64,000 nucleotides of DNA from contig NZ_JBGFSP010000011.1 in assembly GCF_041227145.1 (NCBI RefSeq), positions 78,448 through 142,447 of the forward strand, given 5' to 3'. This DNA comes from Bacteroides sp. AN502(2024) (lineage in GTDB: Bacteria > Bacteroidota > Bacteroidia > Bacteroidales > Bacteroidaceae). The notes under the pieces were generated by a model, which saw nothing but the letters and a program-made list of their open reading frames with translations, did no database searches and was not told the origin of the DNA. This document shows, piece by piece, positions 1-64,000 of this stretch (positions within the stretch are counted from its first letter, which is position 1; each line of letters starts with the position of its first letter). The translations under genes and the position numbers were made by a program.

Positions 1-60
1 AGTCGGTTAAATACCTGATTCGGAAAAACAGATATTAACTTTAACAATATTAATAGTATT

Positions 61-3000
61 ATGGAAATTAAATCCAAATTCTTGTGTTCAAAAGGGGTCG
101 CATTGGCTTTCGCCATGCTGCTGGGTGGTTCGCCCGGTGTATTGCTTTATGCAAATGATTCTGTAGAAGAGAGTTTGATGGTTGCTCAGACAGATCGTAC
201 CATCAAAGGACTTGTGACAGATGCGAATGGCGAACCATTGATTGGTTGTAATGTTGTGGTCGTAGGAAGCAATGCAGGAGTGATTACCGATATTGACGGT
301 CGGTTCACACTGAATATTCCTGCTGATGCCAAACAAATTAAAATTAGTTATATCGGATATGTAGAGCAGGTCGTCAATCTTCATGATCGCTCTGATTTTA
401 AAGTGGTACTAAAGGAAGATAATAATGCATTGGATGAAGTTGTGGTGGTGGGATATGGTACACAGAAAAAAGCGACGCTGACAGGGGCGGTAGAACAGGT
501 AAGCAGTAAGGTGCTGGAAAGCCGTGCCATTACCAATGTGGGTGCTGCTTTGCAAGGAGCTACTCCGGGTTTGGTAGTCACTCGTTCTTCTTCACGTCCG
601 GGTAATGAAGGATTGAACTTCCAGATTCGTGGAGCAACCTCTGTCAATGGTGGAAGTCCGTTGATTATTATTGATGGTGTGCCCGCTTTAAATGCCAGTG
701 CTTTTCAAAATTTGAACTCGGACGACGTGGAAAGTATCAGTGTTCTGAAAGACGGTTCGGCTTCTATTTATGGTGCGAAAGCCGCTAATGGGGTAATTTT
801 GGTGACTACCAAAAAAGGAAAGGGAAAAACAACGGTTGATTATAATTTCAATATGCGTTTTACCACCAATGGCATCATGGCGTTCTCTCCTAGTATGCAG
901 GAATATGCCACCATGTGGATTGAAGCCAACAAAGAACAGAAAATTAAAAACTGGTGGAACTGGAGTTCGGAAGAAAATATGCTGATGATGCAACAGGGAA
1001 TTGAGGGCATCTATCATACCAATGTGAAGGACTGGGGATATGACATTTTTATTGGCAATGCCAATCGTTTGGAGGAGATGTTTGCCCGTCGCTATTCTTA
1101 TCAGCACAATTTGAGTCTGTCTGGTGCTACAGAAAAAACAGATTATCGTATTTCTTTGGCATACGCTGACAATCAGGCTAACTTGGCGACTGCTTACGAT
1201 GGTCAGAAACAGTTGAACTTGCGTTTGAATTACGGGATTAAACTGACAGACTGGTTCAAACTGGAGACTTCGGCAAGTATGATTAAAACCAATACGGAGA
1301 TGCCTTCTGCCGGAATTGACAAAACTATGTACGGAAACGAGCCACCTTTCTTTCCGGCAAAGAACCCCTATGGCCAGTGGTATGCGAATTTTGGTGGAGT
1401 GGGAGACCGCCAGCCGGTAGCTGCAACCACAGATGGTGGACGTGACGAGCGAATGAGTCTGATTTCCCGCGTGGATGTGAAGGCATTGGTGGATATATGG
1501 AAAGGCATCAGTTTTGAAGGAATGGCTTCTTTCCAAAATGAAGAATATCGTCGCGACCGTTATGTGAATGAAGTTCAGAACATACGATTGGTATGGTAAT
1601 CCGGCTACGAAATTAGTGGACAATACTCAACAATCTTTGATTTATCCGACAGACGTTTTGAATCTGAAGAATATTCACAATCCCGCTTATCTGATGCAAG
1701 CCAACAACAGGCAATACCAATATTATTCTGCCTTATTGAAATATAGGCGTACGTTTGCGCAAGTGCACAATGTGGAAGCGATGTTGGGCATCAATGCGGA
1801 AAAGTGGATGTCTAAGAATATGACTACTGCCCGCGAGAAAATGGAGAATGCAGGCGTGTATGATTTGAATCTGGCTTATGGCGCTCAAGGTAATGCCGGT
1901 GGAAAGTCTCAGAACGGTTCTTACTCTTACATCATGCGATTGAACTACAACTATGCAGAGAAATATCTGGTTGAGTTTATCGGACGTAGGGATGGTAATT
2001 CTAAATTTGCGAAAGGGTATAAATTTAAAAACTTCGTATCCGCATCTGCCGGTTGGGTGTTCACAGAAGAACAATTTCTACAACCGATTACTCCAGTTGT
2101 CAATTTCGGTAAACTTCGTTTCAGCTATGGTAATTCGGGGAATGATGCCGGACTGGGTGATTTCGATTATGTAACTCTTGTTACGCAAGGTACAACCGCT
2201 TTCGGTTCCACAAGCCCTAATTTGCAGGTTAACTCAGGACTGGGTAATAATGGTCTGGTTAGTTTGGACCGTACTTGGGAGCGGGTAGAACAGAAGAACC
2301 TCGGTGTGGATTTGCATTTTTTTGATAGTCGTTTGACCACTTCTTTCGATTACTTCATCAAAGATAATATCGGTATGCTGTCAAATGTAACTTTCCCCGG
2401 GGTATTGGGTGGAACCTCACCGAAGGCCAACAGTGGGCATCTGAATGTGAAAGGATGGGAGTTTACGGTTGGATGGCGTGATGAGATTAAAGATTTCTCT
2501 TATTATGCCAATTTCAATATAGGTGATACCAAGAGCATGCTGAAAGAACTGGAAGGGGCGGATACATATGGCGCAGGAGTCAATAAAACCGTGAATGGAT
2601 ATCCGTTGAATTCTTTCTTCTTATATCGTACGGATGGATATTTTAAAGACCAGGCTGAGGTCGATCGTTATTATGCGCTTTATGGAGGAGGACAGAGTAC
2701 TTCAATGGGATCCGTAGGAAAAGGCACGGATAACGAACTACGTCCCGGCGATACTAAGCGTCTTGATATGAACGGCGACTATAAGATTACCGATGTGGGC
2801 AGTTGGGACAGTGACTTGCAATTTATGGGCGATGCCAATCCGCATTTTGTGTACGGTATGACAGTGGGTGCTTCTTGGAAAGGTATTGATTTCAGTGCCA
2901 TGTTCCAAGGTGTGGTCAAGCAATATATCATGCGTGATGACTGGATGGCATATCCATTCCGCACACTGTATACCAACCAGAACCCCACTTTCTTGGGGCA

Positions 3001-3328
3001 GACTTGGACGGAGGATAATCCGCACGCGAAATTCCCGCGTATGACGAATAGCACGCAGCGTGCCGCATGGAACTATCAGAACAATGATTTCATGCTTCAG
3101 AACAGTCGTTACATTCGTTTGAAAACATTGATTGTCGGTTATACATTGCCACAAATCTGGACTCGTAAAGTGAAATTGGAGAAAGTCCGTTTGTATTTTT
3201 CCGGTAACGACTTGTGGGAAGCTACCAGTATTCGTGACGGATTCGACCCGGAAATGGGGTCCGCTTCCAACACCAGCGGTTATCCGTTTGCTCGAACATG
3301 GTCGTTCGGACTTAATGTTACTTTATAA
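61..3328 (+). pseudogene. SusC-family TonB-dependent transporter, frameshifted
   Basis: Outer-membrane TonB-dependent porin that imports oligosaccharides with the SusD partner encoded next. The first part (61-1599) has a signal peptide, a carboxypeptidase-regulatory-like domain at about residues 45-115, the DEVVVVGYGTQKK TonB-box region and the plug; the second part (to 3328) carries the barrel and ends in an aromatic-rich strand typical of SusC. The frames do not match: the first stops at 1597-1599 and the second is open from about 1568. Removing one A near 1579 would read V-N-E-V-Q-T-Y-D-W-Y-G-N and restore a protein of about 1,088 residues, the normal SusC length. There is no homopolymer at the break, so slippage is unlikely; mutation or a sequencing error are the options. 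The first 60 bases of the window hold no recognisable promoter. Family certain; broken state as read. Confidence 0.93.
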
Positions 3329-3360
3329 TTCACGTTTTATTTAAACACATTTGAAATTAT

Positions 3361-5115
3361 ATGAAAAAATATACTTATATATTGGCTTGTGCTTGTATGT
3401 TGGGATTTTCTTCCTGTGCGGATTCTTTCCTTGATCTGGAACCGTTGGATGCAAAAACGGACCAAGTCTATTTCCTTGATCCGACTCATTTCAGGGAATA
3501 TACGAACGGATTTTATTCTCAACTGTTCGGATGGCGTTCCGGATTGACAGGACACATGGATTTGCAATCCGATCTGATCACTAGCCGCAATGGTGAACAG
3601 TCCGATTTGGGATATGGTACATTGGTGGCAGGAGGTAATGACGGGCGTTGGGGACTCTACAACAGTATTCGTTCCAATAATATTCTTCTTCAGAAAGCCA
3701 AGGAATATCCGGGCGATGTAAAAGAAATCCAGGAGTATATCAGTGCTGCTCATTTTTTCCGTGCTTACAATTATTTTTCTTTGTTGCAAGCTTTTGGAGG
3801 TGTGCCTATTGTTGAAGTTCCGTTGGGTACCAGTTCTGCCGAGTTGCGTAATCCGCGTAATAGCCGTTATGAGGTAGTCGATTTTATTCTTTCCGATCTG
3901 AAAAAAGCAATAGAAGGTTTGCCTGTTGAACAGAATATAATTGATAGTGATAAAGGACATATCAGTCGTCAGGCAGCGAAGGCTTTTAAAGCACGCGTAT
4001 TGCTTTACGAAGCTACCTGGAGAAAGTATAACGGTACGTCTACCGACTTTGAAGGTTCTGCCGGACCTGCACGCGACCAAGTGAATGAATTTCTTGAAGA
4101 AGCAGCAGCTTTGGCAAAAGAAGTGATGGATGACCCGGCGTTCAGGCTTTGGAACTATAACAGTGAGGCTGTAATGAACAATTTGAGCAGTCGTTATTTG
4201 TTTTGCATCGAGAGTGAAGACAGCAACCCGGGAAAGCACGGGCGCAATACGAATCAGGAGTTTATCATTTATTCCGTATTCGATCGGACGGTAAATGCCG
4301 GTGCTATCGAGTTGAATAAGAATATTATTCCTTATTTGTATCCCACACGGAAGTTTATCGATATGTTCCTTTGTCAGAACGGATTGCCCATTTCAGGGAA
4401 TGAACAGTTTGAAGGCTATCATGCCGTTGGTGATGAGTTTAAGAACCGCGACTATCGTATGAATGCATATATAGGAGCGCCAACGGGTGTTGCCAAACTG
4501 TCCGGAACTATCGGATTCAACGGTTACGGTGTTCAGAAGTTTGCGTGTCCCGGAGCAAAAGATCAAGAGGAGTCTCCTAATTATCCAGTGCTTAGACTGG
4601 CGGAAGTTTATCTGATCTACGCAGAAGCGTTGTATGAACGTCATGGCTCCATTGATGATGAAGCTTTGAATGCTTCAATCAACAAGCTACGTTCGCGCGC
4701 CGGTATTGCTGCTTTGACAAACAAACTGGTAGAGGATAACCAATTGGATATGTTGGATGAGATACGTCGTGAACGTGCGGTGGAATTGTTCCTCGAGGGT
4801 TTCCGTTATGACGACTTGAAGCGTTGGGGGATTTTGGAACAAACACTCAACCAATCTCGTTTGGGAATGGTAGTAGGACAGGCAGGTTATCTCACTCCGT
4901 ATAAGAATGCGGCAGGGGCAGTCATTACCGCTAATTATGATACCGATTCTTATCGTTTCGGTGAAGAGGAAGTTCAGACTGGAGATGGCGAATTGTCTTG
5001 CGTATGTATTACGCCCAAATCCAACTGTCAGGTTCGTAAGGCGCATTATCTCTATCCCATTCCGCAAGATCAAATTAACCTGAACGGGAATCTGAAACAG
5101 AATCCGGGATATTGA
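3361..5115 (+). CDS. SusD/RagB-family glycan-binding lipoprotein
   Basis: Surface lipoprotein that forms the lid of the SusC transporter and binds the target glycan. The signal peptide ends in the lipobox F-S-S-C with Cys19 as lipidation site. The 584-residue length, the N-terminal helical TPR-like region (HFFRAYNYFSLLQAFGG) and the C-terminal segment with RRERAVELFLEGFRYDDLKRW and YLYPIPQDQINLN are hallmarks of SusD. It starts 32 bp after the SusC stop and is followed 37 bp later by the first TIG lipoprotein, so it is cotranscribed with both. The gene is intact, unlike its partner. The bound glycan cannot be read from sequence. Confidence 0.96.
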   Translation: MKKYTYILACACMLGFSSCADSFLDLEPLDAKTDQVYFLDPTHFREYTNGFYSQLFGWRSGLTGHMDLQSDLITSRNGEQSDLGYGTLVAGGNDGRWGLYNSIRSNNILLQKAKEYPGDVKEIQEYISAAHFFRAYNYFSLLQAFGGVPIVEVPLGTSSAELRNPRNSRYEVVDFILSDLKKAIEGLPVEQNIIDSDKGHISRQAAKAFKARVLLYEATWRKYNGTSTDFEGSAGPARDQVNEFLEEAAALAKEVMDDPAFRLWNYNSEAVMNNLSSRYLFCIESEDSNPGKHGRNTNQEFIIYSVFDRTVNAGAIELNKNIIPYLYPTRKFIDMFLCQNGLPISGNEQFEGYHAVGDEFKNRDYRMNAYIGAPTGVAKLSGTIGFNGYGVQKFACPGAKDQEESPNYPVLRLAEVYLIYAEALYERHGSIDDEALNASINKLRSRAGIAALTNKLVEDNQLDMLDEIRRERAVELFLEGFRYDDLKRWGILEQTLNQSRLGMVVGQAGYLTPYKNAAGAVITANYDTDSYRFGEEEVQTGDGELSCVCITPKSNCQVRKAHYLYPIPQDQINLNGNLKQNPGY

Positions 5116-5152
5116 TCACACGAATAATATAGTATAAAATAGTAAACAATAT

Positions 5153-6319
5153 ATGAGAAAGTTATTGAAAAACATAGGAGGGATGCTTGTATTGGCGGCA
5201 ATGGGTATATTGTTTGCCCGTTGTGAGCAAGATCCGCAACTGAAAAAGTACGTCTATCCCATGCCGGAGGTGACCGGGATGACACCGAATATCGGATATG
5301 TCACTTCGCAAGTAGTGATTACGGGACAAAATTTCGGAAACGAAGCGAAAGCAGTGAAAATATTCTTCGGAGGAATTCAAGCTACCGATGTTGAGATGTG
5401 CAAGAACAATCGCATTGCAGTGAAAGTCCCCGTAAATGCATTGAGTGGCGATGTCACTTTGCAGGTATGGACGAACGAGGTCGGTGTGATAGGCCGATAC
5501 GAAGTGTTGCCTACCCCTTATATCAGTGCGGCACAGTCCGATAATGCTTCTGGTGCGGGCATTGCTGAACCGGGAGATAAGATTACCATTACCGGTGAAA
5601 ACTTTGGAAATGATAAGTCCGTTATTTCCATTCGTTTCAATGAAACGTTGGCTCCGGACTTTGAGTTGATAGACGACAAGACAATTACGGTGATTGCCCC
5701 CGAAGGATATGATACCGGAAATGTAGTAGTGAATATTCGCGGCTATGAGATTAAGAGTAGCGTCATGTTCAATCCGAATTCGAAAGGTGACGTCACGGTG
5801 GCTTATCTGAAAAATTACAAACAGCCGTTCACCGGTTCCGGAACGGGTGAGTGGACTGATCCTGACGTATGGAATCAAAGTGTGAAGAATCCTACCGGAT
5901 GTTTACAGACGCAAAAAGGGGTGACATTCTTGTGTTTCCAAAATGGCTGGGGAAAGAGTAAGCTGGCTAATGCCAAGATATGGCAGGCTACGACTCTGCG
6001 TGCCGGAACATATCGGATGGAAGTCACTTACGCGGGCACTTATATACCGAATAGTGATGGAAACGGTGTAGCTGCCGTTATTGTAAAGGGTACGGATGCT
6101 GCAAGTATTCCCGATGTGGATAAGGTTTCTGCAATCACTCCCGAAAATGGTGTTTATACTACGTTTGGTGATTGGGGGAAAGATGAAGCAACCGGTACAT
6201 TGAAGACATCTGCCTTTACGTTGAATGAGGCTACGGATGTGGTGATTGGCTTTGTTACTACAATACACTCAAACAATACGTATTTCAAAGTGACGGAAGT
6301 GAAGTTGATTCTTGAATAA
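5153..6319 (+). CDS. IPT/TIG-domain surface lipoprotein with DUF5013-like C-terminus
   Basis: Probable surface glycan-binding protein (SusE/F position) of the PUL, 388 residues. The signal peptide ends L-F-A-R-C, Cys24 being the lipidated residue. Two TIG folds follow: one starting near EVTGMTPNIGYV and one near PYISAAQSDNASG, each with the G-x-N-F-G turn (GQNFGN, GENFGN). The C-terminal 170 residues, from VAYLKNYKQPF onward, form a beta-rich domain also found at the end of the next gene, consistent with the DUF5013 carbohydrate-binding-like family. The stop codon overlaps an ATG at 6319. Function as a binding protein is inferred from position and architecture. Confidence 0.88.
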   Translation: MRKLLKNIGGMLVLAAMGILFARCEQDPQLKKYVYPMPEVTGMTPNIGYVTSQVVITGQNFGNEAKAVKIFFGGIQATDVEMCKNNRIAVKVPVNALSGDVTLQVWTNEVGVIGRYEVLPTPYISAAQSDNASGAGIAEPGDKITITGENFGNDKSVISIRFNETLAPDFELIDDKTITVIAPEGYDTGNVVVNIRGYEIKSSVMFNPNSKGDVTVAYLKNYKQPFTGSGTGEWTDPDVWNQSVKNPTGCLQTQKGVTFLCFQNGWGKSKLANAKIWQATTLRAGTYRMEVTYAGTYIPNSDGNGVAAVIVKGTDAASIPDVDKVSAITPENGVYTTFGDWGKDEATGTLKTSAFTLNEATDVVIGFVTTIHSNNTYFKVTEVKLILE

Positions 6320-6351
6320 TGCAAGTAACAATGTATAAAATGAAAACAGAT

Positions 6352-8367
6352 ATGAAAAAAATATATAACTATTTGTTGCCGATTTTGCTCTCATTGTGTG
6401 TAGTTTCCTGCGATAACGATGATGAAGAGGTGGTTTACATGAACCAGCAGGAGCCGGTGGTAACAGTGACCGAGATTTCTCCGGCGAGCGGATACGTGGA
6501 TACGGAGTTCACTGTTACGGGTACTAACTTTGGTGTGGTGATGGATGATGTAGAAGTGTATTTGGGAAGCACTAGACTCGAACTTATCGCTTGCGAAGAC
6601 CAATTGCTTACGGTGCGTGTGCCCGATGGGGCTTCGGCAGGGAAACTTTCTGTTGTGGTGTATGGACAGCGGGTGGATACGCAGTTGCAATATGACGTGC
6701 TGGGAGTGCCAGGGGTGACTGCAATCTCTCCGGTCTATGGCTTTGCCGGTGATGTAATTACTTTTACCGGTCATGATTTGGGAGTATCTTCTGCTTATTA
6801 TCAGGTATTGTTTGCCGGAAAGACAGAAGCCGCTTTGTTGGCGGACGAACCCACTCATGAAGGATTTTCCGTGAAAGTGCCCGAAGGTGCGCAGAGTGGT
6901 GCTATTGCATTGACCATTATAGAAAAGCCGGTGAACGTGCCGGTTCAGTTCACAGTGCTTCAGCATGCCACACTTGACAGACTGTCTGCCACACAGGGAT
7001 TTGCCGGCAGTGAAGTTACCATTCATGGTACTCACTTGAATCCGGAACTTTTGGCTGATGCGGATCTTTCTGGAGTGAAAGTCTTGTTTAAGTAGGGAAA
7101 AAATGAACCGGTGGAAGCCGAATGGGTAGGTGAACCGACTAATGAAGCGGTGACAGTGAAAGTTCCTGCTACGTTGTCTGCCGGTACGTATCAAATAGCT
7201 GTCAGTACTTCTTTTGAAACTATTGAAAAGACATTGGACTATACCGTATTGCCCATGCCGGAAGTGACCGGGCTTTCTGTGGCAGCCGGATATATCAATG
7301 CCGAAGTCATTATTTCCGGTAAAAACTTTGGTGATAAAGCAGAAGATATTCAAGTGAAGTTCGGTGAGACGGCTTGTGAAGCAGTGACCTTGAACAAAGA
7401 CGGTCATATCGTGGTGAATGTACCGAAAGGCATTCCGACAGGTGAGAATGCAATCACCTTGACCGTTTTGGGAATGACGATTGACATGAGCGGACATGGA
7501 ACATTCGAGGTATGGGAAACTCCGGAAATCACCGGTGTAGAGACTCCTTATGTATATCCATATGGGACATTAGTGAAAGCTGGCGAAGAGATTACATTCA
7601 TCGGACATGGTTTTGGCACGAACAAGGATGCTGTGACGGTTACTTTCGATGGGGTGACTGCGCCGGTTGAGGTAAACAGCGTTACTTCTATCGCCATAGC
7701 GGTCAATGTACCGGCTGGATTTACAGGCGGAAAAGTGACTATGTTGTTTGCCGGTATCGATGAACCGGTGTTGAGCGATGAGTTAGCACCGTTGCCTGCA
7801 GATGGAGATATCTCACGATATGCATTGCAGAACTACAAACAACCGTTTGATTATGTCAGAGAAGGTGGTAAAAATGGTGATGGATTCAGTAAAGGCGGAG
7901 AATGGGCCAAAGCTGTTGGATGGACGCTTGAGAACTCTAAATTGCAAGATAGAGAAGGTGGTTGCGCCGTTGATTTGGCATTCAGTAATAAAGGCGATAC
8001 TAATGGCGGTACGGGCTTAGCTTTACAGACAGACTGGGGATTTGATAACCCGAAAAATAACGGTAAGATTTATCAGAAAACCACATTGCAGCGAGGACGT
8101 TATAGATTGACGGCTCATGTTTACGAATATGGGAATGGCAAACGTTTTACGGGGTATATTGCTGTTTGTGCCGGTGACAAGATGCTTGATACGGACGATG
8201 TACCTGCTCAAAGCTTGGCTCATGCTTCTATCACCGCTACAGGCGATGTGGTTACAGAATTCTCTATAAATGAAAAGGTAGAGGTTGTGATTGGCTTTGT
8301 TGCTACTATTGTGGACAAACAAGGGCGTGCGAAGATTAATGAGTTTAAACTGGAAATGATAGAATAA
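6352..8367 (+). pseudogene. Multi-TIG surface lipoprotein with in-frame TAG
   Basis: Second SusE/F-position lipoprotein. The start at 6352 gives a signal peptide with lipobox V-V-S-C; ATGs at 6319 and 6340 are possible but lengthen the N-terminus. About five TIG repeats are visible (for example ISPASGYVDTEFTVTGTNFG and ISPVYGFAGDVITFTGHDLG), then the C-terminal domain starting LQNYKQPFDY shared with the upstream gene. A single TAG at 7093-7095 interrupts the third repeat; the frame is unchanged and open on both sides, and the next 424 codons are clean. A one-base change from CAG or GAG would explain it. The truncated product would keep about 2.5 TIG domains and lose the presumed glycan-binding end. 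This is the second broken gene of the same PUL. Confidence 0.85.
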
Positions 8368-8383
8368 TAATTTAGATAAATGG

Positions 8384-8408
8384 GTGCACCGTACGCCGTG
8401 CGGTGCAC
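8384..8408 (+). other. Intra-operon hairpin
   Basis: GTGCACCG (8384-8391) pairs with CGGTGCAC (8401-8408) around a 9-nt loop, between the TIG lipoprotein and the lyase gene. It is followed by only a weak T-rich stretch, so an mRNA-processing or attenuating hairpin is as likely as a terminator. Confidence 0.5.
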
Positions 8409-8427
8409 TTCTTAAACAAAGAACATT

Positions 8428-9723
8428 ATGAAAAAACTATATTACATAGCAGCAGCCTTTGCATTTGTTTCTTTGGCTGCATGTGGCGATGGCGTGGACT
8501 TGCCTTCTCCCGGTGTAGAAACTGATTTGAATAAAATACCTCTTCCGGATAATGAATTGAATTTGGTGCAGGTGGAACTGAAGGCAAATACGGAGCCTAT
8601 GATGCATCCGGGATTTCATACGAAGGAAGATTTCGAACGCATCCGTGAAAAGTTGGCTAATGGAGAGGAACCTTGGGCATCTGCCTATCAACTACTTGAG
8701 GAAAGTAATTTTGCACAAAAGAATACGGATACTTATCCGGTCGAAATGATTAAACGTGGCGTATCCGGTGACGAGAATTACATCAATGCCGCCAGAGGTG
8801 CTTCTATTATCTATCAGCAAGCACTGCGATGGAAGATTGAAGGCGATGAGGACTATGCAAAGAAAGCAGTGGAAAATATGAATAAATGGGTACAGACATG
8901 TGTCGGTGTGACTGGCAATAGTAATCTTTCTTTGGCAGCCGGACTTTATGGCTATGAGTTTGCCATTGCCGGTGAGGTATTGAGAGATTACGACGGATGG
9001 AAACCGGAAGAGTTCCGTGCCTTTCAGGATTGGTTGATAAAGGTTTTTATTCCTGCCAATCGTGACTTCTTGAAGCGTCACCATGATACTAACCCTTTGC
9101 ATTATTGGGCAAACTGGTGTCTGTGTAATATTGCTGCAGAAATGGCTATTGGTATTGTGACGGATAATCGTGAAATTTATAATGAAGGTATTGAACACTT
9201 ACAGTCCGGAAATACAAACGGTCGTCTTCGCCGTGCCATCTATCACGACTATGCACCGCAATACAACTTTGCACAATGGCAGGAAAGCGGACGTGACCAA
9301 GGACACACACTGATGTGTGTCGGTCTGATGGGGGTTATCTGCCAGCTGGCATGGAGTCAGGGTGACGACTTTTTCGCTTACGATGACAACCTTTTCTTGA
9401 GGGCCTGCGAGTATGCCGCATGTTGCAACTATACTGAGGATGAAGTGCCTTTCACCACCTATATTTGGCAGAAACAGAGCCCTTGGGGATATCCTGTACC
9501 TGAAGAACAACCGGTTCTAGGTGGTGGTAAATGGATTAAACGTGCCATCTGGGCATTGCCATATTATCATTATAAAGGTGTAAAAGGTGTGCAGGATGAC
9601 TTGTTGAAATATACCAAAGTGGCTACAGAATATGTAGGCATCGAAGGTGGCGGTGGTTATTACGACGCTAACTCCGGCGGCTATGATGTGTTGGGACTTG
9701 GCACATTGATGTTCGCAAGATAA
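8428..9723 (+). CDS. Alginate-lyase-fold polysaccharide lyase (PL38-like)
   Basis: Lipoprotein (lipobox S-L-A-A-C, Cys19) of 431 residues with an all-helical alginate-lyase toroid. Diagnostic segments are HPGFHTKEDFERIREKL, HYWANWCLCNIAAEMAIGI and WQESGRDQGHTLMCVGLMG; the conserved N, H and E/R residues in the last two are the likely catalytic neighbourhood. Such enzymes cleave uronic-acid polysaccharides by beta-elimination, leaving an unsaturated uronic acid at the new non-reducing end; the GH88 at the end of this PUL removes that residue. PL38 is my best guess of family, from memory of PL38 sequences; PL5 or PL39-type assignments are not excluded. Likely on the cell surface or in the periplasm. 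Confidence 0.82.
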   Translation: MKKLYYIAAAFAFVSLAACGDGVDLPSPGVETDLNKIPLPDNELNLVQVELKANTEPMMHPGFHTKEDFERIREKLANGEEPWASAYQLLEESNFAQKNTDTYPVEMIKRGVSGDENYINAARGASIIYQQALRWKIEGDEDYAKKAVENMNKWVQTCVGVTGNSNLSLAAGLYGYEFAIAGEVLRDYDGWKPEEFRAFQDWLIKVFIPANRDFLKRHHDTNPLHYWANWCLCNIAAEMAIGIVTDNREIYNEGIEHLQSGNTNGRLRRAIYHDYAPQYNFAQWQESGRDQGHTLMCVGLMGVICQLAWSQGDDFFAYDDNLFLRACEYAACCNYTEDEVPFTTYIWQKQSPWGYPVPEEQPVLGGGKWIKRAIWALPYYHYKGVKGVQDDLLKYTKVATEYVGIEGGGGYYDANSGGYDVLGLGTLMFAR

Positions 9724-9802
9724 AGGGATCGTTGAGTAAAAAGGAGGACTTGTTCGAATTATACTGATAAGAGACAATGGAAGTAGATAAAAAAAAGTAG
9801 GT

Positions 9803-11212
9803 ATGAATAAATTAAAAAGAATGGCATTGATTTCTCTTTCTGCACTTTTCGGATGGAGTTTTGTGCAGGCGGAAATCATTATCTATCCGGTGCCACAAGG
9901 CATCTACTATGCCCGTCACAATGACGACTACACAGTAAAGGTACGTCAAGTGGGTGAAAAAGATTGGGTAGACCTTTATGAGTATAACGTAAAGGTGGAT
10001 ATGGATACCCAATCGGATGCAACCATGGTACAGTTTGATTTCTCCGGTAAAGTGGAAGTGCTGGTGCAAAAGAACAACGGAAAAATCCGTTCGGCAGTGG
10101 TGCGTCCGCTATCCAAAGGTATTCAGCCGGAGATAGACGGAAACTTTCTGTTGTTTACATTGGATAAACCGCAAAAGCTCTCTATAGAATTCAACGGGGA
10201 CCGGTTGAATAATCTGCATGTGTTTGCCAATCCGATCATCAGAAATGTACCGGATAAGAATGATCCGAATGTGATGTATTTTGAGTCCGGTATACACGAA
10301 CCTACTGATGTGGCAGGCAAATGCTTCCGTATTCCTTCCAACACGACTGTCTATCTGGAAGGTGGAGCGGTGCTGAAGGGTTGTCTGACTTGCGACAGTG
10401 TGGAGAATGTAAAGATTCTCGGACATGGCATGCTGCTTGAACCGCAGCAGGGAATATCGGTGGCTTACTCCAAGGATGTACTGATTGATGGAATTACTGT
10501 CGTCAACTCCCGTCACTACACTGTCTCCGGTGGTCAATCGCAAGGAATCACTATCAAAAACCTGAAATCATTCAGCTATCAAGGATGGAGTGACGGATTG
10601 GATTTTATGTCCTGTTCGGATGTGACGATTGATGATGTATTTCTTCGTAATTCAGACGATTGTATAGCCCTTTATACACATCGGTGGAATTATTATGGAG
10701 ATTCTCGTAATATCCGCGTACTTAATTCTACACTGTGGGCGGACATTGCGCACCCTATCAACATAGGTACGCATGGCAATACGAAAACCGGGGATGAAGT
10801 TCTGGAAGACATACTATTCAAGAATATCGATATATTGGAACATGATGAGGACGATCGGGATTATCAAGGCTGCATGACTATCAACGTAGGAGATCACAAC
10901 CTCGCACAAAACATCACTTTTGAAGATATCCGTGTGGAACATATCCAAGAAGGGCAGTTGTTCCATCTTCGTGTGATGTATAACCCCAAATATAACACAG
11001 GTCCCGGCAGGGGTGTCAAGAATATAACGTTCCGTAATATTTCATGTACCGGGAAATATATCAATCCTTCATTGATGAAAGGGTATGATAAGAATAGGAA
11101 AGTTGAGAATATCCTGTTTGAGAACATTGTGTTGAACGGCAAGCGGATCACCTCTTTGGAAGAATTGAATATAGATAAAAAAGATTTTGTAGAGGAGATA
11201 CGGATAAGGTAG
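9803..11212 (+). CDS. GH28-like right-handed beta-helix glycoside hydrolase
   Basis: Secreted protein of 469 residues: signal peptide to about residue 23 (SFVQA), an N-terminal beta-sandwich (about 24-150) and then a parallel beta-helix. Conserved pieces match the GH28/GH49 clan: WSDGLDF, NSDDCIAL with the paired acidic residues, and NIGTHGNT at the place of the GHG histidine. GH28 enzymes hydrolyse galacturonides or related sugars by inversion; the N-terminal sandwich also resembles GH49. Placed between the lyase and GH97 in one operon, it probably works on the same uronate-containing glycan in the periplasm. Exact specificity is not readable. Confidence 0.78.
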   Translation: MNKLKRMALISLSALFGWSFVQAEIIIYPVPQGIYYARHNDDYTVKVRQVGEKDWVDLYEYNVKVDMDTQSDATMVQFDFSGKVEVLVQKNNGKIRSAVVRPLSKGIQPEIDGNFLLFTLDKPQKLSIEFNGDRLNNLHVFANPIIRNVPDKNDPNVMYFESGIHEPTDVAGKCFRIPSNTTVYLEGGAVLKGCLTCDSVENVKILGHGMLLEPQQGISVAYSKDVLIDGITVVNSRHYTVSGGQSQGITIKNLKSFSYQGWSDGLDFMSCSDVTIDDVFLRNSDDCIALYTHRWNYYGDSRNIRVLNSTLWADIAHPINIGTHGNTKTGDEVLEDILFKNIDILEHDEDDRDYQGCMTINVGDHNLAQNITFEDIRVEHIQEGQLFHLRVMYNPKYNTGPGRGVKNITFRNISCTGKYINPSLMKGYDKNRKVENILFENIVLNGKRITSLEELNIDKKDFVEEIRIR

Positions 11213-11263
11213 CTAACAACTATTCCTTTCTTGTTCGCATATAATTAGGAAAGATGAATAAAC

Positions 11264-13216
11264 ATGAAGGTAAATAGAATGAGGAAAAGAATTCTGTTTT
11301 TGTTGTTGATAATACCGGTGCTGATGAAAGCACAAGATGTGATGACAGAAACCCGTCAAGAGTTGACTTCTCCCGATGGATCTTATCGCTTTACCTTCTA
11401 TCAGCGTGCAGTGGGAAAGGATAATGCACCAATGTATTATACCCTGACTTACAAGAACCGTCCGGTGATTGAAGAAAGTAGGTTGGGAGTTCTGATTGAG
11501 AATCAACTGTTTGAGTCAGCATTGGGGATTCCGAATGATACTTGTCATTTTTGGTGTGAGAACCTGAAGCTGACGGGGACAGAGCATCGGAAAGCGGATG
11601 AGACATGGAAACCCGTATATGGCGAACGCGCAAAGGTCCGTGACTGCTATCATGAGATGACTTTGAAATTCAAGAAGGGAGAAGGGAATGGCAACCAGAA
11701 TGGTGGCTACGATAAGCGTAAGAATTACTTTATGAACATTATCGTTCGTGCCTATAATGAAGGAGTTGCTTTCCGCTATCATTTTCCGGAAACGACAAAC
11801 GGACTTTTCTTGCATATCATCGGTGAGCAGACTAGCTTCACAATGCCTGAAGGAACGATGGCATATTACGAGCGTTGGGCACAAGGACCTTGCGTACTTC
11901 GTCCGTTGGCAGGATGGGGCAAAGAGGAGAGTGAACGTCCTTTGACTTTGAAGCTACCTGATGGATTATCGGTAGCTTTGTTGGAGGCGGAAATGGTGGA
12001 TTATGCCCGTGGCAAGTTCCGTTTATCGGCAGATAAACCTTCCACTTTGGAGACAAGTCTGTATAGTAGCGTCGATGTTATTTCTCCTTACAGTACTCCG
12101 TGGCGTGTTATTATGGTTGGAGAACGTCCGGTCGATCTGATTAATAATAATGATATCGTCTTGAATCTGAATCCGGCTTGCAAACTGTCCGATACTTCTT
12201 GGATTAAACCGGGAAAAGTATTTCGTTCGGGAGATCTGAAACAGGAACGAGTCAAAGTTGCCATTGACTTTGCAGCAGAGCGTGGTATTCAGTATGTGCA
12301 TTTGGATGCCGGCTGGTACGGGCCGGAAATGAAGATGAGTTCGGACGCTGCCACTGTCTCTCCTGATAAAAACCTTGCTATACCCGATTTGTGTAGATAT
12401 GCCGAATCGAAAGGAATAGGACTCATGGTGTATGTCAATCAGCGTGCGTTGGTGCAACAGTTGGATACCTTGTTGCCTTTGTATAAGAAATGGGGGTTGA
12501 AAGGAATCAAGTTCGGTTTTGTGCAGATTGGCAATCAACATTGGAGCACTTGGTTGCATGAGGCTGTCCGTAAATGCGGGGCATACGGTCTGATGGTAGA
12601 TATTCATGACGAATATCGTCCGACAGGTTTCAGCCGCACTTATCCTAACCTGATGACGCAAGAGGGTATTCGTGGTAATGAAGAAATGCCGGATGCCACA
12701 CACAATACGACCCTTCCTTTCACCCGCTATCTGGCAGGTGCAGGAGATTATACGCTTTGTTATTTCAATAGCCGGGTGAAGAATACGAAAGCACATCAGT
12801 TGGCAATGGCAGCAGTGTATTACAGTCCTTTGCAATTTATGTTCTGGTATGACAGACCCGAATTTTATCAGGGAGAAGAAGAACTGGATTTTTGGAAAGC
12901 GATTCCGAGTGCATGGGATGACAGTAGAGCATTGGATGGAGAAATTGGTGAATATATCATTCAGGCACGTCGTTCGGGGAATGACTGGTTTGTAGGAGCA
13001 ATGACAAATACGGAAGCCCGTACGATGATATTGACTACGGATTTTCTGGAACCGGGTAAGAAGTACATGCTTCATCTGTACGAAGATGATGACAAGCTGA
13101 ATACACGAACGAAAGTACGCAGTACTCATAAGAAGATAAAAGCCGGAGATAAACTTATTTTAAAGTTGAAAGTAAGTGGCGGGGCTGCATTGCATTTTGT
13201 TCCACTGGAAAAATGA
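11264..13216 (+). CDS. GH97 glycoside hydrolase
   Basis: Exo-acting alpha-glycosidase-type enzyme of 650 residues with a short signal peptide (IPVLMKAQ). The N-terminal super-sandwich is followed by a TIM barrel containing VHLDAGWYGPEM, KGIKFGFVQIGNQ, IHDEYRPTGFSRTYPNL and QEGIRGNEE, then a C-terminal beta domain. In retaining GH97 alpha-galactosidases an Asp sits where this protein has Gly (K-F-G-F-V), as in the inverting SusB type; the catalytic bases would then be the acidic residues of IHDEYRPTG and QEGIRGNEE. The family also includes beta-L-arabinopyranosidases, so the sugar is open. It lies 51 bp after the GH28-like gene. Confidence 0.88.
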   Translation: MKVNRMRKRILFLLLIIPVLMKAQDVMTETRQELTSPDGSYRFTFYQRAVGKDNAPMYYTLTYKNRPVIEESRLGVLIENQLFESALGIPNDTCHFWCENLKLTGTEHRKADETWKPVYGERAKVRDCYHEMTLKFKKGEGNGNQNGGYDKRKNYFMNIIVRAYNEGVAFRYHFPETTNGLFLHIIGEQTSFTMPEGTMAYYERWAQGPCVLRPLAGWGKEESERPLTLKLPDGLSVALLEAEMVDYARGKFRLSADKPSTLETSLYSSVDVISPYSTPWRVIMVGERPVDLINNNDIVLNLNPACKLSDTSWIKPGKVFRSGDLKQERVKVAIDFAAERGIQYVHLDAGWYGPEMKMSSDAATVSPDKNLAIPDLCRYAESKGIGLMVYVNQRALVQQLDTLLPLYKKWGLKGIKFGFVQIGNQHWSTWLHEAVRKCGAYGLMVDIHDEYRPTGFSRTYPNLMTQEGIRGNEEMPDATHNTTLPFTRYLAGAGDYTLCYFNSRVKNTKAHQLAMAAVYYSPLQFMFWYDRPEFYQGEEELDFWKAIPSAWDDSRALDGEIGEYIIQARRSGNDWFVGAMTNTEARTMILTTDFLEPGKKYMLHLYEDDDKLNTRTKVRSTHKKIKAGDKLILKLKVSGGAALHFVPLEK

Positions 13217-13354
13217 AATGGCTGATTACTGATAAATGCAATTATAAGAAACAGTATGAATCACTATTTTTTTCATGTGTTGTTATCTCTGTTCGTGCAG
13301 ACCAACCGAGTTGCAGCCAATCCTCTCCCTATTGATTTCGTCAATTCCTCTTTC

Positions 13355-13451
13355 AACCTATCACCATCGTCCTGAAACTCTTTATTCATCGTATTTACAG
13401 AGCGGTGATAGGTTGTCGTTAACCTATCACCCGTATCTGTCACCTATCACC
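13355..13451 (+). repeat. Cluster of (A/C)ACCTATCACC repeats with a hairpin
   Basis: The gap 13217-13617 holds four copies of an 11-mer, AACCTATCACC or CACCTATCACC: forward at 13355-13365, 13421-13431 and 13441-13451, reversed at 13404-13414. The reversed copy and the next forward one form a perfect 11-bp stem with a 6-nt loop. It resembles a REP-like intergenic element; an operator cluster or mRNA-stabilising structure inside the PUL is also possible. No credible gene lies in this gap. Confidence 0.7.
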
Positions 13452-13617
13452 TTGTGTTATACTAAAGAATAACTGTGAGGAGAGTAGGTATTTATCTAAT
13501 CTCCTTCGTATATATAAACAAACCGGTTGACAAATAAGATAAAGGTGAAAAGAACTTGTTTTCAGGAGTAACAAGTAAGTCTTCTATTAAGTATTGAATG
13601 AATTGATAGCTGAATAT

Positions 13618-15264
13618 ATGCGTAAAAAATTGTTTTTAGCAGGAATGATGGCTTGCTGTTCATTGGCAGGTGCACAAGATATTTCTCAAACTTGGGTGGC
13701 TGATAAAGGGAATGGAACCTATCGGAACCCGGTTCTTCATGCCGATTATTCGGATCCGGATGTCTGTGCGGACGGAGATGATTTCTATATGACGGCATCC
13801 AGTTTTAATTGTATTCCGGGGATTCCTATTCTTCATTCCAACGATTTGGTGAACTGGTCGCTGGTGAATTATGCACTACCGGTGCAGGAGCCGAAAGAAT
13901 TTTTCGATAAGGCACAGCACGGTAAGGGAGTATGGGCGCCTTCTATCCGTTTCCATAACGGGGAATTTTATATCTACTGGGGTGATCCGGATTACGGAAT
14001 CTACATGATAAAGACAAAAGACCCGAAAGGAAAATGGAGCAAGCCGGTATTGGTAAAGGCCGGAAAAGGAATGATTGACTCGACACCGCTTTGGGATGAA
14101 GACGGTAAGGTGTATCTTGTATATGCATACGCTGCCAGTCGCAGTGGAGTAAATAGTATTGCCGCGATTTGCGAGTTGAATGTTGAAGGTACGGAAGCTG
14201 TTTCCGATCCGGTGATGGTGTTTGACGGAAATGATGGCAAGAACCATACGATAGAAGGACCGAAGCTTTACAAACGCAACGGATACTACTACATTTTTGC
14301 TCCGGCAGGCGGGGTGGCTACCGGTTGGCAGCTGGTTCTTCGTTCAAAGAATATCTACGGTCCTTACGAATCGAAGATTGTCATGGTACAAGGAAAGACA
14401 ACTATCAACGGTCCCCATCAGGGCGGTTGGGTAGATACGAATACGGGAGAATCCTGGTTCATTCATTTTCAGGATAAAGGAGCTTACGGGCGTGTGATTC
14501 ATCTGAATCCGATGACTTGGGTAAATGATTGGCCCGTAATCGGAGTAGATAAAGATAAAGACGGTTGCGGTGAACCGGTAACAACCTATAAGAAGCCAAA
14601 TGTCGGAAAAAGTTATCCGATAGCTACTCCGCCGGAGAGTGATGAGTTCAACACCCGGCATTTGGGACTACAGTGGCAATGGCATGCTAATAAAAAAGAG
14701 ACTTACGTGTTCACTACCGACTTAGGATATATCCGTTTGTATGCAGGCAACCTTTCAAAAGAATTCGTGAACTTCTGGGAAGTGCCTAATCTGTTGATGC
14801 AGAAGTTTCCGGCTGAAGAGTTTACAGCTACTACCAAATTGACTTTTACTGCCAAACAGGATGGTGAACAGGCAGGACTGATCGTGATGGGATGGGATTA
14901 CAGTTATCTTTCTATTCGTAAGGCGGGAGATAAATTCATTCTGCAACAGGCAATCTGTAAAGATGCGGAACAGCATACTCCCGAACAGATAAAAGAATTG
15001 GCAAACCTTCCGGTGGAACATCTGAAGATGCCGGGAGTAGCAGATAATGAATGGCAAACAGTTTACTTGCAAGTAAAGGTTCGTAAAGGAGCTGTTTGTA
15101 CATTCGCTTATAGTCTGGACGGAAAGGAATATACGACAGTGGGAGAGTCTTTCACAGCCCGACAAGGCAAATGGATAGGAGCCAAAGTGGGAGTATTCTG
15201 CGTGACTCCGAATGAAGGTAATCGCGGATGGGCAGATATAGACTGGTTCCGGGTGACTAAATAA
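13618..15264 (+). CDS. GH43 family glycosidase with C-terminal beta-sandwich
   Basis: Five-bladed propeller enzyme (548 residues from ATG 13618; a TTG at 13594 would precede the signal peptide and is less likely). The signal peptide ends C-S-L-A-G-A-Q. Catalytic acids of GH43 are visible: the base Asp in DYSDPDV, the modulator Asp in IDSTPLWDEDG and the acid Glu in IEGPKLY. The C-terminal 200 residues (from ESDEFNTRHLGLQWQW) are the beta-sandwich found in the GH43_12-like group of beta-xylosidases and alpha-L-arabinofuranosidases. It most likely removes side-chain pentoses from imported oligosaccharides in the periplasm. Subfamily is inferred. Confidence 0.88.
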   Translation: MRKKLFLAGMMACCSLAGAQDISQTWVADKGNGTYRNPVLHADYSDPDVCADGDDFYMTASSFNCIPGIPILHSNDLVNWSLVNYALPVQEPKEFFDKAQHGKGVWAPSIRFHNGEFYIYWGDPDYGIYMIKTKDPKGKWSKPVLVKAGKGMIDSTPLWDEDGKVYLVYAYAASRSGVNSIAAICELNVEGTEAVSDPVMVFDGNDGKNHTIEGPKLYKRNGYYYIFAPAGGVATGWQLVLRSKNIYGPYESKIVMVQGKTTINGPHQGGWVDTNTGESWFIHFQDKGAYGRVIHLNPMTWVNDWPVIGVDKDKDGCGEPVTTYKKPNVGKSYPIATPPESDEFNTRHLGLQWQWHANKKETYVFTTDLGYIRLYAGNLSKEFVNFWEVPNLLMQKFPAEEFTATTKLTFTAKQDGEQAGLIVMGWDYSYLSIRKAGDKFILQQAICKDAEQHTPEQIKELANLPVEHLKMPGVADNEWQTVYLQVKVRKGAVCTFAYSLDGKEYTTVGESFTARQGKWIGAKVGVFCVTPNEGNRGWADIDWFRVTK

Positions 15265-15353
15265 GTAGTGTATGACTAAGTAATGGATGAATGGCCAAGT
15301 AATCGACAAAGAGAAATAAAGAATAAGAATTAACACGAATATAGTAAACGAAG

Positions 15354-16574
15354 ATGAAAAAGATGGTAATAGGTATGGCTGTGATGGTCGTTTTTTGTAC
15401 GTGTACCCACAAGCCTTCCGGTACATTGGATGTGAATCAGGCATTGGATTACTGCGCGGAACAGACACTGCGTACACTTACGGAGTTGAAAACAGATTCC
15501 GGAATTAACTATACGATGATGCCGCGTAATATCATGGCTGACGAACATCACTGGAACTGCCGCAAGGCAACGAAAGAAGAGTGGTGTGCCGGTTTCTGGC
15601 CGGGGGTACTTTGGTATGATTACGAATATACACGGGATACACGTATTTTGGAAGAAGCCAAGAGATTCACGAGCTCATTGGAGTTTCTTTCTCAAATTCC
15701 CGCCTATGACCATGACTTGGGATTCCTCGTGTTTTGCAGTTATGGAAATGGGTATCGTTTGACAAAGAATCCGGCTTATAAGAAAGTGATTCTGGATACT
15801 GCCGATTCTTTGTCTACTCTGTTTAATCCGGTAGTGGGAACCATACTTTCATGGCCTCGTGAAGTGGAACCTCGCAACTGGCCCCACAACACAATCATGG
15901 ATAATATGATTAACCTTGAAATGTTGTTCTGGGCGGCGAAGAATGGTGGCAATCCTTATTTGTATGATATGGCCGTTTCTCATGCCGACAAAACAATGAA
16001 ATGTCATTTCCGCCCTGATTATACTTCTTACCATGTAGCAGTATATGATACCATTACAGGGAACCTGATAAAAGGGGTGACTCATCAGGGCTATGCCGAC
16101 AGCACCATGTGGGCACGCGGACAAGCATGGGCAATCTATGGATACACAGTAGTCTATCGTGAAACGAAAGATCCTAAGTATCTTGATTTCGTGCAGAAGG
16201 TGACAGATGTTTATCTCGAACGTCTGCCCGAAGACAAAGTTCCTTATTGGGATTTCAGTGCCCCGGGAATACCGGATGCTCCCCGGGACGCCTCGGCTGC
16301 GGTAGTGGTGGCCTCTGCTTTACTCGAATTATCTACCTATCTTCCGAATGCTACGGGCAAACGTTACAGAGATGCTGCGGTGGAGATGCTGACGAATCTG
16401 AGTTCTGACAGTTATCAGAGTGGTAAAAGTAAACCGTCATTCCTGTTGCACAGTGTAGGACATTGGCCTGCTCATTCCGAGATAGATGCTTCTATTATTT
16501 ATGCAGACTATTATTATATCGAAGCATTGTTGAGATTAAAACGTTTGCAGGAAGGACACGGAGTATTAGGATAG
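15354..16574 (+). CDS. GH88 unsaturated uronyl hydrolase
   Basis: Removes the 4,5-unsaturated uronic acid produced by polysaccharide lyases, by hydration of the double bond. The 406-residue protein has a lipoprotein-type signal (V-V-F-C-T-C) and an (alpha/alpha)6 barrel with the GH88 signatures WCAGFWPGVLWYDYEYT, HNTIMDNMINLEMLFWA (catalytic Asp region), WARGQAWAIYGYT and WDFSAPGIPDAPRDASAAVV. It is the last gene of the PUL and pairs functionally with the alginate-lyase-fold enzyme at 8428-9723. This pairing is the best evidence that the target glycan contains uronic acid. Confidence 0.93.
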   Translation: MKKMVIGMAVMVVFCTCTHKPSGTLDVNQALDYCAEQTLRTLTELKTDSGINYTMMPRNIMADEHHWNCRKATKEEWCAGFWPGVLWYDYEYTRDTRILEEAKRFTSSLEFLSQIPAYDHDLGFLVFCSYGNGYRLTKNPAYKKVILDTADSLSTLFNPVVGTILSWPREVEPRNWPHNTIMDNMINLEMLFWAAKNGGNPYLYDMAVSHADKTMKCHFRPDYTSYHVAVYDTITGNLIKGVTHQGYADSTMWARGQAWAIYGYTVVYRETKDPKYLDFVQKVTDVYLERLPEDKVPYWDFSAPGIPDAPRDASAAVVVASALLELSTYLPNATGKRYRDAAVEMLTNLSSDSYQSGKSKPSFLLHSVGHWPAHSEIDASIIYADYYYIEALLRLKRLQEGHGVLG

Positions 16575-16595
16575 CAAGCTTTTCAGACACAAATA

Positions 16596-16643
16596 ACGCG
16601 GATAACATAGATCTGATAAATGATAGATCCGTGTTTTCCGCGT
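16596..16643. terminator. Possible bidirectional terminator
   Basis: Between the convergent GH88 and M48 genes, ACGCGGA (16596-16602) can pair with TCCGCGT (16637-16643); the loop can fold further through GATC pairs. T runs are weak on both sides. Confidence 0.35.
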
Positions 16644-16672
16644 CATCCGTATCCGAAGGATTCTCTTGCTTG

Positions 16673-17455
16673 TTATTTAGCGTAGGTTGCAGCCTTTGCT
16701 TTGGCGCGCTCGATACGTTTCACCGTATCCGGGTGTGACGAGAACATCTTCTGCAGATAAGAAGCCTGTGGAGCATCTTTTGACAGTTCGGACAGTTTAG
16801 TCAGTGAGTTAGCCATCGCATAGGGATCGATGCCATGCTTTACACAGAACTCTACACCGTAATCATCTGCTTCACTTTCCTGCTTCTGCGAATATTGCGC
16901 ACCGGCAAGAGCTTCCGCCATGGCTCCCAGCTCAGAATCAGTCAGCTTGGCTACTTTATTGCTGGTGGCGCCTGCCGCATTCTTTACAGCTGAGCGGAGA
17001 TAAGCATTCTTCATGGCATCTTTGGAGTCCGTGTGAATAACGTGACCGATTTCATGTCCTACCACAGCCATTACTTCTTCATCCGTCATAACATCCATCA
17101 GACCGGCACAGATACGTACACTGCCATCACCGCAGGCAAAGGCGTTTACGTCTACCACTTCGTATACACCGAAGTTAAGCTTCAGTCCGTCTACTTCTTT
17201 GATATGTCCGGTCAGCTTCTCCAGACGTTTGCCGTATTCGGAATCAGGTTTAGTTAAAGGATTATGAGCATCCATCCATTCCATATATTCCTTGCTCATG
17301 TTAACAATGTCCACATCGGATAAAGTAACGGCCGATACTACGTCTTTACCGGCTTGTAACACTTTTCCCAGATTAATCTTCTTGCCGAATTGTGCAGAAG
17401 CTGTCATTCCCATGCCCAACAATACGAAGGCAATCATAACAATTTTTCTTTTCAT
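16673..17455 (-). CDS. M48-family zinc metallopeptidase
   Basis: Exported metalloprotease of 260 residues: signal peptide MKRKIVMIAFVLLGMGMTAS-AQ, then the peptidase domain with the zinc motif HEIGH (in MAVVGHEIGHVIH) and the downstream EADDYGVEF supplying the third ligand. The C-terminal segment with LSKLSELSKDAPQ and SSHPDTVKRIERAK is typical of M48B (BepA/LoiP-like) periplasmic proteases, which degrade or help assemble outer-membrane proteins. It is monocistronic and convergent with GH88. The substrate is unknown. Confidence 0.92.
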   Translation of the reverse strand: MKRKIVMIAFVLLGMGMTASAQFGKKINLGKVLQAGKDVVSAVTLSDVDIVNMSKEYMEWMDAHNPLTKPDSEYGKRLEKLTGHIKEVDGLKLNFGVYEVVDVNAFACGDGSVRICAGLMDVMTDEEVMAVVGHEIGHVIHTDSKDAMKNAYLRSAVKNAAGATSNKVAKLTDSELGAMAEALAGAQYSQKQESEADDYGVEFCVKHGIDPYAMANSLTKLSELSKDAPQASYLQKMFSSHPDTVKRIERAKAKAATYAK

Positions 17456-17647
17456 ACTTTTCTATAGTTTGATATTTTTATGTGTCAACAGTTTTTTATC
17501 CGATTGCAAATTATTACTGCGAAAGTACGAAAAAAGTACTAAAGAATGATACCTTCCATCAATAAAAATAGAATCACTTCTTGTTGGGACCGTTTTATTT
17601 CTTGATAAAGTTGGCCGGATTCTATTTCACATTTCATTTTTATCTCT

Positions 17648-17655
17648 TATTTTTG
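17648..17655 (+). promoter_or_regulatory. Bacteroides-type -7 box, TATTTTTG
   Basis: Exact TAnnTTTG match 23 bp before the ATG at 17679. No exact TTTG -33 element was found at the usual distance. Confidence 0.55.
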
Positions 17656-17678
17656 TGGAAAATTAAAACATATTGCTT

Positions 17679-18113
17679 ATGAAGACCGTAAAATTGATAA
17701 CTTGTAATGATGCAATGAGAGCGCATATCCTTCAAGGAGCATTGGAGAATGAAGGCATTGAGTCTATTCTGCATAACGAGCATTTTTCTACTTTGTATAA
17801 AAGCTATGCGAGCAGCATTTCAGGGGTAGATATATTGGTGGCAGAGGAAGAGTATGATAAAGCTGTTCAAGTGTTGAGGGATAACGATAGCTGGCCGGAG
17901 GAGTTGACGCTTTGTCCGTACTGCGGTTCATCGGATATCCGGTTGATTTTGAGAAAAGGAAAGAGATGGCGTGCGATGGGAGCTGCTATCCTTTCGGCAT
18001 TGGCGGTTGCTCCTCCGGGAGACAACCATTGGATCTACACCTGTAAACAGTGTCGTGAAAACTTTGAAATGCCGGTTTCTAAATTTGATCCTTCGGCAGT
18101 GGCAAAGGAATAA
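17679..18113 (+). CDS. DUF2007-domain protein with zinc-ribbon-like C-terminus
   Basis: Cytoplasmic protein of 144 residues. The first 70 residues have the DUF2007 (putative signal-transducing) pattern, starting VKLITCNDAMRAHILQGALE and ending with VLVAEEEY-like repeats. The second half has two CxxC pairs, LCPYCGSSDI and TCKQCRENF, spaced as in a zinc ribbon, separated by a hydrophobic stretch (AMGAAILSALAVAP). ATG 17679 is preferred over the TTG at 17673. It precedes the esterase gene by 25 bp, so the two may be cotranscribed. Role unknown. Confidence 0.8.
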   Translation: MKTVKLITCNDAMRAHILQGALENEGIESILHNEHFSTLYKSYASSISGVDILVAEEEYDKAVQVLRDNDSWPEELTLCPYCGSSDIRLILRKGKRWRAMGAAILSALAVAPPGDNHWIYTCKQCRENFEMPVSKFDPSAVAKE

Positions 18114-18138
18114 TTATATCTAACTATATAACAACATA

Positions 18139-18957
18139 ATGAAAAAGAAAAAACTTTTATTAATTGCTCTTCTTTTACTTCTGGTGGCTCCCTCTTTTGC
18201 TGCCAAAGTAGATACCTTATTAGTTGAAAGTGCTTCCATGGATAAGGAAGTGCAAGTGGTGGTGGTAGCGCCGGATGTTGCGTTGGGAAAGAAGGCGGTT
18301 GCTTGCCCCGTCATTTATTTGTTGCACGGTTACGGTGGGAACGCTAAAGCATGGATAGGTATTAAACCGAATCTTCCTCAAATTGCAGACGAGAAAGGAA
18401 TCATATTCGTTTGTCCCGACGGAAAGAATAGTTGGTACTGGGATAGTCCGCTCAATCCGTTTTATCGTTATGAAACTTTTATTTCATCGGAATTGGTGAA
18501 GTATATCGACGAGCATTACAAGACGATTGCCGACAGGAAAGGACGTGCCATCACCGGATTGAGCATGGGTGGACACGGGGCCATGTGGAACGCTATCCGT
18601 CATAAAGATGTATTTGGTGCTGTGGGAACTACCAGTGGCGGGATGGACATTCGACCGTTTCCGCAGAACTGGGAGATGGCGAAGCAGTTGGGCGAATTTG
18701 CCGCTAACAAGAAGGTATGGGATGAACATACGGTCATCAACCAGATTGATAAAATAAAAAATGGGGATTTGGCAATGATCATCGACTGTGGTGAAGCGGA
18801 CTTCTTCCTGAACGTGAACAAGGATTTACACAACCGTCTGTTGGCGCGAAAGATTGATCACGACTTTATCACTCGTCCGGGTGGGCATACAGGAAAGTAC
18901 TGGAACAATTCCATTGATTATCAAATCCTGTTCTTTGATAAGTTTTTTCAGAAATAA
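18139..18957 (+). CDS. CE1-like esterase (alpha/beta hydrolase)
   Basis: Exported serine esterase of 272 residues with signal peptide LLLLVAPSFAAK. Alpha/beta-hydrolase landmarks: oxyanion-hole strand VIYLLHGYGGNAKAW, nucleophile elbow GLSMGG, the acid in the region IIDCGEADFF, and the histidine in RPGGHTGKYW. The closest families are putative tributyrin esterase/S-formylglutathione hydrolase and CE1 acetyl- or feruloyl-esterases. It is near but not clearly part of the PUL; it may act on acylated glycans or small esters. Confidence 0.87.
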   Translation: MKKKKLLLIALLLLLVAPSFAAKVDTLLVESASMDKEVQVVVVAPDVALGKKAVACPVIYLLHGYGGNAKAWIGIKPNLPQIADEKGIIFVCPDGKNSWYWDSPLNPFYRYETFISSELVKYIDEHYKTIADRKGRAITGLSMGGHGAMWNAIRHKDVFGAVGTTSGGMDIRPFPQNWEMAKQLGEFAANKKVWDEHTVINQIDKIKNGDLAMIIDCGEADFFLNVNKDLHNRLLARKIDHDFITRPGGHTGKYWNNSIDYQILFFDKFFQK

Positions 18958-19041
18958 ACCGGAGAATACTTGACTTTGGCTTTTCAATGTCGTATCTTTG
19001 TACATAGAATCATAAAATAGATTGAGGTTAAACTACGATAG

Positions 19042-19072
19042 AAGGAGGAAGTGAAAGCTTTCTCCTTTTTTT
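19042..19072 (+). terminator. Rho-independent terminator
   Basis: Nine-base stem (19042-19050 with 19059-19067, one G-U pair), an 8-nt loop and then a T run. It lies 85 bp after the esterase stop and probably ends the 17679-18957 unit. Confidence 0.72.
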
Positions 19073-19190
19073 GTTGCATGCTGCAGTGACGGAGGACCTT
19101 ATTCCCGTTTGTAGCGGTAGTAAGCCGGTATATAAAGAAGTTTTAGTGACCGGGGGATGGTAAATCGCAGGCTTTATCAAGGTAAATCAT

Positions 19191-19256
19191 ACGCTCTGTT
19201 TGGTGTAAAGCGATGCTCTGTTTGGTATAAACCGACGCTTTGTTTGGAAGATACGG
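19191..19256 (+). repeat. Three tandem 22-bp imperfect repeats
   Basis: Units at 19191-19212, 19213-19234 and 19235-19256 share the pattern A(C/T)GCT(C/T)TGTTTGG followed by a variable part. They lie in the 350-bp gap 18958-19311, between the terminator and the end of the convergent lipoprotein gene. The rest of the gap holds nothing recognisable. Confidence 0.7.
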
Positions 19257-19311
19257 AATAAGGCCGCTGTTCTGTTAATAATGCGTAAATCTGCTCTTGA
19301 CAAATATGAAT

Positions 19312-20112
19312 CTATTCGATAGTGATTGAGATGTTGCGTAAGTTGGGATAATAAGTATCGAAACTCTTGCCTTGATAGAATGTCTGGCTCTTTATATGTG
19401 TTGGAATTCCTTTATCATCGAATTGATAGGTATAGTCGGTATATTCATCATCATTCCCTTCGGGGCTGGTATGTGCAGTGAGATGGCGGGGAGATTTGCC
19501 CAATAATCCGGCATAAACGGCTTCTATATGAAGAGTGACGGGGTGAGTATCCAACAAACCCAGGCAAGGTATGTAATATTCGTAATTCTCGTTTTCGTCC
19601 GGTTCGTAGTGGATAGTGTTGCTTATTCCGTTTAAAGATGAAGTGACGGACGTCAAATCTCCGTCATCGTAAGTGAACGTCGTGATAGAATATGGTTTGT
19701 TTTCAATCGTTTCATTTAGTTGAATCAAATAGTCTTCAGCGGAGTAGGAAAATAGATATTCACGCTTTTGGGAAGCGGTACTATACATACATCGGGTGGC
19801 GTAACCTTTGTCATTTAATATATAGGACAGGGTGATTCCTTCTGTTAGTACGTCCACTTTATGGTCGGAATAGGTAAGGCTTGCTTCATAATTGATTTCG
19901 CTTTCTAAGGCTTTCTGGTTGACACTGTGCTGTATCAGTTGCTGTCGGTCGAAAAGAAATGTCTCTGTTTTATATACAGGATATGAGTCATTTATGATGG
20001 TTTCATGGAAGACAATACTCCATCGGTTGTCTTCTATATGATGCTCATCATCAGGCTCTTCAGAACAACCCAGGAGTAAAGCTGTAATGAATAGAAAAAA
20101 GATTTTTTTCAT
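19312..20112 (-). CDS. DUF4595-like lipoprotein
   Basis: Lipoprotein of 266 residues (lipobox A-L-L-L-G-C, Cys16). The body is beta-rich with repeated short strands of the form F-x-Y-x-D-x-G (LFSYSAEDYL, TFTYDDGDL, YTYQFDDKG), the pattern of the DUF4595 and YD-like repeat families. It starts 6 bp after the S41 protease stop, so the two form an operon. No enzymatic residues are recognisable; function unknown. Confidence 0.75.
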   Translation of the reverse strand: MKKIFFLFITALLLGCSEEPDDEHHIEDNRWSIVFHETIINDSYPVYKTETFLFDRQQLIQHSVNQKALESEINYEASLTYSDHKVDVLTEGITLSYILNDKGYATRCMYSTASQKREYLFSYSAEDYLIQLNETIENKPYSITTFTYDDGDLTSVTSSLNGISNTIHYEPDENENYEYYIPCLGLLDTHPVTLHIEAVYAGLLGKSPRHLTAHTSPEGNDDEYTDYTYQFDDKGIPTHIKSQTFYQGKSFDTYYPNLRNISITIE

Positions 20113-20118
20113 TTCGCC

Positions 20119-21570
20119 TTATTGGATTCTTAGTCCGTTGCCGCCCGTATATCGTCGGCTTGCGGGACTTATTACATTTTTCTCTATCTTGAATTGTTCC
20201 TTTGCTTTATCTTCCGTATCTTCATTAGTGGTCGGCGGATAAGTACCGTCGATTACTCCGAGAGCTATTTTCAGTAGTCTTTCATTCGGGTCACCGAACG
20301 GCAGGAATTCACTGTAATTGGCAACTCCGTCAATCGTTGTTTCACTGACCTTAAAATTATTATTAGGTGCGATAGCCCCCCAATTGTCACGCGTGGAATT
20401 ATAGACTGTACAGACTACGGGATTCACAGACCATAGAAATTCTTCATTGATAAATTGCTCTGTTGCTACGGTTTGCCCTTTGGTGGTACTACCAATGGCA
20501 ATGACAGGATAAGAATCTTCCAAAAAAAGACTTCTGATTAACATTTCCGGCGCTCCCGCCGTTGTCCCGCTGGTGATTACAAATAGACCGGGTAGGTTTA
20601 GATTAACCCCTGTCTTTAGTACTTGGGGATCAAAGTTTATTGTTGTATTCTTATCCCTGTTCTTGTCATTGTATTCCAGATAAGCCATCGGTTTGTTTAA
20701 TCGCTCGCCCGAAGTTAAGATGGTGCCTAATAGCTGAACGCAATCCAATGAACCGCCTGCATTGTATCGTAAGTCGAGTACGACATAGTCCTGCACACCT
20801 GCCGCTAAGAATTCCTGTGAGACTTTACGCAGTTCGTCATTGTATTTTTCCGGATCTGCTTTTGTCCCTGCCGTAAAGCTATTGTACATAATGTAACCGA
20901 CTTTCTTGCCGTCATCCAGTGTTAATATCTTAGTTTGATGTACCGGATTATCTTCGACAATTCGTGCGGCGGGTAAATCCAGCGTCCTGTTATCCGGTAC
21001 TACCTTATACTGATATGCTGTTTCTCCACCTTCTTCTCCCTCTTCCGGTTCGACAGGAACTTTTTTCCATACTCCCATCACTAAATCCCGGGCTTCTGTT
21101 CCTTGCAGCAGTTGCGTTTCATATCTCTTGCTGATATAGGAGGTGTCCACTTTCATAATCCAGTCGCCGCGCATCAGTCCGGCTTCTGCCGCCGGTGAAC
21201 CGGGAATTACATAAGTAATCAATGCATTGTAGGCCGTATCAATATCTACGCTTCGGACAAGTGAATAGTCAAATCCGTAGGTAGGCAGCGGAGTTTCCAT
21301 CACGGAATCCACAAACGAATAACTGTCGTTGGGGGATTTCACTTTCGACAAGAACGAGGCTGGATCCAGAAACAGATTCAAATCATTGTTGTCGGAGGGT
21401 AGATCTTGATACCACAGATAGTTCTGCTGCATGATGTCGTACATCCATGAATCCAATGCGATCTGATGGGCATACTCCGGCCAGCGGTCGACACCACAGG
21501 AGAAAAAGCCACTGATAAATGCGATGCTCAGGGCAGGCATGAGGATTATCTTTCTTACTTTCGTCATCAT
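20119..21570 (-). CDS. S41-family (C-terminal processing) protease-like lipoprotein
   Basis: Lipoprotein of 483 residues from ATG 21570 (lipobox I-S-G-F-F-S-C); a TTG at 21591 is also in frame. Layout: helical N-terminus with YDIMQQNYLWYQDLP, a PDZ domain (VIPGSPAAEAGLMRGDWIMKVD) and the S41 core with VLDLRYNAGGSLD. The segment aligned with the nucleophile motif T-A-S-A-S-E reads T-T-A-G-A-P-E here, so the usual serine seems replaced by glycine, while the lysine region (GSTTKGQTV) is kept. It may be a non-catalytic member, or my alignment may be shifted. It is followed at 6 bp by the DUF4595 lipoprotein. Confidence 0.86.
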   Translation of the reverse strand: MMTKVRKIILMPALSIAFISGFFSCGVDRWPEYAHQIALDSWMYDIMQQNYLWYQDLPSDNNDLNLFLDPASFLSKVKSPNDSYSFVDSVMETPLPTYGFDYSLVRSVDIDTAYNALITYVIPGSPAAEAGLMRGDWIMKVDTSYISKRYETQLLQGTEARDLVMGVWKKVPVEPEEGEEGGETAYQYKVVPDNRTLDLPAARIVEDNPVHQTKILTLDDGKKVGYIMYNSFTAGTKADPEKYNDELRKVSQEFLAAGVQDYVVLDLRYNAGGSLDCVQLLGTILTSGERLNKPMAYLEYNDKNRDKNTTINFDPQVLKTGVNLNLPGLFVITSGTTAGAPEMLIRSLFLEDSYPVIAIGSTTKGQTVATEQFINEEFLWSVNPVVCTVYNSTRDNWGAIAPNNNFKVSETTIDGVANYSEFLPFGDPNERLLKIALGVIDGTYPPTTNEDTEDKAKEQFKIEKNVISPASRRYTGGNGLRIQ

Positions 21571-21675
21571 AATAAGCTTTTTACTGTGCAAATGTAGGAA
21601 ATACTTTGTTTATCTACCACATTTATGGTATAAAAATGCCTCCAATATGTGGTTGGTTATTAGAGATTCTTGCTT

Positions 21676-21683
21676 TATCTTTG
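21676..21683 (+). promoter_or_regulatory. Bacteroides-type -7 box, TATCTTTG
   Basis: Exact TAnnTTTG match 61 bp before the mnmA ATG at 21745; it supports the shorter start, because the longer frame would begin upstream of the promoter. Confidence 0.6.
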
Positions 21684-21744
21684 CAGTCTGGAAGATTTTA
21701 ATAGGTATTCGCTTAGAACGTTATTAATAGGAAAATCATTATTT

Positions 21745-22812
21745 ATGGATATAGCTGCATTATTATCAGGGGGCGTCGACAGTTCGGTTGTTGTACATCT
21801 CCTTTGTGAACAAGGATATAAGCCCACTCTTTTTTATATTAAGATAGGCATGGACGGAGCGGAATATATGGACTGTTCGGCAGAGGAAGATATGGAGTTG
21901 TCTACCGCTACGGCACGTAAGTACGGTCTCTCTTTGGAGGTAGTGGATTTGCATCGGGAGTATTGGGAGAATGTGGCAGCCTATGCCATTGATAAAATCC
22001 GGCAGGGATTGACGCCGAATCCGGATGTGATGTGCAATAAGCTTATCAAGTTCGGCTGCTTTGAACAGCGTGCCGGGAAAGATTTCGATTTTACGGCAAC
22101 CGGTCATTATGCCACCACCTTGCAACGTAACGGTAAAACTTGGCTGGGCACAGCGAAAGATCCTGTGAAAGACCAAACGGACTTTCTCGCACAGATTGAT
22201 TACCTGCAAGTTTCCAAACTCCTGTTTCCCATTGGAGGATTGATGAAACAGGAAGTGCGTGAGATTGCAAGTAAAGCCGGATTGCCGAGTGCCAGAAGAA
22301 AGGATAGTCAGGGCATCTGTTTTCTCGGAAAGATAAATTACAATGATTTCGTCCGTCGCTTTTTAGGAGAAAAGGAGGGGATGATTATAGAATGGGAAAC
22401 CGGGAAGAAATTGGGTACGCATCGCGGCTATTGGTTTCATACGATCGGTCAGCGGAAAGGGCTTGGATTGAGCGGTGGCCCCTGGTTTGTAGTAAAGAAG
22501 GATATAGAAGAAAATATAATTTATGTGTCCCGTGGCTACGGTGTGGAAACACAGTACGGCAATGAGTTCCGGATGCATGATTTCCATTTCATTACTGATA
22601 ATCCATGGAAAGGAGAGGAAAAGGAGATAGACATCACTTTCAAGATTCGTCACACGCCCGACTTTACCAAAGGAAAACTGATAAAGGAAGGAGAGAAGGA
22701 GTTCCGTATCTTGTCCTCCGAAAAGCTGCAAGGCATTGCTCCGGGACAGTTTGGAGTGATTTATGACGAAGATGCGAAAGTTTGTGTAGGAAGTGGAGAA
22801 ATCGTCTGTTAA
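21745..22812 (+). CDS. mnmA: tRNA-specific 2-thiouridylase MnmA
   Basis: Cytoplasmic enzyme that thiolates U34 of Lys, Glu and Gln tRNAs using ATP and a persulfide sulfur. The 355-residue protein opens with the PP-loop LLSGGVDSS, has the first catalytic cysteine in [13 protein letters not shown] and the persulfide cysteine in [11 protein letters not shown], and ends in the two C-terminal beta domains ([35 protein letters not shown]). ATG 21745 is chosen because it starts right before the PP-loop strand and lies after the -7 box. Bacteroides carry more than one MnmA paralogue; which one this is cannot be told here. Confidence 0.95.
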
Positions 22813-22845
22813 ATAGGCGTATAGGATTGTCCTTATGGAGCAATG

Positions 22846-23505
22846 TCAGATATAGTATTCGGCTAAATCCACAATTCCTGCCCTCATGGCATATTTAGTA
22901 GCCTCATACATATTATTCACTCCCAACTTACGAAAGATATTCTTACGATGGCTGTTGATTGTATGGAAACTAAGTTTTTTCTCTGCAGCAATCTCTTTCG
23001 TTGTTTTCCCTAATGCGATCTCTTTTAGGATATTCTTCTCTGTTTGCGTCAGCAGATGATCATCCATGCCTGACGCTGCCAGCGGAGAAGAAGCTCCCGA
23101 AAGCAGCAAATTGCTCACATGACTGCAAATATACCGTTGTTTGCGGGTAGTGCATTGAATGGCAGTCATGATTTCTTCTTTTGAGTTATCTTTCATCACT
23201 ACCCCGAAAGCCATGCTGCTGAATAGTACCTGACGGAGAAAGTGCAGACTCAGTTCATCGGAGAATAGGATCCAGTCGGCTTCTTTGAATCTTTCCTGCA
23301 AGATGAGCAATTCATCTACCCCGGTAAAATTGAACAGAGTATAGTCCAGGATAATCACTGCTTGCGGATACAGTCGTAGCTGCTGAATCAGTTCGGCCTT
23401 GTTGTCAGCCTCTAAAAGGAGGGATACCCCCTTTTGTTTACTCAACAGGAACATCATTCCCGCCTTACTGATATCCTGATTGTCTGCAATGATAAATTCT
23501 CTCAT
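22846..23505 (-). CDS. LuxR-family response-regulator-like transcription factor
   Basis: DNA-binding regulator of 219 residues. The N-terminal 130 residues resemble a receiver domain, with an Asp in AVIILDYTLFNFTG at the phosphoacceptor position but a degenerate acidic pocket (MREFIIADNQD). The C-terminal 65 residues are a GerE/LuxR helix-turn-helix (LTQTEKNILKEIALGKTTKE; HTINSHRKNIFRKLGV). The ATG at 23505 starts the receiver strand; longer frames lack homology. No histidine kinase gene is adjacent. Confidence 0.88.
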   Translation of the reverse strand: MREFIIADNQDISKAGMMFLLSKQKGVSLLLEADNKAELIQQLRLYPQAVIILDYTLFNFTGVDELLILQERFKEADWILFSDELSLHFLRQVLFSSMAFGVVMKDNSKEEIMTAIQCTTRKQRYICSHVSNLLLSGASSPLAASGMDDHLLTQTEKNILKEIALGKTTKEIAAEKKLSFHTINSHRKNIFRKLGVNNMYEATKYAMRAGIVDLAEYYI

Positions 23506-23534
23506 AAGCCATGTTGAATAAAAAGACTCCGCTG

Positions 23535-23542
23535 CAAATGTA
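23535..23542 (-). promoter_or_regulatory. Bacteroides-type -7 box, TACATTTG (minus strand)
   Basis: Exact TAnnTTTG match on the minus strand, 30 bp before the ATG of the LuxR-type gene. Confidence 0.55.
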
Positions 23543-23582
23543 CGCATTTTGTGCGATTGGCAGCAGAGTAATGATAAGATTC

Positions 23583-24020
23583 TTAAGATTCGGATGACCA
23601 GGGACGCCTGATCCACCAGTAACGGATGAACAACACTCCTGTCAGGATGAGGGCAATAGATAATCCGGTATAGAAAACTGAAATGAATCTTTCGGGCAGA
23701 AGGTGGAAGCTGCGTATGGTGATTCCTAAAGAAATCATGAAGATCATTGTAATCCAGCTTTTCACATCGAAAAAGGAAAACGGGCAATTTCTGTGTTCTT
23801 TCTTTTGTTCGATTCGCCGGGTATGTTTATAATAGAGTCTTCTGAATATCAGAACGAAAAATAACAAGAAAACAACGATCGTTTCTCCTATCTTGAACAT
23901 CCAATCCTGAGAGGTGTTTAACCAGGTTACAATTCCTATTCGCAGTATATTGGCACCGGCTATCATCCAGACGATACCGGCTGTGATAAGTAAGATGTCT
24001 CTGTTAACTCCGTATTTCAT
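23583..24020 (-). CDS. Small four-helix membrane protein
   Basis: Inner-membrane protein of 145 residues with four predicted transmembrane helices: about 9-31 (LLITAGIVWMIAGANILRIG), 44-60 (TIVVFLLFFVLIF), 88-104 (WITMIFMISLGITI) and 115-132 (VFYTGLSIALILTGVLFI), with a basic loop RRIEQKKEHRN between the second and third. No family is recognised with certainty. It reads in the same direction as the LuxR gene downstream, with 77 bp between. Confidence 0.72.
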   Translation of the reverse strand: MKYGVNRDILLITAGIVWMIAGANILRIGIVTWLNTSQDWMFKIGETIVVFLLFFVLIFRRLYYKHTRRIEQKKEHRNCPFSFFDVKSWITMIFMISLGITIRSFHLLPERFISVFYTGLSIALILTGVLFIRYWWIRRPWSSES

Positions 24021-24103
24021 GGGCTTTTTATTATAATAAACGGTTTGACTGTCCGTTTTGTTTCAATGACTGTTTCATGCGGCAAAGATAAAAAATAAGA
24101 TGT

Positions 24104-26443
24104 TTATTCGATGAAGAAAGTGGTGGAAACTGTGTTGCCTTCTCCGTCTACTGCTGTCAGGGAATGTTTACCGGGAGTAGGTTGCAGGGAAATTTTGTGG
24201 AAGTCCTGTGTCTGTGTCTGATAGGTGTCGTCGAGATGCCAGAAGAGGGTTGCATTGGGATTGCTGTGTGCCAGTTCGACAGTGATAAAGCCTTTGCTGC
24301 CATCCAGTTGCTTGGGTAACTTGATGTGGGCATTCATCGGGGGGTAGATGAACTGCATGGGTTGGAAAGAATCTTCTCCGCAGCCGGCTTTGAAAGGTGG
24401 CAGCGGTTTATATTCCGGATGGTGCTGTTTATAGAACCATTCCCATACGGGAGGCAGGGTAAACCATGATTTCTGAATGGTGGGTTCTGTATGGGTACAG
24501 TTCTCATAGATGCGATGGCTTTCGTTAGCGGATAGTGTGACGAGGTGGTGGTAAGGGCAAGCCTCTGTCCGTAATCCGGCGGGAAGGATCGGTACGGTAT
24601 CGGTCTCTTCACAGAAACGTCCTTTCAGATGACCGGAGCGGCGGCATATTTCTGCATCAACGAAAACTCCTGTGGGACGTTCGAACCAGGGGGAAGAAGG
24701 GAGATAATTGAATATATCGAATAATACGGGACCGGCAGTTTGCGCACCGATCAATCCGGGTTTACCTTCTCCTGTTGCATTTCCTACCCATACGCCTACT
24801 GCATAGCGGGGAGTCACGCCGACAGCCCAGGCATCACGGAATCCGTAACTGGTTCCGGTCTTCCACGCAATAGTTTGCATGGAAGGTATTGATTTCCAGT
24901 CGATCTCTTCAGGCCGGTTGACTTCTGTTAAGGCGGAAAGGGTAAGCCAGGCTGCTCCTGCATCAGCCCAGATAGTTTCTTCCGAATCTGTTTTTTCTTC
25001 TGTTTCCAGTAGTATCTGTGCCTCTTTTCTTTGGGAGACATTCATAGAAACACGGTGGTGGGAGAGGCTTCGCCCCATTTGTGCATAGGCATTTGTCACA
25101 TCCCACAGGGTAGCTTCTGCTCCTCCTAAAATGAGTGACAATCCATAATGAGAGGCTGACCGGTTAATCGTCTTGAACCCCATTTGTTGCAGCATGTGAT
25201 GGAATTTAGGTACTCCATACCTTTGTAACATCGTGACAGCCGGGATATTCAATGAGCGGGCAAGAGCTTCGGAAGCAGGAACGGCTCCTTCAAACTGCAT
25301 ACTGAAGTTTTGTGGAGTAAAACCGTTGATGTTAACGGGTATGTCCGGCAACAGCATTTGCGGTAATAGACTACCTTCCTGTAGCATGGCACCATAGAGA
25401 AAGGGTTTTAAAATACTGCCCGTACTTCTGGGGGACTGAATCACATCTACTTGATTCCCTTCTTGTTTACGGTCGAAGTGTACATTTCCGCAGTAGGCTA
25501 CCACTTGATAGGTAGGAATGTCGATAACTAAGATGGCCAGGTTACGGATATCACTTCGATTAAATTCGTTACTCCACCGTTCCGCCAAGTTCTCTATATG
25601 GGTTTGTATTCCTTTATCGATGGTTGAGCGGGTGTATAATCCGTTTCTTTCTTGATAGAAGTGAGTTACCAGGTGAGGGGCTATTTGAGGAAGAGGGTGC
25701 GGTTCGTCAGGTAACGGTTCGCTGATAGCCAATTCATAGGTAGACGCATCGATAATCTCCTTTTCAAGAAGTTGTTTCAATAAACGGTTACGTTTGGAAA
25801 GAAGTCTCTCTCGTCCTTTGGATAGATGAATCATGGCGGGGGCATTGGGCAGGACAGCCAACATGGCAGATTCCGCCCATGATAAATTTTCCGCAGAATG
25901 ACCGAAGTAACGCCAGGCGGCAGCATCCAGTCCCACTACATTGCCTCCGAATGGTGCATGGGAGACATACATGGAGAAGATTTCTTCTTTGGAAGCCCGG
26001 AATTCCAGACGGGTGGCCCATACCATTTCAATGATTTTCTCTCCGATAGTTCTGGGCTTGTTCCGAGCGAGACGGATGGTTTGCATGGTAAGGGTACTGC
26101 CTCCGCTTACAACACGTTTGTTCTTCAAATTTTGATAAACCGCCCGTCCGATAGATAATGGATTAACTCCCCAGTGGTGGTAAAAGTGTTTATCTTCAAA
26201 GGTAATAAGGCATTGCTTGATTTTCTCGGGTGTTGTCTTGCGGGGAGGAAACCGCCATTGACCGTCCGAAGCGATACGGGCTCCCAGTAATTCTTCGTTT
26301 CGATCAGTCACAACGGTGGAGTAGGGTACATGAAACAGTTGCCGGGGAAGGCAAAAGATGTATCCTATCACCAAAAGAGCAATGCTTATGGTCATTATTT
26401 TCTTAGCAACAGATAACCGTTTGAAGAATTTTATAGGATTCAT
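24104..26443 (-). CDS. pbpC: Penicillin-binding protein 1C
   Basis: Bifunctional peptidoglycan synthase, 779 residues, anchored by one N-terminal helix (IMTISIALLVIGYIFCL). The GT51 transglycosylase domain shows EDKHFYHHWGVNPLSIGRA and GGSTLTMQTIRLARN. The transpeptidase has S-x-x-K in TGSILKPF, S-x-N in ARSLNIPA and K-T-G in WKTGTSYGFRDAW. A C-terminal PBP1C-type beta domain follows (IQKSWFTLPPVWEW onward). It lies 43 bp after the alpha-2-macroglobulin gene, the same pairing as yfhM-pbpC in enterobacteria, where the two are thought to defend and repair the wall. Confidence 0.95.
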   Translation of the reverse strand: MNPIKFFKRLSVAKKIMTISIALLVIGYIFCLPRQLFHVPYSTVVTDRNEELLGARIASDGQWRFPPRKTTPEKIKQCLITFEDKHFYHHWGVNPLSIGRAVYQNLKNKRVVSGGSTLTMQTIRLARNKPRTIGEKIIEMVWATRLEFRASKEEIFSMYVSHAPFGGNVVGLDAAAWRYFGHSAENLSWAESAMLAVLPNAPAMIHLSKGRERLLSKRNRLLKQLLEKEIIDASTYELAISEPLPDEPHPLPQIAPHLVTHFYQERNGLYTRSTIDKGIQTHIENLAERWSNEFNRSDIRNLAILVIDIPTYQVVAYCGNVHFDRKQEGNQVDVIQSPRSTGSILKPFLYGAMLQEGSLLPQMLLPDIPVNINGFTPQNFSMQFEGAVPASEALARSLNIPAVTMLQRYGVPKFHHMLQQMGFKTINRSASHYGLSLILGGAEATLWDVTNAYAQMGRSLSHHRVSMNVSQRKEAQILLETEEKTDSEETIWADAGAAWLTLSALTEVNRPEEIDWKSIPSMQTIAWKTGTSYGFRDAWAVGVTPRYAVGVWVGNATGEGKPGLIGAQTAGPVLFDIFNYLPSSPWFERPTGVFVDAEICRRSGHLKGRFCEETDTVPILPAGLRTEACPYHHLVTLSANESHRIYENCTHTEPTIQKSWFTLPPVWEWFYKQHHPEYKPLPPFKAGCGEDSFQPMQFIYPPMNAHIKLPKQLDGSKGFITVELAHSNPNATLFWHLDDTYQTQTQDFHKISLQPTPGKHSLTAVDGEGNTVSTTFFIE

Positions 26444-26486
26444 TTAAATCTAAGGTACATATCTTTGTGACAACCGTGCCTAACAT

Positions 26487-29400
26487 TTATCGACTGACAG
26501 TCGTCCTTCCGGCTTTGCTGCGTGCCTGTACGTTTACATCATACATCGCTTCACATTGAACGGCGGGAAGAATAAAGTTACCTGCATAAGTAGCTTGCAG
26601 CCTGACAGTGAACACTTTGGTTTCACCACGACGCAAATTGAAATAAGTCAATACCCTGTCATCGCGTATATCCTGATAATTATATTTGCTGACGGATTTA
26701 CCGGAACCGTCGGCTGCTACGCTTTCCGTTTCGGGGGCAACCATTCTTTCGTTGTATATCTCCCAACCGGACGGTATGATATGCGTCAGTGCCAAATGGT
26801 TGTAATCGGAAGTTCCGCTAATATTGGATATGGAGATGATAGCCGTAAAGTCAGTTCCCTGTATAATGTCATTGACAGAGATCGGTGTACCGTTCAGGTT
26901 GGCATATCTTATATCCATGCGGAGGTGGTCACTGATAGCCGGCAATGTATCGTTCAACAATTGTGTGCGTGTGATAAGGTCTACGCCCAGGACTCCTTTC
27001 CCTTGATTCTTCACAGTAATCATACCGGATGGGGGAGTGGTGGCTATCTCCTTCTCAAACACAGCCTTGGCCGATTTCACGGCAGGTTGTTGTCTGCCGT
27101 TCCATGTCCATACGAAATCCAGTGTGCCTGACAGCTTTTCAGCCAGACGTCCCATGCCCATCAGAGCAAAAGCGGTGGATTGTGTACTGAACCACTCCTC
27201 TTGTGACAGATTCTTTGAAACGACTTTCGCCTGCTGCAAAGCATCCCGCTCCCGGTTCATCAGGATCAGTGTCTCCAGAATCATCGCTTCATCACGGTCG
27301 GAGGAACCGTAAATCTGATTCATGGAAGAGTAGGGGCTTACTGTTGTTTCCGCATTGTACACCAGTTCTCCAGCCGGTTTCATCTTTCCCACCAGTGCAT
27401 AGGTTGCTGCCAGTCTCCATTTAGCCTGAATGGATAATCCGGCCTGCTCTTTCATCCGGTTCATGGCTCCATATTCAGGTACTCCTGCCAATGCAAGCGT
27501 ATATAAACGGAAAGCCTGTTGCAACTCCGACTGCCATTGTTGCCAGCCGCTTGCATCCTGCGGTATCCGCCAGTTTTGCGCGGCAGCACGTTGAAAACGC
27601 TTCCACTTGTTCAGCACGTTCGAATGAACGGCATATCCTTTTTCTTGTGCCAGTGTCAGGAACATTCCTGCATACGAACTGATCCATTCGTCGGCAACAG
27701 TATTTCCCGGCCAATATACAAATCCGCCATTGGGGAGCTGACGACCATAAATCTGCCGGATAGCTTCCTGTACATTTGTCTTTATCTTTTCGGCTTCCGT
27801 CTTATCTACTGTTTTGAACTGACCGATAAACAGAAGAGGCAATGCCTTGGAAGTCAACTGTTCCGTACAATGGTGCTGATAGTTGTATAAGAAGTCGAAA
27901 CGGCGGCTGATGTCAACCGAAGGTATGCGTGATACTTCCAGCTTTATCTGGCTGTTTGCAGAAGAGCTGCTTAGATGGTATGAAAGTTCTTTGCTTTGTC
28001 CGACTTCTACCCATTGGCTGTTGCGCAGGGTAACCACGGGGTTCGGGTTGCGTACTTCTATTTCAATGGTTTCTTTCGTCTGTTGTCCGCCACCATTGGC
28101 TGTCAGATGGATGGTAGCCTTTCCTGTTTGGCTACCTGTTTTTAAGGTAAAGAACACGAGCTGGTCACCCGGTTGGCTAAATGAGAGCGATTGCCGGTTG
28201 GCCCCTACAACCTGTACTCCTCCGCCGGATGCCTGAAGTGATACGGTTACATCCTTCACTTGATTTTCCATTGCAAAGATATTGACCGGAACGGTGATTT
28301 CTTCCTGAATGCTAAGTACACGGGGCAAGGTGGACAACATCATTAACGGAGTCCGTACGAAAGCCGTTTTTTCCGCATTGCCATACGCTCCCTCTTGTCC
28401 GGCAACCACCATGGCGCGTACCGAACCTACATACATCGGAAGTTTCAGCGTATGCGTCCGGCTCTTACCTTTTCCCAAATAGAAAGGACCTACAAACTTG
28501 ACTACCGGTTTGAAGCGGTTCGCTTTTGCATCCGCAGGTTTCAATGTAGCGTCTCCACCTGTGCTGAAAAGGGAACTGTAACTTCCGGCGTAAGCTCCCA
28601 ATACATGATCATACATATCCCATGTCCGGATGCCGAGTGCTTCGCGTGAATAGAAATCATTCCATGGGTCCGGGGTTTTGAAATTGGTAAGATCCAGCAA
28701 ACCGTCGTCTACAATGGCTAATGTATAAGTCATCGGTTTTCCACTCTTTTCGCTGACGGTCACATTGAAGTTTGTTTCCGGACGTAACACTTCCGGCATC
28801 TGTATCTGCGGTTGCAGCACTGTCTCACGGTTAGTCACGAATACCGGAACGACCCCATACATACGGATAGGCAGGTCATTGACAGTTTGCGCATGAGGTT
28901 GTAGCAGAGTGATATGTAGATATACGTTGGGAGTCATCTCCGGTGTAATCTTGAATGTATATTTCGTATCTTCTCCGTTGGAAACTTCTATCCATTCTTG
29001 CCGTAACACGGTAGAACCGTTTTCTATAGATACCAGTGCACGTCCTCCTGCTGCTGCAGGAATGATTGCTGTGGCTGTCTCTCCGATTTCATAAGAATCT
29101 TTGTCCAGGGAGAAAGCAAGCATCTTGATGCCACTAGGATCGGTTTTGTTCGAACGTCCCCGCCATTCCGGCCAGTCGATATAAATGGTACCTCCGGTGG
29201 CATGTCCGCTCTCTTTATCTTTTACGTAAACCAGATAGCGTCCCCACGATGGATAAGAGACATGGAATTTGAAAGATGCTTTTCCGCCTCTTGTCTGTAA
29301 GTTGCCACTGGCAACAGGAGTGATGGAACTGTTGTTGATGTATGTCCCGAAAGATTCATTGCTGTTTTCCCACCACCAACTCCAGTCGATGCGATATATT

Positions 29401-32117
29401 TTGTATTCCAGATTGTAACTGTTCACTAGCCGTCCCTGTGAGTTTACAGTGACAATATCGAATACATGATTTTTGTCAGTTTCAATATATTTGCCTTTCG
29501 GCTGGTTCAGATTGATACCGACATAAGAGGTGAATGGTGAGAATGGAATTGTTTGAGTGTAGATGCTGGCATCTCCTCCCGGTTCGAACACGCGAGTGGT
29601 GAAAGTGGCATTCAGCATACCCGGTGCTTCCGTTGCAGTCGGGACTTTCAGTGTGACGCCTGCTCTTCCTTCTGCATCCAGTGTACCGTCAAATATTTCT
29701 GTTTTGATAGTCGTGAAATCCGTAGCCGGATTATTAAAGATATATTGTTCGTAATTCTCAAACTGTGTATTTACTTTCGATAAAGACATTTCGACTTTGG
29801 CTTTCAGTTTGGAGGCAGTTGCTCCTGTCAGCCAGGTTGAAGTGAGTGGGGCGTACCATTCTTTGTCCTCAGCTTGAAGAACCTTCGGCAATGCCAGATT
29901 TATTTTCAGGCGGTTGGGCTTTATGGTTTCGATACGCAAACCTTTGTGGAAGGTGGTTCCTCCCACCTTGATATACGCATTCCAAAGCCCGGTCGGGTCT
30001 GTTGCCTGTGTCGGAACATCGAATGTATAAAATCCGTTCATTCCTTGTGTTGAAATCATTTTCGTGTAGAACTGTCCCTTCGGATTGTAAATCTCCAGTG
30101 CTACGGGGTGCTTGTCGGGGATTCTTTTTTCGCGGTCTTCCAATATAAAGGAAATGTGTAGCGTGTCTCCCGGACGCCATACCCCTCTTTCGCCATATAT
30201 GAATCCTTTCAGTCCCTTCTGAACATCTTTTCCTCCCACATCGAATCTGCTGACAGACTGTTCTTCACCGTCCACAACGCGGACATATGCCTTTTGCTTC
30301 TCCGATTCTGCCACGATAATGAAAGGCACACCGTTCGGAGTAATTTCCACAAATCCTTCTCCATTGGTTTCTCCTTTTCCTATGGGTTGTAACTGGAAGT
30401 TATACGCTGTTACCTGTGCTTTCCCTATCGGTTTTGTATCCAAAACATTACTAACGGCAATCCACAGCTTATTCAGTGAGTTCCGTTTAACAATCATTCC
30501 CAGGTTGGAAGCAAAAACATTGCAGGCAGCAATCCGATCTGAAGTCATGTAATAAGACGGATGGCAGGGATTGTCGCGTTCCGCCCATCGATACACACTC
30601 CAGTCCGTTGTGCCGCCGTTATAATAATAGTAAGCTTCGGGAGTGTCCCAGATGGCTTCATCTTCTTCGGACAAGACACTTCCACTTACTTTGGTCAGCC
30701 CGTCAGAGATGTTGTTGTCGGTGAATTTCATATCCTGATTCTCGCCCCCTCCACAAGGATAGGCAGAGTATTCCTGCCGGAATGAAAGTATCACACGATA
30801 GATGGCACCCGGTTCCTGATGAATTAATCCGGCAAGATCTATCGAGTAATCTCCCCAATGATGAATGTCTTTGGAAGCATCTTTGGCAAGCCATAATGTT
30901 TTCTTGTAAACCAGTCTTCCCGAACGGCGCAGCTCATTGGCAGAGGGCAGTGAATTGGTTTGCATGAACATCAATACATTGTTCTCGAAAATACGGATCA
31001 CGCTCAGGTCCACCGCATACAGGTTGACAGCCCTGAAAGGGATAATCAGACTTTTCGAATCGGGTAGGATAGCGGCAGTAGTAGACATTTCCACTTGTGG
31101 TTTCAAGTTCACTTCACTGAATGAGATCGTATGGGAAGTTCCCAACGCTTTACCTTGACTGTCTTTGACTCCTTCATGGATATTCAACGTCAGTTTATTC
31201 AGTGTGTTTGCTTCGAAATATAGATAAACTCTGTTCTCGCTGATTTGGAAGATTGATGAGGAGATTTCCGGGATCTCAACCAGTCCTTTTAAATCCTGGG
31301 TAGTGGATAAAGGAGCGGAAAAAACAATCTCGATTCCATTTTCCGGTTGGTCGATACGTTTGGCAGACAGGAAACGGAAACAATCTTTTGTCGGTATCAG
31401 CACTTCTTCACTTTGTTTACGTTCGATGCCGACCAGATTGCCGTTGGCTGTGATAGTTAAGGAGTAATCAGCGGCTTCTCTGGGGACTTGTCGGATAGTG
31501 AACGAATACCGGGTATGGCTGTCTGCCGCGGTGACTTCCACCGGATAACTCTTTTTCCCGTCACTGGCAGTCAACATCTTTTCTACCTCTTCCTTTTTCA
31601 CTACATCGCTGAAACGTATCTCTCCTTTCACATTTATTTCATTCGGTTGGGTAGCTGTAATCGACAATGGTTCCAGTTGCAAGGTGAAGTTACGTTCCTG
31701 TACACGGAATGAGAAGTTGAACTCTTTCAGCTTTTTATCGACTTCGATGAAATCTCCGAGCAGGAAAGTTCCTTCGTAAAGTGCTCCCGGTTTCAGCGCC
31801 CCTTCTTCAGGGACAAATTCAATGGTGTTGTTGCTAACCCAATATGCTTTTCCTTTTAATGAAGGTGAGAAACTGAACGGATTGTTTTTTAACTCATTGT
31901 TCAGATCCACCATGGGCTGGTCATGGGTCAGTTCTATGCGTATGGTCGAATTTTGCGAAATAACTCCTCCTGTATACGCATTGACATACGGTGCATAATC
32001 GGCAGAAGGAATAATGTCTTTTTGAGTATGTGTGCATGAATATAGGCCTACAGTCATCATGATAAGTAAGCATAGTCCGGTAGCACTGATGCTACGTGTA
32101 GTCTTTGTTAATCCCAT
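26487..32117 (-). CDS. Bacterial alpha-2-macroglobulin family lipoprotein with thioester motif
   Basis: Giant periplasmic lipoprotein of 1,876 residues, a presumed trap for invading proteases. The start at 32117 gives a signal peptide ending G-L-Y-S-C; the TTG at 32144 lies within or upstream of the promoter box at 32146-32153, so it is excluded. N-terminal MG-type beta domains run to about residue 1150, including GFIYGERGVWRPGDTLHISF; the A2M core has the thioester motif C-T-E-Q (in YNYQHHCTEQLTSKALP), followed by the helical TED toroid and the terminal receptor-binding-like domain. It is cotranscribed with pbpC. The thioester marks it as the YfhM-like active class. Confidence 0.94.
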   Translation of the reverse strand: MGLTKTTRSISATGLCLLIMMTVGLYSCTHTQKDIIPSADYAPYVNAYTGGVISQNSTIRIELTHDQPMVDLNNELKNNPFSFSPSLKGKAYWVSNNTIEFVPEEGALKPGALYEGTFLLGDFIEVDKKLKEFNFSFRVQERNFTLQLEPLSITATQPNEINVKGEIRFSDVVKKEEVEKMLTASDGKKSYPVEVTAADSHTRYSFTIRQVPREAADYSLTITANGNLVGIERKQSEEVLIPTKDCFRFLSAKRIDQPENGIEIVFSAPLSTTQDLKGLVEIPEISSSIFQISENRVYLYFEANTLNKLTLNIHEGVKDSQGKALGTSHTISFSEVNLKPQVEMSTTAAILPDSKSLIIPFRAVNLYAVDLSVIRIFENNVLMFMQTNSLPSANELRRSGRLVYKKTLWLAKDASKDIHHWGDYSIDLAGLIHQEPGAIYRVILSFRQEYSAYPCGGGENQDMKFTDNNISDGLTKVSGSVLSEEDEAIWDTPEAYYYYNGGTTDWSVYRWAERDNPCHPSYYMTSDRIAACNVFASNLGMIVKRNSLNKLWIAVSNVLDTKPIGKAQVTAYNFQLQPIGKGETNGEGFVEITPNGVPFIIVAESEKQKAYVRVVDGEEQSVSRFDVGGKDVQKGLKGFIYGERGVWRPGDTLHISFILEDREKRIPDKHPVALEIYNPKGQFYTKMISTQGMNGFYTFDVPTQATDPTGLWNAYIKVGGTTFHKGLRIETIKPNRLKINLALPKVLQAEDKEWYAPLTSTWLTGATASKLKAKVEMSLSKVNTQFENYEQYIFNNPATDFTTIKTEIFDGTLDAEGRAGVTLKVPTATEAPGMLNATFTTRVFEPGGDASIYTQTIPFSPFTSYVGINLNQPKGKYIETDKNHVFDIVTVNSQGRLVNSYNLEYKIYRIDWSWWWENSNESFGTYINNSSITPVASGNLQTRGGKASFKFHVSYPSWGRYLVYVKDKESGHATGGTIYIDWPEWRGRSNKTDPSGIKMLAFSLDKDSYEIGETATAIIPAAAGGRALVSIENGSTVLRQEWIEVSNGEDTKYTFKITPEMTPNVYLHITLLQPHAQTVNDLPIRMYGVVPVFVTNRETVLQPQIQMPEVLRPETNFNVTVSEKSGKPMTYTLAIVDDGLLDLTNFKTPDPWNDFYSREALGIRTWDMYDHVLGAYAGSYSSLFSTGGDATLKPADAKANRFKPVVKFVGPFYLGKGKSRTHTLKLPMYVGSVRAMVVAGQEGAYGNAEKTAFVRTPLMMLSTLPRVLSIQEEITVPVNIFAMENQVKDVTVSLQASGGGVQVVGANRQSLSFSQPGDQLVFFTLKTGSQTGKATIHLTANGGGQQTKETIEIEVRNPNPVVTLRNSQWVEVGQSKELSYHLSSSSANSQIKLEVSRIPSVDISRRFDFLYNYQHHCTEQLTSKALPLLFIGQFKTVDKTEAEKIKTNVQEAIRQIYGRQLPNGGFVYWPGNTVADEWISSYAGMFLTLAQEKGYAVHSNVLNKWKRFQRAAAQNWRIPQDASGWQQWQSELQQAFRLYTLALAGVPEYGAMNRMKEQAGLSIQAKWRLAATYALVGKMKPAGELVYNAETTVSPYSSMNQIYGSSDRDEAMILETLILMNRERDALQQAKVVSKNLSQEEWFSTQSTAFALMGMGRLAEKLSGTLDFVWTWNGRQQPAVKSAKAVFEKEIATTPPSGMITVKNQGKGVLGVDLITRTQLLNDTLPAISDHLRMDIRYANLNGTPISVNDIIQGTDFTAIISISNISGTSDYNHLALTHIIPSGWEIYNERMVAPETESVAADGSGKSVSKYNYQDIRDDRVLTYFNLRRGETKVFTVRLQATYAGNFILPAVQCEAMYDVNVQARSKAGRTTVSR

Positions 32118-32145
32118 AGCGAAGATTTTTTTATAATTCAACAAA

Positions 32146-32153
32146 CAAATATA
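32146..32153 (-). promoter_or_regulatory. Bacteroides-type -7 box, TATATTTG (minus strand)
   Basis: Exact TAnnTTTG match on the minus strand, 28 bp before ATG 32117. It drives the alpha-2-macroglobulin-pbpC operon and settles the start choice. Confidence 0.6.
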
Positions 32154-32275
32154 CAGCTTTTATGCTAAATCCTTTGTTATTCTGATTATTTTTGCAAGTT
32201 CTTAATCAATTTTTATGGGGAAAAGGAAAGTTTTTGTGCCTTGGAACAAAGTGTTTCAAGCAATTGAAACATCTT

Positions 32276-32443
32276 GAAACAAAGAGTCATGAAATATTGA
32301 ACTTATACAATAATCGCTCATCAAATGCACTGGCGGAGTCTTTCGATGCTAAAATCAAACTGTTTCGGGCTAATCTAAGAGGAGTCGCAGACAAAAAGTT
32401 CTTTCTTTTTCGAATTGCTAACTTATATGCATATCCCCATTAA
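32276..32443 (+). pseudogene. C-terminal remnant of an ISL3-like transposase
   Basis: The last 54 codons encode a peptide with NRSSNALAESFDAKIKLF and RGVADKKFFLFRIANLYAYP, the C-terminal end of DDE transposases of the ISL3/ISAon1 type common in Bacteroidetes. Upstream sequence in the same frame (from 32192) is not convincingly transposase, and no catalytic domain or partner terminal repeat is present. It is a decayed fragment in the 490-bp gap between two minus-strand operons; the rest of that gap (32444-32603) holds no gene. Confidence 0.7.
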
Positions 32444-32603
32444 TTTGCTACTGAGCCGTTGTTAGGGACAGCGTCAAAGATTTCGTATTCTGATCAGGTG
32501 GGGCACTCTCCTAAATAATAGAAAACCACACCCCTCTCCATCACAGAGAAAGAATGTGGTTAATACAAAAAAAGGGGTTTCTTTTTATAATTCCCGTATG
32601 TTG

Positions 32604-33272
32604 TTATAGAAAATCATTAATATCTACTTTCGTATAAGTAAGGTTTTCACCTTCATCTGTTATTTTAAGCGTATTTCCGCTTATTTTTACTGTCACGGAA
32701 TAAGTACCCCCGTTTTCCTTTATCGTGAGCTTGGTTCCACTTAATTTATAAGTAAAATTTTCTGTATCACCATACTTATCAAAGAAATAGCCATTTCCTT
32801 TTCCATCAAAGTACCAACCTTCTTCTTCACGTTCCGAATACCATGCTCCCTTAATATTATCGTTGTTAGATTCATCGGCAACATCATGATATTTACAATA
32901 CTTATAGGTACGAGTATACTCCCCATCTTTTTCCGTTAAAGTCATGGTATCTTTTATTTCACCTTTCTTTAACTTAACCTGATAAGTATATTTATCTCCA
33001 TCTTCATCGGTAATAGTCAATTGGTTATTGGAATAGCTCCACTTAATTTCCCATCTCTCTTCGGATTTTATCTCCCATTCTATACCGGTACCGTCCTTAT
33101 AAAAAATATATCCATCAGATACTTCTTCACCGCCATCATTTTCACGTACCCATTCTCCTACCAAGCTCTGTAATGTATCCTCACCTTCGTCTTTTTCATC
33201 ATCATTGCAGGAGACTAGCCCCATGCATAATATTACTATAACAATAGGTGTAAAAAATCTAAATGTCTTCAT
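32604..33272 (-). CDS. Lipoprotein with two lipocalin-like repeats
   Basis: Lipoprotein of 222 residues (lipobox G-L-V-S-C, Cys22) followed by a very acidic linker. Two related beta-barrel-like halves are visible, each starting with a G-x-W motif (LVGEWVRENDGG and IKGAWYSEREEEG) and repeating Y-x-x-D-G-x-G, L-T-I-x-x and Y-x-Y-x-V-K; this is the lipocalin-like (DUF4923/DUF5640-like) pattern. It is the last gene of an operon with the outer-membrane barrel (15 bp upstream) and the TolB-like protein. Function unknown. Confidence 0.75.
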   Translation of the reverse strand: MKTFRFFTPIVIVILCMGLVSCNDDEKDEGEDTLQSLVGEWVRENDGGEEVSDGYIFYKDGTGIEWEIKSEERWEIKWSYSNNQLTITDEDGDKYTYQVKLKKGEIKDTMTLTEKDGEYTRTYKYCKYHDVADESNNDNIKGAWYSEREEEGWYFDGKGNGYFFDKYGDTENFTYKLSGTKLTIKENGGTYSVTVKISGNTLKITDEGENLTYTKVDINDFL

Positions 33273-33287
33273 GTTTTTCTTTTTGTG

Positions 33288-34088
33288 TTAGAAACTATAT
33301 CCTAATGTTATTGAGGTTGTTCCTATTTTAGTTTTCTTACACAGTTCGGTAATATCCTTGCCATATCCTACCCCTACGTACAGTTGGTTATAATAAAGAC
33401 CTACTCCTAATTGCCAACCCATTTGGAAACGTTTCCATGTGGCATCTTTATTTCCAGTCTCTTTTTTGTCAAACAAATTACTTTCTTCTCTACCAGATAT
33501 TCCGTGATCTTCTGCATAATCCTCTTCGTAATCCTGCCAAAATTCCTTTTCTGTTGTTTCTTCATCCAAATCATCTACTAGTTTATGTTTGGCTTTCCCT
33601 AGAAGATTCCCTTTAAAATTAATTCCAACATAAGGAACGATAGAAATATTCTTATTAGACAAAGAAAATTTATATGCCAAATTCACAGGAACCTTTAGTG
33701 CCAGATGGGTATATTTTAATTCTGCTTTAGTGCCATTAATAAGTGTATAATCTTGCCCTTTCTCATTTTCATCAACTTTATAAAATGAGTACATGGCATT
33801 TACACCTATTTCCAAGAAGATTGGAAATTCCTTTGCAATGCTGAACCCTTTAGTATACTCAAGCGCAATCCCCGTTCCATTAATATCTTCAGCATCTGAT
33901 TTATCAGATGTAATTTTTAGGGGATTATATGAAAGAGAAATCCTTTGCCAGCCATTAGTGTCTACATTGCGCGATGAACTTTGTGGCATAGTTCCGGAAG
34001 TCGAAGTATTAGAATTTGCGAATTGTGCTGACGCAGCGTTTGTTATCAATATTAAACTAGCTGCTAGAAAAAGTTTCATTGTTTTCAT
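33288..34088 (-). CDS. Outer-membrane beta-barrel protein
   Basis: Exported protein of 266 residues: signal peptide ASLILITNAASAQ, a short Ser/Thr-rich linker, and then alternating amphipathic strands ending in G-Y-S-F, the usual C-terminal aromatic signal of Bacteroidetes outer-membrane barrels (PorT/OMP_b-brl type). A long acidic loop (EKEFWQDYEEDYAEDHG) probably faces outward. It is the middle gene of the three-gene operon and lies 22 bp after the TolB-like gene. Confidence 0.78.
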   Translation of the reverse strand: MKTMKLFLAASLILITNAASAQFANSNTSTSGTMPQSSSRNVDTNGWQRISLSYNPLKITSDKSDAEDINGTGIALEYTKGFSIAKEFPIFLEIGVNAMYSFYKVDENEKGQDYTLINGTKAELKYTHLALKVPVNLAYKFSLSNKNISIVPYVGINFKGNLLGKAKHKLVDDLDEETTEKEFWQDYEEDYAEDHGISGREESNLFDKKETGNKDATWKRFQMGWQLGVGLYYNQLYVGVGYGKDITELCKKTKIGTTSITLGYSF

Positions 34089-34110
34089 TGTTTTTTATGC
34101 TTTTAGTAAA

Positions 34111-35094
34111 TTAATAAGAAAAATTCATTCTCCAAATGTTTGCAGTTCCTGTTTGGTCTCCACGTTGGGAGATGAAATAGATATATTTACCATCTTTACT
34201 CCATACAGGACTAAGATCATCCGCTGCGTGATAAGTAATTTGTGAAAATCTTGTTCCATCAACTTTGCATACAAATATATCTGTGTTGAGATAGCTGAAG
34301 TTATCACCATCGATTCTGCTGTCTCCTACAAATAGAATCCATTGACCGTCTGGTGAAAGAGTGGGAGTAGTAAAACTATGCTGCGGATCAGAGACAATAC
34401 ATTCTTCTACACCTGTTTTATAATTAATTTTCCATATCTCGCTTTTTCCAGTTCCACTGATACGTGTACAAAGAAATGCACTTTCTTTGTTTATCGGACA
34501 TGGATTCATTCCATTGCTATAATTAGATAAGAAGTTATTTTGAATATTATAGCTCCATATGCTTATTCCTTTCATCTCTTGCCGTGCAAAAAAAATCAAT
34601 TTCATATCTGAGGAATATATGGGAGAGTAATCTTGGTTTCCATTAGTGATTTGCCTGCAAACGTATCCACTATTCGCATTAGTCTGAAATATTTGATTGG
34701 TATTTCCTCTTGTTTCAGAAAAACAGATATATTTTCCGTCTGGAGAATAAGAGAAGTCTAATACCCCTGTTCGGTTTGTTCTCTGGATAGAACTGCCTTG
34801 TTTGCTTAATTCTTTAATAAATATGTTGGTTGTATTATTTCTGTATGAAAGATAAGCTATATTTTTTCCATCTACAGAAATATCTAGTATATGGTTAGAA
34901 AGCCAATCTATTTTTCCTGACGAACGTTTTACAACTGGCATGCATACATAATCACCGGACGACGTTATTTTCATAAAATCTATTCCAGATTCTTCGGGTA
35001 CTGATACAATAGAGTAGTCAACTTGTTGTGCGTAAGTGTAACTGCATATTGTAAATAAAGAGATTATTGATATGATATATTTAATGTTTTGCAT
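34111..35094 (-). CDS. TolB-like beta-propeller protein
   Basis: Periplasmic protein of 327 residues with a signal peptide (SLFTICSYTYAQ) and a six-bladed PD40/TolB propeller. PD40 motifs recur: FSYSPDGKYICFSETRG, LSPDGQWILFVGDSR and WSKDGKYIYFISQRGD. No peptidase or Pal-binding signature is visible. The first gene of the operon with the barrel and lipocalin-like lipoprotein; together they suggest a small envelope complex or a stress-linked surface system, but this is inferred only from gene order. Confidence 0.82.
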   Translation of the reverse strand: MQNIKYIISIISLFTICSYTYAQQVDYSIVSVPEESGIDFMKITSSGDYVCMPVVKRSSGKIDWLSNHILDISVDGKNIAYLSYRNNTTNIFIKELSKQGSSIQRTNRTGVLDFSYSPDGKYICFSETRGNTNQIFQTNANSGYVCRQITNGNQDYSPIYSSDMKLIFFARQEMKGISIWSYNIQNNFLSNYSNGMNPCPINKESAFLCTRISGTGKSEIWKINYKTGVEECIVSDPQHSFTTPTLSPDGQWILFVGDSRIDGDNFSYLNTDIFVCKVDGTRFSQITYHAADDLSPVWSKDGKYIYFISQRGDQTGTANIWRMNFSY

Positions 35095-35121
35095 ATCTAT
35101 AATTTTGTTTTATTTCTAATG

Positions 35122-35129
35122 CAAAGATA
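35122..35129 (-). promoter_or_regulatory. Bacteroides-type -7 box, TATCTTTG (minus strand)
   Basis: Exact TAnnTTTG match 28 bp before the TolB-like gene; promoter of the three-gene operon 35094-32604. Confidence 0.6.
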
Positions 35130-35203
35130 GCTTGTAAAACGTATAAGGTTAAAAATATGTTGTTGTAAGTATACATACAGAACTGTAGAATATTATTCAC
35201 GTG

Positions 35204-35440
35204 TTAGTTGCTAATTTTCGGATGTATTGTTTGTTCTTCTTCAAATTCGGAAAAATAGTAACTGAAGAAGTTATGATTTAATATATAACTAATGCGTAAT
35301 AGTAACTCTGTGTCAATACTCTTTCTTTTGAATATAGAGTACACGTTTGTTCGATCGCAATATAGTTTATTTGCAAACCAGGTCACAGAACGTTCTTGAC
35401 GGTGAAGTTCCATTTCAATCAGTTGTCCTATATGTATCAT
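35204..35440 (-). CDS. Small helix-turn-helix protein (XRE-like)
   Basis: DNA-binding protein of 78 residues. The segment VTWFANKLYCDRTNVYSIFK is a helix-turn-helix like those of Cro/CI proteins, preceded by a helix containing LIEMELHRQER. Small single-domain HTH proteins of this kind are frequent in Bacteroides. It lies 109 bp upstream of the TolB-like operon and reads in the same direction, so it may regulate that operon, though this is a guess from proximity. Confidence 0.75.
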   Translation of the reverse strand: MIHIGQLIEMELHRQERSVTWFANKLYCDRTNVYSIFKRKSIDTELLLRISYILNHNFFSYYFSEFEEEQTIHPKISN

Positions 35441-35565
35441 ACATTCGAGTGATCTTCGAGAGTTTAATAATTCTTTTATTTATGCCATTAGTTTCTCTCT
35501 CTTATCTCCTCTCTTTGTTTATCTCTATTGAAGAATATGTAATATCGTTTTATATTATTGTTGTG

Positions 35566-35573
35566 CAAAGGTA
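35566..35573 (-). promoter_or_regulatory. Bacteroides-type -7 box, TACCTTTG (minus strand)
   Basis: Exact TAnnTTTG match on the minus strand, about 125 bp before the HTH gene. Apart from this and the terminator at 35804, the 410-bp gap 35441-35850 shows nothing recognisable. Confidence 0.45.
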
Positions 35574-35803
35574 TGTTTATAGTTACTTGATAGCATAATA
35601 TTATTGTAGATAAGTAAACAACAAAAGTGTAGATAAAATGTAACATTCTTCATAATAGTTCACGCCCATAGGACGTAAACTTTCAGTTACTTATTCTCGT
35701 TTGCTTCAAATTGGCGGTTTTCAGAGAGCTAAAAGCTCAAGTATCTTTTAATCAATATAGGAATGGAATCGCTATTCCGAAAGTTTTTGTTTTTATAAAA
35801 AAT

Positions 35804-35831
35804 AAGAGAGTGCTCAATACGGCACTCTCTT
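35804..35831 (-). terminator. Rho-independent terminator of the GGGtGRT operon
   Basis: Perfect 10-bp stem (35804-35813 with 35822-35831) with an 8-nt loop; on the minus strand it is followed by a T-rich tract. It lies 20 bp after the stop of the GGGtGRT gene. Confidence 0.85.
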
Positions 35832-35850
35832 TATATATAAAAGTAATAAA

Positions 35851-36861
35851 TTACTTACTCAAAGCAGTAGCTACGTCAACCGCACAAGCCACTGTACATC
35901 CCACCATCGGGTTGTTACCGATACCCAGGAATCCCATCATTTCTACGTGAGCAGGAACAGATGAAGAACCTGCGAACTGAGCATCTGAGTGCATACGACC
36001 CATCGTGTCGGTCATACCATAAGAAGCAGGACCGGCAGCCATGTTGTCCGGATGAAGAGTACGACCTGTACCACCACCTGAAGCAACGGAGAAATAAGGT
36101 TTACCTGCAAGAACACGTTCTTTCTTGTAAGTACCTGCTACGGGATGTTGGAAACGAGTCGGGTTCGTAGAGTTACCTGTGATAGATACATCTACACCTT
36201 CTTTCCACATGATAGCCACACCTTCGCGAACATCGTCAGCACCATAACATTTTACTTTTGCACGAGGACCGTCAGAGTAAGCGATTTCGCGGACAACTTT
36301 CAGTTCACCTGTGAAGTAATCGAATTGAGTCTGAACATAAGTAAAGCCGTTGATACGAGAGATGATCTGAGCAGCGTCTTTTCCAAGACCGTTCAGGATG
36401 CAACGCAACGGTTCTTTACGTACTTTGTCTGCTTTGGCAGCGATTTTGATAGCACCTTCGGCAGCAGCAAAAGATTCGTGACCTGCCAGAAAAGCGAAAC
36501 ATTTAGTCTCTTCGCGCAGCAGCATAGCAGCCAGGTTACCATGACCGATACCCACCTTACGGTCGTCAGCTACAGAACCGGGAATACAGAATGACTGCAG
36601 ACCGATACCGATAGCTTCAGCAGCATCAGCAGCGTTTGTGCAGTGCTTCTTAAGAGCGATGGCAGTACCTACTACATAAGCCCATTTTGCATTTTCAAAA
36701 CAGATAGGCTGAGTTTCTTCACATGTTTTATAAGGATCAAGTCCGGCAGCTTCGCAAATAGCGTTAGCTTCTTCGATGTCTTTGATGCCGTTAGCGTTCA
36801 AGGCTTTAATGATACCTTTCATACGACGGTCTTGGCTTTCGAATTTTACTTCTCTAATCAT
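35851..36861 (-). CDS. GGGtGRT protein
   Basis: Conserved cytoplasmic protein of 336 residues, named for its glycine motif, here S-G-G-G-T-G-R-T. ATG 36861 is chosen because a strong Shine-Dalgarno (AGGAGG, about 36872-36877) precedes it, unusual for Bacteroides and a sign of high expression. Conserved cysteines occur in CEAAGLDPYKTC, QPICFENAK, KKHCTNAAD and VGCTVACAVD, so a metal or Fe-S cofactor is plausible. The biochemical role of the family is not known to me. It follows the NifU-like scaffold by 19 bp; the pairing suggests an Fe-S-dependent activity. Confidence 0.88.
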   Translation of the reverse strand: MIREVKFESQDRRMKGIIKALNANGIKDIEEANAICEAAGLDPYKTCEETQPICFENAKWAYVVGTAIALKKHCTNAADAAEAIGIGLQSFCIPGSVADDRKVGIGHGNLAAMLLREETKCFAFLAGHESFAAAEGAIKIAAKADKVRKEPLRCILNGLGKDAAQIISRINGFTYVQTQFDYFTGELKVVREIAYSDGPRAKVKCYGADDVREGVAIMWKEGVDVSITGNSTNPTRFQHPVAGTYKKERVLAGKPYFSVASGGGTGRTLHPDNMAAGPASYGMTDTMGRMHSDAQFAGSSSVPAHVEMMGFLGIGNNPMVGCTVACAVDVATALSK

Positions 36862-36880
36862 AGTTTCTTTCCTCCTTATA

Positions 36881-37582
36881 TTATTCGTGACGTGGATCAA
36901 TAGATTTAACTGCTCCCTGTTCTGCTGTTACGCGTCCGTAAGTACCTGTAACTTTTTTCAAAGCTTCGTTAGCATCGGTACCTTTCTTGATTTCCTCCAT
37001 GAACTTACCCATGTGTACGAATTCGTATCCGCAGATTTCGTCGTTCTTGTCCAAGAAGATCTGTTTGATATACCCTTCTGCCATTTCGAGGTAACGGGGA
37101 CCTTTGGCCAAAGTACCATAAAGAGTACCTACCTGGCTACGCAGACCTTTTCCCAAGTCTTCCAAACCTGCACCGATGATCAATCCTCCTTCAGAGAAAG
37201 CAGATTGAGTACGTCCGTAAACGATTTGCAGGAACAGCTCGCGCATAGCTGTATTGATAGCATCGCAAACCAGGTCAGTGTTCAATGCTTCAAGGATCGT
37301 TTTTCCCGGAAGAATTTCAGCAGCCATAGCAGCAGAGTGAGTCATACCGGAACATCCGATAGTTTCAACCAAAGCTTCCTGAATGATACCTTCTTTAACA
37401 TTCAGTGTCAGTTTACAAGCACCCTGTTGAGGAGCACACCAACCAATACCATGTGTCAAACCGGAAATATCAACGATTTCTTTAGATTTTACCCATTTGC
37501 CTTCTTCGGGTATGGGAGCCGGTCCGTGGTTAGGACCCTTCTTTACAACACACATGTGTTCCACTTCGTGTGAATAAGTCAT
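36881..37582 (-). CDS. NifU/IscU-like iron-sulfur scaffold protein
   Basis: Cytoplasmic protein of 233 residues with an IscU/NifU-N-type core at about residues 45-130: GIGWCAPQQGACKLTL, then VETIGCSGMTHSAAMAAE, matching the G-C-G-x-A-x-A-S region of IscU, and a following cysteine in DLVCDAINTAM. Charged N- and C-terminal extensions are unlike classical IscU. First gene of a two-gene operon with the GGGtGRT protein, driven by a clear promoter at 37645-37675. Likely a dedicated cluster donor for its partner rather than general Fe-S assembly; this is inference. Confidence 0.82.
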   Translation of the reverse strand: MTYSHEVEHMCVVKKGPNHGPAPIPEEGKWVKSKEIVDISGLTHGIGWCAPQQGACKLTLNVKEGIIQEALVETIGCSGMTHSAAMAAEILPGKTILEALNTDLVCDAINTAMRELFLQIVYGRTQSAFSEGGLIIGAGLEDLGKGLRSQVGTLYGTLAKGPRYLEMAEGYIKQIFLDKNDEICGYEFVHMGKFMEEIKKGTDANEALKKVTGTYGRVTAEQGAVKSIDPRHE

Positions 37583-37644
37583 AATTAGCTCTTTTTTTAG
37601 TAATATAATTAAAAATACGTAGTCACGTTTCTCTAAATCGTCTA

Positions 37645-37675
37645 CAAAGGTAGTCTATTTATTTGTTTCTGCAAA
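37645..37675 (-). promoter_or_regulatory. Full Bacteroides promoter (minus strand)
   Basis: The -7 box TACCTTTG lies at 37645-37652 and the -33 TTTG at 37672-37675, with a 19-bp spacer, both on the minus strand. It drives the NifU-like/GGGtGRT operon with a leader of about 60 nt. Confidence 0.75.
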
Positions 37676-37815
37676 TTGCCTTTTATTACTTTTTTGTGAA
37701 AAGAGACAAATCGCTTTACGTTTTTCATCGTTTGTAAAGTCGGGATTGCATTTGTGAAAGATTAGAGCCGGGGAAACTATCTATTCTTTGCTTTGTTGTA
37801 ATTAGGAAACAAAAA

Positions 37816-37844
37816 AAGACTGTCTAAACTTGTCAGACAGTCTT
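37816..37844 (-). terminator. Rho-independent terminator of the gal operon
   Basis: Ten-base stem (37816-37825 with 37835-37844) and 9-nt loop; on the minus strand a run of T follows. It lies 28 bp after the galK stop. Confidence 0.85.
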
Positions 37845-37871
37845 TCTTATTATCGTTATTCAAATAATAGC

Positions 37872-39026
37872 TTATTCCAGTCTACGGGAACCGTCACCGA
37901 TTACTACGTCATACACTTTCGGGCTTCTGCCGAATTTAGCTTTGAAAGCATCTTTTGTCTTTTCAACGAAGTTGTCATACAACTCTTCTTTCACAAGGTT
38001 GATGGTACAACCACCGAAGCCACCACCCATTACGCGTGAACCGGTTACACCGTATTCTTTAGCGCAGTCGTTCAGGAAGTCGAGTTCTTCGCAGCTTACC
38101 TCGTATAACTTGCTCATGCCGTGATGAGTTTCATACATCTTCTTACCCACAGTTTCGTAATCATCCTTTTCCAATGCGTCACAAACGTCCAGTACACGTT
38201 GGATTTCTTCGATTACATATTCTGCACGCATATAGTCTTCAGCGCTGATATCAGCTTTTGCTTCTTCCAGCATAGCCATCGTACAGTCGCGCAGGAATTC
38301 TACGTGCGGATGTTTTTTCTGGATAGCGGCAACAGCAGCTTCACAGCTTTGGCGACGTTTGTTGTAAGCAGAAGAAGCCAATTCGTGTTTCACCACCGAA
38401 TCTATCAGAACCAGACGATAACCTTCCGGATGGAATGGGAAATATTGATACTCCAGTGAACGGCAATCCAGACGGATCAAGCTGCCGGCTTTACCGAATA
38501 CAGAAGCAAACTGGTCCATAATACCACAGTTCACACCACAATAGTTATGTTCTGTAGCCTGACCCACTTTAGCCAATTCGAATTTATCGATTTTGTTTTC
38601 ACCGAACAGTTCGTTCAATGCGAAAGCATACGTACTTTCCAAAGCAGCAGAAGAAGACATCCCTGCACCCAGAGGCACATCACCCGCAAAAGCGGTATTG
38701 AATCCCTTCACTTCAACGCCACGTTTAATCATTTCACGGCATACACCGAAAATATATCTCGCCCAGCTGGTGCGTGGAGCATCTTCCTCATTCAAACCGA
38801 ATTCTACATAATCCTTCAAGTCGATAGAGTAAGCTCTAACTTTGTTGGTACCGTTAGGTTTGATTTCAGCAATCATCCCTTTATCTATCGCGCCCGGAAA
38901 TACGAATCCACCGTTGTAGTCAGTGTGTTCGCCAATTAGGTTGATACGGCCCGGAGAAGCATATAGAAATCCGGTAGTACCGTCAAAATGTTTAATGAAT
39001 CGACTTCTTACATATTCTGTATCCAT
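37872..39026 (-). CDS. galK: Galactokinase
   Basis: Phosphorylates alpha-D-galactose at C1 with ATP, the first committed step of the Leloir pathway. The 384-residue GHMP kinase shows the substrate signature GRINLIGEHTDYNGG, the ATP loop VPLGAGMSSSAALES, the catalytic Asp in NCGIMDQFASVFG and the C-terminal motif VMGGGFGGCTINLV. Last gene of the operon galM-transporter-galK, 39 bp after the transporter. Confidence 0.97.
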   Translation of the reverse strand: MDTEYVRSRFIKHFDGTTGFLYASPGRINLIGEHTDYNGGFVFPGAIDKGMIAEIKPNGTNKVRAYSIDLKDYVEFGLNEEDAPRTSWARYIFGVCREMIKRGVEVKGFNTAFAGDVPLGAGMSSSAALESTYAFALNELFGENKIDKFELAKVGQATEHNYCGVNCGIMDQFASVFGKAGSLIRLDCRSLEYQYFPFHPEGYRLVLIDSVVKHELASSAYNKRRQSCEAAVAAIQKKHPHVEFLRDCTMAMLEEAKADISAEDYMRAEYVIEEIQRVLDVCDALEKDDYETVGKKMYETHHGMSKLYEVSCEELDFLNDCAKEYGVTGSRVMGGGFGGCTINLVKEELYDNFVEKTKDAFKAKFGRSPKVYDVVIGDGSRRLE

Positions 39027-39065
39027 GATATTTATATTTTAAAGGTGAATAAATTAATTATATTG

Positions 39066-40343
39066 TTATTCCACGGGAATATCCTTGTTGACATTTTTGC
39101 AACCGATCTTGCTATAATATAAAATATAGACCAACATAGCGATAATCAGCCAGTAGCTTGTGATCGGGTTGGTTGCTTTGGCTATGAAGTCTTGAATCAA
39201 TGGCATGATACCGCCACCGACTACCATCATCATGAATAAGCCGGATGCAGCAGCTGTATACTTGCCCAGTCCTTCTACGGCAAGGTTGAAGATGCCACCC
39301 CACATTACAGAAGTGGAAAGTCCGCATACTGCAATGAGGAAACATTTCATTGGAATTTCATTTCCCTTGAATTCCACAGTGACTGTTTCAGGCATGAGGA
39401 TAGCAATCAGCAACATGATAATGGCAAATAGAGAAACGGCAGTCATTTGTGCAGTAGTTGAAATTTTTCCACTGATGATACTGCTGGAAGCACGGCCGAT
39501 AAGCATCAAGAACCAGTAGCTGGCAGCCAATGTACCGCCTATGGCTGCAGAACCTTCGAATCCCAGATTCGTGATATAGAAGTTTAGCTGTGCCGGTATA
39601 CCGATTTCTACACCCACATAGAAGAAGATGGCAATAACGCCCAACAGGCAGTGGCGGAAAGCCAACGGACTGTGTTCAAACTTCTTGTTTCCTGTGTTAG
39701 CTTGCGGTTCGGGGATGGCGACAAATGAAATGATGATGAATGACAGGATGAATATACCGATACCGATGAACAAAAGAGGAGCTACATTACTCATGCTTGT
39801 TTCTGCGGTAACTTGTCCGATCAATACACCTACCAATAGCGGAGTCAATGTTCCGGTCAGTGAGTTCAAGGTACCCCCGATTTGAATCAACTGGTTCCCT
39901 TTGTTCCCGCCGCCACCTAAGAGGTTCAACATCGGATTTACTACAGTATTCAGCATACATACACAGAAACCGCAGATAAATGCGCCTAACAGATAAATAA
40001 TAAGGTTCAAGGCAACGATTTGATCATCATAAGTGAAAGTCTCGATGTCTGCTCCGAAAATACTGGAAAGATATTGTACTATCAATCCGACAGCACCTAC
40101 TGCCAAAGCACTCAACGCTGTTTTCTTATAGCCGTATCTGACAAGCATTTTACCTGCGGGAATACCCATAAACAGGTAAGCCGCAAAGTTCATCATGTTT
40201 CCCATCATGGCAGCCCAACTATATTGGAATCCCCAGATATTACCGAATGGAGCGGCCATGTTAGTAACAAAAGAAATCATCGCAAAAATAAAGCACATGG
40301 TGATAATAGCGATGAGATTACCACTCTTTTTTACTTGTGTCAT
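39066..40343 (-). CDS. MFS hexose (glucose/galactose-type) transporter
   Basis: Inner-membrane sugar:H+ symporter-like protein of 425 residues with about 12 transmembrane helices. The FucP/GluP-type pattern is visible: AAPFGNIWGFQYSWAAMMGN, AAYLFMGIPAGKMLVRYGYK after the second helix, and GAFICGFCVCMLNTVVNPML. Its place between galM and galK indicates galactose or glucose uptake into the cytoplasm. Confidence 0.9.
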   Translation of the reverse strand: MTQVKKSGNLIAIITMCFIFAMISFVTNMAAPFGNIWGFQYSWAAMMGNMMNFAAYLFMGIPAGKMLVRYGYKKTALSALAVGAVGLIVQYLSSIFGADIETFTYDDQIVALNLIIYLLGAFICGFCVCMLNTVVNPMLNLLGGGGNKGNQLIQIGGTLNSLTGTLTPLLVGVLIGQVTAETSMSNVAPLLFIGIGIFILSFIIISFVAIPEPQANTGNKKFEHSPLAFRHCLLGVIAIFFYVGVEIGIPAQLNFYITNLGFEGSAAIGGTLAASYWFLMLIGRASSSIISGKISTTAQMTAVSLFAIIMLLIAILMPETVTVEFKGNEIPMKCFLIAVCGLSTSVMWGGIFNLAVEGLGKYTAAASGLFMMMVVGGGIMPLIQDFIAKATNPITSYWLIIAMLVYILYYSKIGCKNVNKDIPVE

Positions 40344-40393
40344 GGTTCAAAAAAAATGTTAGTTTATAAATTAGGTTAGTTATTTTTCAAATC

Positions 40394-41491
40394 TTATTCT
40401 TCTACGGTAAATTTATAGACAGTGATCTGTTGGTATTCATCTCCCGGCAGTAAAGTAGCCGATGGGAAATGTGCTTTGTTCGGCGTATCCGGGAAGCACT
40501 GTGCTTCAAAGCAGATGGCGCTTCTGGCAGGGAATGTAGCTCCGTGTGCACCTTCAAATCCGTTGAGCCAGTTGCCCGTATAGAGTTGTACCCCCGCTTC
40601 GGTGGTATATACTTCCATGATACGTCCGCTTTCCGGATCCTTGCAAGTGGCAGCCAGTTCGAGCGAACCGCTTTCCATCTTGTTCAGTACATAGCAGTGG
40701 TCATATCCTGCACCGAAAATCAATTGCTGGAATTTCTCGTCGATACGTTCGCCTACTGTGTGCGGAGTACGGAAATCCATCGGACTACCCTCTACTTTAG
40801 CGATTTCACCGGTAGGGATAGAAACTTCGTCGATAGGCGTATAGAAATCAGCGTTGATTGTAACGATGTGGTTGTTAACGGTAGGAGTGGGGTTGGAAAT
40901 ACCGGCGAGGTTGAAGAAACCGTGGTTAGTCAAGTTAACGACTGTAGCTTTGTCGGTGGTAGCGCGGTATTCGATATTCAGTGCATTTACTTCGTTGTCC
41001 AGGCGGTAAGTCATTTCTACTTCCAGATTGCCGGGAAATCCCTCTTCGCCGTCAGCAGAGACATAGTTAAATTGCACTGTACTCTCATCAATCCGGACAG
41101 CGTCCCATACGCGGGCGTGGAAACCGGTAGGCCCTCCATGCAGAGAGTTAGGACCGTTGTTAATGGTGAGTTCATGTTTTTCACCGAACAAGGTGAATTT
41201 TCCTTTCGCGATACGGTTGCCATAGCGTCCGATAGTAGTGCTTAAGAAAGGTTCCGGGCTGTTGATGACGTGGTCGATGCTGTCGTGTCCGAGGATTACA
41301 TTGGCATACTTACCATTTTTATCCGGTACCATAATAGAAAGAATGGCGCATCCGTAATTGGTTACAGCTACTTCCATTCCCTTTGCGTTTTTGAGGATAA
41401 ATAAATCAGTTTTCTTATCATTTATCTCCTTTTGGAAATCTTTCCGGCTGAGCCCTGATAGATTCCCTTCTGTTGGGAATGTGTTATTCAT
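40394..41491 (-). CDS. galM: Aldose 1-epimerase (mutarotase)
   Basis: Interconverts alpha and beta anomers of galactose and glucose. 365 residues from ATG 41491; the in-frame codon at 41545 would add 18 residues and no homology. Galactose mutarotase signatures: GRYGNRIAKGKFTL, NNGPNSLHGGPTGFHARVWD with the catalytic His region, NLTNHGFFNLAG, and EAQCFPDTPNKAHFPS, containing the glutamate base. First gene of the gal operon; no signal peptide, so cytoplasmic. Confidence 0.95.
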   Translation of the reverse strand: MNNTFPTEGNLSGLSRKDFQKEINDKKTDLFILKNAKGMEVAVTNYGCAILSIMVPDKNGKYANVILGHDSIDHVINSPEPFLSTTIGRYGNRIAKGKFTLFGEKHELTINNGPNSLHGGPTGFHARVWDAVRIDESTVQFNYVSADGEEGFPGNLEVEMTYRLDNEVNALNIEYRATTDKATVVNLTNHGFFNLAGISNPTPTVNNHIVTINADFYTPIDEVSIPTGEIAKVEGSPMDFRTPHTVGERIDEKFQQLIFGAGYDHCYVLNKMESGSLELAATCKDPESGRIMEVYTTEAGVQLYTGNWLNGFEGAHGATFPARSAICFEAQCFPDTPNKAHFPSATLLPGDEYQQITVYKFTVEE

Positions 41492-41683
41492 GTCTGGTAT
41501 GATTAAAAATTTCCTGCAAATAAAGGGAAATTCTTTCTTTCTCACAAATTATTCCGTCTAAATATAGTGGATGCTTTAGGAAAGTTTAGCTTTATGATTC
41601 CATCTTCTTCGGATACAAGGACAAAAGATTCTATCTTAAATGATTTTTCATCCTCCTTTTCTTAAAAACTAAACTATTTTTTG

Positions 41684-41712
41684 TATGTTTGTTGCCGGAT
41701 TGTAACAATCCG
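41684..41712 (+). promoter_or_regulatory. manA promoter box with palindromic leader
   Basis: TATGTTTG at 41684-41691 is an exact TAnnTTTG box. Just downstream, CGGATTG (41696-41702) and CAATCCG (41706-41712) form a perfect palindrome with a TAA spacer near the expected transcription start, a possible operator or 5' hairpin. Confidence 0.55.
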
Positions 41713-41750
41713 AGCGAATTTAATCTAAGTTTATAACAAGAAAAACAAAA

Positions 41751-42722
41751 ATGTATCCATTAAAATTCGAACCTATTCTGAAGCAGACGCTTTGGGGAGG
41801 CGACAAGATTATTCCGTTCAAGCATTTGAATTCAGACTTGAAAGGAGTAGGAGAAAGCTGGGAGATTTCCGGCGTTGACGAGAACGAATCCGTGGTGGCT
41901 AATGGCCCGGATAGAGGTTTAAACTTGACCGATATGGTAAGAAAGTATCGTGAGGAGTTGGTTGGAGAAGCAAATTATGCCCGTTTCGGTAACAAATTCC
42001 CACTGCTCATTAAGTTTATCGACGCCAAACAGGATTTGTCAATCCAGGTACACCCGACGGATGAGTTGGCGAAGAAACGCCACCATTCGATGGGAAAAAC
42101 GGAGATGTGGTATGTGATAGATGCTGACAAAGGAGCTAAATTGCGTTCAGGATTCTCTGAACAGATTACCCCGAAGGAATATAAAGAACGCGTGTTGAAC
42201 AATACGATTACCGATGTATTGCAGGAATATGAAATCCATCCGGGTGATGTGTTCTTCCTTCCTGCCGGACGTGTGCACAGCATCGGGGCGGGTGCTTTCA
42301 TTGCCGAGATTCAGCAAACCTCTGACATAACTTACCGTATCTACGACTTCAACCGTAAAGATGCGAATGGCAAAACCCGCGAACTTCACACCGATTTAGC
42401 CCGTGAAGCCATCGACTATGAGGTTTTGGATGACTACCGCACTAAATACGAACCGTTGAAGGATGAACCGGTAGAACTGGTTGCCTGCACTTACTTCACT
42501 ACTTCTCTGTATGACATGACTGAAGAAATCAGTTGCGACTATTCTGAACTTGATTCATTCGTGATCTTCATCTGTATGGAAGGCTCCTGTAAGATGAAAG
42601 ATAATGAAGGTAATGAAGTGACTGTCAGCGCAGGTGAATCTATCCTGTTGCCTGCTACCACGCAGGATGTCATTATCACTCCTGAAGAAGGAGGTGTGAA
42701 AATGCTGGAAACATACGTATAA
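41751..42722 (+). CDS. manA: Mannose-6-phosphate isomerase, class I
   Basis: Zinc enzyme interconverting mannose-6-phosphate and fructose-6-phosphate; supplies mannose-derived sugar nucleotides for capsule and fucose pathways. The 323-residue protein is the short (Bacillus-type) class I form: KQTLWGGDKI, the metal motif QVHPTDELAKKRHHSMGKTE with Q, H and E ligands, and the fourth ligand His in PAGRVHSIGAG. It lies directly upstream of the capsule locus but has its own promoter and terminator. Confidence 0.95.
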   Translation: MYPLKFEPILKQTLWGGDKIIPFKHLNSDLKGVGESWEISGVDENESVVANGPDRGLNLTDMVRKYREELVGEANYARFGNKFPLLIKFIDAKQDLSIQVHPTDELAKKRHHSMGKTEMWYVIDADKGAKLRSGFSEQITPKEYKERVLNNTITDVLQEYEIHPGDVFFLPAGRVHSIGAGAFIAEIQQTSDITYRIYDFNRKDANGKTRELHTDLAREAIDYEVLDDYRTKYEPLKDEPVELVACTYFTTSLYDMTEEISCDYSELDSFVIFICMEGSCKMKDNEGNEVTVSAGESILLPATTQDVIITPEEGGVKMLETYV

Positions 42723-42747
42723 AACGAGATAAACATAAAATTATGGA

Positions 42748-42792
42748 GGGGCATTCTTTTTGGGAGGATGCCCCTATTTTTCTTTTTTTTGC
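42748..42792 (+). terminator. Rho-independent terminator after manA
   Basis: AGGGGCAT (42748-42755) pairs with ATGCCCCT (42769-42776), followed by two T-rich runs. It separates manA from the capsule recombinase. Confidence 0.85.
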
Positions 42793-42826
42793 CGCTTGCC
42801 CAATAGCACAATAAATAAAATAATTA

Positions 42827-43783
42827 ATGATGCAAATGAGGAACAAAAATGGATTTAGCCGGTGTGGGGAGAACTACATCGTTCGTTTACGAAAGGAGGG
42901 TCGTTATTCAACAGCACATGTCTATCAGAATGCCCTTTATTCTTTCAGCAAGTTTTGCGGCACGTCCCATGTGTCGTTCGGACAGGTCAGCCGTGGAAGT
43001 TTGCGGCGTTATGGTCAGTACCTTTACGGGTGTGGCTTGAGACTGAACACGATTTCCACGTATATGCGTATGCTTCGTAGCATTTACAATCGGGGAGTGG
43101 AAGCTGGCATTGCGCCTTATGTGCCGCGACTGTTCCACGATGTTTATACGGGAGTGGATGTCCGCCAGAAGAAAGCCCTGCCCGCTGTCGAATTGCACAA
43201 GCTTCTGTATGAAGATCCCAAGTCGGATCGATTGCGTCGAACACAGGCGATTGCCTGCCTGATGTTCCAGTTCTGTGGAATGTCGTTTGCAGATCTGGCC
43301 CATCTGGAGAAATCTGCCTTGGATCAGAATGTATTGCGGTATAACCGAATCAAGACCAAGACTCCGATGAGTGTGGAAGTGCTTGATACGGCAAAGGAGA
43401 TGATCAACCGGCTCCGTAGCCGTCAGGATTCTCGTCCTGATTTTCCGGATTATCTGTTTGACATCCTTAGTAGTGACAAGAAACGGACGGATGAACGGGC
43501 TTATCGGGAATACCAGTCCGCCCTGCGTCAGTTCAATAATTGTTTGAAAGACTTGGCCAGAGCCTTACATCTGAAGTCTCCCGTCACTTCTTACACCCTC
43601 CGCCATTCCTGGGCCACGACCGCCAAGTATCGGGGAGTATCGATCGAAATGATTAGTGAATCATTGGGACACAAATCTATCAGAACCACACAAATCTATT
43701 TGAAAGGCTTCGGTCTTAAAGAACGCACAGAGGTAAATAAGGGGAATTTATCTTACATCAGGAACTATCGTTCAGGTAAATGA
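42827..43783 (+). CDS. Tyrosine recombinase beside an invertible capsule promoter
   Basis: Site-specific recombinase of 318 residues. An N-terminal SAM-like core-binding domain (about 15-105) is followed by the catalytic domain: KTKTPMSVEV (beta-strand Lys), SYTLRHSWATTA (box II, Tyr in place of the first His as often in Bacteroides), LGHKSIRTTQIYLKG with the nucleophile Tyr. Box I reads F-C-G-M-S-F-A-D-L; the Arg usually beside this Gly is Cys here, so activity should be tested. It sits 40 bp before the left inverted repeat of the 43824-44116 segment and is the obvious candidate to flip it. Confidence 0.88.
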   Translation: MMQMRNKNGFSRCGENYIVRLRKEGRYSTAHVYQNALYSFSKFCGTSHVSFGQVSRGSLRRYGQYLYGCGLRLNTISTYMRMLRSIYNRGVEAGIAPYVPRLFHDVYTGVDVRQKKALPAVELHKLLYEDPKSDRLRRTQAIACLMFQFCGMSFADLAHLEKSALDQNVLRYNRIKTKTPMSVEVLDTAKEMINRLRSRQDSRPDFPDYLFDILSSDKKRTDERAYREYQSALRQFNNCLKDLARALHLKSPVTSYTLRHSWATTAKYRGVSIEMISESLGHKSIRTTQIYLKGFGLKERTEVNKGNLSYIRNYRSGK

Positions 43784-43823
43784 TTAACGGTAAAGTATTA
43801 GAAATCAATATCGAATTATGTCT

Positions 43824-44116
43824 GTTACTTCTTAGGTAACGGATAATTATTCGATGCAAAGATATGTAAAAATACAAATAACAAACAAGTAAAATCTTCA
43901 TTTTTTTACAGATTTGTTGAAATATGCAACAAAAAACTATCCGGACATGATGCCGTTGTCTGATCATGTCTTAAATTCTTATACCCTGTTTTCAAAGCTG
44001 CTTTTCCCTTCGCTTAGGTTAGAAAAACATCCTTGTAGGTAGCTCCTGTCCATGTTTTTCTGCTTTCATCTGTTTTCCCTGTGAATGAGTACCTTATCCG
44101 TTACCTAAGAAGTAAC
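43824..44116. promoter_or_regulatory. Invertible promoter segment of the capsule locus
   Basis: A 293-bp segment lies between perfect 23-bp inverted repeats (43824-43846 and 44094-44116). Each repeat contains GTTAC-N7-GTAAC, two inverted 5-bp half-sites around a 7-bp spacer, as in tyrosine-recombinase core sites. The only recognisable promoter inside points left, away from upxY. Flipping would move its -7 box to 44076-44083, about 57 bp before upxY. The sequenced orientation is therefore read as OFF. This occupies the gap 43784-44139; no gene is seen there. Confidence 0.88.
43857..43885 (-). promoter_or_regulatory. Phase-variable promoter, OFF orientation
   Basis: The minus strand carries a -7 box TATCTTTG (43857-43864) and a -33 TTTG (43882-43885) with a 17-bp spacer. 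It fires toward the 3' end of the recombinase gene, possibly as antisense RNA, in this orientation. Confidence 0.72.
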
Positions 44117-44139
44117 GGACTAGTATGGGGTAAAAAAGT

Positions 44140-44736
44140 ATGATTCTAACGAAAGAAACTTTAAGTGCTGGGCCTAAAAATGGGACAGGGGAAGGCGTAG
44201 CACACCCTAAACGCTGGTATGTCGCCTTGGTTCGCATGCATCATGAGAAGAAAGTGGCCGAGCGTTTAGGCAAGATGGGGATTGAGAATTTTGTACCGGT
44301 CCAGCAGGAAGTACATCAATGGAGCGACCGCCGCAAGGTGGTCGAATGTGTGTTGCTTCCCATGATGGTTTTTGTGCATGCGGATGGGAAAGAACGCAAA
44401 GAGGTCCTTTCCCTGTCTACAGTCAGCCGGTATATGGTCATGCGCGGTGAGAGCAGTCCTGCAGTAATTCCCGATGATCAGATGGCCCGTTTCCGTTTTA
44501 TGCTCGACTATTCGGAAGAGGCGATCAGTATGAACAGTGCTCCCTTGGCACGTGGTGAGAAGGTCCGTGTCATCAAAGGTCCTTTGACGGGGCTTGTGGG
44601 CGAGCTTGTCACGGTTGGCGGCAAGAGTAAGATCGCTGTCCGTCTGGATATGCTGGGGTGTGCTTGTGCGGATATGCCGGTTGGGTATGTGGAGTTGCTA
44701 GACGATGGTCGTATGCCGAATTTCCGGTGTGGTTAA
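44140..44736 (+). CDS. UpxY-family capsule transcription antiterminator
   Basis: NusG-like antiterminator of 198 residues that lets RNA polymerase read through its own capsule operon. The NGN domain starts at about residue 24 with WYVALVRMHHEKKVAERLGK and VPVQQEVHQWSDRRK; the C-terminal KOW domain has RVIKGPLTGLVGELV. It is the first gene after the invertible promoter, the standard place for upxY. The usual second gene, upxZ (inhibitor of other UpxY proteins), is not found after it; an IS66-like relic is there instead. Confidence 0.92.
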   Translation: MILTKETLSAGPKNGTGEGVAHPKRWYVALVRMHHEKKVAERLGKMGIENFVPVQQEVHQWSDRRKVVECVLLPMMVFVHADGKERKEVLSLSTVSRYMVMRGESSPAVIPDDQMARFRFMLDYSEEAISMNSAPLARGEKVRVIKGPLTGLVGELVTVGGKSKIAVRLDMLGCACADMPVGYVELLDDGRMPNFRCG

Positions 44737-44881
44737 AGCCAAATGTTTTAGTTAAAATTTATCTCACAGGCTTTCGGACTTTCCATAGATGAGATTGAAA
44801 GAATCTGATATGAGCAAGCATTTGATTACCTTCATCGTCCAAACAGATTCACCTGAAATTTGGGTGGTGAGCTATGCTCAT

Positions 44882-45161
44882 GTAAGCACTCAAAGGCGTT
44901 CTTTTATGTCAATGAGTTGGATTTTAAATATCCGGCAGCATTGATTGAATGTTCCCCTTGATTAAACCCTGCAAGAATGTAGGCCTCAATGCCCGTGACT
45001 ATATTGCAACTACAATCAGGCTGCTGATGGACGGAAATGAGAATTATGAAGAGTTTGTTCCTATGTCGATGGCTATATAAACATTATAAATCGCTAATTT
45101 TTAAAATACTCAAAGTTCATCTTCTTGATTTTTAAGAGGGTGGACACTGTTGAGTGCTTAC
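44882..45161 (+). mobile_element. Internally deleted IS66-like element (280 bp)
   Basis: Ends are 12-bp inverted repeats beginning GTAAGCACTCAA (44882-44893, and reversed at 45150-45161); IS66 elements typically begin GTAA. Inside, a 43-residue open frame (44949-45080) containing VGLNARDYIATTIRLLMDG and ENYEEFVPMSM resembles the C-terminus of IS66 transposases; the rest is missing. The symmetry continues beyond the ends: CTATGCTCAT to the left and TATGAGCATAG to the right pair with one base inserted, so no 8-bp direct duplication is seen. The right flank includes the flippase start codon. The preceding stretch 44737-44881 holds no convincing gene. Confidence 0.62.
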
Positions 45162-45162
45162 T

Positions 45163-46707
45163 ATGAGCATAGAAACACAATCAAACAACAAACGCATTGC
45201 GAGAAATACGCTGTTGCTGTATATACGTACCATCCTTGTTATGGTCATTTCGTTATATACGAGCCGTGTAATCCTTTCTGTCTTGGGTGTGGACAATTAT
45301 GGTATATACAATGTGGTAGGTGGTGTTGTTGCCATGTTCTCTGTTGTATCCGGTGCTTTGTCTGGTTCCATCAGCCGTTTTATCACATTTGAACTGGGAC
45401 ATGGCAATGTAAACAGACTGAGAACCATCTTTTCTACAAGTATTAATATACAAATAGGCATATCATTACTCATTTTTTTGTTAGGAGAAACTATCGGTTT
45501 TTGGTTCCTTAACAACAAGATTGACATTCCGGCAGAACGGTTGCATGCAGCCAATTGGGTGTTGCAATGTTCACTGGCAACATTTATTATTAATTTGATC
45601 AGTGTCCCATATAATGCTGTCATCATAGCTCATGAGAAAATGTCCGTTTTTGCTTATGTCAGCATTTTGGAAGCAGCATTAAAATTATTCATAGTCTATT
45701 TTCTCTATATTTCTGCATGGGACAAATTAATAGTATACTCATTGCTTCTTGTTTTGGTTGCCATAGTCATACGAATTGTGTATGGGGTATATTGTAACCG
45801 ATACTTTGCGGAAACTCGTTATCAGAGGGTTCATGACCGTACCCTGCTTCGTGAGATGGCTTTATTTGCCGGTTGGGGATTTTTCACTAATGCAGTTTAT
45901 ATGTTTAACACACAAGGAATTAATATTCTCATTAACCTGTCTTTTGGTGTAACTGTAAATGCGGCAAGGGGAATAGCAACGCAGGTTGAAGCAGCGATGA
46001 TAAAATTTGTCAATGACTTTACAACGGCTCTCAATCCTCAAATCACCAAGAGTTATGCTGCAAGGCAGATGAACGAGATGTACAAACTTGTCAACCGTGG
46101 AGCAAAATTTTCAGCCTTTCTTACTTTGGCTATCTCTTTGCCTGTGTTATTTGAAGCGGACTATATCCTTGGTCTTTGGCTTGAAGAAGTGCCTCCACAC
46201 ACTGTTGCCTTTGTGCGTCTTGGCATCATTGCCACAATGCTCGACCGTCTTGGCAATACCGGTTATACTGCATGCATGGCCACAGGCACCATACGCCGCT
46301 ATGTGTTGTTGGTAAGTACTGTAGGGTGTCTGGTGTTCCCCGTCACATACCTTGTTTTTGAAATAGGTGCACCGGTGGAAGCTGTATACGTCGTATTCTG
46401 CGGAGTATATGTGGCAGTTGACGCTGTCCGCCTTTATGTTATGAAAGGGTTGCTGAAGTTTCCCGTCATGAGTTTCGTGCGCGGGGTAATCGGGCGAATA
46501 CTGCTTGTAGCGATGGTTTCATGTATTCTGCCATCATTGGTCATTTATATGGCAGATGAATCATTTTCCAGACTTGTCATTTCAACAATGGTCTGTCTTG
46601 CATCATCCATTGCGGCTACCTATTATGTGGGCTTTGACAGTCACGAGCAGAAGGTTGTCACACAAAAAGTGGTGAACATATACAAAAATAAAATCAAGAG
46701 AATCTAA
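45163..46707 (+). CDS. Oligosaccharide flippase (Wzx-like, PST/MATE-type)
   Basis: Inner-membrane flippase of 514 residues that turns lipid-linked capsule repeat units to the periplasmic side. About 12-14 transmembrane helices; the N-terminus has the Bacteroides Wzx pattern NKRIARNTLLLYIRTILVM and LYTSRVILSVLGVDNYGIYN. ATG 45163 is preferred over the GTG at 45154; both lie inside or next to the right inverted-repeat arm and no good ribosome-binding site is visible. It runs 5 bp before the SDR gene, so cotranscribed. Confidence 0.9.
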   Translation: MSIETQSNNKRIARNTLLLYIRTILVMVISLYTSRVILSVLGVDNYGIYNVVGGVVAMFSVVSGALSGSISRFITFELGHGNVNRLRTIFSTSINIQIGISLLIFLLGETIGFWFLNNKIDIPAERLHAANWVLQCSLATFIINLISVPYNAVIIAHEKMSVFAYVSILEAALKLFIVYFLYISAWDKLIVYSLLLVLVAIVIRIVYGVYCNRYFAETRYQRVHDRTLLREMALFAGWGFFTNAVYMFNTQGINILINLSFGVTVNAARGIATQVEAAMIKFVNDFTTALNPQITKSYAARQMNEMYKLVNRGAKFSAFLTLAISLPVLFEADYILGLWLEEVPPHTVAFVRLGIIATMLDRLGNTGYTACMATGTIRRYVLLVSTVGCLVFPVTYLVFEIGAPVEAVYVVFCGVYVAVDAVRLYVMKGLLKFPVMSFVRGVIGRILLVAMVSCILPSLVIYMADESFSRLVISTMVCLASSIAATYYVGFDSHEQKVVTQKVVNIYKNKIKRI

Positions 46708-46712
46708 CATAT

Positions 46713-47581
46713 ATGTCAGTCAAAAGTATCATCAAACGCGGCATACGTTATATAATCAAAGGTGTGCCCACTGTGAACGTCTATCCTCAAGTGTCATGTC
46801 TGGCTCCCAATGAGCTGCTGAAAGGTCGCACCGCCCTCATTACGGGCGGCACAAGCGGCATCGGCTATGAGATAGCAAAGGCCTATATCAATGCCGGTTC
46901 AAAAGTGATTATCACCGGTCGTAGACAAGAACGCATCGATAAGGCTTGCAGAGACATCAATGACGAAGTAGTCAACAAAGGTATGATACGTGGTCTTGTG
47001 ATGGATAATACTCTAACCGGAACCTTTGCCGACAAACTAAAAGAGGCTGTTGCGGGGGGGGGATAGATATCCTTGTAAACAATGCAGGTGTACTTGGTTG
47101 CAATTTCGGCACAGGCAAAGAAGAGGATTTTGATGCAGTGCTTGATACAAATCTCCGTGGCGTATTTTTTCTCTCCCAGACCGTTGCACACTATATGAAA
47201 GCCAACAATATCAAGGGGAACATTCTTAATATCGCCTCCTCATCAAGTCTGCGTCCGGCCACGTCTGCATATACTATCAGCAAGTGGGGAATTCGCGGGC
47301 TTACACTCGGCATGGCACGCATGCTTGCGCCCCACGGTATTGTGGTGAATGGTGTGGCTCCGGGTCCCACGGCAACACCGATGCTGATGACTGGCGGAGT
47401 AAAAGAGAACATCTATCATTCATCCAACCCGACGGGCCGCTTTGCGCTGCCGGAAGAAATTGCCAACATGGCCGTTATCCTTGTGAGTGGCATGGGGCGA
47501 ATGATTGTGGGGGATATTGTTTATATGACCGGAGGGGCGGGAAACTGTACAAATGAAGATATGGATTACGACTTTAACTGA
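46713..47581 (+). pseudogene. SDR-family oxidoreductase, out of frame at a G9 tract (phase-variable candidate)
   Basis: Short-chain NAD(P)-dependent reductase. The first frame has the Rossmann motif TGGTSGIGYEIAKAY and the ADP-binding-site strand VIITGRR, and stops with TAG (47064-47066) directly after a run of nine G at 47054-47062. The next frame continues at once with GIDILVNNAGVLG, then the catalytic ASSSSLRPATSAYTISKWG (Ser, Tyr, Lys) and GVAPGPTATPM. A run of 7 or 10 G would give one protein of about 289 residues. The gene is thus either reversibly switched off, or the tract length is misread. Its neighbours suggest reduction of a sugar or branched intermediate for the capsule. Confidence 0.85.
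47054..47062 (+). repeat. Poly-G tract (9 G), OFF length
   Basis: Homopolymer inside the SDR gene, at the codons for the Gly residues before I-D-I-L-V-N-N-A-G. Nine G shift the frame; 7 or 10 would restore it. Confidence 0.85.
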
Positions 47582-47704
47582 TTCTTACAATATAGCAGAC
47601 TGTTACCGTAACTGTTTCCCTGTTTGACGCAGGTGCCACATTAAAAATTATTCCCGATAGGTTTCACAGACTTACAGGTCTATAAATATTACATTCAACA
47701 ATAC

Positions 47705-49459
47705 ATGGAACAAAAGTATTATACCGATGAGCGCAATGTGCAGATTGTCATTTCTTTGCTCAAAGCGCATGGTATACGTAAGATTGTAGCCTCGCCCGGT
47801 ACTACCAATATTACGTTTGTCGGCAGTGTGCAGCAAGACCCATACTTTGAGATTTACAGTTCGGTGGATGAGCGCAGTGCTGCCTATATTGCCTGCGGCC
47901 TGGCTGCAGAAAGCGGTGAGACCGTGGTGCTTACATGCACTGGGGCAACCGCTTCGCGCAACTACTATAGCGGGCTTACGGAGGCTTATTACCGCAAACT
48001 GCCTGTCCTTGCCCTGACATCACACCAAGGCAACTACCGCATAGGTCAGCTGATTGCGCAGAATATAGACCGCCGGCAGTTACCAAACGACATTGTGACC
48101 TTGAGTGTGGAGGCTCCTCTTGTCCGAGACGACAATGATGAGCAACTTTGCACCATCAATGTGAACAATGCCCTGCTGGCTCTTACACGTCATGGCGGAG
48201 GTCCCGTGCATATAAACCTGTTTACGACGTACAGCCGGAACTTTTCCGTGAAGGAACTTCCTGTCGTCCGTTGTATACGCAGATATACCCCTAATGACAA
48301 AATGCCGCAGTTGCCGGAAGGAAAGATAGCCGTCACGGTCGGTTCCCACCTTCGTTTTACCGAAGGGCAGACCCAAGCGATAGATGACTTCTGTGCCACG
48401 CATGATGCCGTGGTGTTCTGCGACAATACCAGCGGATATTATGGCCGTTACAAGGTGGTATTTTCACTTGTGGCCACACAACACCAATATGAATCATCCA
48501 ACCGTAAAGTAAATTTGCTTATACATATCGGTGAAGTAAGCGGTGACTATTCAGGCATGGGGGTGCGGAGCAATGAAGTGTGGCGTGTGAACCTCGATGG
48601 CGAGTTGCGTGATCCCATGCGCAGGTTGACCAAAGTGTTTGAAATGCCCGAGGCTGATTTCTTCAGGCACTATGCCAAGGAGGGGCAAAGCCGCCATGCC
48701 TACCTTGACGCTTGTCGCGAGGAGGACGCTGTCGTGCGTAGCCGGATTCCGGAACTGCCTTTTGGCAATATTTGGGCGGCACAGCACACCATGCATCGAC
48801 TGCCAGTTTGCTCCGTACTCCATCTCGGCATCCTCAACACGTTACGCTCTTGGAATTTTTTTCCCATGCCAGAAGGCGTGGAAGGTTATTCCAATGTGGG
48901 AGGCTTTGGTATCGATGGTGATGTGTCATCGCTCATAGGATCTTCACTTGCACATCCCGAAAAGTTATATTTCGGTGTGTTTGGTGACCTTGCATTTTTC
49001 TACGACATGAACGTGGTGGGCAACAGACATGTGGGTAACAATATCCGTATCATGCTCGTCAACAATGGCAAGGGAGGTGAGTTCCGCAACTACGGTCATC
49101 CATGCAGCGCATTTGGCAAAGACGCTGAACCTTATATGGCGGCGGCCGGACACTACGGCAATAAATCGGCAGACCTTGTGCGGCACTATGCTGAGGACCT
49201 GGGCTATGAATACCTTGCAGCCTCTACCAAGGAAGAATATCTTACGGCGGTAGAACGCTGGCTCCACCCCTCTGTTACCAATCGTCCGATACTTTTCGAA
49301 GTGTTTGTCGACAGTGCAGAGGAATATAAGGCTCTCGAGCTGATCTCAAATTTCATGGTTGACGCGAAGACTGTACTGAAACGAAAGATGAAAGGCATCG
49401 TGAAGGATGTATTTGGTGAGGGGGCTGTGCAAACAATCAAGAATATTTTAGGGGAATAA
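47705..49459 (+). CDS. MenD-like ThDP-dependent enzyme, copy 1
   Basis: Cytoplasmic thiamine-diphosphate enzyme of 584 residues. The N-terminal Pyr domain has IVASPGTTNITFVGSVQ and the catalytic Glu in VDERSAAYIACGLAAESG; the PP domain has the ThDP/Mg motif FGDLAFFYDMN ... MLVNNGKGGEF. These match MenD (SEPHCHC synthase) best among ThDP families, but no other menaquinone gene is nearby and a close paralogue follows. In a capsule locus it may add a two- or three-carbon unit from a 2-oxoacid to a sugar or acceptor, as YerE does for yersiniose; this role is inference. It lies 123 bp after the SDR gene. Confidence 0.85.
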   Translation: MEQKYYTDERNVQIVISLLKAHGIRKIVASPGTTNITFVGSVQQDPYFEIYSSVDERSAAYIACGLAAESGETVVLTCTGATASRNYYSGLTEAYYRKLPVLALTSHQGNYRIGQLIAQNIDRRQLPNDIVTLSVEAPLVRDDNDEQLCTINVNNALLALTRHGGGPVHINLFTTYSRNFSVKELPVVRCIRRYTPNDKMPQLPEGKIAVTVGSHLRFTEGQTQAIDDFCATHDAVVFCDNTSGYYGRYKVVFSLVATQHQYESSNRKVNLLIHIGEVSGDYSGMGVRSNEVWRVNLDGELRDPMRRLTKVFEMPEADFFRHYAKEGQSRHAYLDACREEDAVVRSRIPELPFGNIWAAQHTMHRLPVCSVLHLGILNTLRSWNFFPMPEGVEGYSNVGGFGIDGDVSSLIGSSLAHPEKLYFGVFGDLAFFYDMNVVGNRHVGNNIRIMLVNNGKGGEFRNYGHPCSAFGKDAEPYMAAAGHYGNKSADLVRHYAEDLGYEYLAASTKEEYLTAVERWLHPSVTNRPILFEVFVDSAEEYKALELISNFMVDAKTVLKRKMKGIVKDVFGEGAVQTIKNILGE

Positions 49460-49463
49460 TATT

Positions 49464-51238
49464 ATGTTAAAAAAAATCAAAATAGGGGGGGTAAATCCTA
49501 CACTTCCGAAAGAAATATACAGATACTGATAGCTGTGATGAAAGCCAACGACATCCATCACGTGGTGACATCGCCGGGAGCTACCAACGTGACTTTTGTT
49601 GGTAGCATCCAAAACGATCCGTTCTTCGAGCTCTATTCTTGTGTTGATGAGCGCAGTGCCGCATATATGGCTACTGGACTTGCTGCCGAAACTATGCATC
49701 CGGTAGTGCTGAGCTGTACGGGAGCAACCTCCTCGCGCAACTATATGCCGGCCCTTACCGATGCTTATTACCGACACCTGCCCGTGCTGGTCGTGACTTC
49801 CAGTCAACGTCTAAGCCGTGTAGGTCAGCTGGTGGCACAGGTTACCGATCGGTCAACACCTCCAGCTGACACGGTGGTAAAGTCATTCCAGATTGATACG
49901 GTGGAATCGTCCGATGGCGAGGCACATGCTGTGATACAGGCTAATGAGGCCGTGTCGAGATTGTCTCTCAATGGTGGCGGACCGGTTCATGTCAACCTTA
50001 TAACCGTTTACAGTCGTGATTTCTCTGTAAGGCATCTGCCACCCACACGCATCCTGCACAGGGTGGACCGGGGCATGGAGTTTCCACCGTTGCCGCAAGG
50101 ACGCATAGCCATATTCGTGGGAAGCCATAAACGTTTCACCGATGAAGACACCAATACCATTGACGCTTTTTGCTCAACGAACGATGCTGTTGTTTTTTGC
50201 GATGCTGCAAGCAACTATTACGGACGTTATCGTATACAGTTTGCTCTGCCATTGGCACAGGAGAATTATGATTCGTCCTTCATGTACCCCGATCTGCTTA
50301 TTCATATCGGTGAGATAACAGGAGATTACACCGCAGGACGGTTGGCTCATAAGGAAGTGTGGCGTGTGTCGGAAGATGGTACATATCGTGACTTCTTTCA
50401 TTGTCTCACCCACCTGTTTAACATGAGTGAACGTGAGTTCTTCAGCCATTATGCGGCATCAGGCACAGGCAACCACTCCTATCTTGATGCTTGCCGTACA
50501 GAATATGAAATTACAGCAAGCAAAATTCCGGAACTGCCTTTCAGTAACGGGTGGATAGCACACCATACAGCCCATCTCATACCTGCCGGTTCACACGTTC
50601 AGCTCGGAATACTCAATTCGTTGAGACATTGGAATTTCTTTCCCTTTACCGACGGGGTGACATCACAGGTCAACGTCGGAGGATTTGGCATCGACGGCTG
50701 CGTATCATCGCTGGTGGGGGCTTCGCTCGTTCATCCTGACAAACTCTATTTCGGCATTTTCGGTGATCTCGCTTTCTTCTATGACATCAACGTGATTGCA
50801 TCTGCATCTATTAACAATAATCTCCGGATTATGGTGATCAACAATGGAAAGGGCACGGAATTCCGCAATTATAACCACATTGCCCAGATTTTCGGTGACG
50901 ATGCCGATAAGTATATGGCGGCAGCTGGGCATTTCGGCAACAAGTCGCAGCAACTCCTGCGCCATGCAGCCGAGAACTGCGGTTTTGAGTACCTTACTGC
51001 CTCAAATAAGCAAGAATACCTTACAGCTGCCGAGCGTTGGCTCATACCCGAAGTCACGGATCGTCCGATGCTTTTCGAGGTGTTTACCGACAGTAAGGAT
51101 GAGAATGTAGCCCTTTATACCCTTTGCCATATAAGAAGTTCTAAAAATTATGTATTGAAGCATAAAGTCAAAATTTTTGCCAAGGGAATACTTGGAGAGG
51201 GTGGTGTGAGAGTTGTAAAGAACTTATTGGATAAATGA
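49464..51238 (+). pseudogene. MenD-like ThDP-dependent enzyme, copy 2, out of frame at a G7 tract (phase-variable candidate)
   Basis: Paralogue of the preceding gene, aligned along its length: SPGATNVTFVGSIQ, VDERSAAYMATGLAAE, FGDLAFFYDINVIA, MVINNGKGTEF. The natural ATG at 49464 opens a frame that runs into seven G (49485-49491) and stops at 49527-49529. With eight G it would read on as K-I-G-G-G-K-S-Y-T-S-E-R-N and join the main frame, giving about 591 residues aligned with copy 1. A GTG at 49535 is the first later in-frame start but would cut off the first conserved helix. The gene is therefore OFF as read. Four bp separate it from the stop of copy 1, so translational coupling is likely. 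Confidence 0.85.
49485..49491 (+). repeat. Poly-G tract (7 G), OFF length
   Basis: Near the start of ThDP copy 2, in the context CAAAATA-Gn-TAAA. Eight G would be in frame. The same context surrounds the tract in the GT2 gene. Confidence 0.85.
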
Positions 51239-51345
51239 TCTGATTTAGGCTGAACGATAACATTTTGTAAATCAATAAGTCTGAATACCTGAAGGATATT
51301 TTATAAAAACTTGTAGTAGGGTGTAACTCAATAAATTAAGAATTA

Positions 51346-52527
51346 ATGAGAATAGGGATACTAACTTGCTGGAGTAGCAAAGACAACTACGGGCAACAGT
51401 TGCAATGCTGGGCGTTGCAGCAATACCTTAGAGGACAAGGGCACCAGCCCTATCTTGTGAGATTTGTAGCGCAATGTCCATCATTGTGGAAACATGTTAT
51501 GAATAAATTTCAGCTTTCGACATTTAAACATCTTATTAGTGGCAGGCGTTCACGAGAAAAAGCTGAATGGAGAATTGAAAAGCAACTTGCCGCCATCAAT
51601 AAAGCGAATAATCCCAAGCGGGAATTTGACAAGTTCAGGAACAAGTATATTGCAATGTCTGACAGGATTTATACAACCCTATCTGAGTTAAGGGAATCCC
51701 CTCCTGTTGCTGATGCATATATAACAGGTAGCGATCAGGTCTGGTTTGATACGCTTTCAAATCCCAACAACAGGGCTTGGTATCTTGATTTTGGGTCAGA
51801 ATCAGTTTTACGTATCTCATACGCAGCAAGTATCGGACGGGAAATTCTTCCGAGCGAACAGAAACTTTTCACCCGGTTGATACAAAGGCTTGACGCGGTC
51901 AGTGTACGCGAGCAGTCAGGATGGGAACAATGTCAGAGGGCCAGTCGCACGGATATCATGCAGGTTATAGATCCCACCCTCCTTATTGACAGCCAATCCT
52001 ATTCGGCTTTGACAAAAGGGGAGAAGCTGCATAATGAAGATTATATATTCGTATATGTGCTTAATGTACGCACACAACAAGAAATACATGCCGGTGAAAT
52101 CGAGTCTTACCGGTTATCAAAGGGGCTGAAACTGAAGACGGTGTATTCATCCGGTTATTATCAGGGGCGTAACTTGTTTGAAGGCAACGATAGCTTGTCG
52201 GCCACTATTCCGGAGTGGATCACCCTCATCCGCGATGCCCGTTGCGTAGCCAGCAGTTCCTTTCATGGTATTGTATTTAGTATTATTTATCACCGGTCAT
52301 TTGTTGCAATACCTCTTACGGGTAAAAGGAGCAAAGCCAATGCCCGTCTCACATCATTGCTTGGAAGTCTTGGTTTGCAAGAGCGTATCATGGCTGATGG
52401 ATCCGACTTTAAAGCATTGATGGACAAGCCCATCGACTGGGATGATGTAGAACGGAGACTCTCTGCGTTGCGCAGCAAATCATGGGAGTTCCTTCGTGAT
52501 GCACTATCTAAAAAGAAAAAGATATGA
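51346..52527 (+). CDS. Polysaccharide pyruvyltransferase-family protein
   Basis: Cytoplasmic transferase of 393 residues (PF04230-type, CsaB/GT-B-like fold) that typically adds a pyruvate ketal from phosphoenolpyruvate to a sugar of the repeat unit. Signatures: ILTCWSSKDNYGQQLQCWAL at the N-terminus, YITGSDQVWF, YAASIGRE, and the C-terminal CVASSSFHGIVFSIIYHRSF. Pyruvate gives the capsule a negative charge. Its stop overlaps the start of the next gene (ATGA at 52524). Confidence 0.87.
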   Translation: MRIGILTCWSSKDNYGQQLQCWALQQYLRGQGHQPYLVRFVAQCPSLWKHVMNKFQLSTFKHLISGRRSREKAEWRIEKQLAAINKANNPKREFDKFRNKYIAMSDRIYTTLSELRESPPVADAYITGSDQVWFDTLSNPNNRAWYLDFGSESVLRISYAASIGREILPSEQKLFTRLIQRLDAVSVREQSGWEQCQRASRTDIMQVIDPTLLIDSQSYSALTKGEKLHNEDYIFVYVLNVRTQQEIHAGEIESYRLSKGLKLKTVYSSGYYQGRNLFEGNDSLSATIPEWITLIRDARCVASSSFHGIVFSIIYHRSFVAIPLTGKRSKANARLTSLLGSLGLQERIMADGSDFKALMDKPIDWDDVERRLSALRSKSWEFLRDALSKKKKI

Positions 52528-53510
52528 AGAATCCGGTGATCTCAATTATTATCCCCGTATATAATGCGGAAGAGTACCTGAGACGTTGTTTAGACAGCTT
52601 TGTGGCGCAGACTTTCACGGATTGGGAAGTCTGGCTGATTGATGACGGATCGACTGACAGATCAGGAGCGATTTGTGATGAATATGCTGACCGCGATTCG
52701 CGTTTTTGTGTGATACACAAGGAGAATGGCGGTGTCGCATCCGCACGTCAGGCGGGGGTGGATAATGCACGGGGTGAATATTCCATCCATGCGGACGCCG
52801 ATGACTTTGTGGAGCCTGCGATGCTTGCCGACATGCTTTCCTACATTCGTGAAACGGGTGCAGATCTTGTTGTAACCGACTTTTACGGTGAGAATAAGCG
52901 AGGTTTCCGATATGTGAGCCGCCAGCGACCTACGGGTAACACTACTTCACAACTTATCGACGATGTTATTCACGGGCGGGTTCACGGTTCGCTTTGTAAC
53001 AAGCTTATGCGTCATGATTTATATAAAAAATATAATTTACGTTTTTTCAATGGAGTGGACTATTGCGAAGATGTGCTTATTCTCGCCCAATTGGCACGTC
53101 ACTCCCAGCGCGTGGTCTCTTTGACCCGTGCTTACTACCACTATTGTTATGCTCCGAAGAGCATAACACGAGATATTTCGATAAAGACTTATAATATGCA
53201 AAAGGAATACGTAAAAATGCTTGACAAAATAGGGGGGGGTAAAAGCTACCTTGTCCGTCTCGCGGCTCACCGTGCAAAACTTGATGCGCTACGAAACGGC
53301 CTGATGACCCGTGATGAATATTACTCATTCTTTCCTTCTTGCAAAGATGTGTGCATAGACACCCCCAACCTTGAATCGTATCTTTTCGGAGTGACAGCAC
53401 TCGGTGGCCATTACCGCATGGCGGTGGCAATGTTCCGTACGCTTCAATTCTTTCGGAAAATACTATCTTTTATGCTGAGTCCCGTAAAACATTATCTTAC
53501 AAGTATCTGA
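52524..53510 (+). CDS. GT2 glycosyltransferase containing an in-frame G8 tract
   Basis: Inverting GT-A glycosyltransferase of 328 residues building the capsule repeat unit from a nucleotide sugar. Motifs: ISIIIPVYNAEEYLRRCLDS, WLIDDGSTDRSG and the D-x-D region in HADADDFVEP. Start overlaps the pyruvyltransferase stop by 4 bp. A run of eight G at 53232-53239 encodes the Gly residues of K-I-G-G-G-K-S-Y; it is in frame, so the gene is ON as read. A gain or loss of one G would truncate the last quarter of the protein (about 92 residues). Confidence 0.9.
   Translation: MKNPVISIIIPVYNAEEYLRRCLDSFVAQTFTDWEVWLIDDGSTDRSGAICDEYADRDSRFCVIHKENGGVASARQAGVDNARGEYSIHADADDFVEPAMLADMLSYIRETGADLVVTDFYGENKRGFRYVSRQRPTGNTTSQLIDDVIHGRVHGSLCNKLMRHDLYKKYNLRFFNGVDYCEDVLILAQLARHSQRVVSLTRAYYHYCYAPKSITRDISIKTYNMQKEYVKMLDKIGGGKSYLVRLAAHRAKLDALRNGLMTRDEYYSFFPSCKDVCIDTPNLESYLFGVTALGGHYRMAVAMFRTLQFFRKILSFMLSPVKHYLTSI
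53232..53239 (+). repeat. Poly-G tract (8 G), ON length
   Basis: In the GT2 gene; context CAAAATA-Gn-TAAA, nearly the same as at 49485-49491. Confidence 0.85.
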
Positions 53511-53587
53511 GTCTATACAGCCATGTGGCGCAGATAAAACGGAAAGGATGAATCATCCAACTCATTTTTTATTTGCATCACATAGCT

Positions 53588-54772
53588 ATGAACATCTTAT
53601 TTTTTACAACTTATCAGCTTTCGCCTACCAAGGGAGGTACAGAGCGTATAACACTTTCTTTAGCCAACATACTGCGTAGTCGATATGGATACAAATGTTA
53701 TTCCGCATATATGGTACCCGACAAGATTGACAAGCTTGAATATCTTGACGGATCATTTTGTCTACCTCGTTGGTATGGCAAGGCTTGGCGGAAGCAATTG
53801 CACCGATTTGTAACGAGCCATCAAATTTCGATTATCATCAATCAAGGATCATTCAACATGCAGCCAAGGTTTGCTGACTGCTTGAAAGGGATGGGCATCA
53901 GATTTATATTGGTCCATCACTTCGAGCCAGGATGGGGGGAACATTTCATAACGTTCCGCAGCATATTCTTCAAATTGCTTCATTCGCCTAGGTTGTTATC
54001 CTCTTGTCGGGCGCTACTTTATCTTATAACATATCCATTATTTAAAATGCATTATAACGCAAGCATATCATGCCAATATCACCGTGGTTATGAAAGCGCG
54101 CACCGCATGGTGCTGCTTTCCAGGGGCTTCCGCCAACAGTTTCTCGATTATGCCCGCATAACCGATGGTAGTAAACTGCGCTTCATTCCCAATATGTTGT
54201 CCTTCTCTGCGTTCCTGTCTGAGACAGAGATACCCCATAAAGAGAAAATTGTACTTGTGGTTGCCCGTCTGGAGGAAACTCAAAAACGTATTTCCCATAT
54301 CCTGCGTATTTGGCAACAGATTGAACAAAGTTCGGGAAATAAGGATTGGACGCTTCATATCGTCGGGCACGGTATGGACGAAGCCCGTTATTATCGCTTG
54401 GTCCGTCAACTCGGTCTGCAGCGAGTCACGTTTCATGGTCGTCAAAATCCGGAGCCTTACTATCGCAGGGCATCTCTTTTTATGATGACCAGCCGCAGTG
54501 AGGGGTGGGGGCTTACCCTCACCGAAAGCCAGCAGATGGGTGTCGTTCCATTGGCATACGACAGTTACAGTTCACTCCGTGACATCATAACAGACGGATA
54601 TAATGGTTTCATCATTCCGGATACGGATATCAATACATACGCAAGCCGAATGCTTGAATTAATGAACAATGATGAATTACGTCGGAAAATTGCATGTCAA
54701 GCCATTGAAAGTGCACATAGATTCGAGCCTGCAACAGTAGCGGATAAGTGGGTGAAAGTGATAGAAGAGTAA
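53588..54772 (+). CDS. GT4 glycosyltransferase
   Basis: Retaining GT-B glycosyltransferase of 394 residues from ATG 53588 (a TTG at 53573 adds five residues). N-terminal TTYQLSPTKGGTERITLSLA holds the glycine loop; the C-terminal domain has VVARLEETQKRISHI, LHIVGHGMDEARY and the E-x7-E segment SRSEGWGLTLTESQQMGVVP that contacts the nucleotide sugar. A run of six G at 53934-53939 is present but in frame and short. It is the last complete capsule gene before the prophage. Confidence 0.92.
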   Translation: MNILFFTTYQLSPTKGGTERITLSLANILRSRYGYKCYSAYMVPDKIDKLEYLDGSFCLPRWYGKAWRKQLHRFVTSHQISIIINQGSFNMQPRFADCLKGMGIRFILVHHFEPGWGEHFITFRSIFFKLLHSPRLLSSCRALLYLITYPLFKMHYNASISCQYHRGYESAHRMVLLSRGFRQQFLDYARITDGSKLRFIPNMLSFSAFLSETEIPHKEKIVLVVARLEETQKRISHILRIWQQIEQSSGNKDWTLHIVGHGMDEARYYRLVRQLGLQRVTFHGRQNPEPYYRRASLFMMTSRSEGWGLTLTESQQMGVVPLAYDSYSSLRDIITDGYNGFIIPDTDINTYASRMLELMNNDELRRKIACQAIESAHRFEPATVADKWVKVIEE

Positions 54773-54782
54773 TATTCCATTT

Positions 54783-54862
54783 ATGAAGATAAAAAATGAG
54801 ACAAAGAAAACTGAGATAAAAAGAATTATAAAAATTATTATCAGGAAATCAAATTATGGGCG
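54783..54862 (+). pseudogene. Possible 5' remnant of the next capsule gene, cut by the prophage
   Basis: An ATG 10 bp after the GT4 stop opens a basic peptide starting M-K-I-K-N and containing RIIKIIIRKSNYG, a plausible N-terminus for a capsule acyl- or glycosyltransferase. From about 54863 the sequence belongs to the repeat-rich phage end, so the formal frame to 55022 is not a real gene. The junction is inferred, not proven. Confidence 0.35.
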
Positions 54863-54864
54863 TG

Positions 54865-55346
54865 AAAACGAAACGTACAAAAGCATAATACTCGTTTTAG
54901 GATATAAGGATTTGATAATTAAATATATAAGTAGGGATAATAGGATAGAGTACTATAAAACGAAACGTACAAAAGGTTTAAGTTGGTTTAGTTTTGGTTT
55001 AAGACGAAAGCAAAGTGTTTAAGCAGGTGTTTAATGCGGCTTTGCTTCAGGTTTAATTTGCTTTAATCGCATGGGCGGTCAGGTGGCTTTTTAGAGGCTT
55101 TCTGACCGCTTCCTTTTGTTTGGCGGCAATGCTTACAAATGGGCAAGAACTGCGTTAAATGGGGCTTTTGCCCGTATGTCTGTTCGTTTCCTAACATGGA
55201 GTCGGTATTGGAAAGGTGAGGTTGCAAATGGAACACAAACACTGTTTAATGGGTATTTAACCGCCTGTTAAATGAGCCTTCGGAAATGATAGAATTAAGG
55301 TAGTAAATGTTCGTGTAGGTAGGAGGTAAAATGGTACGTTTCGTTT
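54865..55346. repeat. Candidate transposase-binding sites at the phage left end
   Basis: AAAACGAAACGTACAAAAG occurs twice in direct orientation (54865-54883 and 54957-54975, 92 bp apart), and its 13-bp core GTACGTTTCGTTT occurs inverted at 55334-55346. Multiple sites with mixed orientation are the architecture of Mu attL. The 54773-55647 gap otherwise holds only the structures listed separately. Confidence 0.7.
55075..55109 (+). terminator. Hairpin with T-rich tail in the phage end
   Basis: GCGGTCAG (55075-55082) pairs with CTGACCGC (55102-55109), followed by TTCCTTTTGTTT. It could insulate the phage from capsule transcription or end a small RNA. Confidence 0.5.
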
Positions 55347-55356
55347 AAAAAATAGG

Positions 55357-55392
55357 TGTTGGGTATAGTGTTGGGTATAGTGTTGGGTATAG
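55357..55392 (+). repeat. Three perfect 12-bp tandem repeats
   Basis: TGTTGGGTATAG is repeated exactly three times in a row, next to the inverted end site at 55334-55346. No open frame uses it. Confidence 0.8.
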
Positions 55393-55647
55393 TTATCGGT
55401 AGGGGAATACTCCCCCCAAATGGCAAAAATGACTATAAAAAAGCGGCTTTTTCGTGAAAATCTACCCCTTTAATTCCTTTTTGAATATAGGAAAAATAAC
55501 GGCTATAATCTGTATAAGTAATTGATTATAAGTGCTTAATGCATGATTTACTCTCCAAAAATGAAGAAAATAGCTAATCATCATCCTTTTTGCCCCATTT
55601 TAGGGATGTCGGCAGTATGAATGTAGACAGTGTGTTGGTGTACCGAA

Positions 55648-56073
55648 TTAGCCGACATTGGCAATAGTATCGGTGTTCGCATTGGTTGCATTTTTTTCAA
55701 AACGCTGTTGCATTTGGGCTATGCGCTCACGTAGCTGCCCGATTTCTTCGGACATAGTACGAATCGTTGCGTCTTTTTCTTGAATTATTGCGAATAATTT
55801 ATCTTCAATCCCTGTGCTGGGTGAAGCACCGACCACTTTCTCCTCTTCGGGGCGGAAATCAAAAGCATCTCCTCTACCTGTTATAAACCATGTAGTGTTT
55901 ACTTCCGCAATTGCGCATACTTTTTCCACTACATCAAAGGACGGCTTCCCCTGTCGTTTTCCTACTATATTTTCAACAACAGACGGAGCTACTCCAATTG
56001 CACTGGCAAAAGCACTCTTGTTGCCTCCATATAGCGTGCGTATTATCTTTCCGAACCGTTCATTTATACTCAT
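55648..56073 (-). CDS. Phage repressor (XRE-type HTH)
   Basis: Predicted lysogeny repressor of 141 residues. The N-terminal helix-turn-helix covers about residues 15-50 (NKSAFASAIGVAPSVVENIV), followed by an acidic linker and a C-terminal coiled coil (IIQEKDATIRTMSEEIGQLR and on), which probably mediates oligomerisation. There is no LexA-like peptidase domain, so release is not by RecA-stimulated self-cleavage. It reads leftward, divergent from the early operon, with two palindromic operators between. Confidence 0.85.
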   Translation of the reverse strand: MSINERFGKIIRTLYGGNKSAFASAIGVAPSVVENIVGKRQGKPSFDVVEKVCAIAEVNTTWFITGRGDAFDFRPEEEKVVGASPSTGIEDKLFAIIQEKDATIRTMSEEIGQLRERIAQMQQRFEKNATNANTDTIANVG

Positions 56074-56089
56074 AAGTAATCAAAAAATA

Positions 56090-56151
56090 GCGCATTTGCG
56101 CAAAATAATTCTATTTTTATTTGTTATATGCGCAAATGCGCATTATCTTTG
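56090..56151 (+). promoter_or_regulatory. Early promoter with twin palindromic operators
   Basis: Two matching palindromic operators, GCGCATTTGCGC (56090-56101) and its reverse complement GCGCAAATGCGC (56130-56141), flank an early promoter: -33 TTTG at 56120-56123 and -7 TATCTTTG at 56144-56151, spacer 20 bp. The second operator sits inside the spacer, so a bound repressor would block polymerase; the first is close to the repressor start and may give autoregulation. Confidence 0.82.
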
Positions 56152-56238
56152 CAACGGATTAAAAAATTAACCAGCGCCCAAATATACGAAAAAAAGGTGA
56201 TATGGTGAATTTAAGGTGTAAAACATAAACAAGCAACA

Positions 56239-56598
56239 ATGAAAAAGTACATTCATGTGACTAAGGAAGATCGTCATTTTTTGGCACAAGCATTCGGAGT
56301 GTCGGACGTTACGGTATGGAAAGCGCTCAAATACGAGCAGGACACTAACACCATTCGGAAAATTCAGTTTCACGCCCTGCAACGTGGTGGTATTCTAATG
56401 ATTGTTTCCCCCGCAATGGAAACAATGCACGATGTTGACGGCTATATGCGTCAGTATTTCCCCAATGGTGTGATGCTGGAATGCGATAAGAACACGGGGC
56501 GTGTGGACATCATCAAGGACGGCAAGCCGGTGAAGAACTACAAAAACGTAATGTTAAACCAGTTTCCTGCCATACAGGCGGAAGCACAAAACCTTTAA
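56239..56598 (+). CDS. Small phage early protein with N-terminal HTH-like segment
   Basis: First gene of the early operon, 119 residues. ATG 56239 starts KKYIHVTKEDRHFLAQAFGV followed by SDVTVWKALKYEQD, which looks like a helix-turn-helix; the rest (VDGYMRQYFPNGVMLECDKN, a strand-rich part) is not recognised. By position it is equivalent to Mu Ner, a regulator of the early promoter, but this is inferred. Confidence 0.7.
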   Translation: MKKYIHVTKEDRHFLAQAFGVSDVTVWKALKYEQDTNTIRKIQFHALQRGGILMIVSPAMETMHDVDGYMRQYFPNGVMLECDKNTGRVDIIKDGKPVKNYKNVMLNQFPAIQAEAQNL

Positions 56599-56617
56599 GC
56601 CATGAGCAAAAACAGGA

Positions 56618-56953
56618 TCAATCGTCAAGGTGGTACTCGAAAACAATCTCAACCCCTTTCTTGTAGGCCAGATTTGAGAATAGAGATTTCATTAGTTCAA
56701 CCCTTAAATATGCCTGTTCCAGACAGGAATATTGAAAGGATAAAGGCAGCGTCAGGGTGCCTTCTTCATCAAATGAATGTTGTAAATAGTTTGGTTCGGG
56801 TGCAAGATCGGACTTTTCCCATACAATCAAGAAAGCCCGAGCCACAACTTGTAGAATGCCTGATATATCAGACAGAAACTCTTCTAAATATTCTCGAACG
56901 TTATGTTCTTCCACAGCTGGAGCGGACAAGTGACAGTAAATATTGACTTCCAT
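56618..56953 (-). CDS. Leftward small gene inside the early operon (moron candidate)
   Basis: Protein of 111 residues from ATG 56953, acidic and with normal composition: MEVNIYCHLSAPAVEEHNV, LEEFLSDISGILQVVARAFL, and a C-terminal helix RVELMKSLFSNLAYKK. It runs against the early operon, between its first gene and the transposase, and has its own -7 box at 56977-56984. The opposite frame (56602-56946) is Arg/Gln/Pro-rich and looks like a shadow. No family recognised; candidates are lysogenic conversion, superinfection exclusion or a regulator. Confidence 0.6.
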   Translation of the reverse strand: MEVNIYCHLSAPAVEEHNVREYLEEFLSDISGILQVVARAFLIVWEKSDLAPEPNYLQHSFDEEGTLTLPLSFQYSCLEQAYLRVELMKSLFSNLAYKKGVEIVFEYHLDD

Positions 56954-56976
56954 AAATGTAATTTTAACAACCGCTA

Positions 56977-56984
56977 CAAATATA
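56977..56984 (-). promoter_or_regulatory. Bacteroides-type -7 box, TATATTTG (minus strand)
   Basis: Exact TAnnTTTG match 23 bp before the leftward gene at 56953, in the 39-bp gap before the transposase ATG. Confidence 0.55.
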
Positions 56985-56992
56985 CGCAAATT

Positions 56993-58996
56993 ATGGAATA
57001 TTACGGTAACACGCTTTGTATAAGCCATGCAGAATTAACGGCAGGCATCATGTCGAAATCTAACCTTAACTACTATGTAAGAGAGGGGAAGATTAAGCAG
57101 GTGCAACGTGCCTGTTATGGTACACCCGCGCTGTTTGCCGTTGAAAGCCTGCCATTAAAATACCGCACGGAGGTTTACCGCCGCAACCCCGACTTACAGG
57201 AAAAAGCCGACAGCAAGCCTTTTATGGATACAATCACCCCGGACGGACAGGCCATGCGGTTTTATGAGGCCTACGTGCTGCCCGATGGTCGCCATCTCTC
57301 CCCCGAGAAGCAGGCGGAATATTCAAACAACTGTGCCATCATGAACGCTTTTCGGCAGTGTATCGAAACCAGCAACAGTCACCGCATGCGTCAGAGCAAA
57401 CCGCGTGTGAACAAGACGGAGTTCTGGCGCAAGGCCGCGGCAGCCCTGCCTCGCCTGGCTGACCGCTTCCCGCACTCGTTACCCGAAAGCGATCGCCGCC
57501 TGCAACGCAAGTTCAACGAGTACCTGCACGAGGGTTATGCGTGCTTCATCAGCAAGAAATTCCAGAATATCAACGCCGCAAAGGTGGATGACGAAGACAA
57601 GGAAAGCGTTTTAACGGTCATACTTGCGCACCATAACAACCTTGACGACGTAACAATCGCGGGGTATTATAACCGTGAAGCCCGCAAGAACGGCTGGAAA
57701 GAGATCACCCCCTCCGCCGTCGGTGTGTGGCGAAAGAAAAAAGACCTTATAATTTCAGTCGGCCGCCGCGGTCTTACGAATTTCCGCAACGAAAAGAGTA
57801 TGCAAGTGAAGCGCAGCCGTCCGACCGCTCCGTTCCTGATGTGGACGCTTGACGGTTGGGATGTGGAACTGCTCTATCAAAAGACCAAGACGAACAGCAA
57901 GGGACACAACGTTGCCAATTACGACAACCGTCTGACGTTGGAGGTGGTGCTTGACCCGTGTATAAATTACCCGATAGGGTATGCCATCGGCACGCACGAG
58001 ACCCCCGATTTGATAGCCGAAGCACTGCGCAATGCAGCCAAGCACAGCGAGGAGCTTTTCGGGGTCATGCTTCGGGCAAACCAGATACAATGCGACCACT
58101 ATGCCATTAAGGCCATGACGCCTGTTTATGGCGTGATGGGCAAATTGCTGACCCCCGCCCGCGTGAAGAACGCCAAGTCAAAGGTAATAGAACCGTATTT
58201 CGACTACCTGAATGAAACCTACTGTAACAAGTGGAACAACTGGAGCGGCTACGGCGTGACGACGAACCCGAAACGCCAGCCCAATGCGGAAGCCCTGAAC
58301 AGGCTTCGGCACAGTTTCCCCGACGAGGCAGGCGTCCGCCGCCAGATAGAGGAAATGATACAGGCTGAACGCGCCTTAAAAATAGCGCAGTTCCGCGCAT
58401 TGATGGAGAACCTGCCGACGGAACGCCGCCTGCCTTTGAACCGTGAGGCGTATCTGTACAGCTTCGGCGCGGCGACAGGCTTCAAGAACGCCATCGAGGG
58501 CAGCGGCCTGCGCCCCACGCTTCTGGGTATGAAGCGCGACTATGACTGTTTTGACATCCGTTTCAGGGAACACACGGGAACACGCTGGACGGTCAAGTAC
58601 GATCCTGACAACCTGCATGAGGTTCTGGCTGTGAATGAAGACGGCACGCTGCGTTTCATGCTGACAGAAAAATACGTGCAGCCGATGGCACTTGCCGACC
58701 GAAAGACGGGTGATGCCGCGGAACTTCAAAAGGTGTTTGATTTTAACGAACGGCTGGAGGGGTACGTTCTGGAGAACCTGAATGCCGCTTATGAAAAGGC
58801 CGATACGTACATGCGTGAGGATAATACGTTAAACCGCCTACTGTTATGTGACAGCCGCGGCCAGCATAAACTGCCGAAAGCGCAGAAACGTCTGAAAGCT
58901 GTTGATGTGGAGGCGATAGAAGTTAAGACGGTGGAAGTTCCCATTATACCGCAGGGCGCACCCTCGACAGATAAAGACGATTATTCAATTTTCTAA
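56993..58996 (+). CDS. MuA-like DDE transposase
   Basis: Phage transposase of 667 residues that binds the phage ends, nicks them and joins them to target DNA. ATG 56993 is used because the earlier frame crosses the divergent gene. The N-terminus has an HTH-type segment (LCISHAELTAGIMSKSNLNY); the RNase-H core shows Asp in WTLDGWDVELL, Asp in QIQCDHYAIKAM and Glu in KVIEPYFDYLNE; then a Mu-transposase C-terminal beta barrel (from about 540) and a tail that may contact the ATPase. The stop is 11 bp before the MuB-like gene. Confidence 0.92.
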   Translation: MEYYGNTLCISHAELTAGIMSKSNLNYYVREGKIKQVQRACYGTPALFAVESLPLKYRTEVYRRNPDLQEKADSKPFMDTITPDGQAMRFYEAYVLPDGRHLSPEKQAEYSNNCAIMNAFRQCIETSNSHRMRQSKPRVNKTEFWRKAAAALPRLADRFPHSLPESDRRLQRKFNEYLHEGYACFISKKFQNINAAKVDDEDKESVLTVILAHHNNLDDVTIAGYYNREARKNGWKEITPSAVGVWRKKKDLIISVGRRGLTNFRNEKSMQVKRSRPTAPFLMWTLDGWDVELLYQKTKTNSKGHNVANYDNRLTLEVVLDPCINYPIGYAIGTHETPDLIAEALRNAAKHSEELFGVMLRANQIQCDHYAIKAMTPVYGVMGKLLTPARVKNAKSKVIEPYFDYLNETYCNKWNNWSGYGVTTNPKRQPNAEALNRLRHSFPDEAGVRRQIEEMIQAERALKIAQFRALMENLPTERRLPLNREAYLYSFGAATGFKNAIEGSGLRPTLLGMKRDYDCFDIRFREHTGTRWTVKYDPDNLHEVLAVNEDGTLRFMLTEKYVQPMALADRKTGDAAELQKVFDFNERLEGYVLENLNAAYEKADTYMREDNTLNRLLLCDSRGQHKLPKAQKRLKAVDVEAIEVKTVEVPIIPQGAPSTDKDDYSIF

Positions 58997-59007
58997 AACG
59001 AAATAAG

Positions 59008-59856
59008 ATGCAAAAGGACGAAAAACAACAGATTGCCGCACGTCTTAAAGACTACTGCGCGCAGAAAGGCAGCCAAAACAAGGCGGCCAACAGCATGAAC
59101 GGCGTAAGCGCGGCCACTGTCAGCAAGGTGCTGGCAGGAGATTGGGACACCATCAGCGAGGAAATGTGGCGCACGATAGCCGCCCAGACGGGACACGAGG
59201 CAAAAGCGTGGCGCATTGCTGAAACACGCGCGTACAGCCGCATGGGCTTCCTGCTTGACAATGCCCGCGAGGACAGCCTTGTATTGGCCGTTACGGGTGA
59301 TGCCGGATGCGGTAAGACGGAAGCCATAAAGAACTACGCCGCCGCGCACCGCCACGTTTACCACCTCTGCTGCTCCGAGTATTGGAACCGCCGCACGTTC
59401 ATGGGCAAGCTGCTGCAATGTATGGGTGTGGACTTCACGGGCAGCACGGTGTCGGATATGATGGACGACATCATCGACACGCTCAAACGCAAGGAAAATC
59501 CGCTTGTGGTGCTTGACGAGGCCGACAAACTTTCGGATCAGGTGCTTTATTTCTTTATCAGCCTTTACAACCAGCTGGAGGGACACTGTGGAATCATCCT
59601 TTGCGCCACCAATTTTCTGGAGAAGCGCATTAAAAAAGGGCTGCGCACCAAACGCAAGGGGTACGAGGAAATTTACAGCCGCATGGGACGCAAGTTCGTG
59701 GAGTTGCAGGTGGTGAACAGCGAGGATGTAGCCGCCATTTGCGTAGCAAACGGCATTACAGCCACGAACGCCATCAACCGCATAGTGGAGGACTGCGAAT
59801 GTGATTTGCGTCGTGTAAAACGCGCTATTTGGGCTTTGCAAAAGGAGGATAAATAA
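59008..59856 (+). CDS. MuB-like AAA ATPase (transposition target protein)
   Basis: ATP-dependent DNA-binding protein of 282 residues that selects target DNA and stimulates the transposase. An N-terminal HTH (NKAANSMNGVSAATVSKVLA) precedes the AAA domain with Walker A VTGDAGCGKTEAI and Walker B PLVVLDEADKLSDQ, then the sensor segment GIILCATNFLEKR. The arrangement HTH plus AAA is that of Mu gpB and IS21 IstB relatives. Confidence 0.9.
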   Translation: MQKDEKQQIAARLKDYCAQKGSQNKAANSMNGVSAATVSKVLAGDWDTISEEMWRTIAAQTGHEAKAWRIAETRAYSRMGFLLDNAREDSLVLAVTGDAGCGKTEAIKNYAAAHRHVYHLCCSEYWNRRTFMGKLLQCMGVDFTGSTVSDMMDDIIDTLKRKENPLVVLDEADKLSDQVLYFFISLYNQLEGHCGIILCATNFLEKRIKKGLRTKRKGYEEIYSRMGRKFVELQVVNSEDVAAICVANGITATNAINRIVEDCECDLRRVKRAIWALQKEDK

Positions 59857-59862
59857 ATAGCT

Positions 59863-60501
59863 ATGGGACGGGCGATAAGCAATAAAAACGTACTGACGGC
59901 AAAATTTGAGGTGGCCGACTTTGACGGGGCATTTCTTGCCAGCTTCGGACGGCCGGAACTGCGTGGCGCATGGATAATCTACGGCGGCAGCGGCTCAGGT
60001 AAAACCACCTTTGTGATGCAGGTCTGCAAGTACCTTACCCGCTTTCGTCGCGTGGCATATAACAGTCTGGAGCAGGGTTTAAGCCTGTCATTGCAAAAAG
60101 CATGGGAGCGCGTGGGCATGGCGGAAGTCGGCAACCGCATTATACTGCTGAATAAAGAACAGCTGAAAGAATTGCGCACCCGTTTGAAGAAGAAACAAAG
60201 CCCTGACGTGATTGTGATTGACAGCGTACATTATTTAAGACGCTTCAATATGGATCAGTACCAGACTTTGCGTGACGAGTTCCCCGGCAAACTGTTTATT
60301 TTCATTAGCCATGAAAAGGCAGGCCAGCCCAAAGGCACGATGGCACAGAACATCCGCTATGACAGTGAGATAAAAATACGTGTGGAGGGTTACAAGGCAT
60401 TCGTCACTACCCGTTACGAGGTTGCCGACCTCGGTGAGGGCGGCGCGGACTTCGTGATATGGGAAGCAGGCGCACAGGAGTATTGGATTGATAAAATGTA
60501 A
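59863..60501 (+). CDS. Phage RecA/AAA-like ATPase
   Basis: P-loop protein of 212 residues: Walker A IIYGGSGSGKTTFVMQ, Walker B PDVIVIDSVHYLRR, and a following LFIFISHEKAGQPKG loop as in RecA-fold and DnaB-like proteins. It starts 6 bp after the MuB-like gene. A role in phage DNA processing or replication is likely; the exact partner is not known. Confidence 0.8.
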   Translation: MGRAISNKNVLTAKFEVADFDGAFLASFGRPELRGAWIIYGGSGSGKTTFVMQVCKYLTRFRRVAYNSLEQGLSLSLQKAWERVGMAEVGNRIILLNKEQLKELRTRLKKKQSPDVIVIDSVHYLRRFNMDQYQTLRDEFPGKLFIFISHEKAGQPKGTMAQNIRYDSEIKIRVEGYKAFVTTRYEVADLGEGGADFVIWEAGAQEYWIDKM

Positions 60502-60507
60502 AATGAT

Positions 60508-60990
60508 ATGACAGAAAACAAAACGATGGATGAAATCCACAGGGATATTTTGAAGAAGTTCCACACCCTTTGCAGCGTGTTGGGGCTGACTGACGCGGAG
60601 AAACGCGCCATTGTGGAAAGCTACGGTGTGGAAAGCAGCCGCGACATGGATACCCACGATTTGATAAACGTGTGCGGTCAGCTTTCGGCACAGGTGAATG
60701 AAAAGACGGGCGCGGGTGAAATGGACAAACTGCGCAAGCGTGTAATGGCCGCCATCGGCGGCTATCTGAAAGCCACGGGCAAAGAGAGTAACGCCACGGT
60801 GATTAAAGGTATTGCCTGCCGTGCCACGGGACACACGGACTTTAACAAGATACCGCGTGAAAGGTTGCGCAATCTGGTGGCCGCGTTCAACAACAAGGTA
60901 AAAGACATACAGGCGGTAAATGACATTGCCGACACCCTGTTTATGCAAACACTGTTAGGTCATGGGAACAAAAGACAGGCAAATGCGTAA
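60508..60990 (+). CDS. Helical phage early protein (possibly GemA/gp16-like)
   Basis: 160 residues, mostly helical and charged: MDEIHRDILKKFHTLCSVLG at the start and IKGIACRATGHTDFNKIPRE followed by RLRNLVAAFNNKVKD near the end. The C-terminal part recalls the Mu gp16/GemA family, but weakly. Its end overlaps the next small gene by 29 bp in another frame. Confidence 0.65.
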   Translation: MTENKTMDEIHRDILKKFHTLCSVLGLTDAEKRAIVESYGVESSRDMDTHDLINVCGQLSAQVNEKTGAGEMDKLRKRVMAAIGGYLKATGKESNATVIKGIACRATGHTDFNKIPRERLRNLVAAFNNKVKDIQAVNDIADTLFMQTLLGHGNKRQANA

Positions 60991-61159
60991 GGAGCGCAAT
61001 CTGCGCTACTGGATGCGGAAGAAAGGCTACCTGTTCAACCGTGAACAACGGGTGGTCATACTTCCGGAGGACAGCAAGAACCGCAGTGCGGTACAGGAAA
61101 AACGGCTGCGGACATTGGGATATGATTTTCAGTATAATATGTTTCAAACAAATCAGTAA
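60962..61159 (+). CDS. Small basic phage protein
   Basis: 65 residues, basic (RNLRYWMRKKGYLFNREQRV), overlapping the previous gene by 29 bp and sharing one base with the next ATG (61159). The tight overlaps support a real gene. No family recognised. Confidence 0.6.
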   Translation: MGTKDRQMRKERNLRYWMRKKGYLFNREQRVVILPEDSKNRSAVQEKRLRTLGYDFQYNMFQTNQ

Positions 61160-61395
61160 TGAATATAAAGAGATTGATAAACGAAGTCGGAAGTTCGTAC
61201 ATCTCATATAGGCAATATTGCGATAAAGTAGCGATAGAAGCTCAAAAGTATATAGATTGGGACAATGATATAGGTTGTGAATACTTCCCTTCTGATGGCG
61301 TTTGTCTTACAACGACAGATGCAGATGTTTGTCCGGCTACTGCTTTCTTTAGAGTAATCGAAGAGAAAGGGAAAGATTTCTCAATCGGAGTTTAA
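61159..61395 (+). CDS. Small phage hypothetical protein
   Basis: 78 residues with Tyr, Asp and three Cys (IGCEYFPSDGVCLTTTDADV). More AT-rich than the early genes before it. Start overlaps the previous stop by one base. No family recognised. Confidence 0.55.
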   Translation: MNIKRLINEVGSSYISYRQYCDKVAIEAQKYIDWDNDIGCEYFPSDGVCLTTTDADVCPATAFFRVIEEKGKDFSIGV

Positions 61396-61428
61396 AAGTA
61401 TCTGTGTATAACTAATAACAAAACAGGC

Positions 61429-61611
61429 ATGAATAAAATAAAGAATCGCTGGCTTGCTCTACGAGCCTATAAAATCAGAGTTAAACAATACCCTTACAAT
61501 GAGCTATTGATTGATAGAAACAATCTCGCTTTTGTCCGTAGAGAAAATGACGGAAACCGATGTGATTGTTTCGGGCATTGGCGTAACTATTGGAATACGA
61601 TGCCATTTTAA
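61429..61611 (+). CDS. Small basic phage hypothetical protein
   Basis: 60 residues, basic and aromatic (MNKIKNRWLALRAYKIRVKQ; CDCFGHWRNYWNTMPF). AT-rich like its upstream neighbour. No family recognised. Confidence 0.5.
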   Translation: MNKIKNRWLALRAYKIRVKQYPYNELLIDRNNLAFVRRENDGNRCDCFGHWRNYWNTMPF

Positions 61612-61632
61612 TAAACTAATAACAAATCAGGT

Positions 61633-61872
61633 ATGAGTGTAAAAAGCGACATCATCAAAGTAACACCTCCTGCATTTGTCGGGGGTGGCAATCTGAAAGA
61701 AGACATCATCAGCAGCGGTCATTCGTGCGGGTATTGTCACGGTAACGGCTTCTTTTGGAGTGAAGAACTGCGGGAGCGTGTGAAAAAAGACTGCCCCGTG
61801 TGTAACGGTAGCGGTAAACTCGATGCCGTGATAACAATCGAGTGGAAACCATCAAATAATCATCAAAAATGA
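61633..61872 (+). CDS. Small protein with DnaJ-type zinc-binding motifs
   Basis: 79 residues with two C-x-x-C-x-G-x-G repeats, CGYCHGNGF and CPVCNGSGKL, the pattern of the DnaJ cysteine-rich domain, so one zinc is probably bound. Such tiny DnaJ-like zinc fingers are common in phages. The stop overlaps the next start (ATGA at 61869). Confidence 0.72.
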   Translation: MSVKSDIIKVTPPAFVGGGNLKEDIISSGHSCGYCHGNGFFWSEELRERVKKDCPVCNGSGKLDAVITIEWKPSNNHQK

Positions 61873-62039
61873 GAAAACCAACTTATCAACAGGTAATTAG
61901 AATGATAGTCGCCATGCCTTTTGCGTTGGTCGCCTTTGTTCTGATATTTTCAGGCATTTTGTTAAAAGCGGCGGGATGCTTGTGCGTGCTGGATTTTACA
62001 GCAGCCAAACGTGAAATAGAGCAGATGAACAGCATTTAA
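61869..62039 (+). CDS. Small single-pass membrane protein
   Basis: 56 residues translated from the sequence: a short basic N-terminus, one transmembrane helix (MPFALVAFVLIFSGILLKAA) and a short charged tail ending in REIEQMNSI. The 4-bp overlap with the zinc-motif gene supports it. Function unknown. Confidence 0.6.
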   Translation: MRKPTYQQVIRMIVAMPFALVAFVLIFSGILLKAAGCLCVLDFTAAKREIEQMNSI

Positions 62040-62072
62040 TCCCTTTTTTAATAACTTCAAAATCCGTTTAAT

Positions 62073-62726
62073 ATGGAAAATGTAACAATGACAGCGGAAG
62101 AACGCCAAGAATTTGAGGCGTACCGCGCGGAGAAACAAAAGAAAGAAGCTTCGGCACAGCGCAAGCGGCAGCGCGAGAACTACGCCGCGATGGTAGATGA
62201 CGAACTGCGTACCACACTACCCGTCCTCCAAGAGTTGAGCGAACAGATTAAGACGGTCAAGAACACCGTTTTCGGCAACTTCGACGCCATTCTGAGAATG
62301 AAGTCGGAGGTTCTGGGACTGACGAAAGACGACCAGCGCAGCCATACGTTTACCTCCGGCGACAGCAAACTGCGTCTTACCCTCGGTGTGAACACCATCG
62401 ACGGTTACCGTGACACGGTGGAGGACGGCATCTCGATGGTCAAGGAATATATTGAAAGCCTTGCCAAAGATGAAACGAGCAAAGCCCTTGTGAATGCCGT
62501 GCTGCGTCTGCTTTCCCGTGACCAAAGCGGGAACATCAAGGCCAGCCGCGTGCTCCAGCTCCGTAAGATGGCCGAGGAAACGGGCAACGAGCGTTTTATC
62601 GAGGGCGTGCAAATCATCGAGGAAAGCTACCAGCCCACCGAAACAAAGAAATACATTCGTGCTGAATATAAAAACGAAAAGGGTGCTTGGGTAAATATTC
62701 CGCTCGGCATGACCGACGTGGAATAA
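62073..62726 (+). CDS. DUF3164-family phage protein
   Basis: 217 residues. DUF3164 proteins are a hallmark of Mu-like early regions. The N-terminus is a charged coiled coil (EFEAYRAEKQKKEASAQRKR), followed by HTFTSGDSKLRLTLGVNTID and a helical middle with LLSRDQSGNIKASRVLQLRK. Molecular role is not known. Confidence 0.85.
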   Translation: MENVTMTAEERQEFEAYRAEKQKKEASAQRKRQRENYAAMVDDELRTTLPVLQELSEQIKTVKNTVFGNFDAILRMKSEVLGLTKDDQRSHTFTSGDSKLRLTLGVNTIDGYRDTVEDGISMVKEYIESLAKDETSKALVNAVLRLLSRDQSGNIKASRVLQLRKMAEETGNERFIEGVQIIEESYQPTETKKYIRAEYKNEKGAWVNIPLGMTDVE

Positions 62727-62817
62727 AAAGCCGCGCCAGCTCCATCTGCTAAAATATAGCGAACCGGCGCAAAGCCTTTGCAAAAGGACATTTGCAAAGG
62801 TAATAAAAAGGAAGCAG

Positions 62818-63069
62818 ATGGAGAAACGAAAACACCACGAAAGTACCATAGAGCGCATAAGGATGGTTCGAACCATTACCGAGCGTTACTATGAAAGCGG
62901 CAATCAGGCGCGATGTTACAAGGCCGTATGGCGGCAGCATATTTTCCCGACGTTCAAAATTTGCTATCGCACCTACATGAATTATTTAGGCATACCGACC
63001 CCTCCGCCAGTGCAGCAGCCGAAACAGCTCACATTATGGAATGAAATAGAAGGAAATTCCCTCGAATAA
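62818..63069 (+). CDS. Small basic phage protein
   Basis: 83 residues, basic and helical (STIERIRMVRTITERYYESG; YKAVWRQHIFPTFKICYRTY), ending in a Pro-rich tail. Resembles small conserved DNA-binding-like proteins of Bacteroides transposable phages by impression only. The terminator at 63050 overlaps its last codons. Confidence 0.6.
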   Translation: MEKRKHHESTIERIRMVRTITERYYESGNQARCYKAVWRQHIFPTFKICYRTYMNYLGIPTPPPVQQPKQLTLWNEIEGNSLE

Positions 63070-63087
63070 TCCGGGAATTTCCTTTTT
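63050..63087 (+). terminator. Rho-independent terminator of the early operon
   Basis: Perfect 12-bp stem (63050-63061 with 63073-63084) with an 11-nt loop and a T run. It overlaps the stop of the 62818 gene and separates the early operon from the exported-protein gene at 63127. Confidence 0.88.
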
Positions 63088-63093
63088 ATTCTT

Positions 63094-63101
63094 TATATTT
63101 G
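63094..63101 (+). promoter_or_regulatory. Bacteroides-type -7 box, TATATTTG
   Basis: Exact TAnnTTTG match between the terminator and ATG 63127; gives the exported-protein gene its own promoter. Confidence 0.62.
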
Positions 63102-63126
63102 CCCCAAAACATAACATATATAGGTC

Positions 63127-63627
63127 ATGAAATTTATTATTATTTTATTTTTAATGCTATCCGCAGTATTGCCTTCAAAAGCGGATAAATATGCCGAATA
63201 TTTTGAATGTGCGGATAAAGAGAACGTCCCGGTAATGATCGATAATTTGTTATCTAAAGGAACCAGAAAATACAGGCTCAAAGAGATTCGTAAGCGCAAT
63301 AAAGACAGCGATCATATTGCATATTACGAATATGTTGGGGTAAATGCCAATTTACCGGATAGCGTACAATTGGTTGTAGAAATCAATTTCCTTATGAAAG
63401 GTGCAAACCCCGATTTGGGGGTAACGGGGACTCCGGTATATCGAATAAACTCTATTATCGGAGAATATTTGGATTTATTTCCGATATATCAAATAGTCTC
63501 CCCAGAGGTGACAGCAGAAAGTGTTGTTCGAAACGGAGCCAATACAGATATCTCTGATACTCCTTACCCAATTCATTACAGTATAAGAAAGACATCGTCC
63601 GGCTACTGGAAATTTAGGAGGTTTTAG
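63127..63627 (+). CDS. Exported protein carried by the prophage (moron candidate)
   Basis: 166 residues with a clear Sec signal peptide (MKFIIILFLMLSAVLPSKA). The mature part is mixed alpha/beta (KYAEYFECADKENVPVMIDN; YYEYVGVNANLPDSVQLVVE), with one Cys and no recognised family. It is AT-rich compared with the phage core, has its own terminator-plus-promoter unit, and lies convergent to the next phage gene. This is the classical layout of a moron expressed from the lysogen; superinfection exclusion at the envelope or a host-fitness trait are possible. Confidence 0.75.
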   Translation: MKFIIILFLMLSAVLPSKADKYAEYFECADKENVPVMIDNLLSKGTRKYRLKEIRKRNKDSDHIAYYEYVGVNANLPDSVQLVVEINFLMKGANPDLGVTGTPVYRINSIIGEYLDLFPIYQIVSPEVTAESVVRNGANTDISDTPYPIHYSIRKTSSGYWKFRRF

Positions 63628-63635
63628 TCTCCAAT

Positions 63636-64000
63636 CTATGTTATTCTCAGTTTAACCGAATTTATCTGAACATTTTTGGGTGTTGCCGTTATGTCCTGCG
63701 CGCTGGTGATGTACCGCTCGACACTTTCCATCAGTTCCGCGTGGTCGTGATTAGTCGCCGAGGTGGTCAGCTGGAAGCCTGAAAAGTTACCCCCTCGCAA
63801 CCCCTGCATGGCGGAGTTTATCCGGTCTATCAAATCAAGAAATTCCAGCGCATCGGACATTTTCGGGTCGGCAACCCCGTGTGTGCCGATGGCGCGTGTC
63901 ACCAGATGCAGGCGCACGGCCACGTCTCCGCGTCGTGCGCCGTTGTTCTGCTGCCGCCACTCTATCGGCTCGAACTCCACGAACACGGCAGGCAAAGGCC
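63636..64000 (-). CDS. Phage protein, partial at window edge (start outside)
   Basis: Leftward frame, open to the edge, with at least 119 residues. FVEFEPIEWRQQNNGARRGD and VAVRLHLVTRAIGTH at the N-terminal side, with a C-terminal VQINSVKLRIT, look like the Mu-like gp37/tail-terminator group, but this is only a resemblance. GC-rich as the phage core. Its orientation shows that late genes run leftward here, opposite to the early operon. Confidence 0.6.
   Translation of the reverse strand, partial: PLPAVFVEFEPIEWRQQNNGARRGDVAVRLHLVTRAIGTHGVADPKMSDALEFLDLIDRINSAMQGLRGGNFSGFQLTTSATNHDHAELMESVERYITSAQDITATPKNVQINSVKLRIT

What the first reader, a model, noticed from the sequence alone, without database searches (positions are those of the whole stretch)
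47054..53239. Three poly-G tracts in one capsule locus: candidate contingency genes in Bacteroides
Runs of 9, 7 and 8 G occur in three biosynthetic genes within 6.2 kb (47054-47062 SDR, 49485-49491 ThDP copy 2, 53232-53239 GT2). Two are out of frame exactly at the tract and one is in frame, as expected for a population snapshot of slipped-strand phase variation. Bacteroides capsules are known to switch by DNA inversion; homopolymer switching there is not something I know to be described. Each tract would change the capsule structure rather than its on/off state.
Basis: partly seen in the sequence, partly recalled or inferred. Interest (0 to 1): 0.85.

Follow-up and report, generated by a model that had tools for sequence, protein, structure and literature searches.

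The report
Poly-G switch candidates in capsule genes
A gut Bacteroides-like bacterium carries runs of G inside several genes that build its sugar coat, placed so that copying slips would turn those genes on or off, but sequencing error is not yet excluded.

Summary
Reading frames break at the first two; the third is in frame. The count is not above a simple chance model; three within 6.2 kb is unusual for this genome (interval chosen afterwards). Two results favour slippage switching. A 289-aa SDR on another database contig matches both window halves without a mismatch and is unbroken. And in this genome longer G-runs sit more often in polysaccharide genes: G7 1 of 31 examined, G8 4 of 11, G9 or longer 9 of 13. 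Against: the assembly splits pheT at a G7, so a wrong or captured G-length occurs here. The locus also has UpxY, a recombinase and an inverted-repeat promoter segment, and a Mu-like prophage follows GT4. Best reading: poly-G contingency genes inside an invertible capsule locus, confidence 0.5. Eight literature searches listed no such case for Bacteroides capsules (lists capped).

The parts
42827..43783 (+). tyrosine recombinase (Phage_integrase), candidate invertase at the head of the capsule locus
   Evidence: PF13102 and PF00589
43820..44120 (.). inverted repeats 43820-43846 / 44094-44120 enclosing a promoter-like TATCTTTG on the minus strand: candidate invertible promoter, here pointing away from the locus
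   Evidence: 27-nt arms, 96% complementary, 247 nt apart; box found on the minus strand only; the Bacteroides promoter consensus is recalled
44140..44736 (+). UpxY family transcription antiterminator
   Evidence: NF033644, 175.9 bits against a cut-off of 100; PF02357
45154..46707 (+). flippase-like (Wzx-like) protein
   Evidence: MatE match just below the Pfam cut-off (23.7 against 24.9 bits); Wzx by position, inferred
46713..47581 (+). short-chain dehydrogenase gene, frame broken at tract 1
   Evidence: PF00106 / PF13561 on both pieces; identical unbroken relative P0121
47054..47062 (+). tract 1, G9
47705..49459 (+). ThDP enzyme copy 1, MenD-like, no tract
   Evidence: PF02776; MenD chains lead the PDB matches
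49464..51238 (+). ThDP enzyme copy 2, 56% identical to copy 1, N-terminal frame broken at tract 2
49485..49491 (+). tract 2, G7, 21 nt after the ATG
   Evidence: 14 of the 22 nearest listed relatives carry two or three consecutive Gly near this place
51346..52527 (+). polysaccharide pyruvyl transferase
   Evidence: PF04230
52524..53510 (+). GT2 glycosyltransferase, in frame over tract 3
   Evidence: PF00535
53232..53239 (+). tract 3, G8, at about residue 237 of 328, behind the GT2 domain match (residues 7-169)
53573..54772 (+). GT4 glycosyltransferase, last capsule gene before the prophage
   Evidence: PF00534
54865..64000 (+). Mu-like transposable prophage running to the contig end; left edge approximate and inferred
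   Evidence: phrog_310 transposase, phrog_296 transposition protein; two 19-nt direct repeats and a 13-nt inverted copy near the left side; contig length 142447 equals the window end

Best explanation
The locus is an UpxY-type capsule locus with a candidate invertible promoter, in which poly-G tracts in biosynthesis genes act as translational contingency switches. DNA polymerase slips in the G-run, the frame behind it is lost or regained, and SDR, ThDP copy 2 or GT2 is made or not made in that cell. Promoter inversion would decide whether the locus is transcribed; tract lengths would decide which sugar-modifying steps operate. Shown: tracts, frame status, an unbroken identical SDR elsewhere, length-dependent concentration of G-runs in polysaccharide genes of this genome. 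Inferred: slippage in living cells, reversibility, capsule effect, function of the inverted repeats.
For: Frames break at the tract in SDR and ThDP copy 2 while the remaining pieces are open. P0121, on a 9,752-nt contig, is 289 aa, 117/117 identical to the upstream piece and 100% identical over 100% of the 172-aa downstream piece, and unbroken; the window's assembly holds one such SDR, split, the next best matches being 33% identical or less. Of the 22 nearest listed ThDP copy-2 relatives (P0241-P0262), 14 have two or three consecutive Gly shortly before the conserved SERN segment, 2 have one, 1 has Gly-Arg-Gly, and 5, among them the nearest two (90% and 86%), are predicted to start behind the place. 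In G000, polysaccharide genes hold 1 of 31 examined G7, 4 of 11 G8 and 9 of 13 runs of 9 or more; Fisher 13/24 against 1/31 P = 2e-5. Runs of 9 or more number 13 where 4.0 are extrapolated from G7 and G8. A GT11 gene (G9) and a wzy-like gene (G16) are also broken at their runs. A related genome has G9, G13 and G12 within 2.2 kb, the last two at acyltransferase genes.
Against: pheT is split exactly at a G7 run in this assembly, so wrong or captured G-lengths occur, and P0121 against the window could be one. The window count fits a simple chance model. The Gly runs are not conserved: GGG stands just before IDILVNNAG in 2 of the 106 listed SDR relatives where the motif was found (P0121, P0216; 14 of 120 lacked the motif), and in GT2 in 1 of 120 listed, the query itself. 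Of 117 ThDP genes found in fetched loci, the window's copy included, only it has a G-run of 6 or more at the N-terminus (L099 has a G7 further upstream). In the genus at large, long G-runs are not confined to such genes. The promoter-like box points away and a prophage follows GT4, so the locus may be silent. No read data.
Confidence: 0.5

Rival explanations
1. Assembly or sequencing miscalls: the tracts exist but their lengths are misread, and SDR and ThDP copy 2 are really intact and fixed.
For: pheT, normally essential (recalled), is split at a G7 in the same assembly; P0121 is unbroken.
Against: 22 of 30 examined G7 runs lie inside an ORF with 25 or more residues on each side; the two nearest ThDP copy-2 relatives, from other contigs, also appear to lack their N-terminus; miscalls do not explain why long runs sit in polysaccharide genes.
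Confidence: 0.27
2. Recent pseudogenes: fixed slips in genes of a locus that no longer matters because a prophage interrupts it.
For: Prophage genes after GT4; promoter-like box pointing away; Gly runs not conserved in relatives.
Against: No other frame break seen in SDR or ThDP copy 2; identical unbroken SDR elsewhere; a GT11 and a wzy-like gene in other polysaccharide loci of the genome are likewise broken at G-runs.
Confidence: 0.15
3. Neutral homopolymers that slip as a by-product of codon runs and relaxed constraint in fast-evolving capsule genes, with no selection for switching.
For: Window counts fit chance; genus-wide runs also lie in intergenic stretches and unrelated genes.
Against: Excess of runs of 9 or more and gene-class bias in this genome; five polysaccharide stretches hold 6 runs of 9 or more against 0.3 expected from synonymous shuffles, though those stretches were chosen because they hold runs.
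Confidence: 0.08

Closest known systems
G/C homopolymer contingency genes of Campylobacter jejuni capsule and LOS loci (review PMC8355987, 12 passages seen)
   Same: G-runs inside capsule and glycan genes, several per locus, mainly G9 and G10 there; some add non-essential modifications
   Different: different phylum; here variation is not measured, two of three tracts are shorter than G9, and the locus also has a candidate invertible promoter
Invertible-promoter, UpxY-controlled capsule loci of Bacteroides fragilis and B. thetaiotaomicron (review PMC12632263, 7 passages seen)
   Same: UpxY as first gene, inverted repeats upstream, variable biosynthesis genes behind
   Different: the passages seen name only DNA inversion as the switch; poly-G tracts would add a second layer inside the operon
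Slippage proposed for a B. fragilis PSI/9 acetyltransferase (PMC3090145, passages seen)
   Same: frameshift in a run of one base in a Bacteroides polysaccharide gene
   Different: run of only 4 C, single case, offered as speculation

Membership tests
homopolymer translational contingency locus | run of about 7 or more identical bases inside a coding region | tested here: met
homopolymer translational contingency locus | both sides of the tract belong to one gene, so a length change alters the frame | tested here: met
   P0121 spans both SDR pieces without mismatch; GT2 open over its tract
homopolymer translational contingency locus | gene makes a surface structure | tested here: met
   by families only: UpxY locus with GT2, GT4, pyruvyltransferase
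homopolymer translational contingency locus | tract length differs between clones or isolates | tested here: inconclusive
   frame differs between the window and P0121, but a wrong or captured G-length exists in the assembly
homopolymer translational contingency locus | high-rate, reversible switching | not testable with these tools
   needs reads or cultures
homopolymer translational contingency locus | several such genes per genome, biased to surface genes | tested here: met
   9 of 13 runs of 9 or more in or just before polysaccharide genes against 1 of 31 examined G7
UpxY-type phase-variable Bacteroides capsule locus | UpxY antiterminator as first gene | tested here: met
   NF033644 above cut-off
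UpxY-type phase-variable Bacteroides capsule locus | promoter between inverted repeats | tested here: met
   by sequence only; inversion itself not tested
UpxY-type phase-variable Bacteroides capsule locus | flippase and polymerase genes | tested here: inconclusive
   flippase-like match below cut-off; no polymerase recognised before the prophage, the rest of the locus is not seen

The most novel reading that the evidence does not exclude
Some Bacteroides use two nested switches for their capsules: promoter inversion picks the locus, and poly-G slippage at nine or more polysaccharide genes across the genome rewrites the chemistry of what is made, a Campylobacter-like phasome that my searches did not find described for Bacteroides.
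Probability: 0.35. Interest if true: 0.78.

Novelty: new member of a known kind. Interest (0 to 1): 0.52.

Why it matters
Capsule switching in gut Bacteroides is treated, in the reviews I saw passages of, as a DNA-inversion problem. If slippage also operates, one promoter state would hide many chemical states, which matters for phage resistance, immune recognition and strain typing. It is directly testable in existing long-read data by counting tract lengths.

Tried and rejected
Viral contigs: no relative of ThDP copy 2, P0121 or the ThDP alignment. Strain comparison through other species: 34 other genomes of 158 in the genus have some match to 46600-53600, but pieces over 100 nt are only 64-77% identical, so no tract comparison. 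Conservation of the ThDP tract in named genomes: the best 80 of 331 relatives were kept; with other loci 117 genes were examined and only the window's carries it. Genus-wide enrichment: 73 runs of 9 or more in 70 loci, 30 of them given by the tool (one per genome) and 40 picked by me from a capped list, leaving out runs at contig ends and most of the run-rich genomes; 54 touch an ORF, 18 do not, 1 lies at an edge. Pfam tallies, first 25 families shown only: Acyl_transf_3 in 5 of 54, Glycos_transf_2 in 3, Hexapep in 3; 38 control ORFs taken about 60 kb away gave Plug in 4, Glycos_transf_4 in 2, Bac_transf in 1, GDP_Man_Dehyd in 1. Suggestive only. A context motif, G-run followed by TAAA, was followed as a possible mechanism: after 4 of 13 own and 10 of 71 genus runs of 9 or more, against 1 and 5 for the mirror image; in 34 same-genus genomes 32 against 20 for the reversed pattern (summed by hand). 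It lies on either coding strand here, so a stop-trap does not explain it; left unexplained.

Full report
What is there. The window is C11:78448-142447 of a 4.8-Mb, 15-contig assembly of an unnamed organism; Bacteroides is inferred from UpxY and from the few names given to relatives. The window ends at the contig end (one search gives the contig length). From 42.8 to 54.8 kb lies a capsule locus: tyrosine recombinase, a 27-nt inverted-repeat pair enclosing a promoter-like box, UpxY, a flippase-like gene, SDR, two tandem MenD-like ThDP genes, pyruvyltransferase, GT2 and GT4. Mu-like prophage genes follow to the contig end, so the rest of the locus is not seen.

The tracts. G9, G7 and G8 are exact and are the only G or C runs of 7 or more in the window. 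The SDR frame and the ThDP copy 2 frame break at their tracts; GT2 is open. Tract 2 sits at the very start of its gene, tract 1 between adh_short profile positions 59 and 78, tract 3 behind the GT2 domain match at residues 7-169.

Chance. A first-order Markov model gives 3.7 such runs per window against 3 seen, so the bare count is ordinary. The genome itself has fewer: 41 G7, 11 G8 and 13 of 9 or more, 0.87 per 64 kb. Three within 6.2 kb has P = 9e-5 under that density, with the interval chosen afterwards. Runs of 9 or more are 13 against 4.0 extrapolated, and 4 reach 12 or more against 0.08.

Which genes. I read the ORFs at 30 of 41 G7 runs, at all 11 G8 and at the 13 longer runs (window), and ran Pfam on candidates. 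None of the 30 G7 cases looks like a polysaccharide gene by eye (one, L061, looks like a MATE transporter; a few have no clear gene); the window's own G7 makes 1 of 31; ten G7 runs were not examined. G8: two hexapeptide transferases, an acyltransferase and the GT2, 4 of 11; a fifth (L034) resembles an acetyltransferase by eye but has no Pfam match and is not counted. Longer: Bac_transf, hexapeptide transferase, GT11, GT4, a run about 100 nt before a polysaccharide flippase gene, GT-D, a wzy-like gene without family match and named by position, a UDP-sugar dehydrogenase (run at its 3' end) and the SDR, 9 of 13; the other four lie at a DUF4923 gene, before an OmpA-like gene, in or near a SpoIIM-like gene and behind a gene without a family above cut-off. 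Fisher 13/24 against 1/31 gives P = 2e-5. GT11 and the wzy-like gene are out of frame at their runs; the Bac_transf, hexapeptide, GT4, GT-D and four G8 cases are open.

Natural intact form. Searching the downstream SDR piece alone found P0121, 289 aa, on a 9,752-nt contig, 5 member sequences. It matches the upstream piece 117/117 and all 172 residues of the downstream piece at 100%. The own assembly has one such SDR, split. So two contigs with an otherwise identical protein differ in frame at the tract. The table shows no source for P0121, so isolate and platform are unknown.

ThDP copy 2. The nearest relatives (P0241 90%, P0242 86%) start behind the tract place. Of P0241-P0262, 14 have two or three consecutive Gly shortly before the conserved SERN segment, 2 have one, 1 has Gly-Arg-Gly and 5 start behind it; the copy-1 type has none there. 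That their DNA there is poly-G is inferred, since only proteins are held. Among 117 genes in fetched loci only the window's has the tract.

Counter-evidence. pheT is split at a G7 run: pheT_bact positions 174-634 and 669-797 fall in two frames. As phenylalanyl-tRNA synthetase is essential (recalled), that is a miscall or a captured slipped molecule, and it weakens every single length in this assembly; 22 of 30 examined G7 runs nonetheless lie well inside open ORFs. The Gly runs in SDR and GT2 are not conserved in the listed relatives. In the genus, 55 of 60 genomes have at least one run of 9 or more, but of 73 runs in 70 loci, partly picked by me, 18 touch no ORF and many lie in unrelated genes; acyltransferase, GT2 and hexapeptide families lead the tally of 54 ORFs against a mixed control of 38 that also holds a few polysaccharide genes. 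One related genome repeats the layout: G9, G13 and G12 within 2.2 kb, the last two at acyltransferase genes.

Literature. Eight full-text searches listed no paper whose title or abstract start describes homopolymer switching of Bacteroides capsules; most lists were capped. Passages seen: PMC3090145 speculates on slippage at a run of 4 C; PMC12632263 names only inversions; PMC11868660 mentions Bacteroides with inversion; PMC13343947, on Akkermansia, reports inversion and mentions earlier suggestions of slippage; PMC8355987 describes G-tracts in Campylobacter capsule genes; PMC2831843 does not mention Bacteroides; PMC6437147 concerns Campylobacter cgtB. Subscription papers and preprints are mostly not held.

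Conclusion. Contingency genes are the best single explanation, but this rests on one frame difference between contigs and on gene-class bias, with a broken pheT in the same assembly. Read-level counting would settle it.

Noticed in passing
L070 (G000:C4 near 220311, minus strand): pheT is split into two frames exactly at a G7 run, a likely miscall or captured slipped molecule.
   Followed up: yes
family genomes, genus g8: G-runs of 8 or more followed by TAAA: 107 matches against 9 for the reversed pattern in 15 genomes, with 29 against 0 in G058 and in G109 (summed by hand); several lie near the N-terminus of what look by eye like SusC/TonB receptor genes.
   Followed up: partly
window 54865-64000: Mu-like transposable prophage genes following GT4 and running to the contig end.
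   Followed up: partly
window 43820-44120: Inverted-repeat promoter segment whose promoter-like box points away from the locus in this assembly, beside a tyrosine recombinase.
   Followed up: partly
L079 8676-8691 and L077 13263-13271: A wzy-like gene with a G16 run and a GT11 gene with a G9 run, both out of frame at the run, in other polysaccharide loci of the same genome.
   Followed up: partly
L263 (G228:C1:3657400-3662600): Three G-runs (9, 13, 12) within 2.2 kb, two of them at acyltransferase genes, in a related genome.
   Followed up: partly
G223 and G252: Two genus genomes with 34 and 33 runs of 9 or more G, far above most others; not examined for assembly quality.
   Followed up: no
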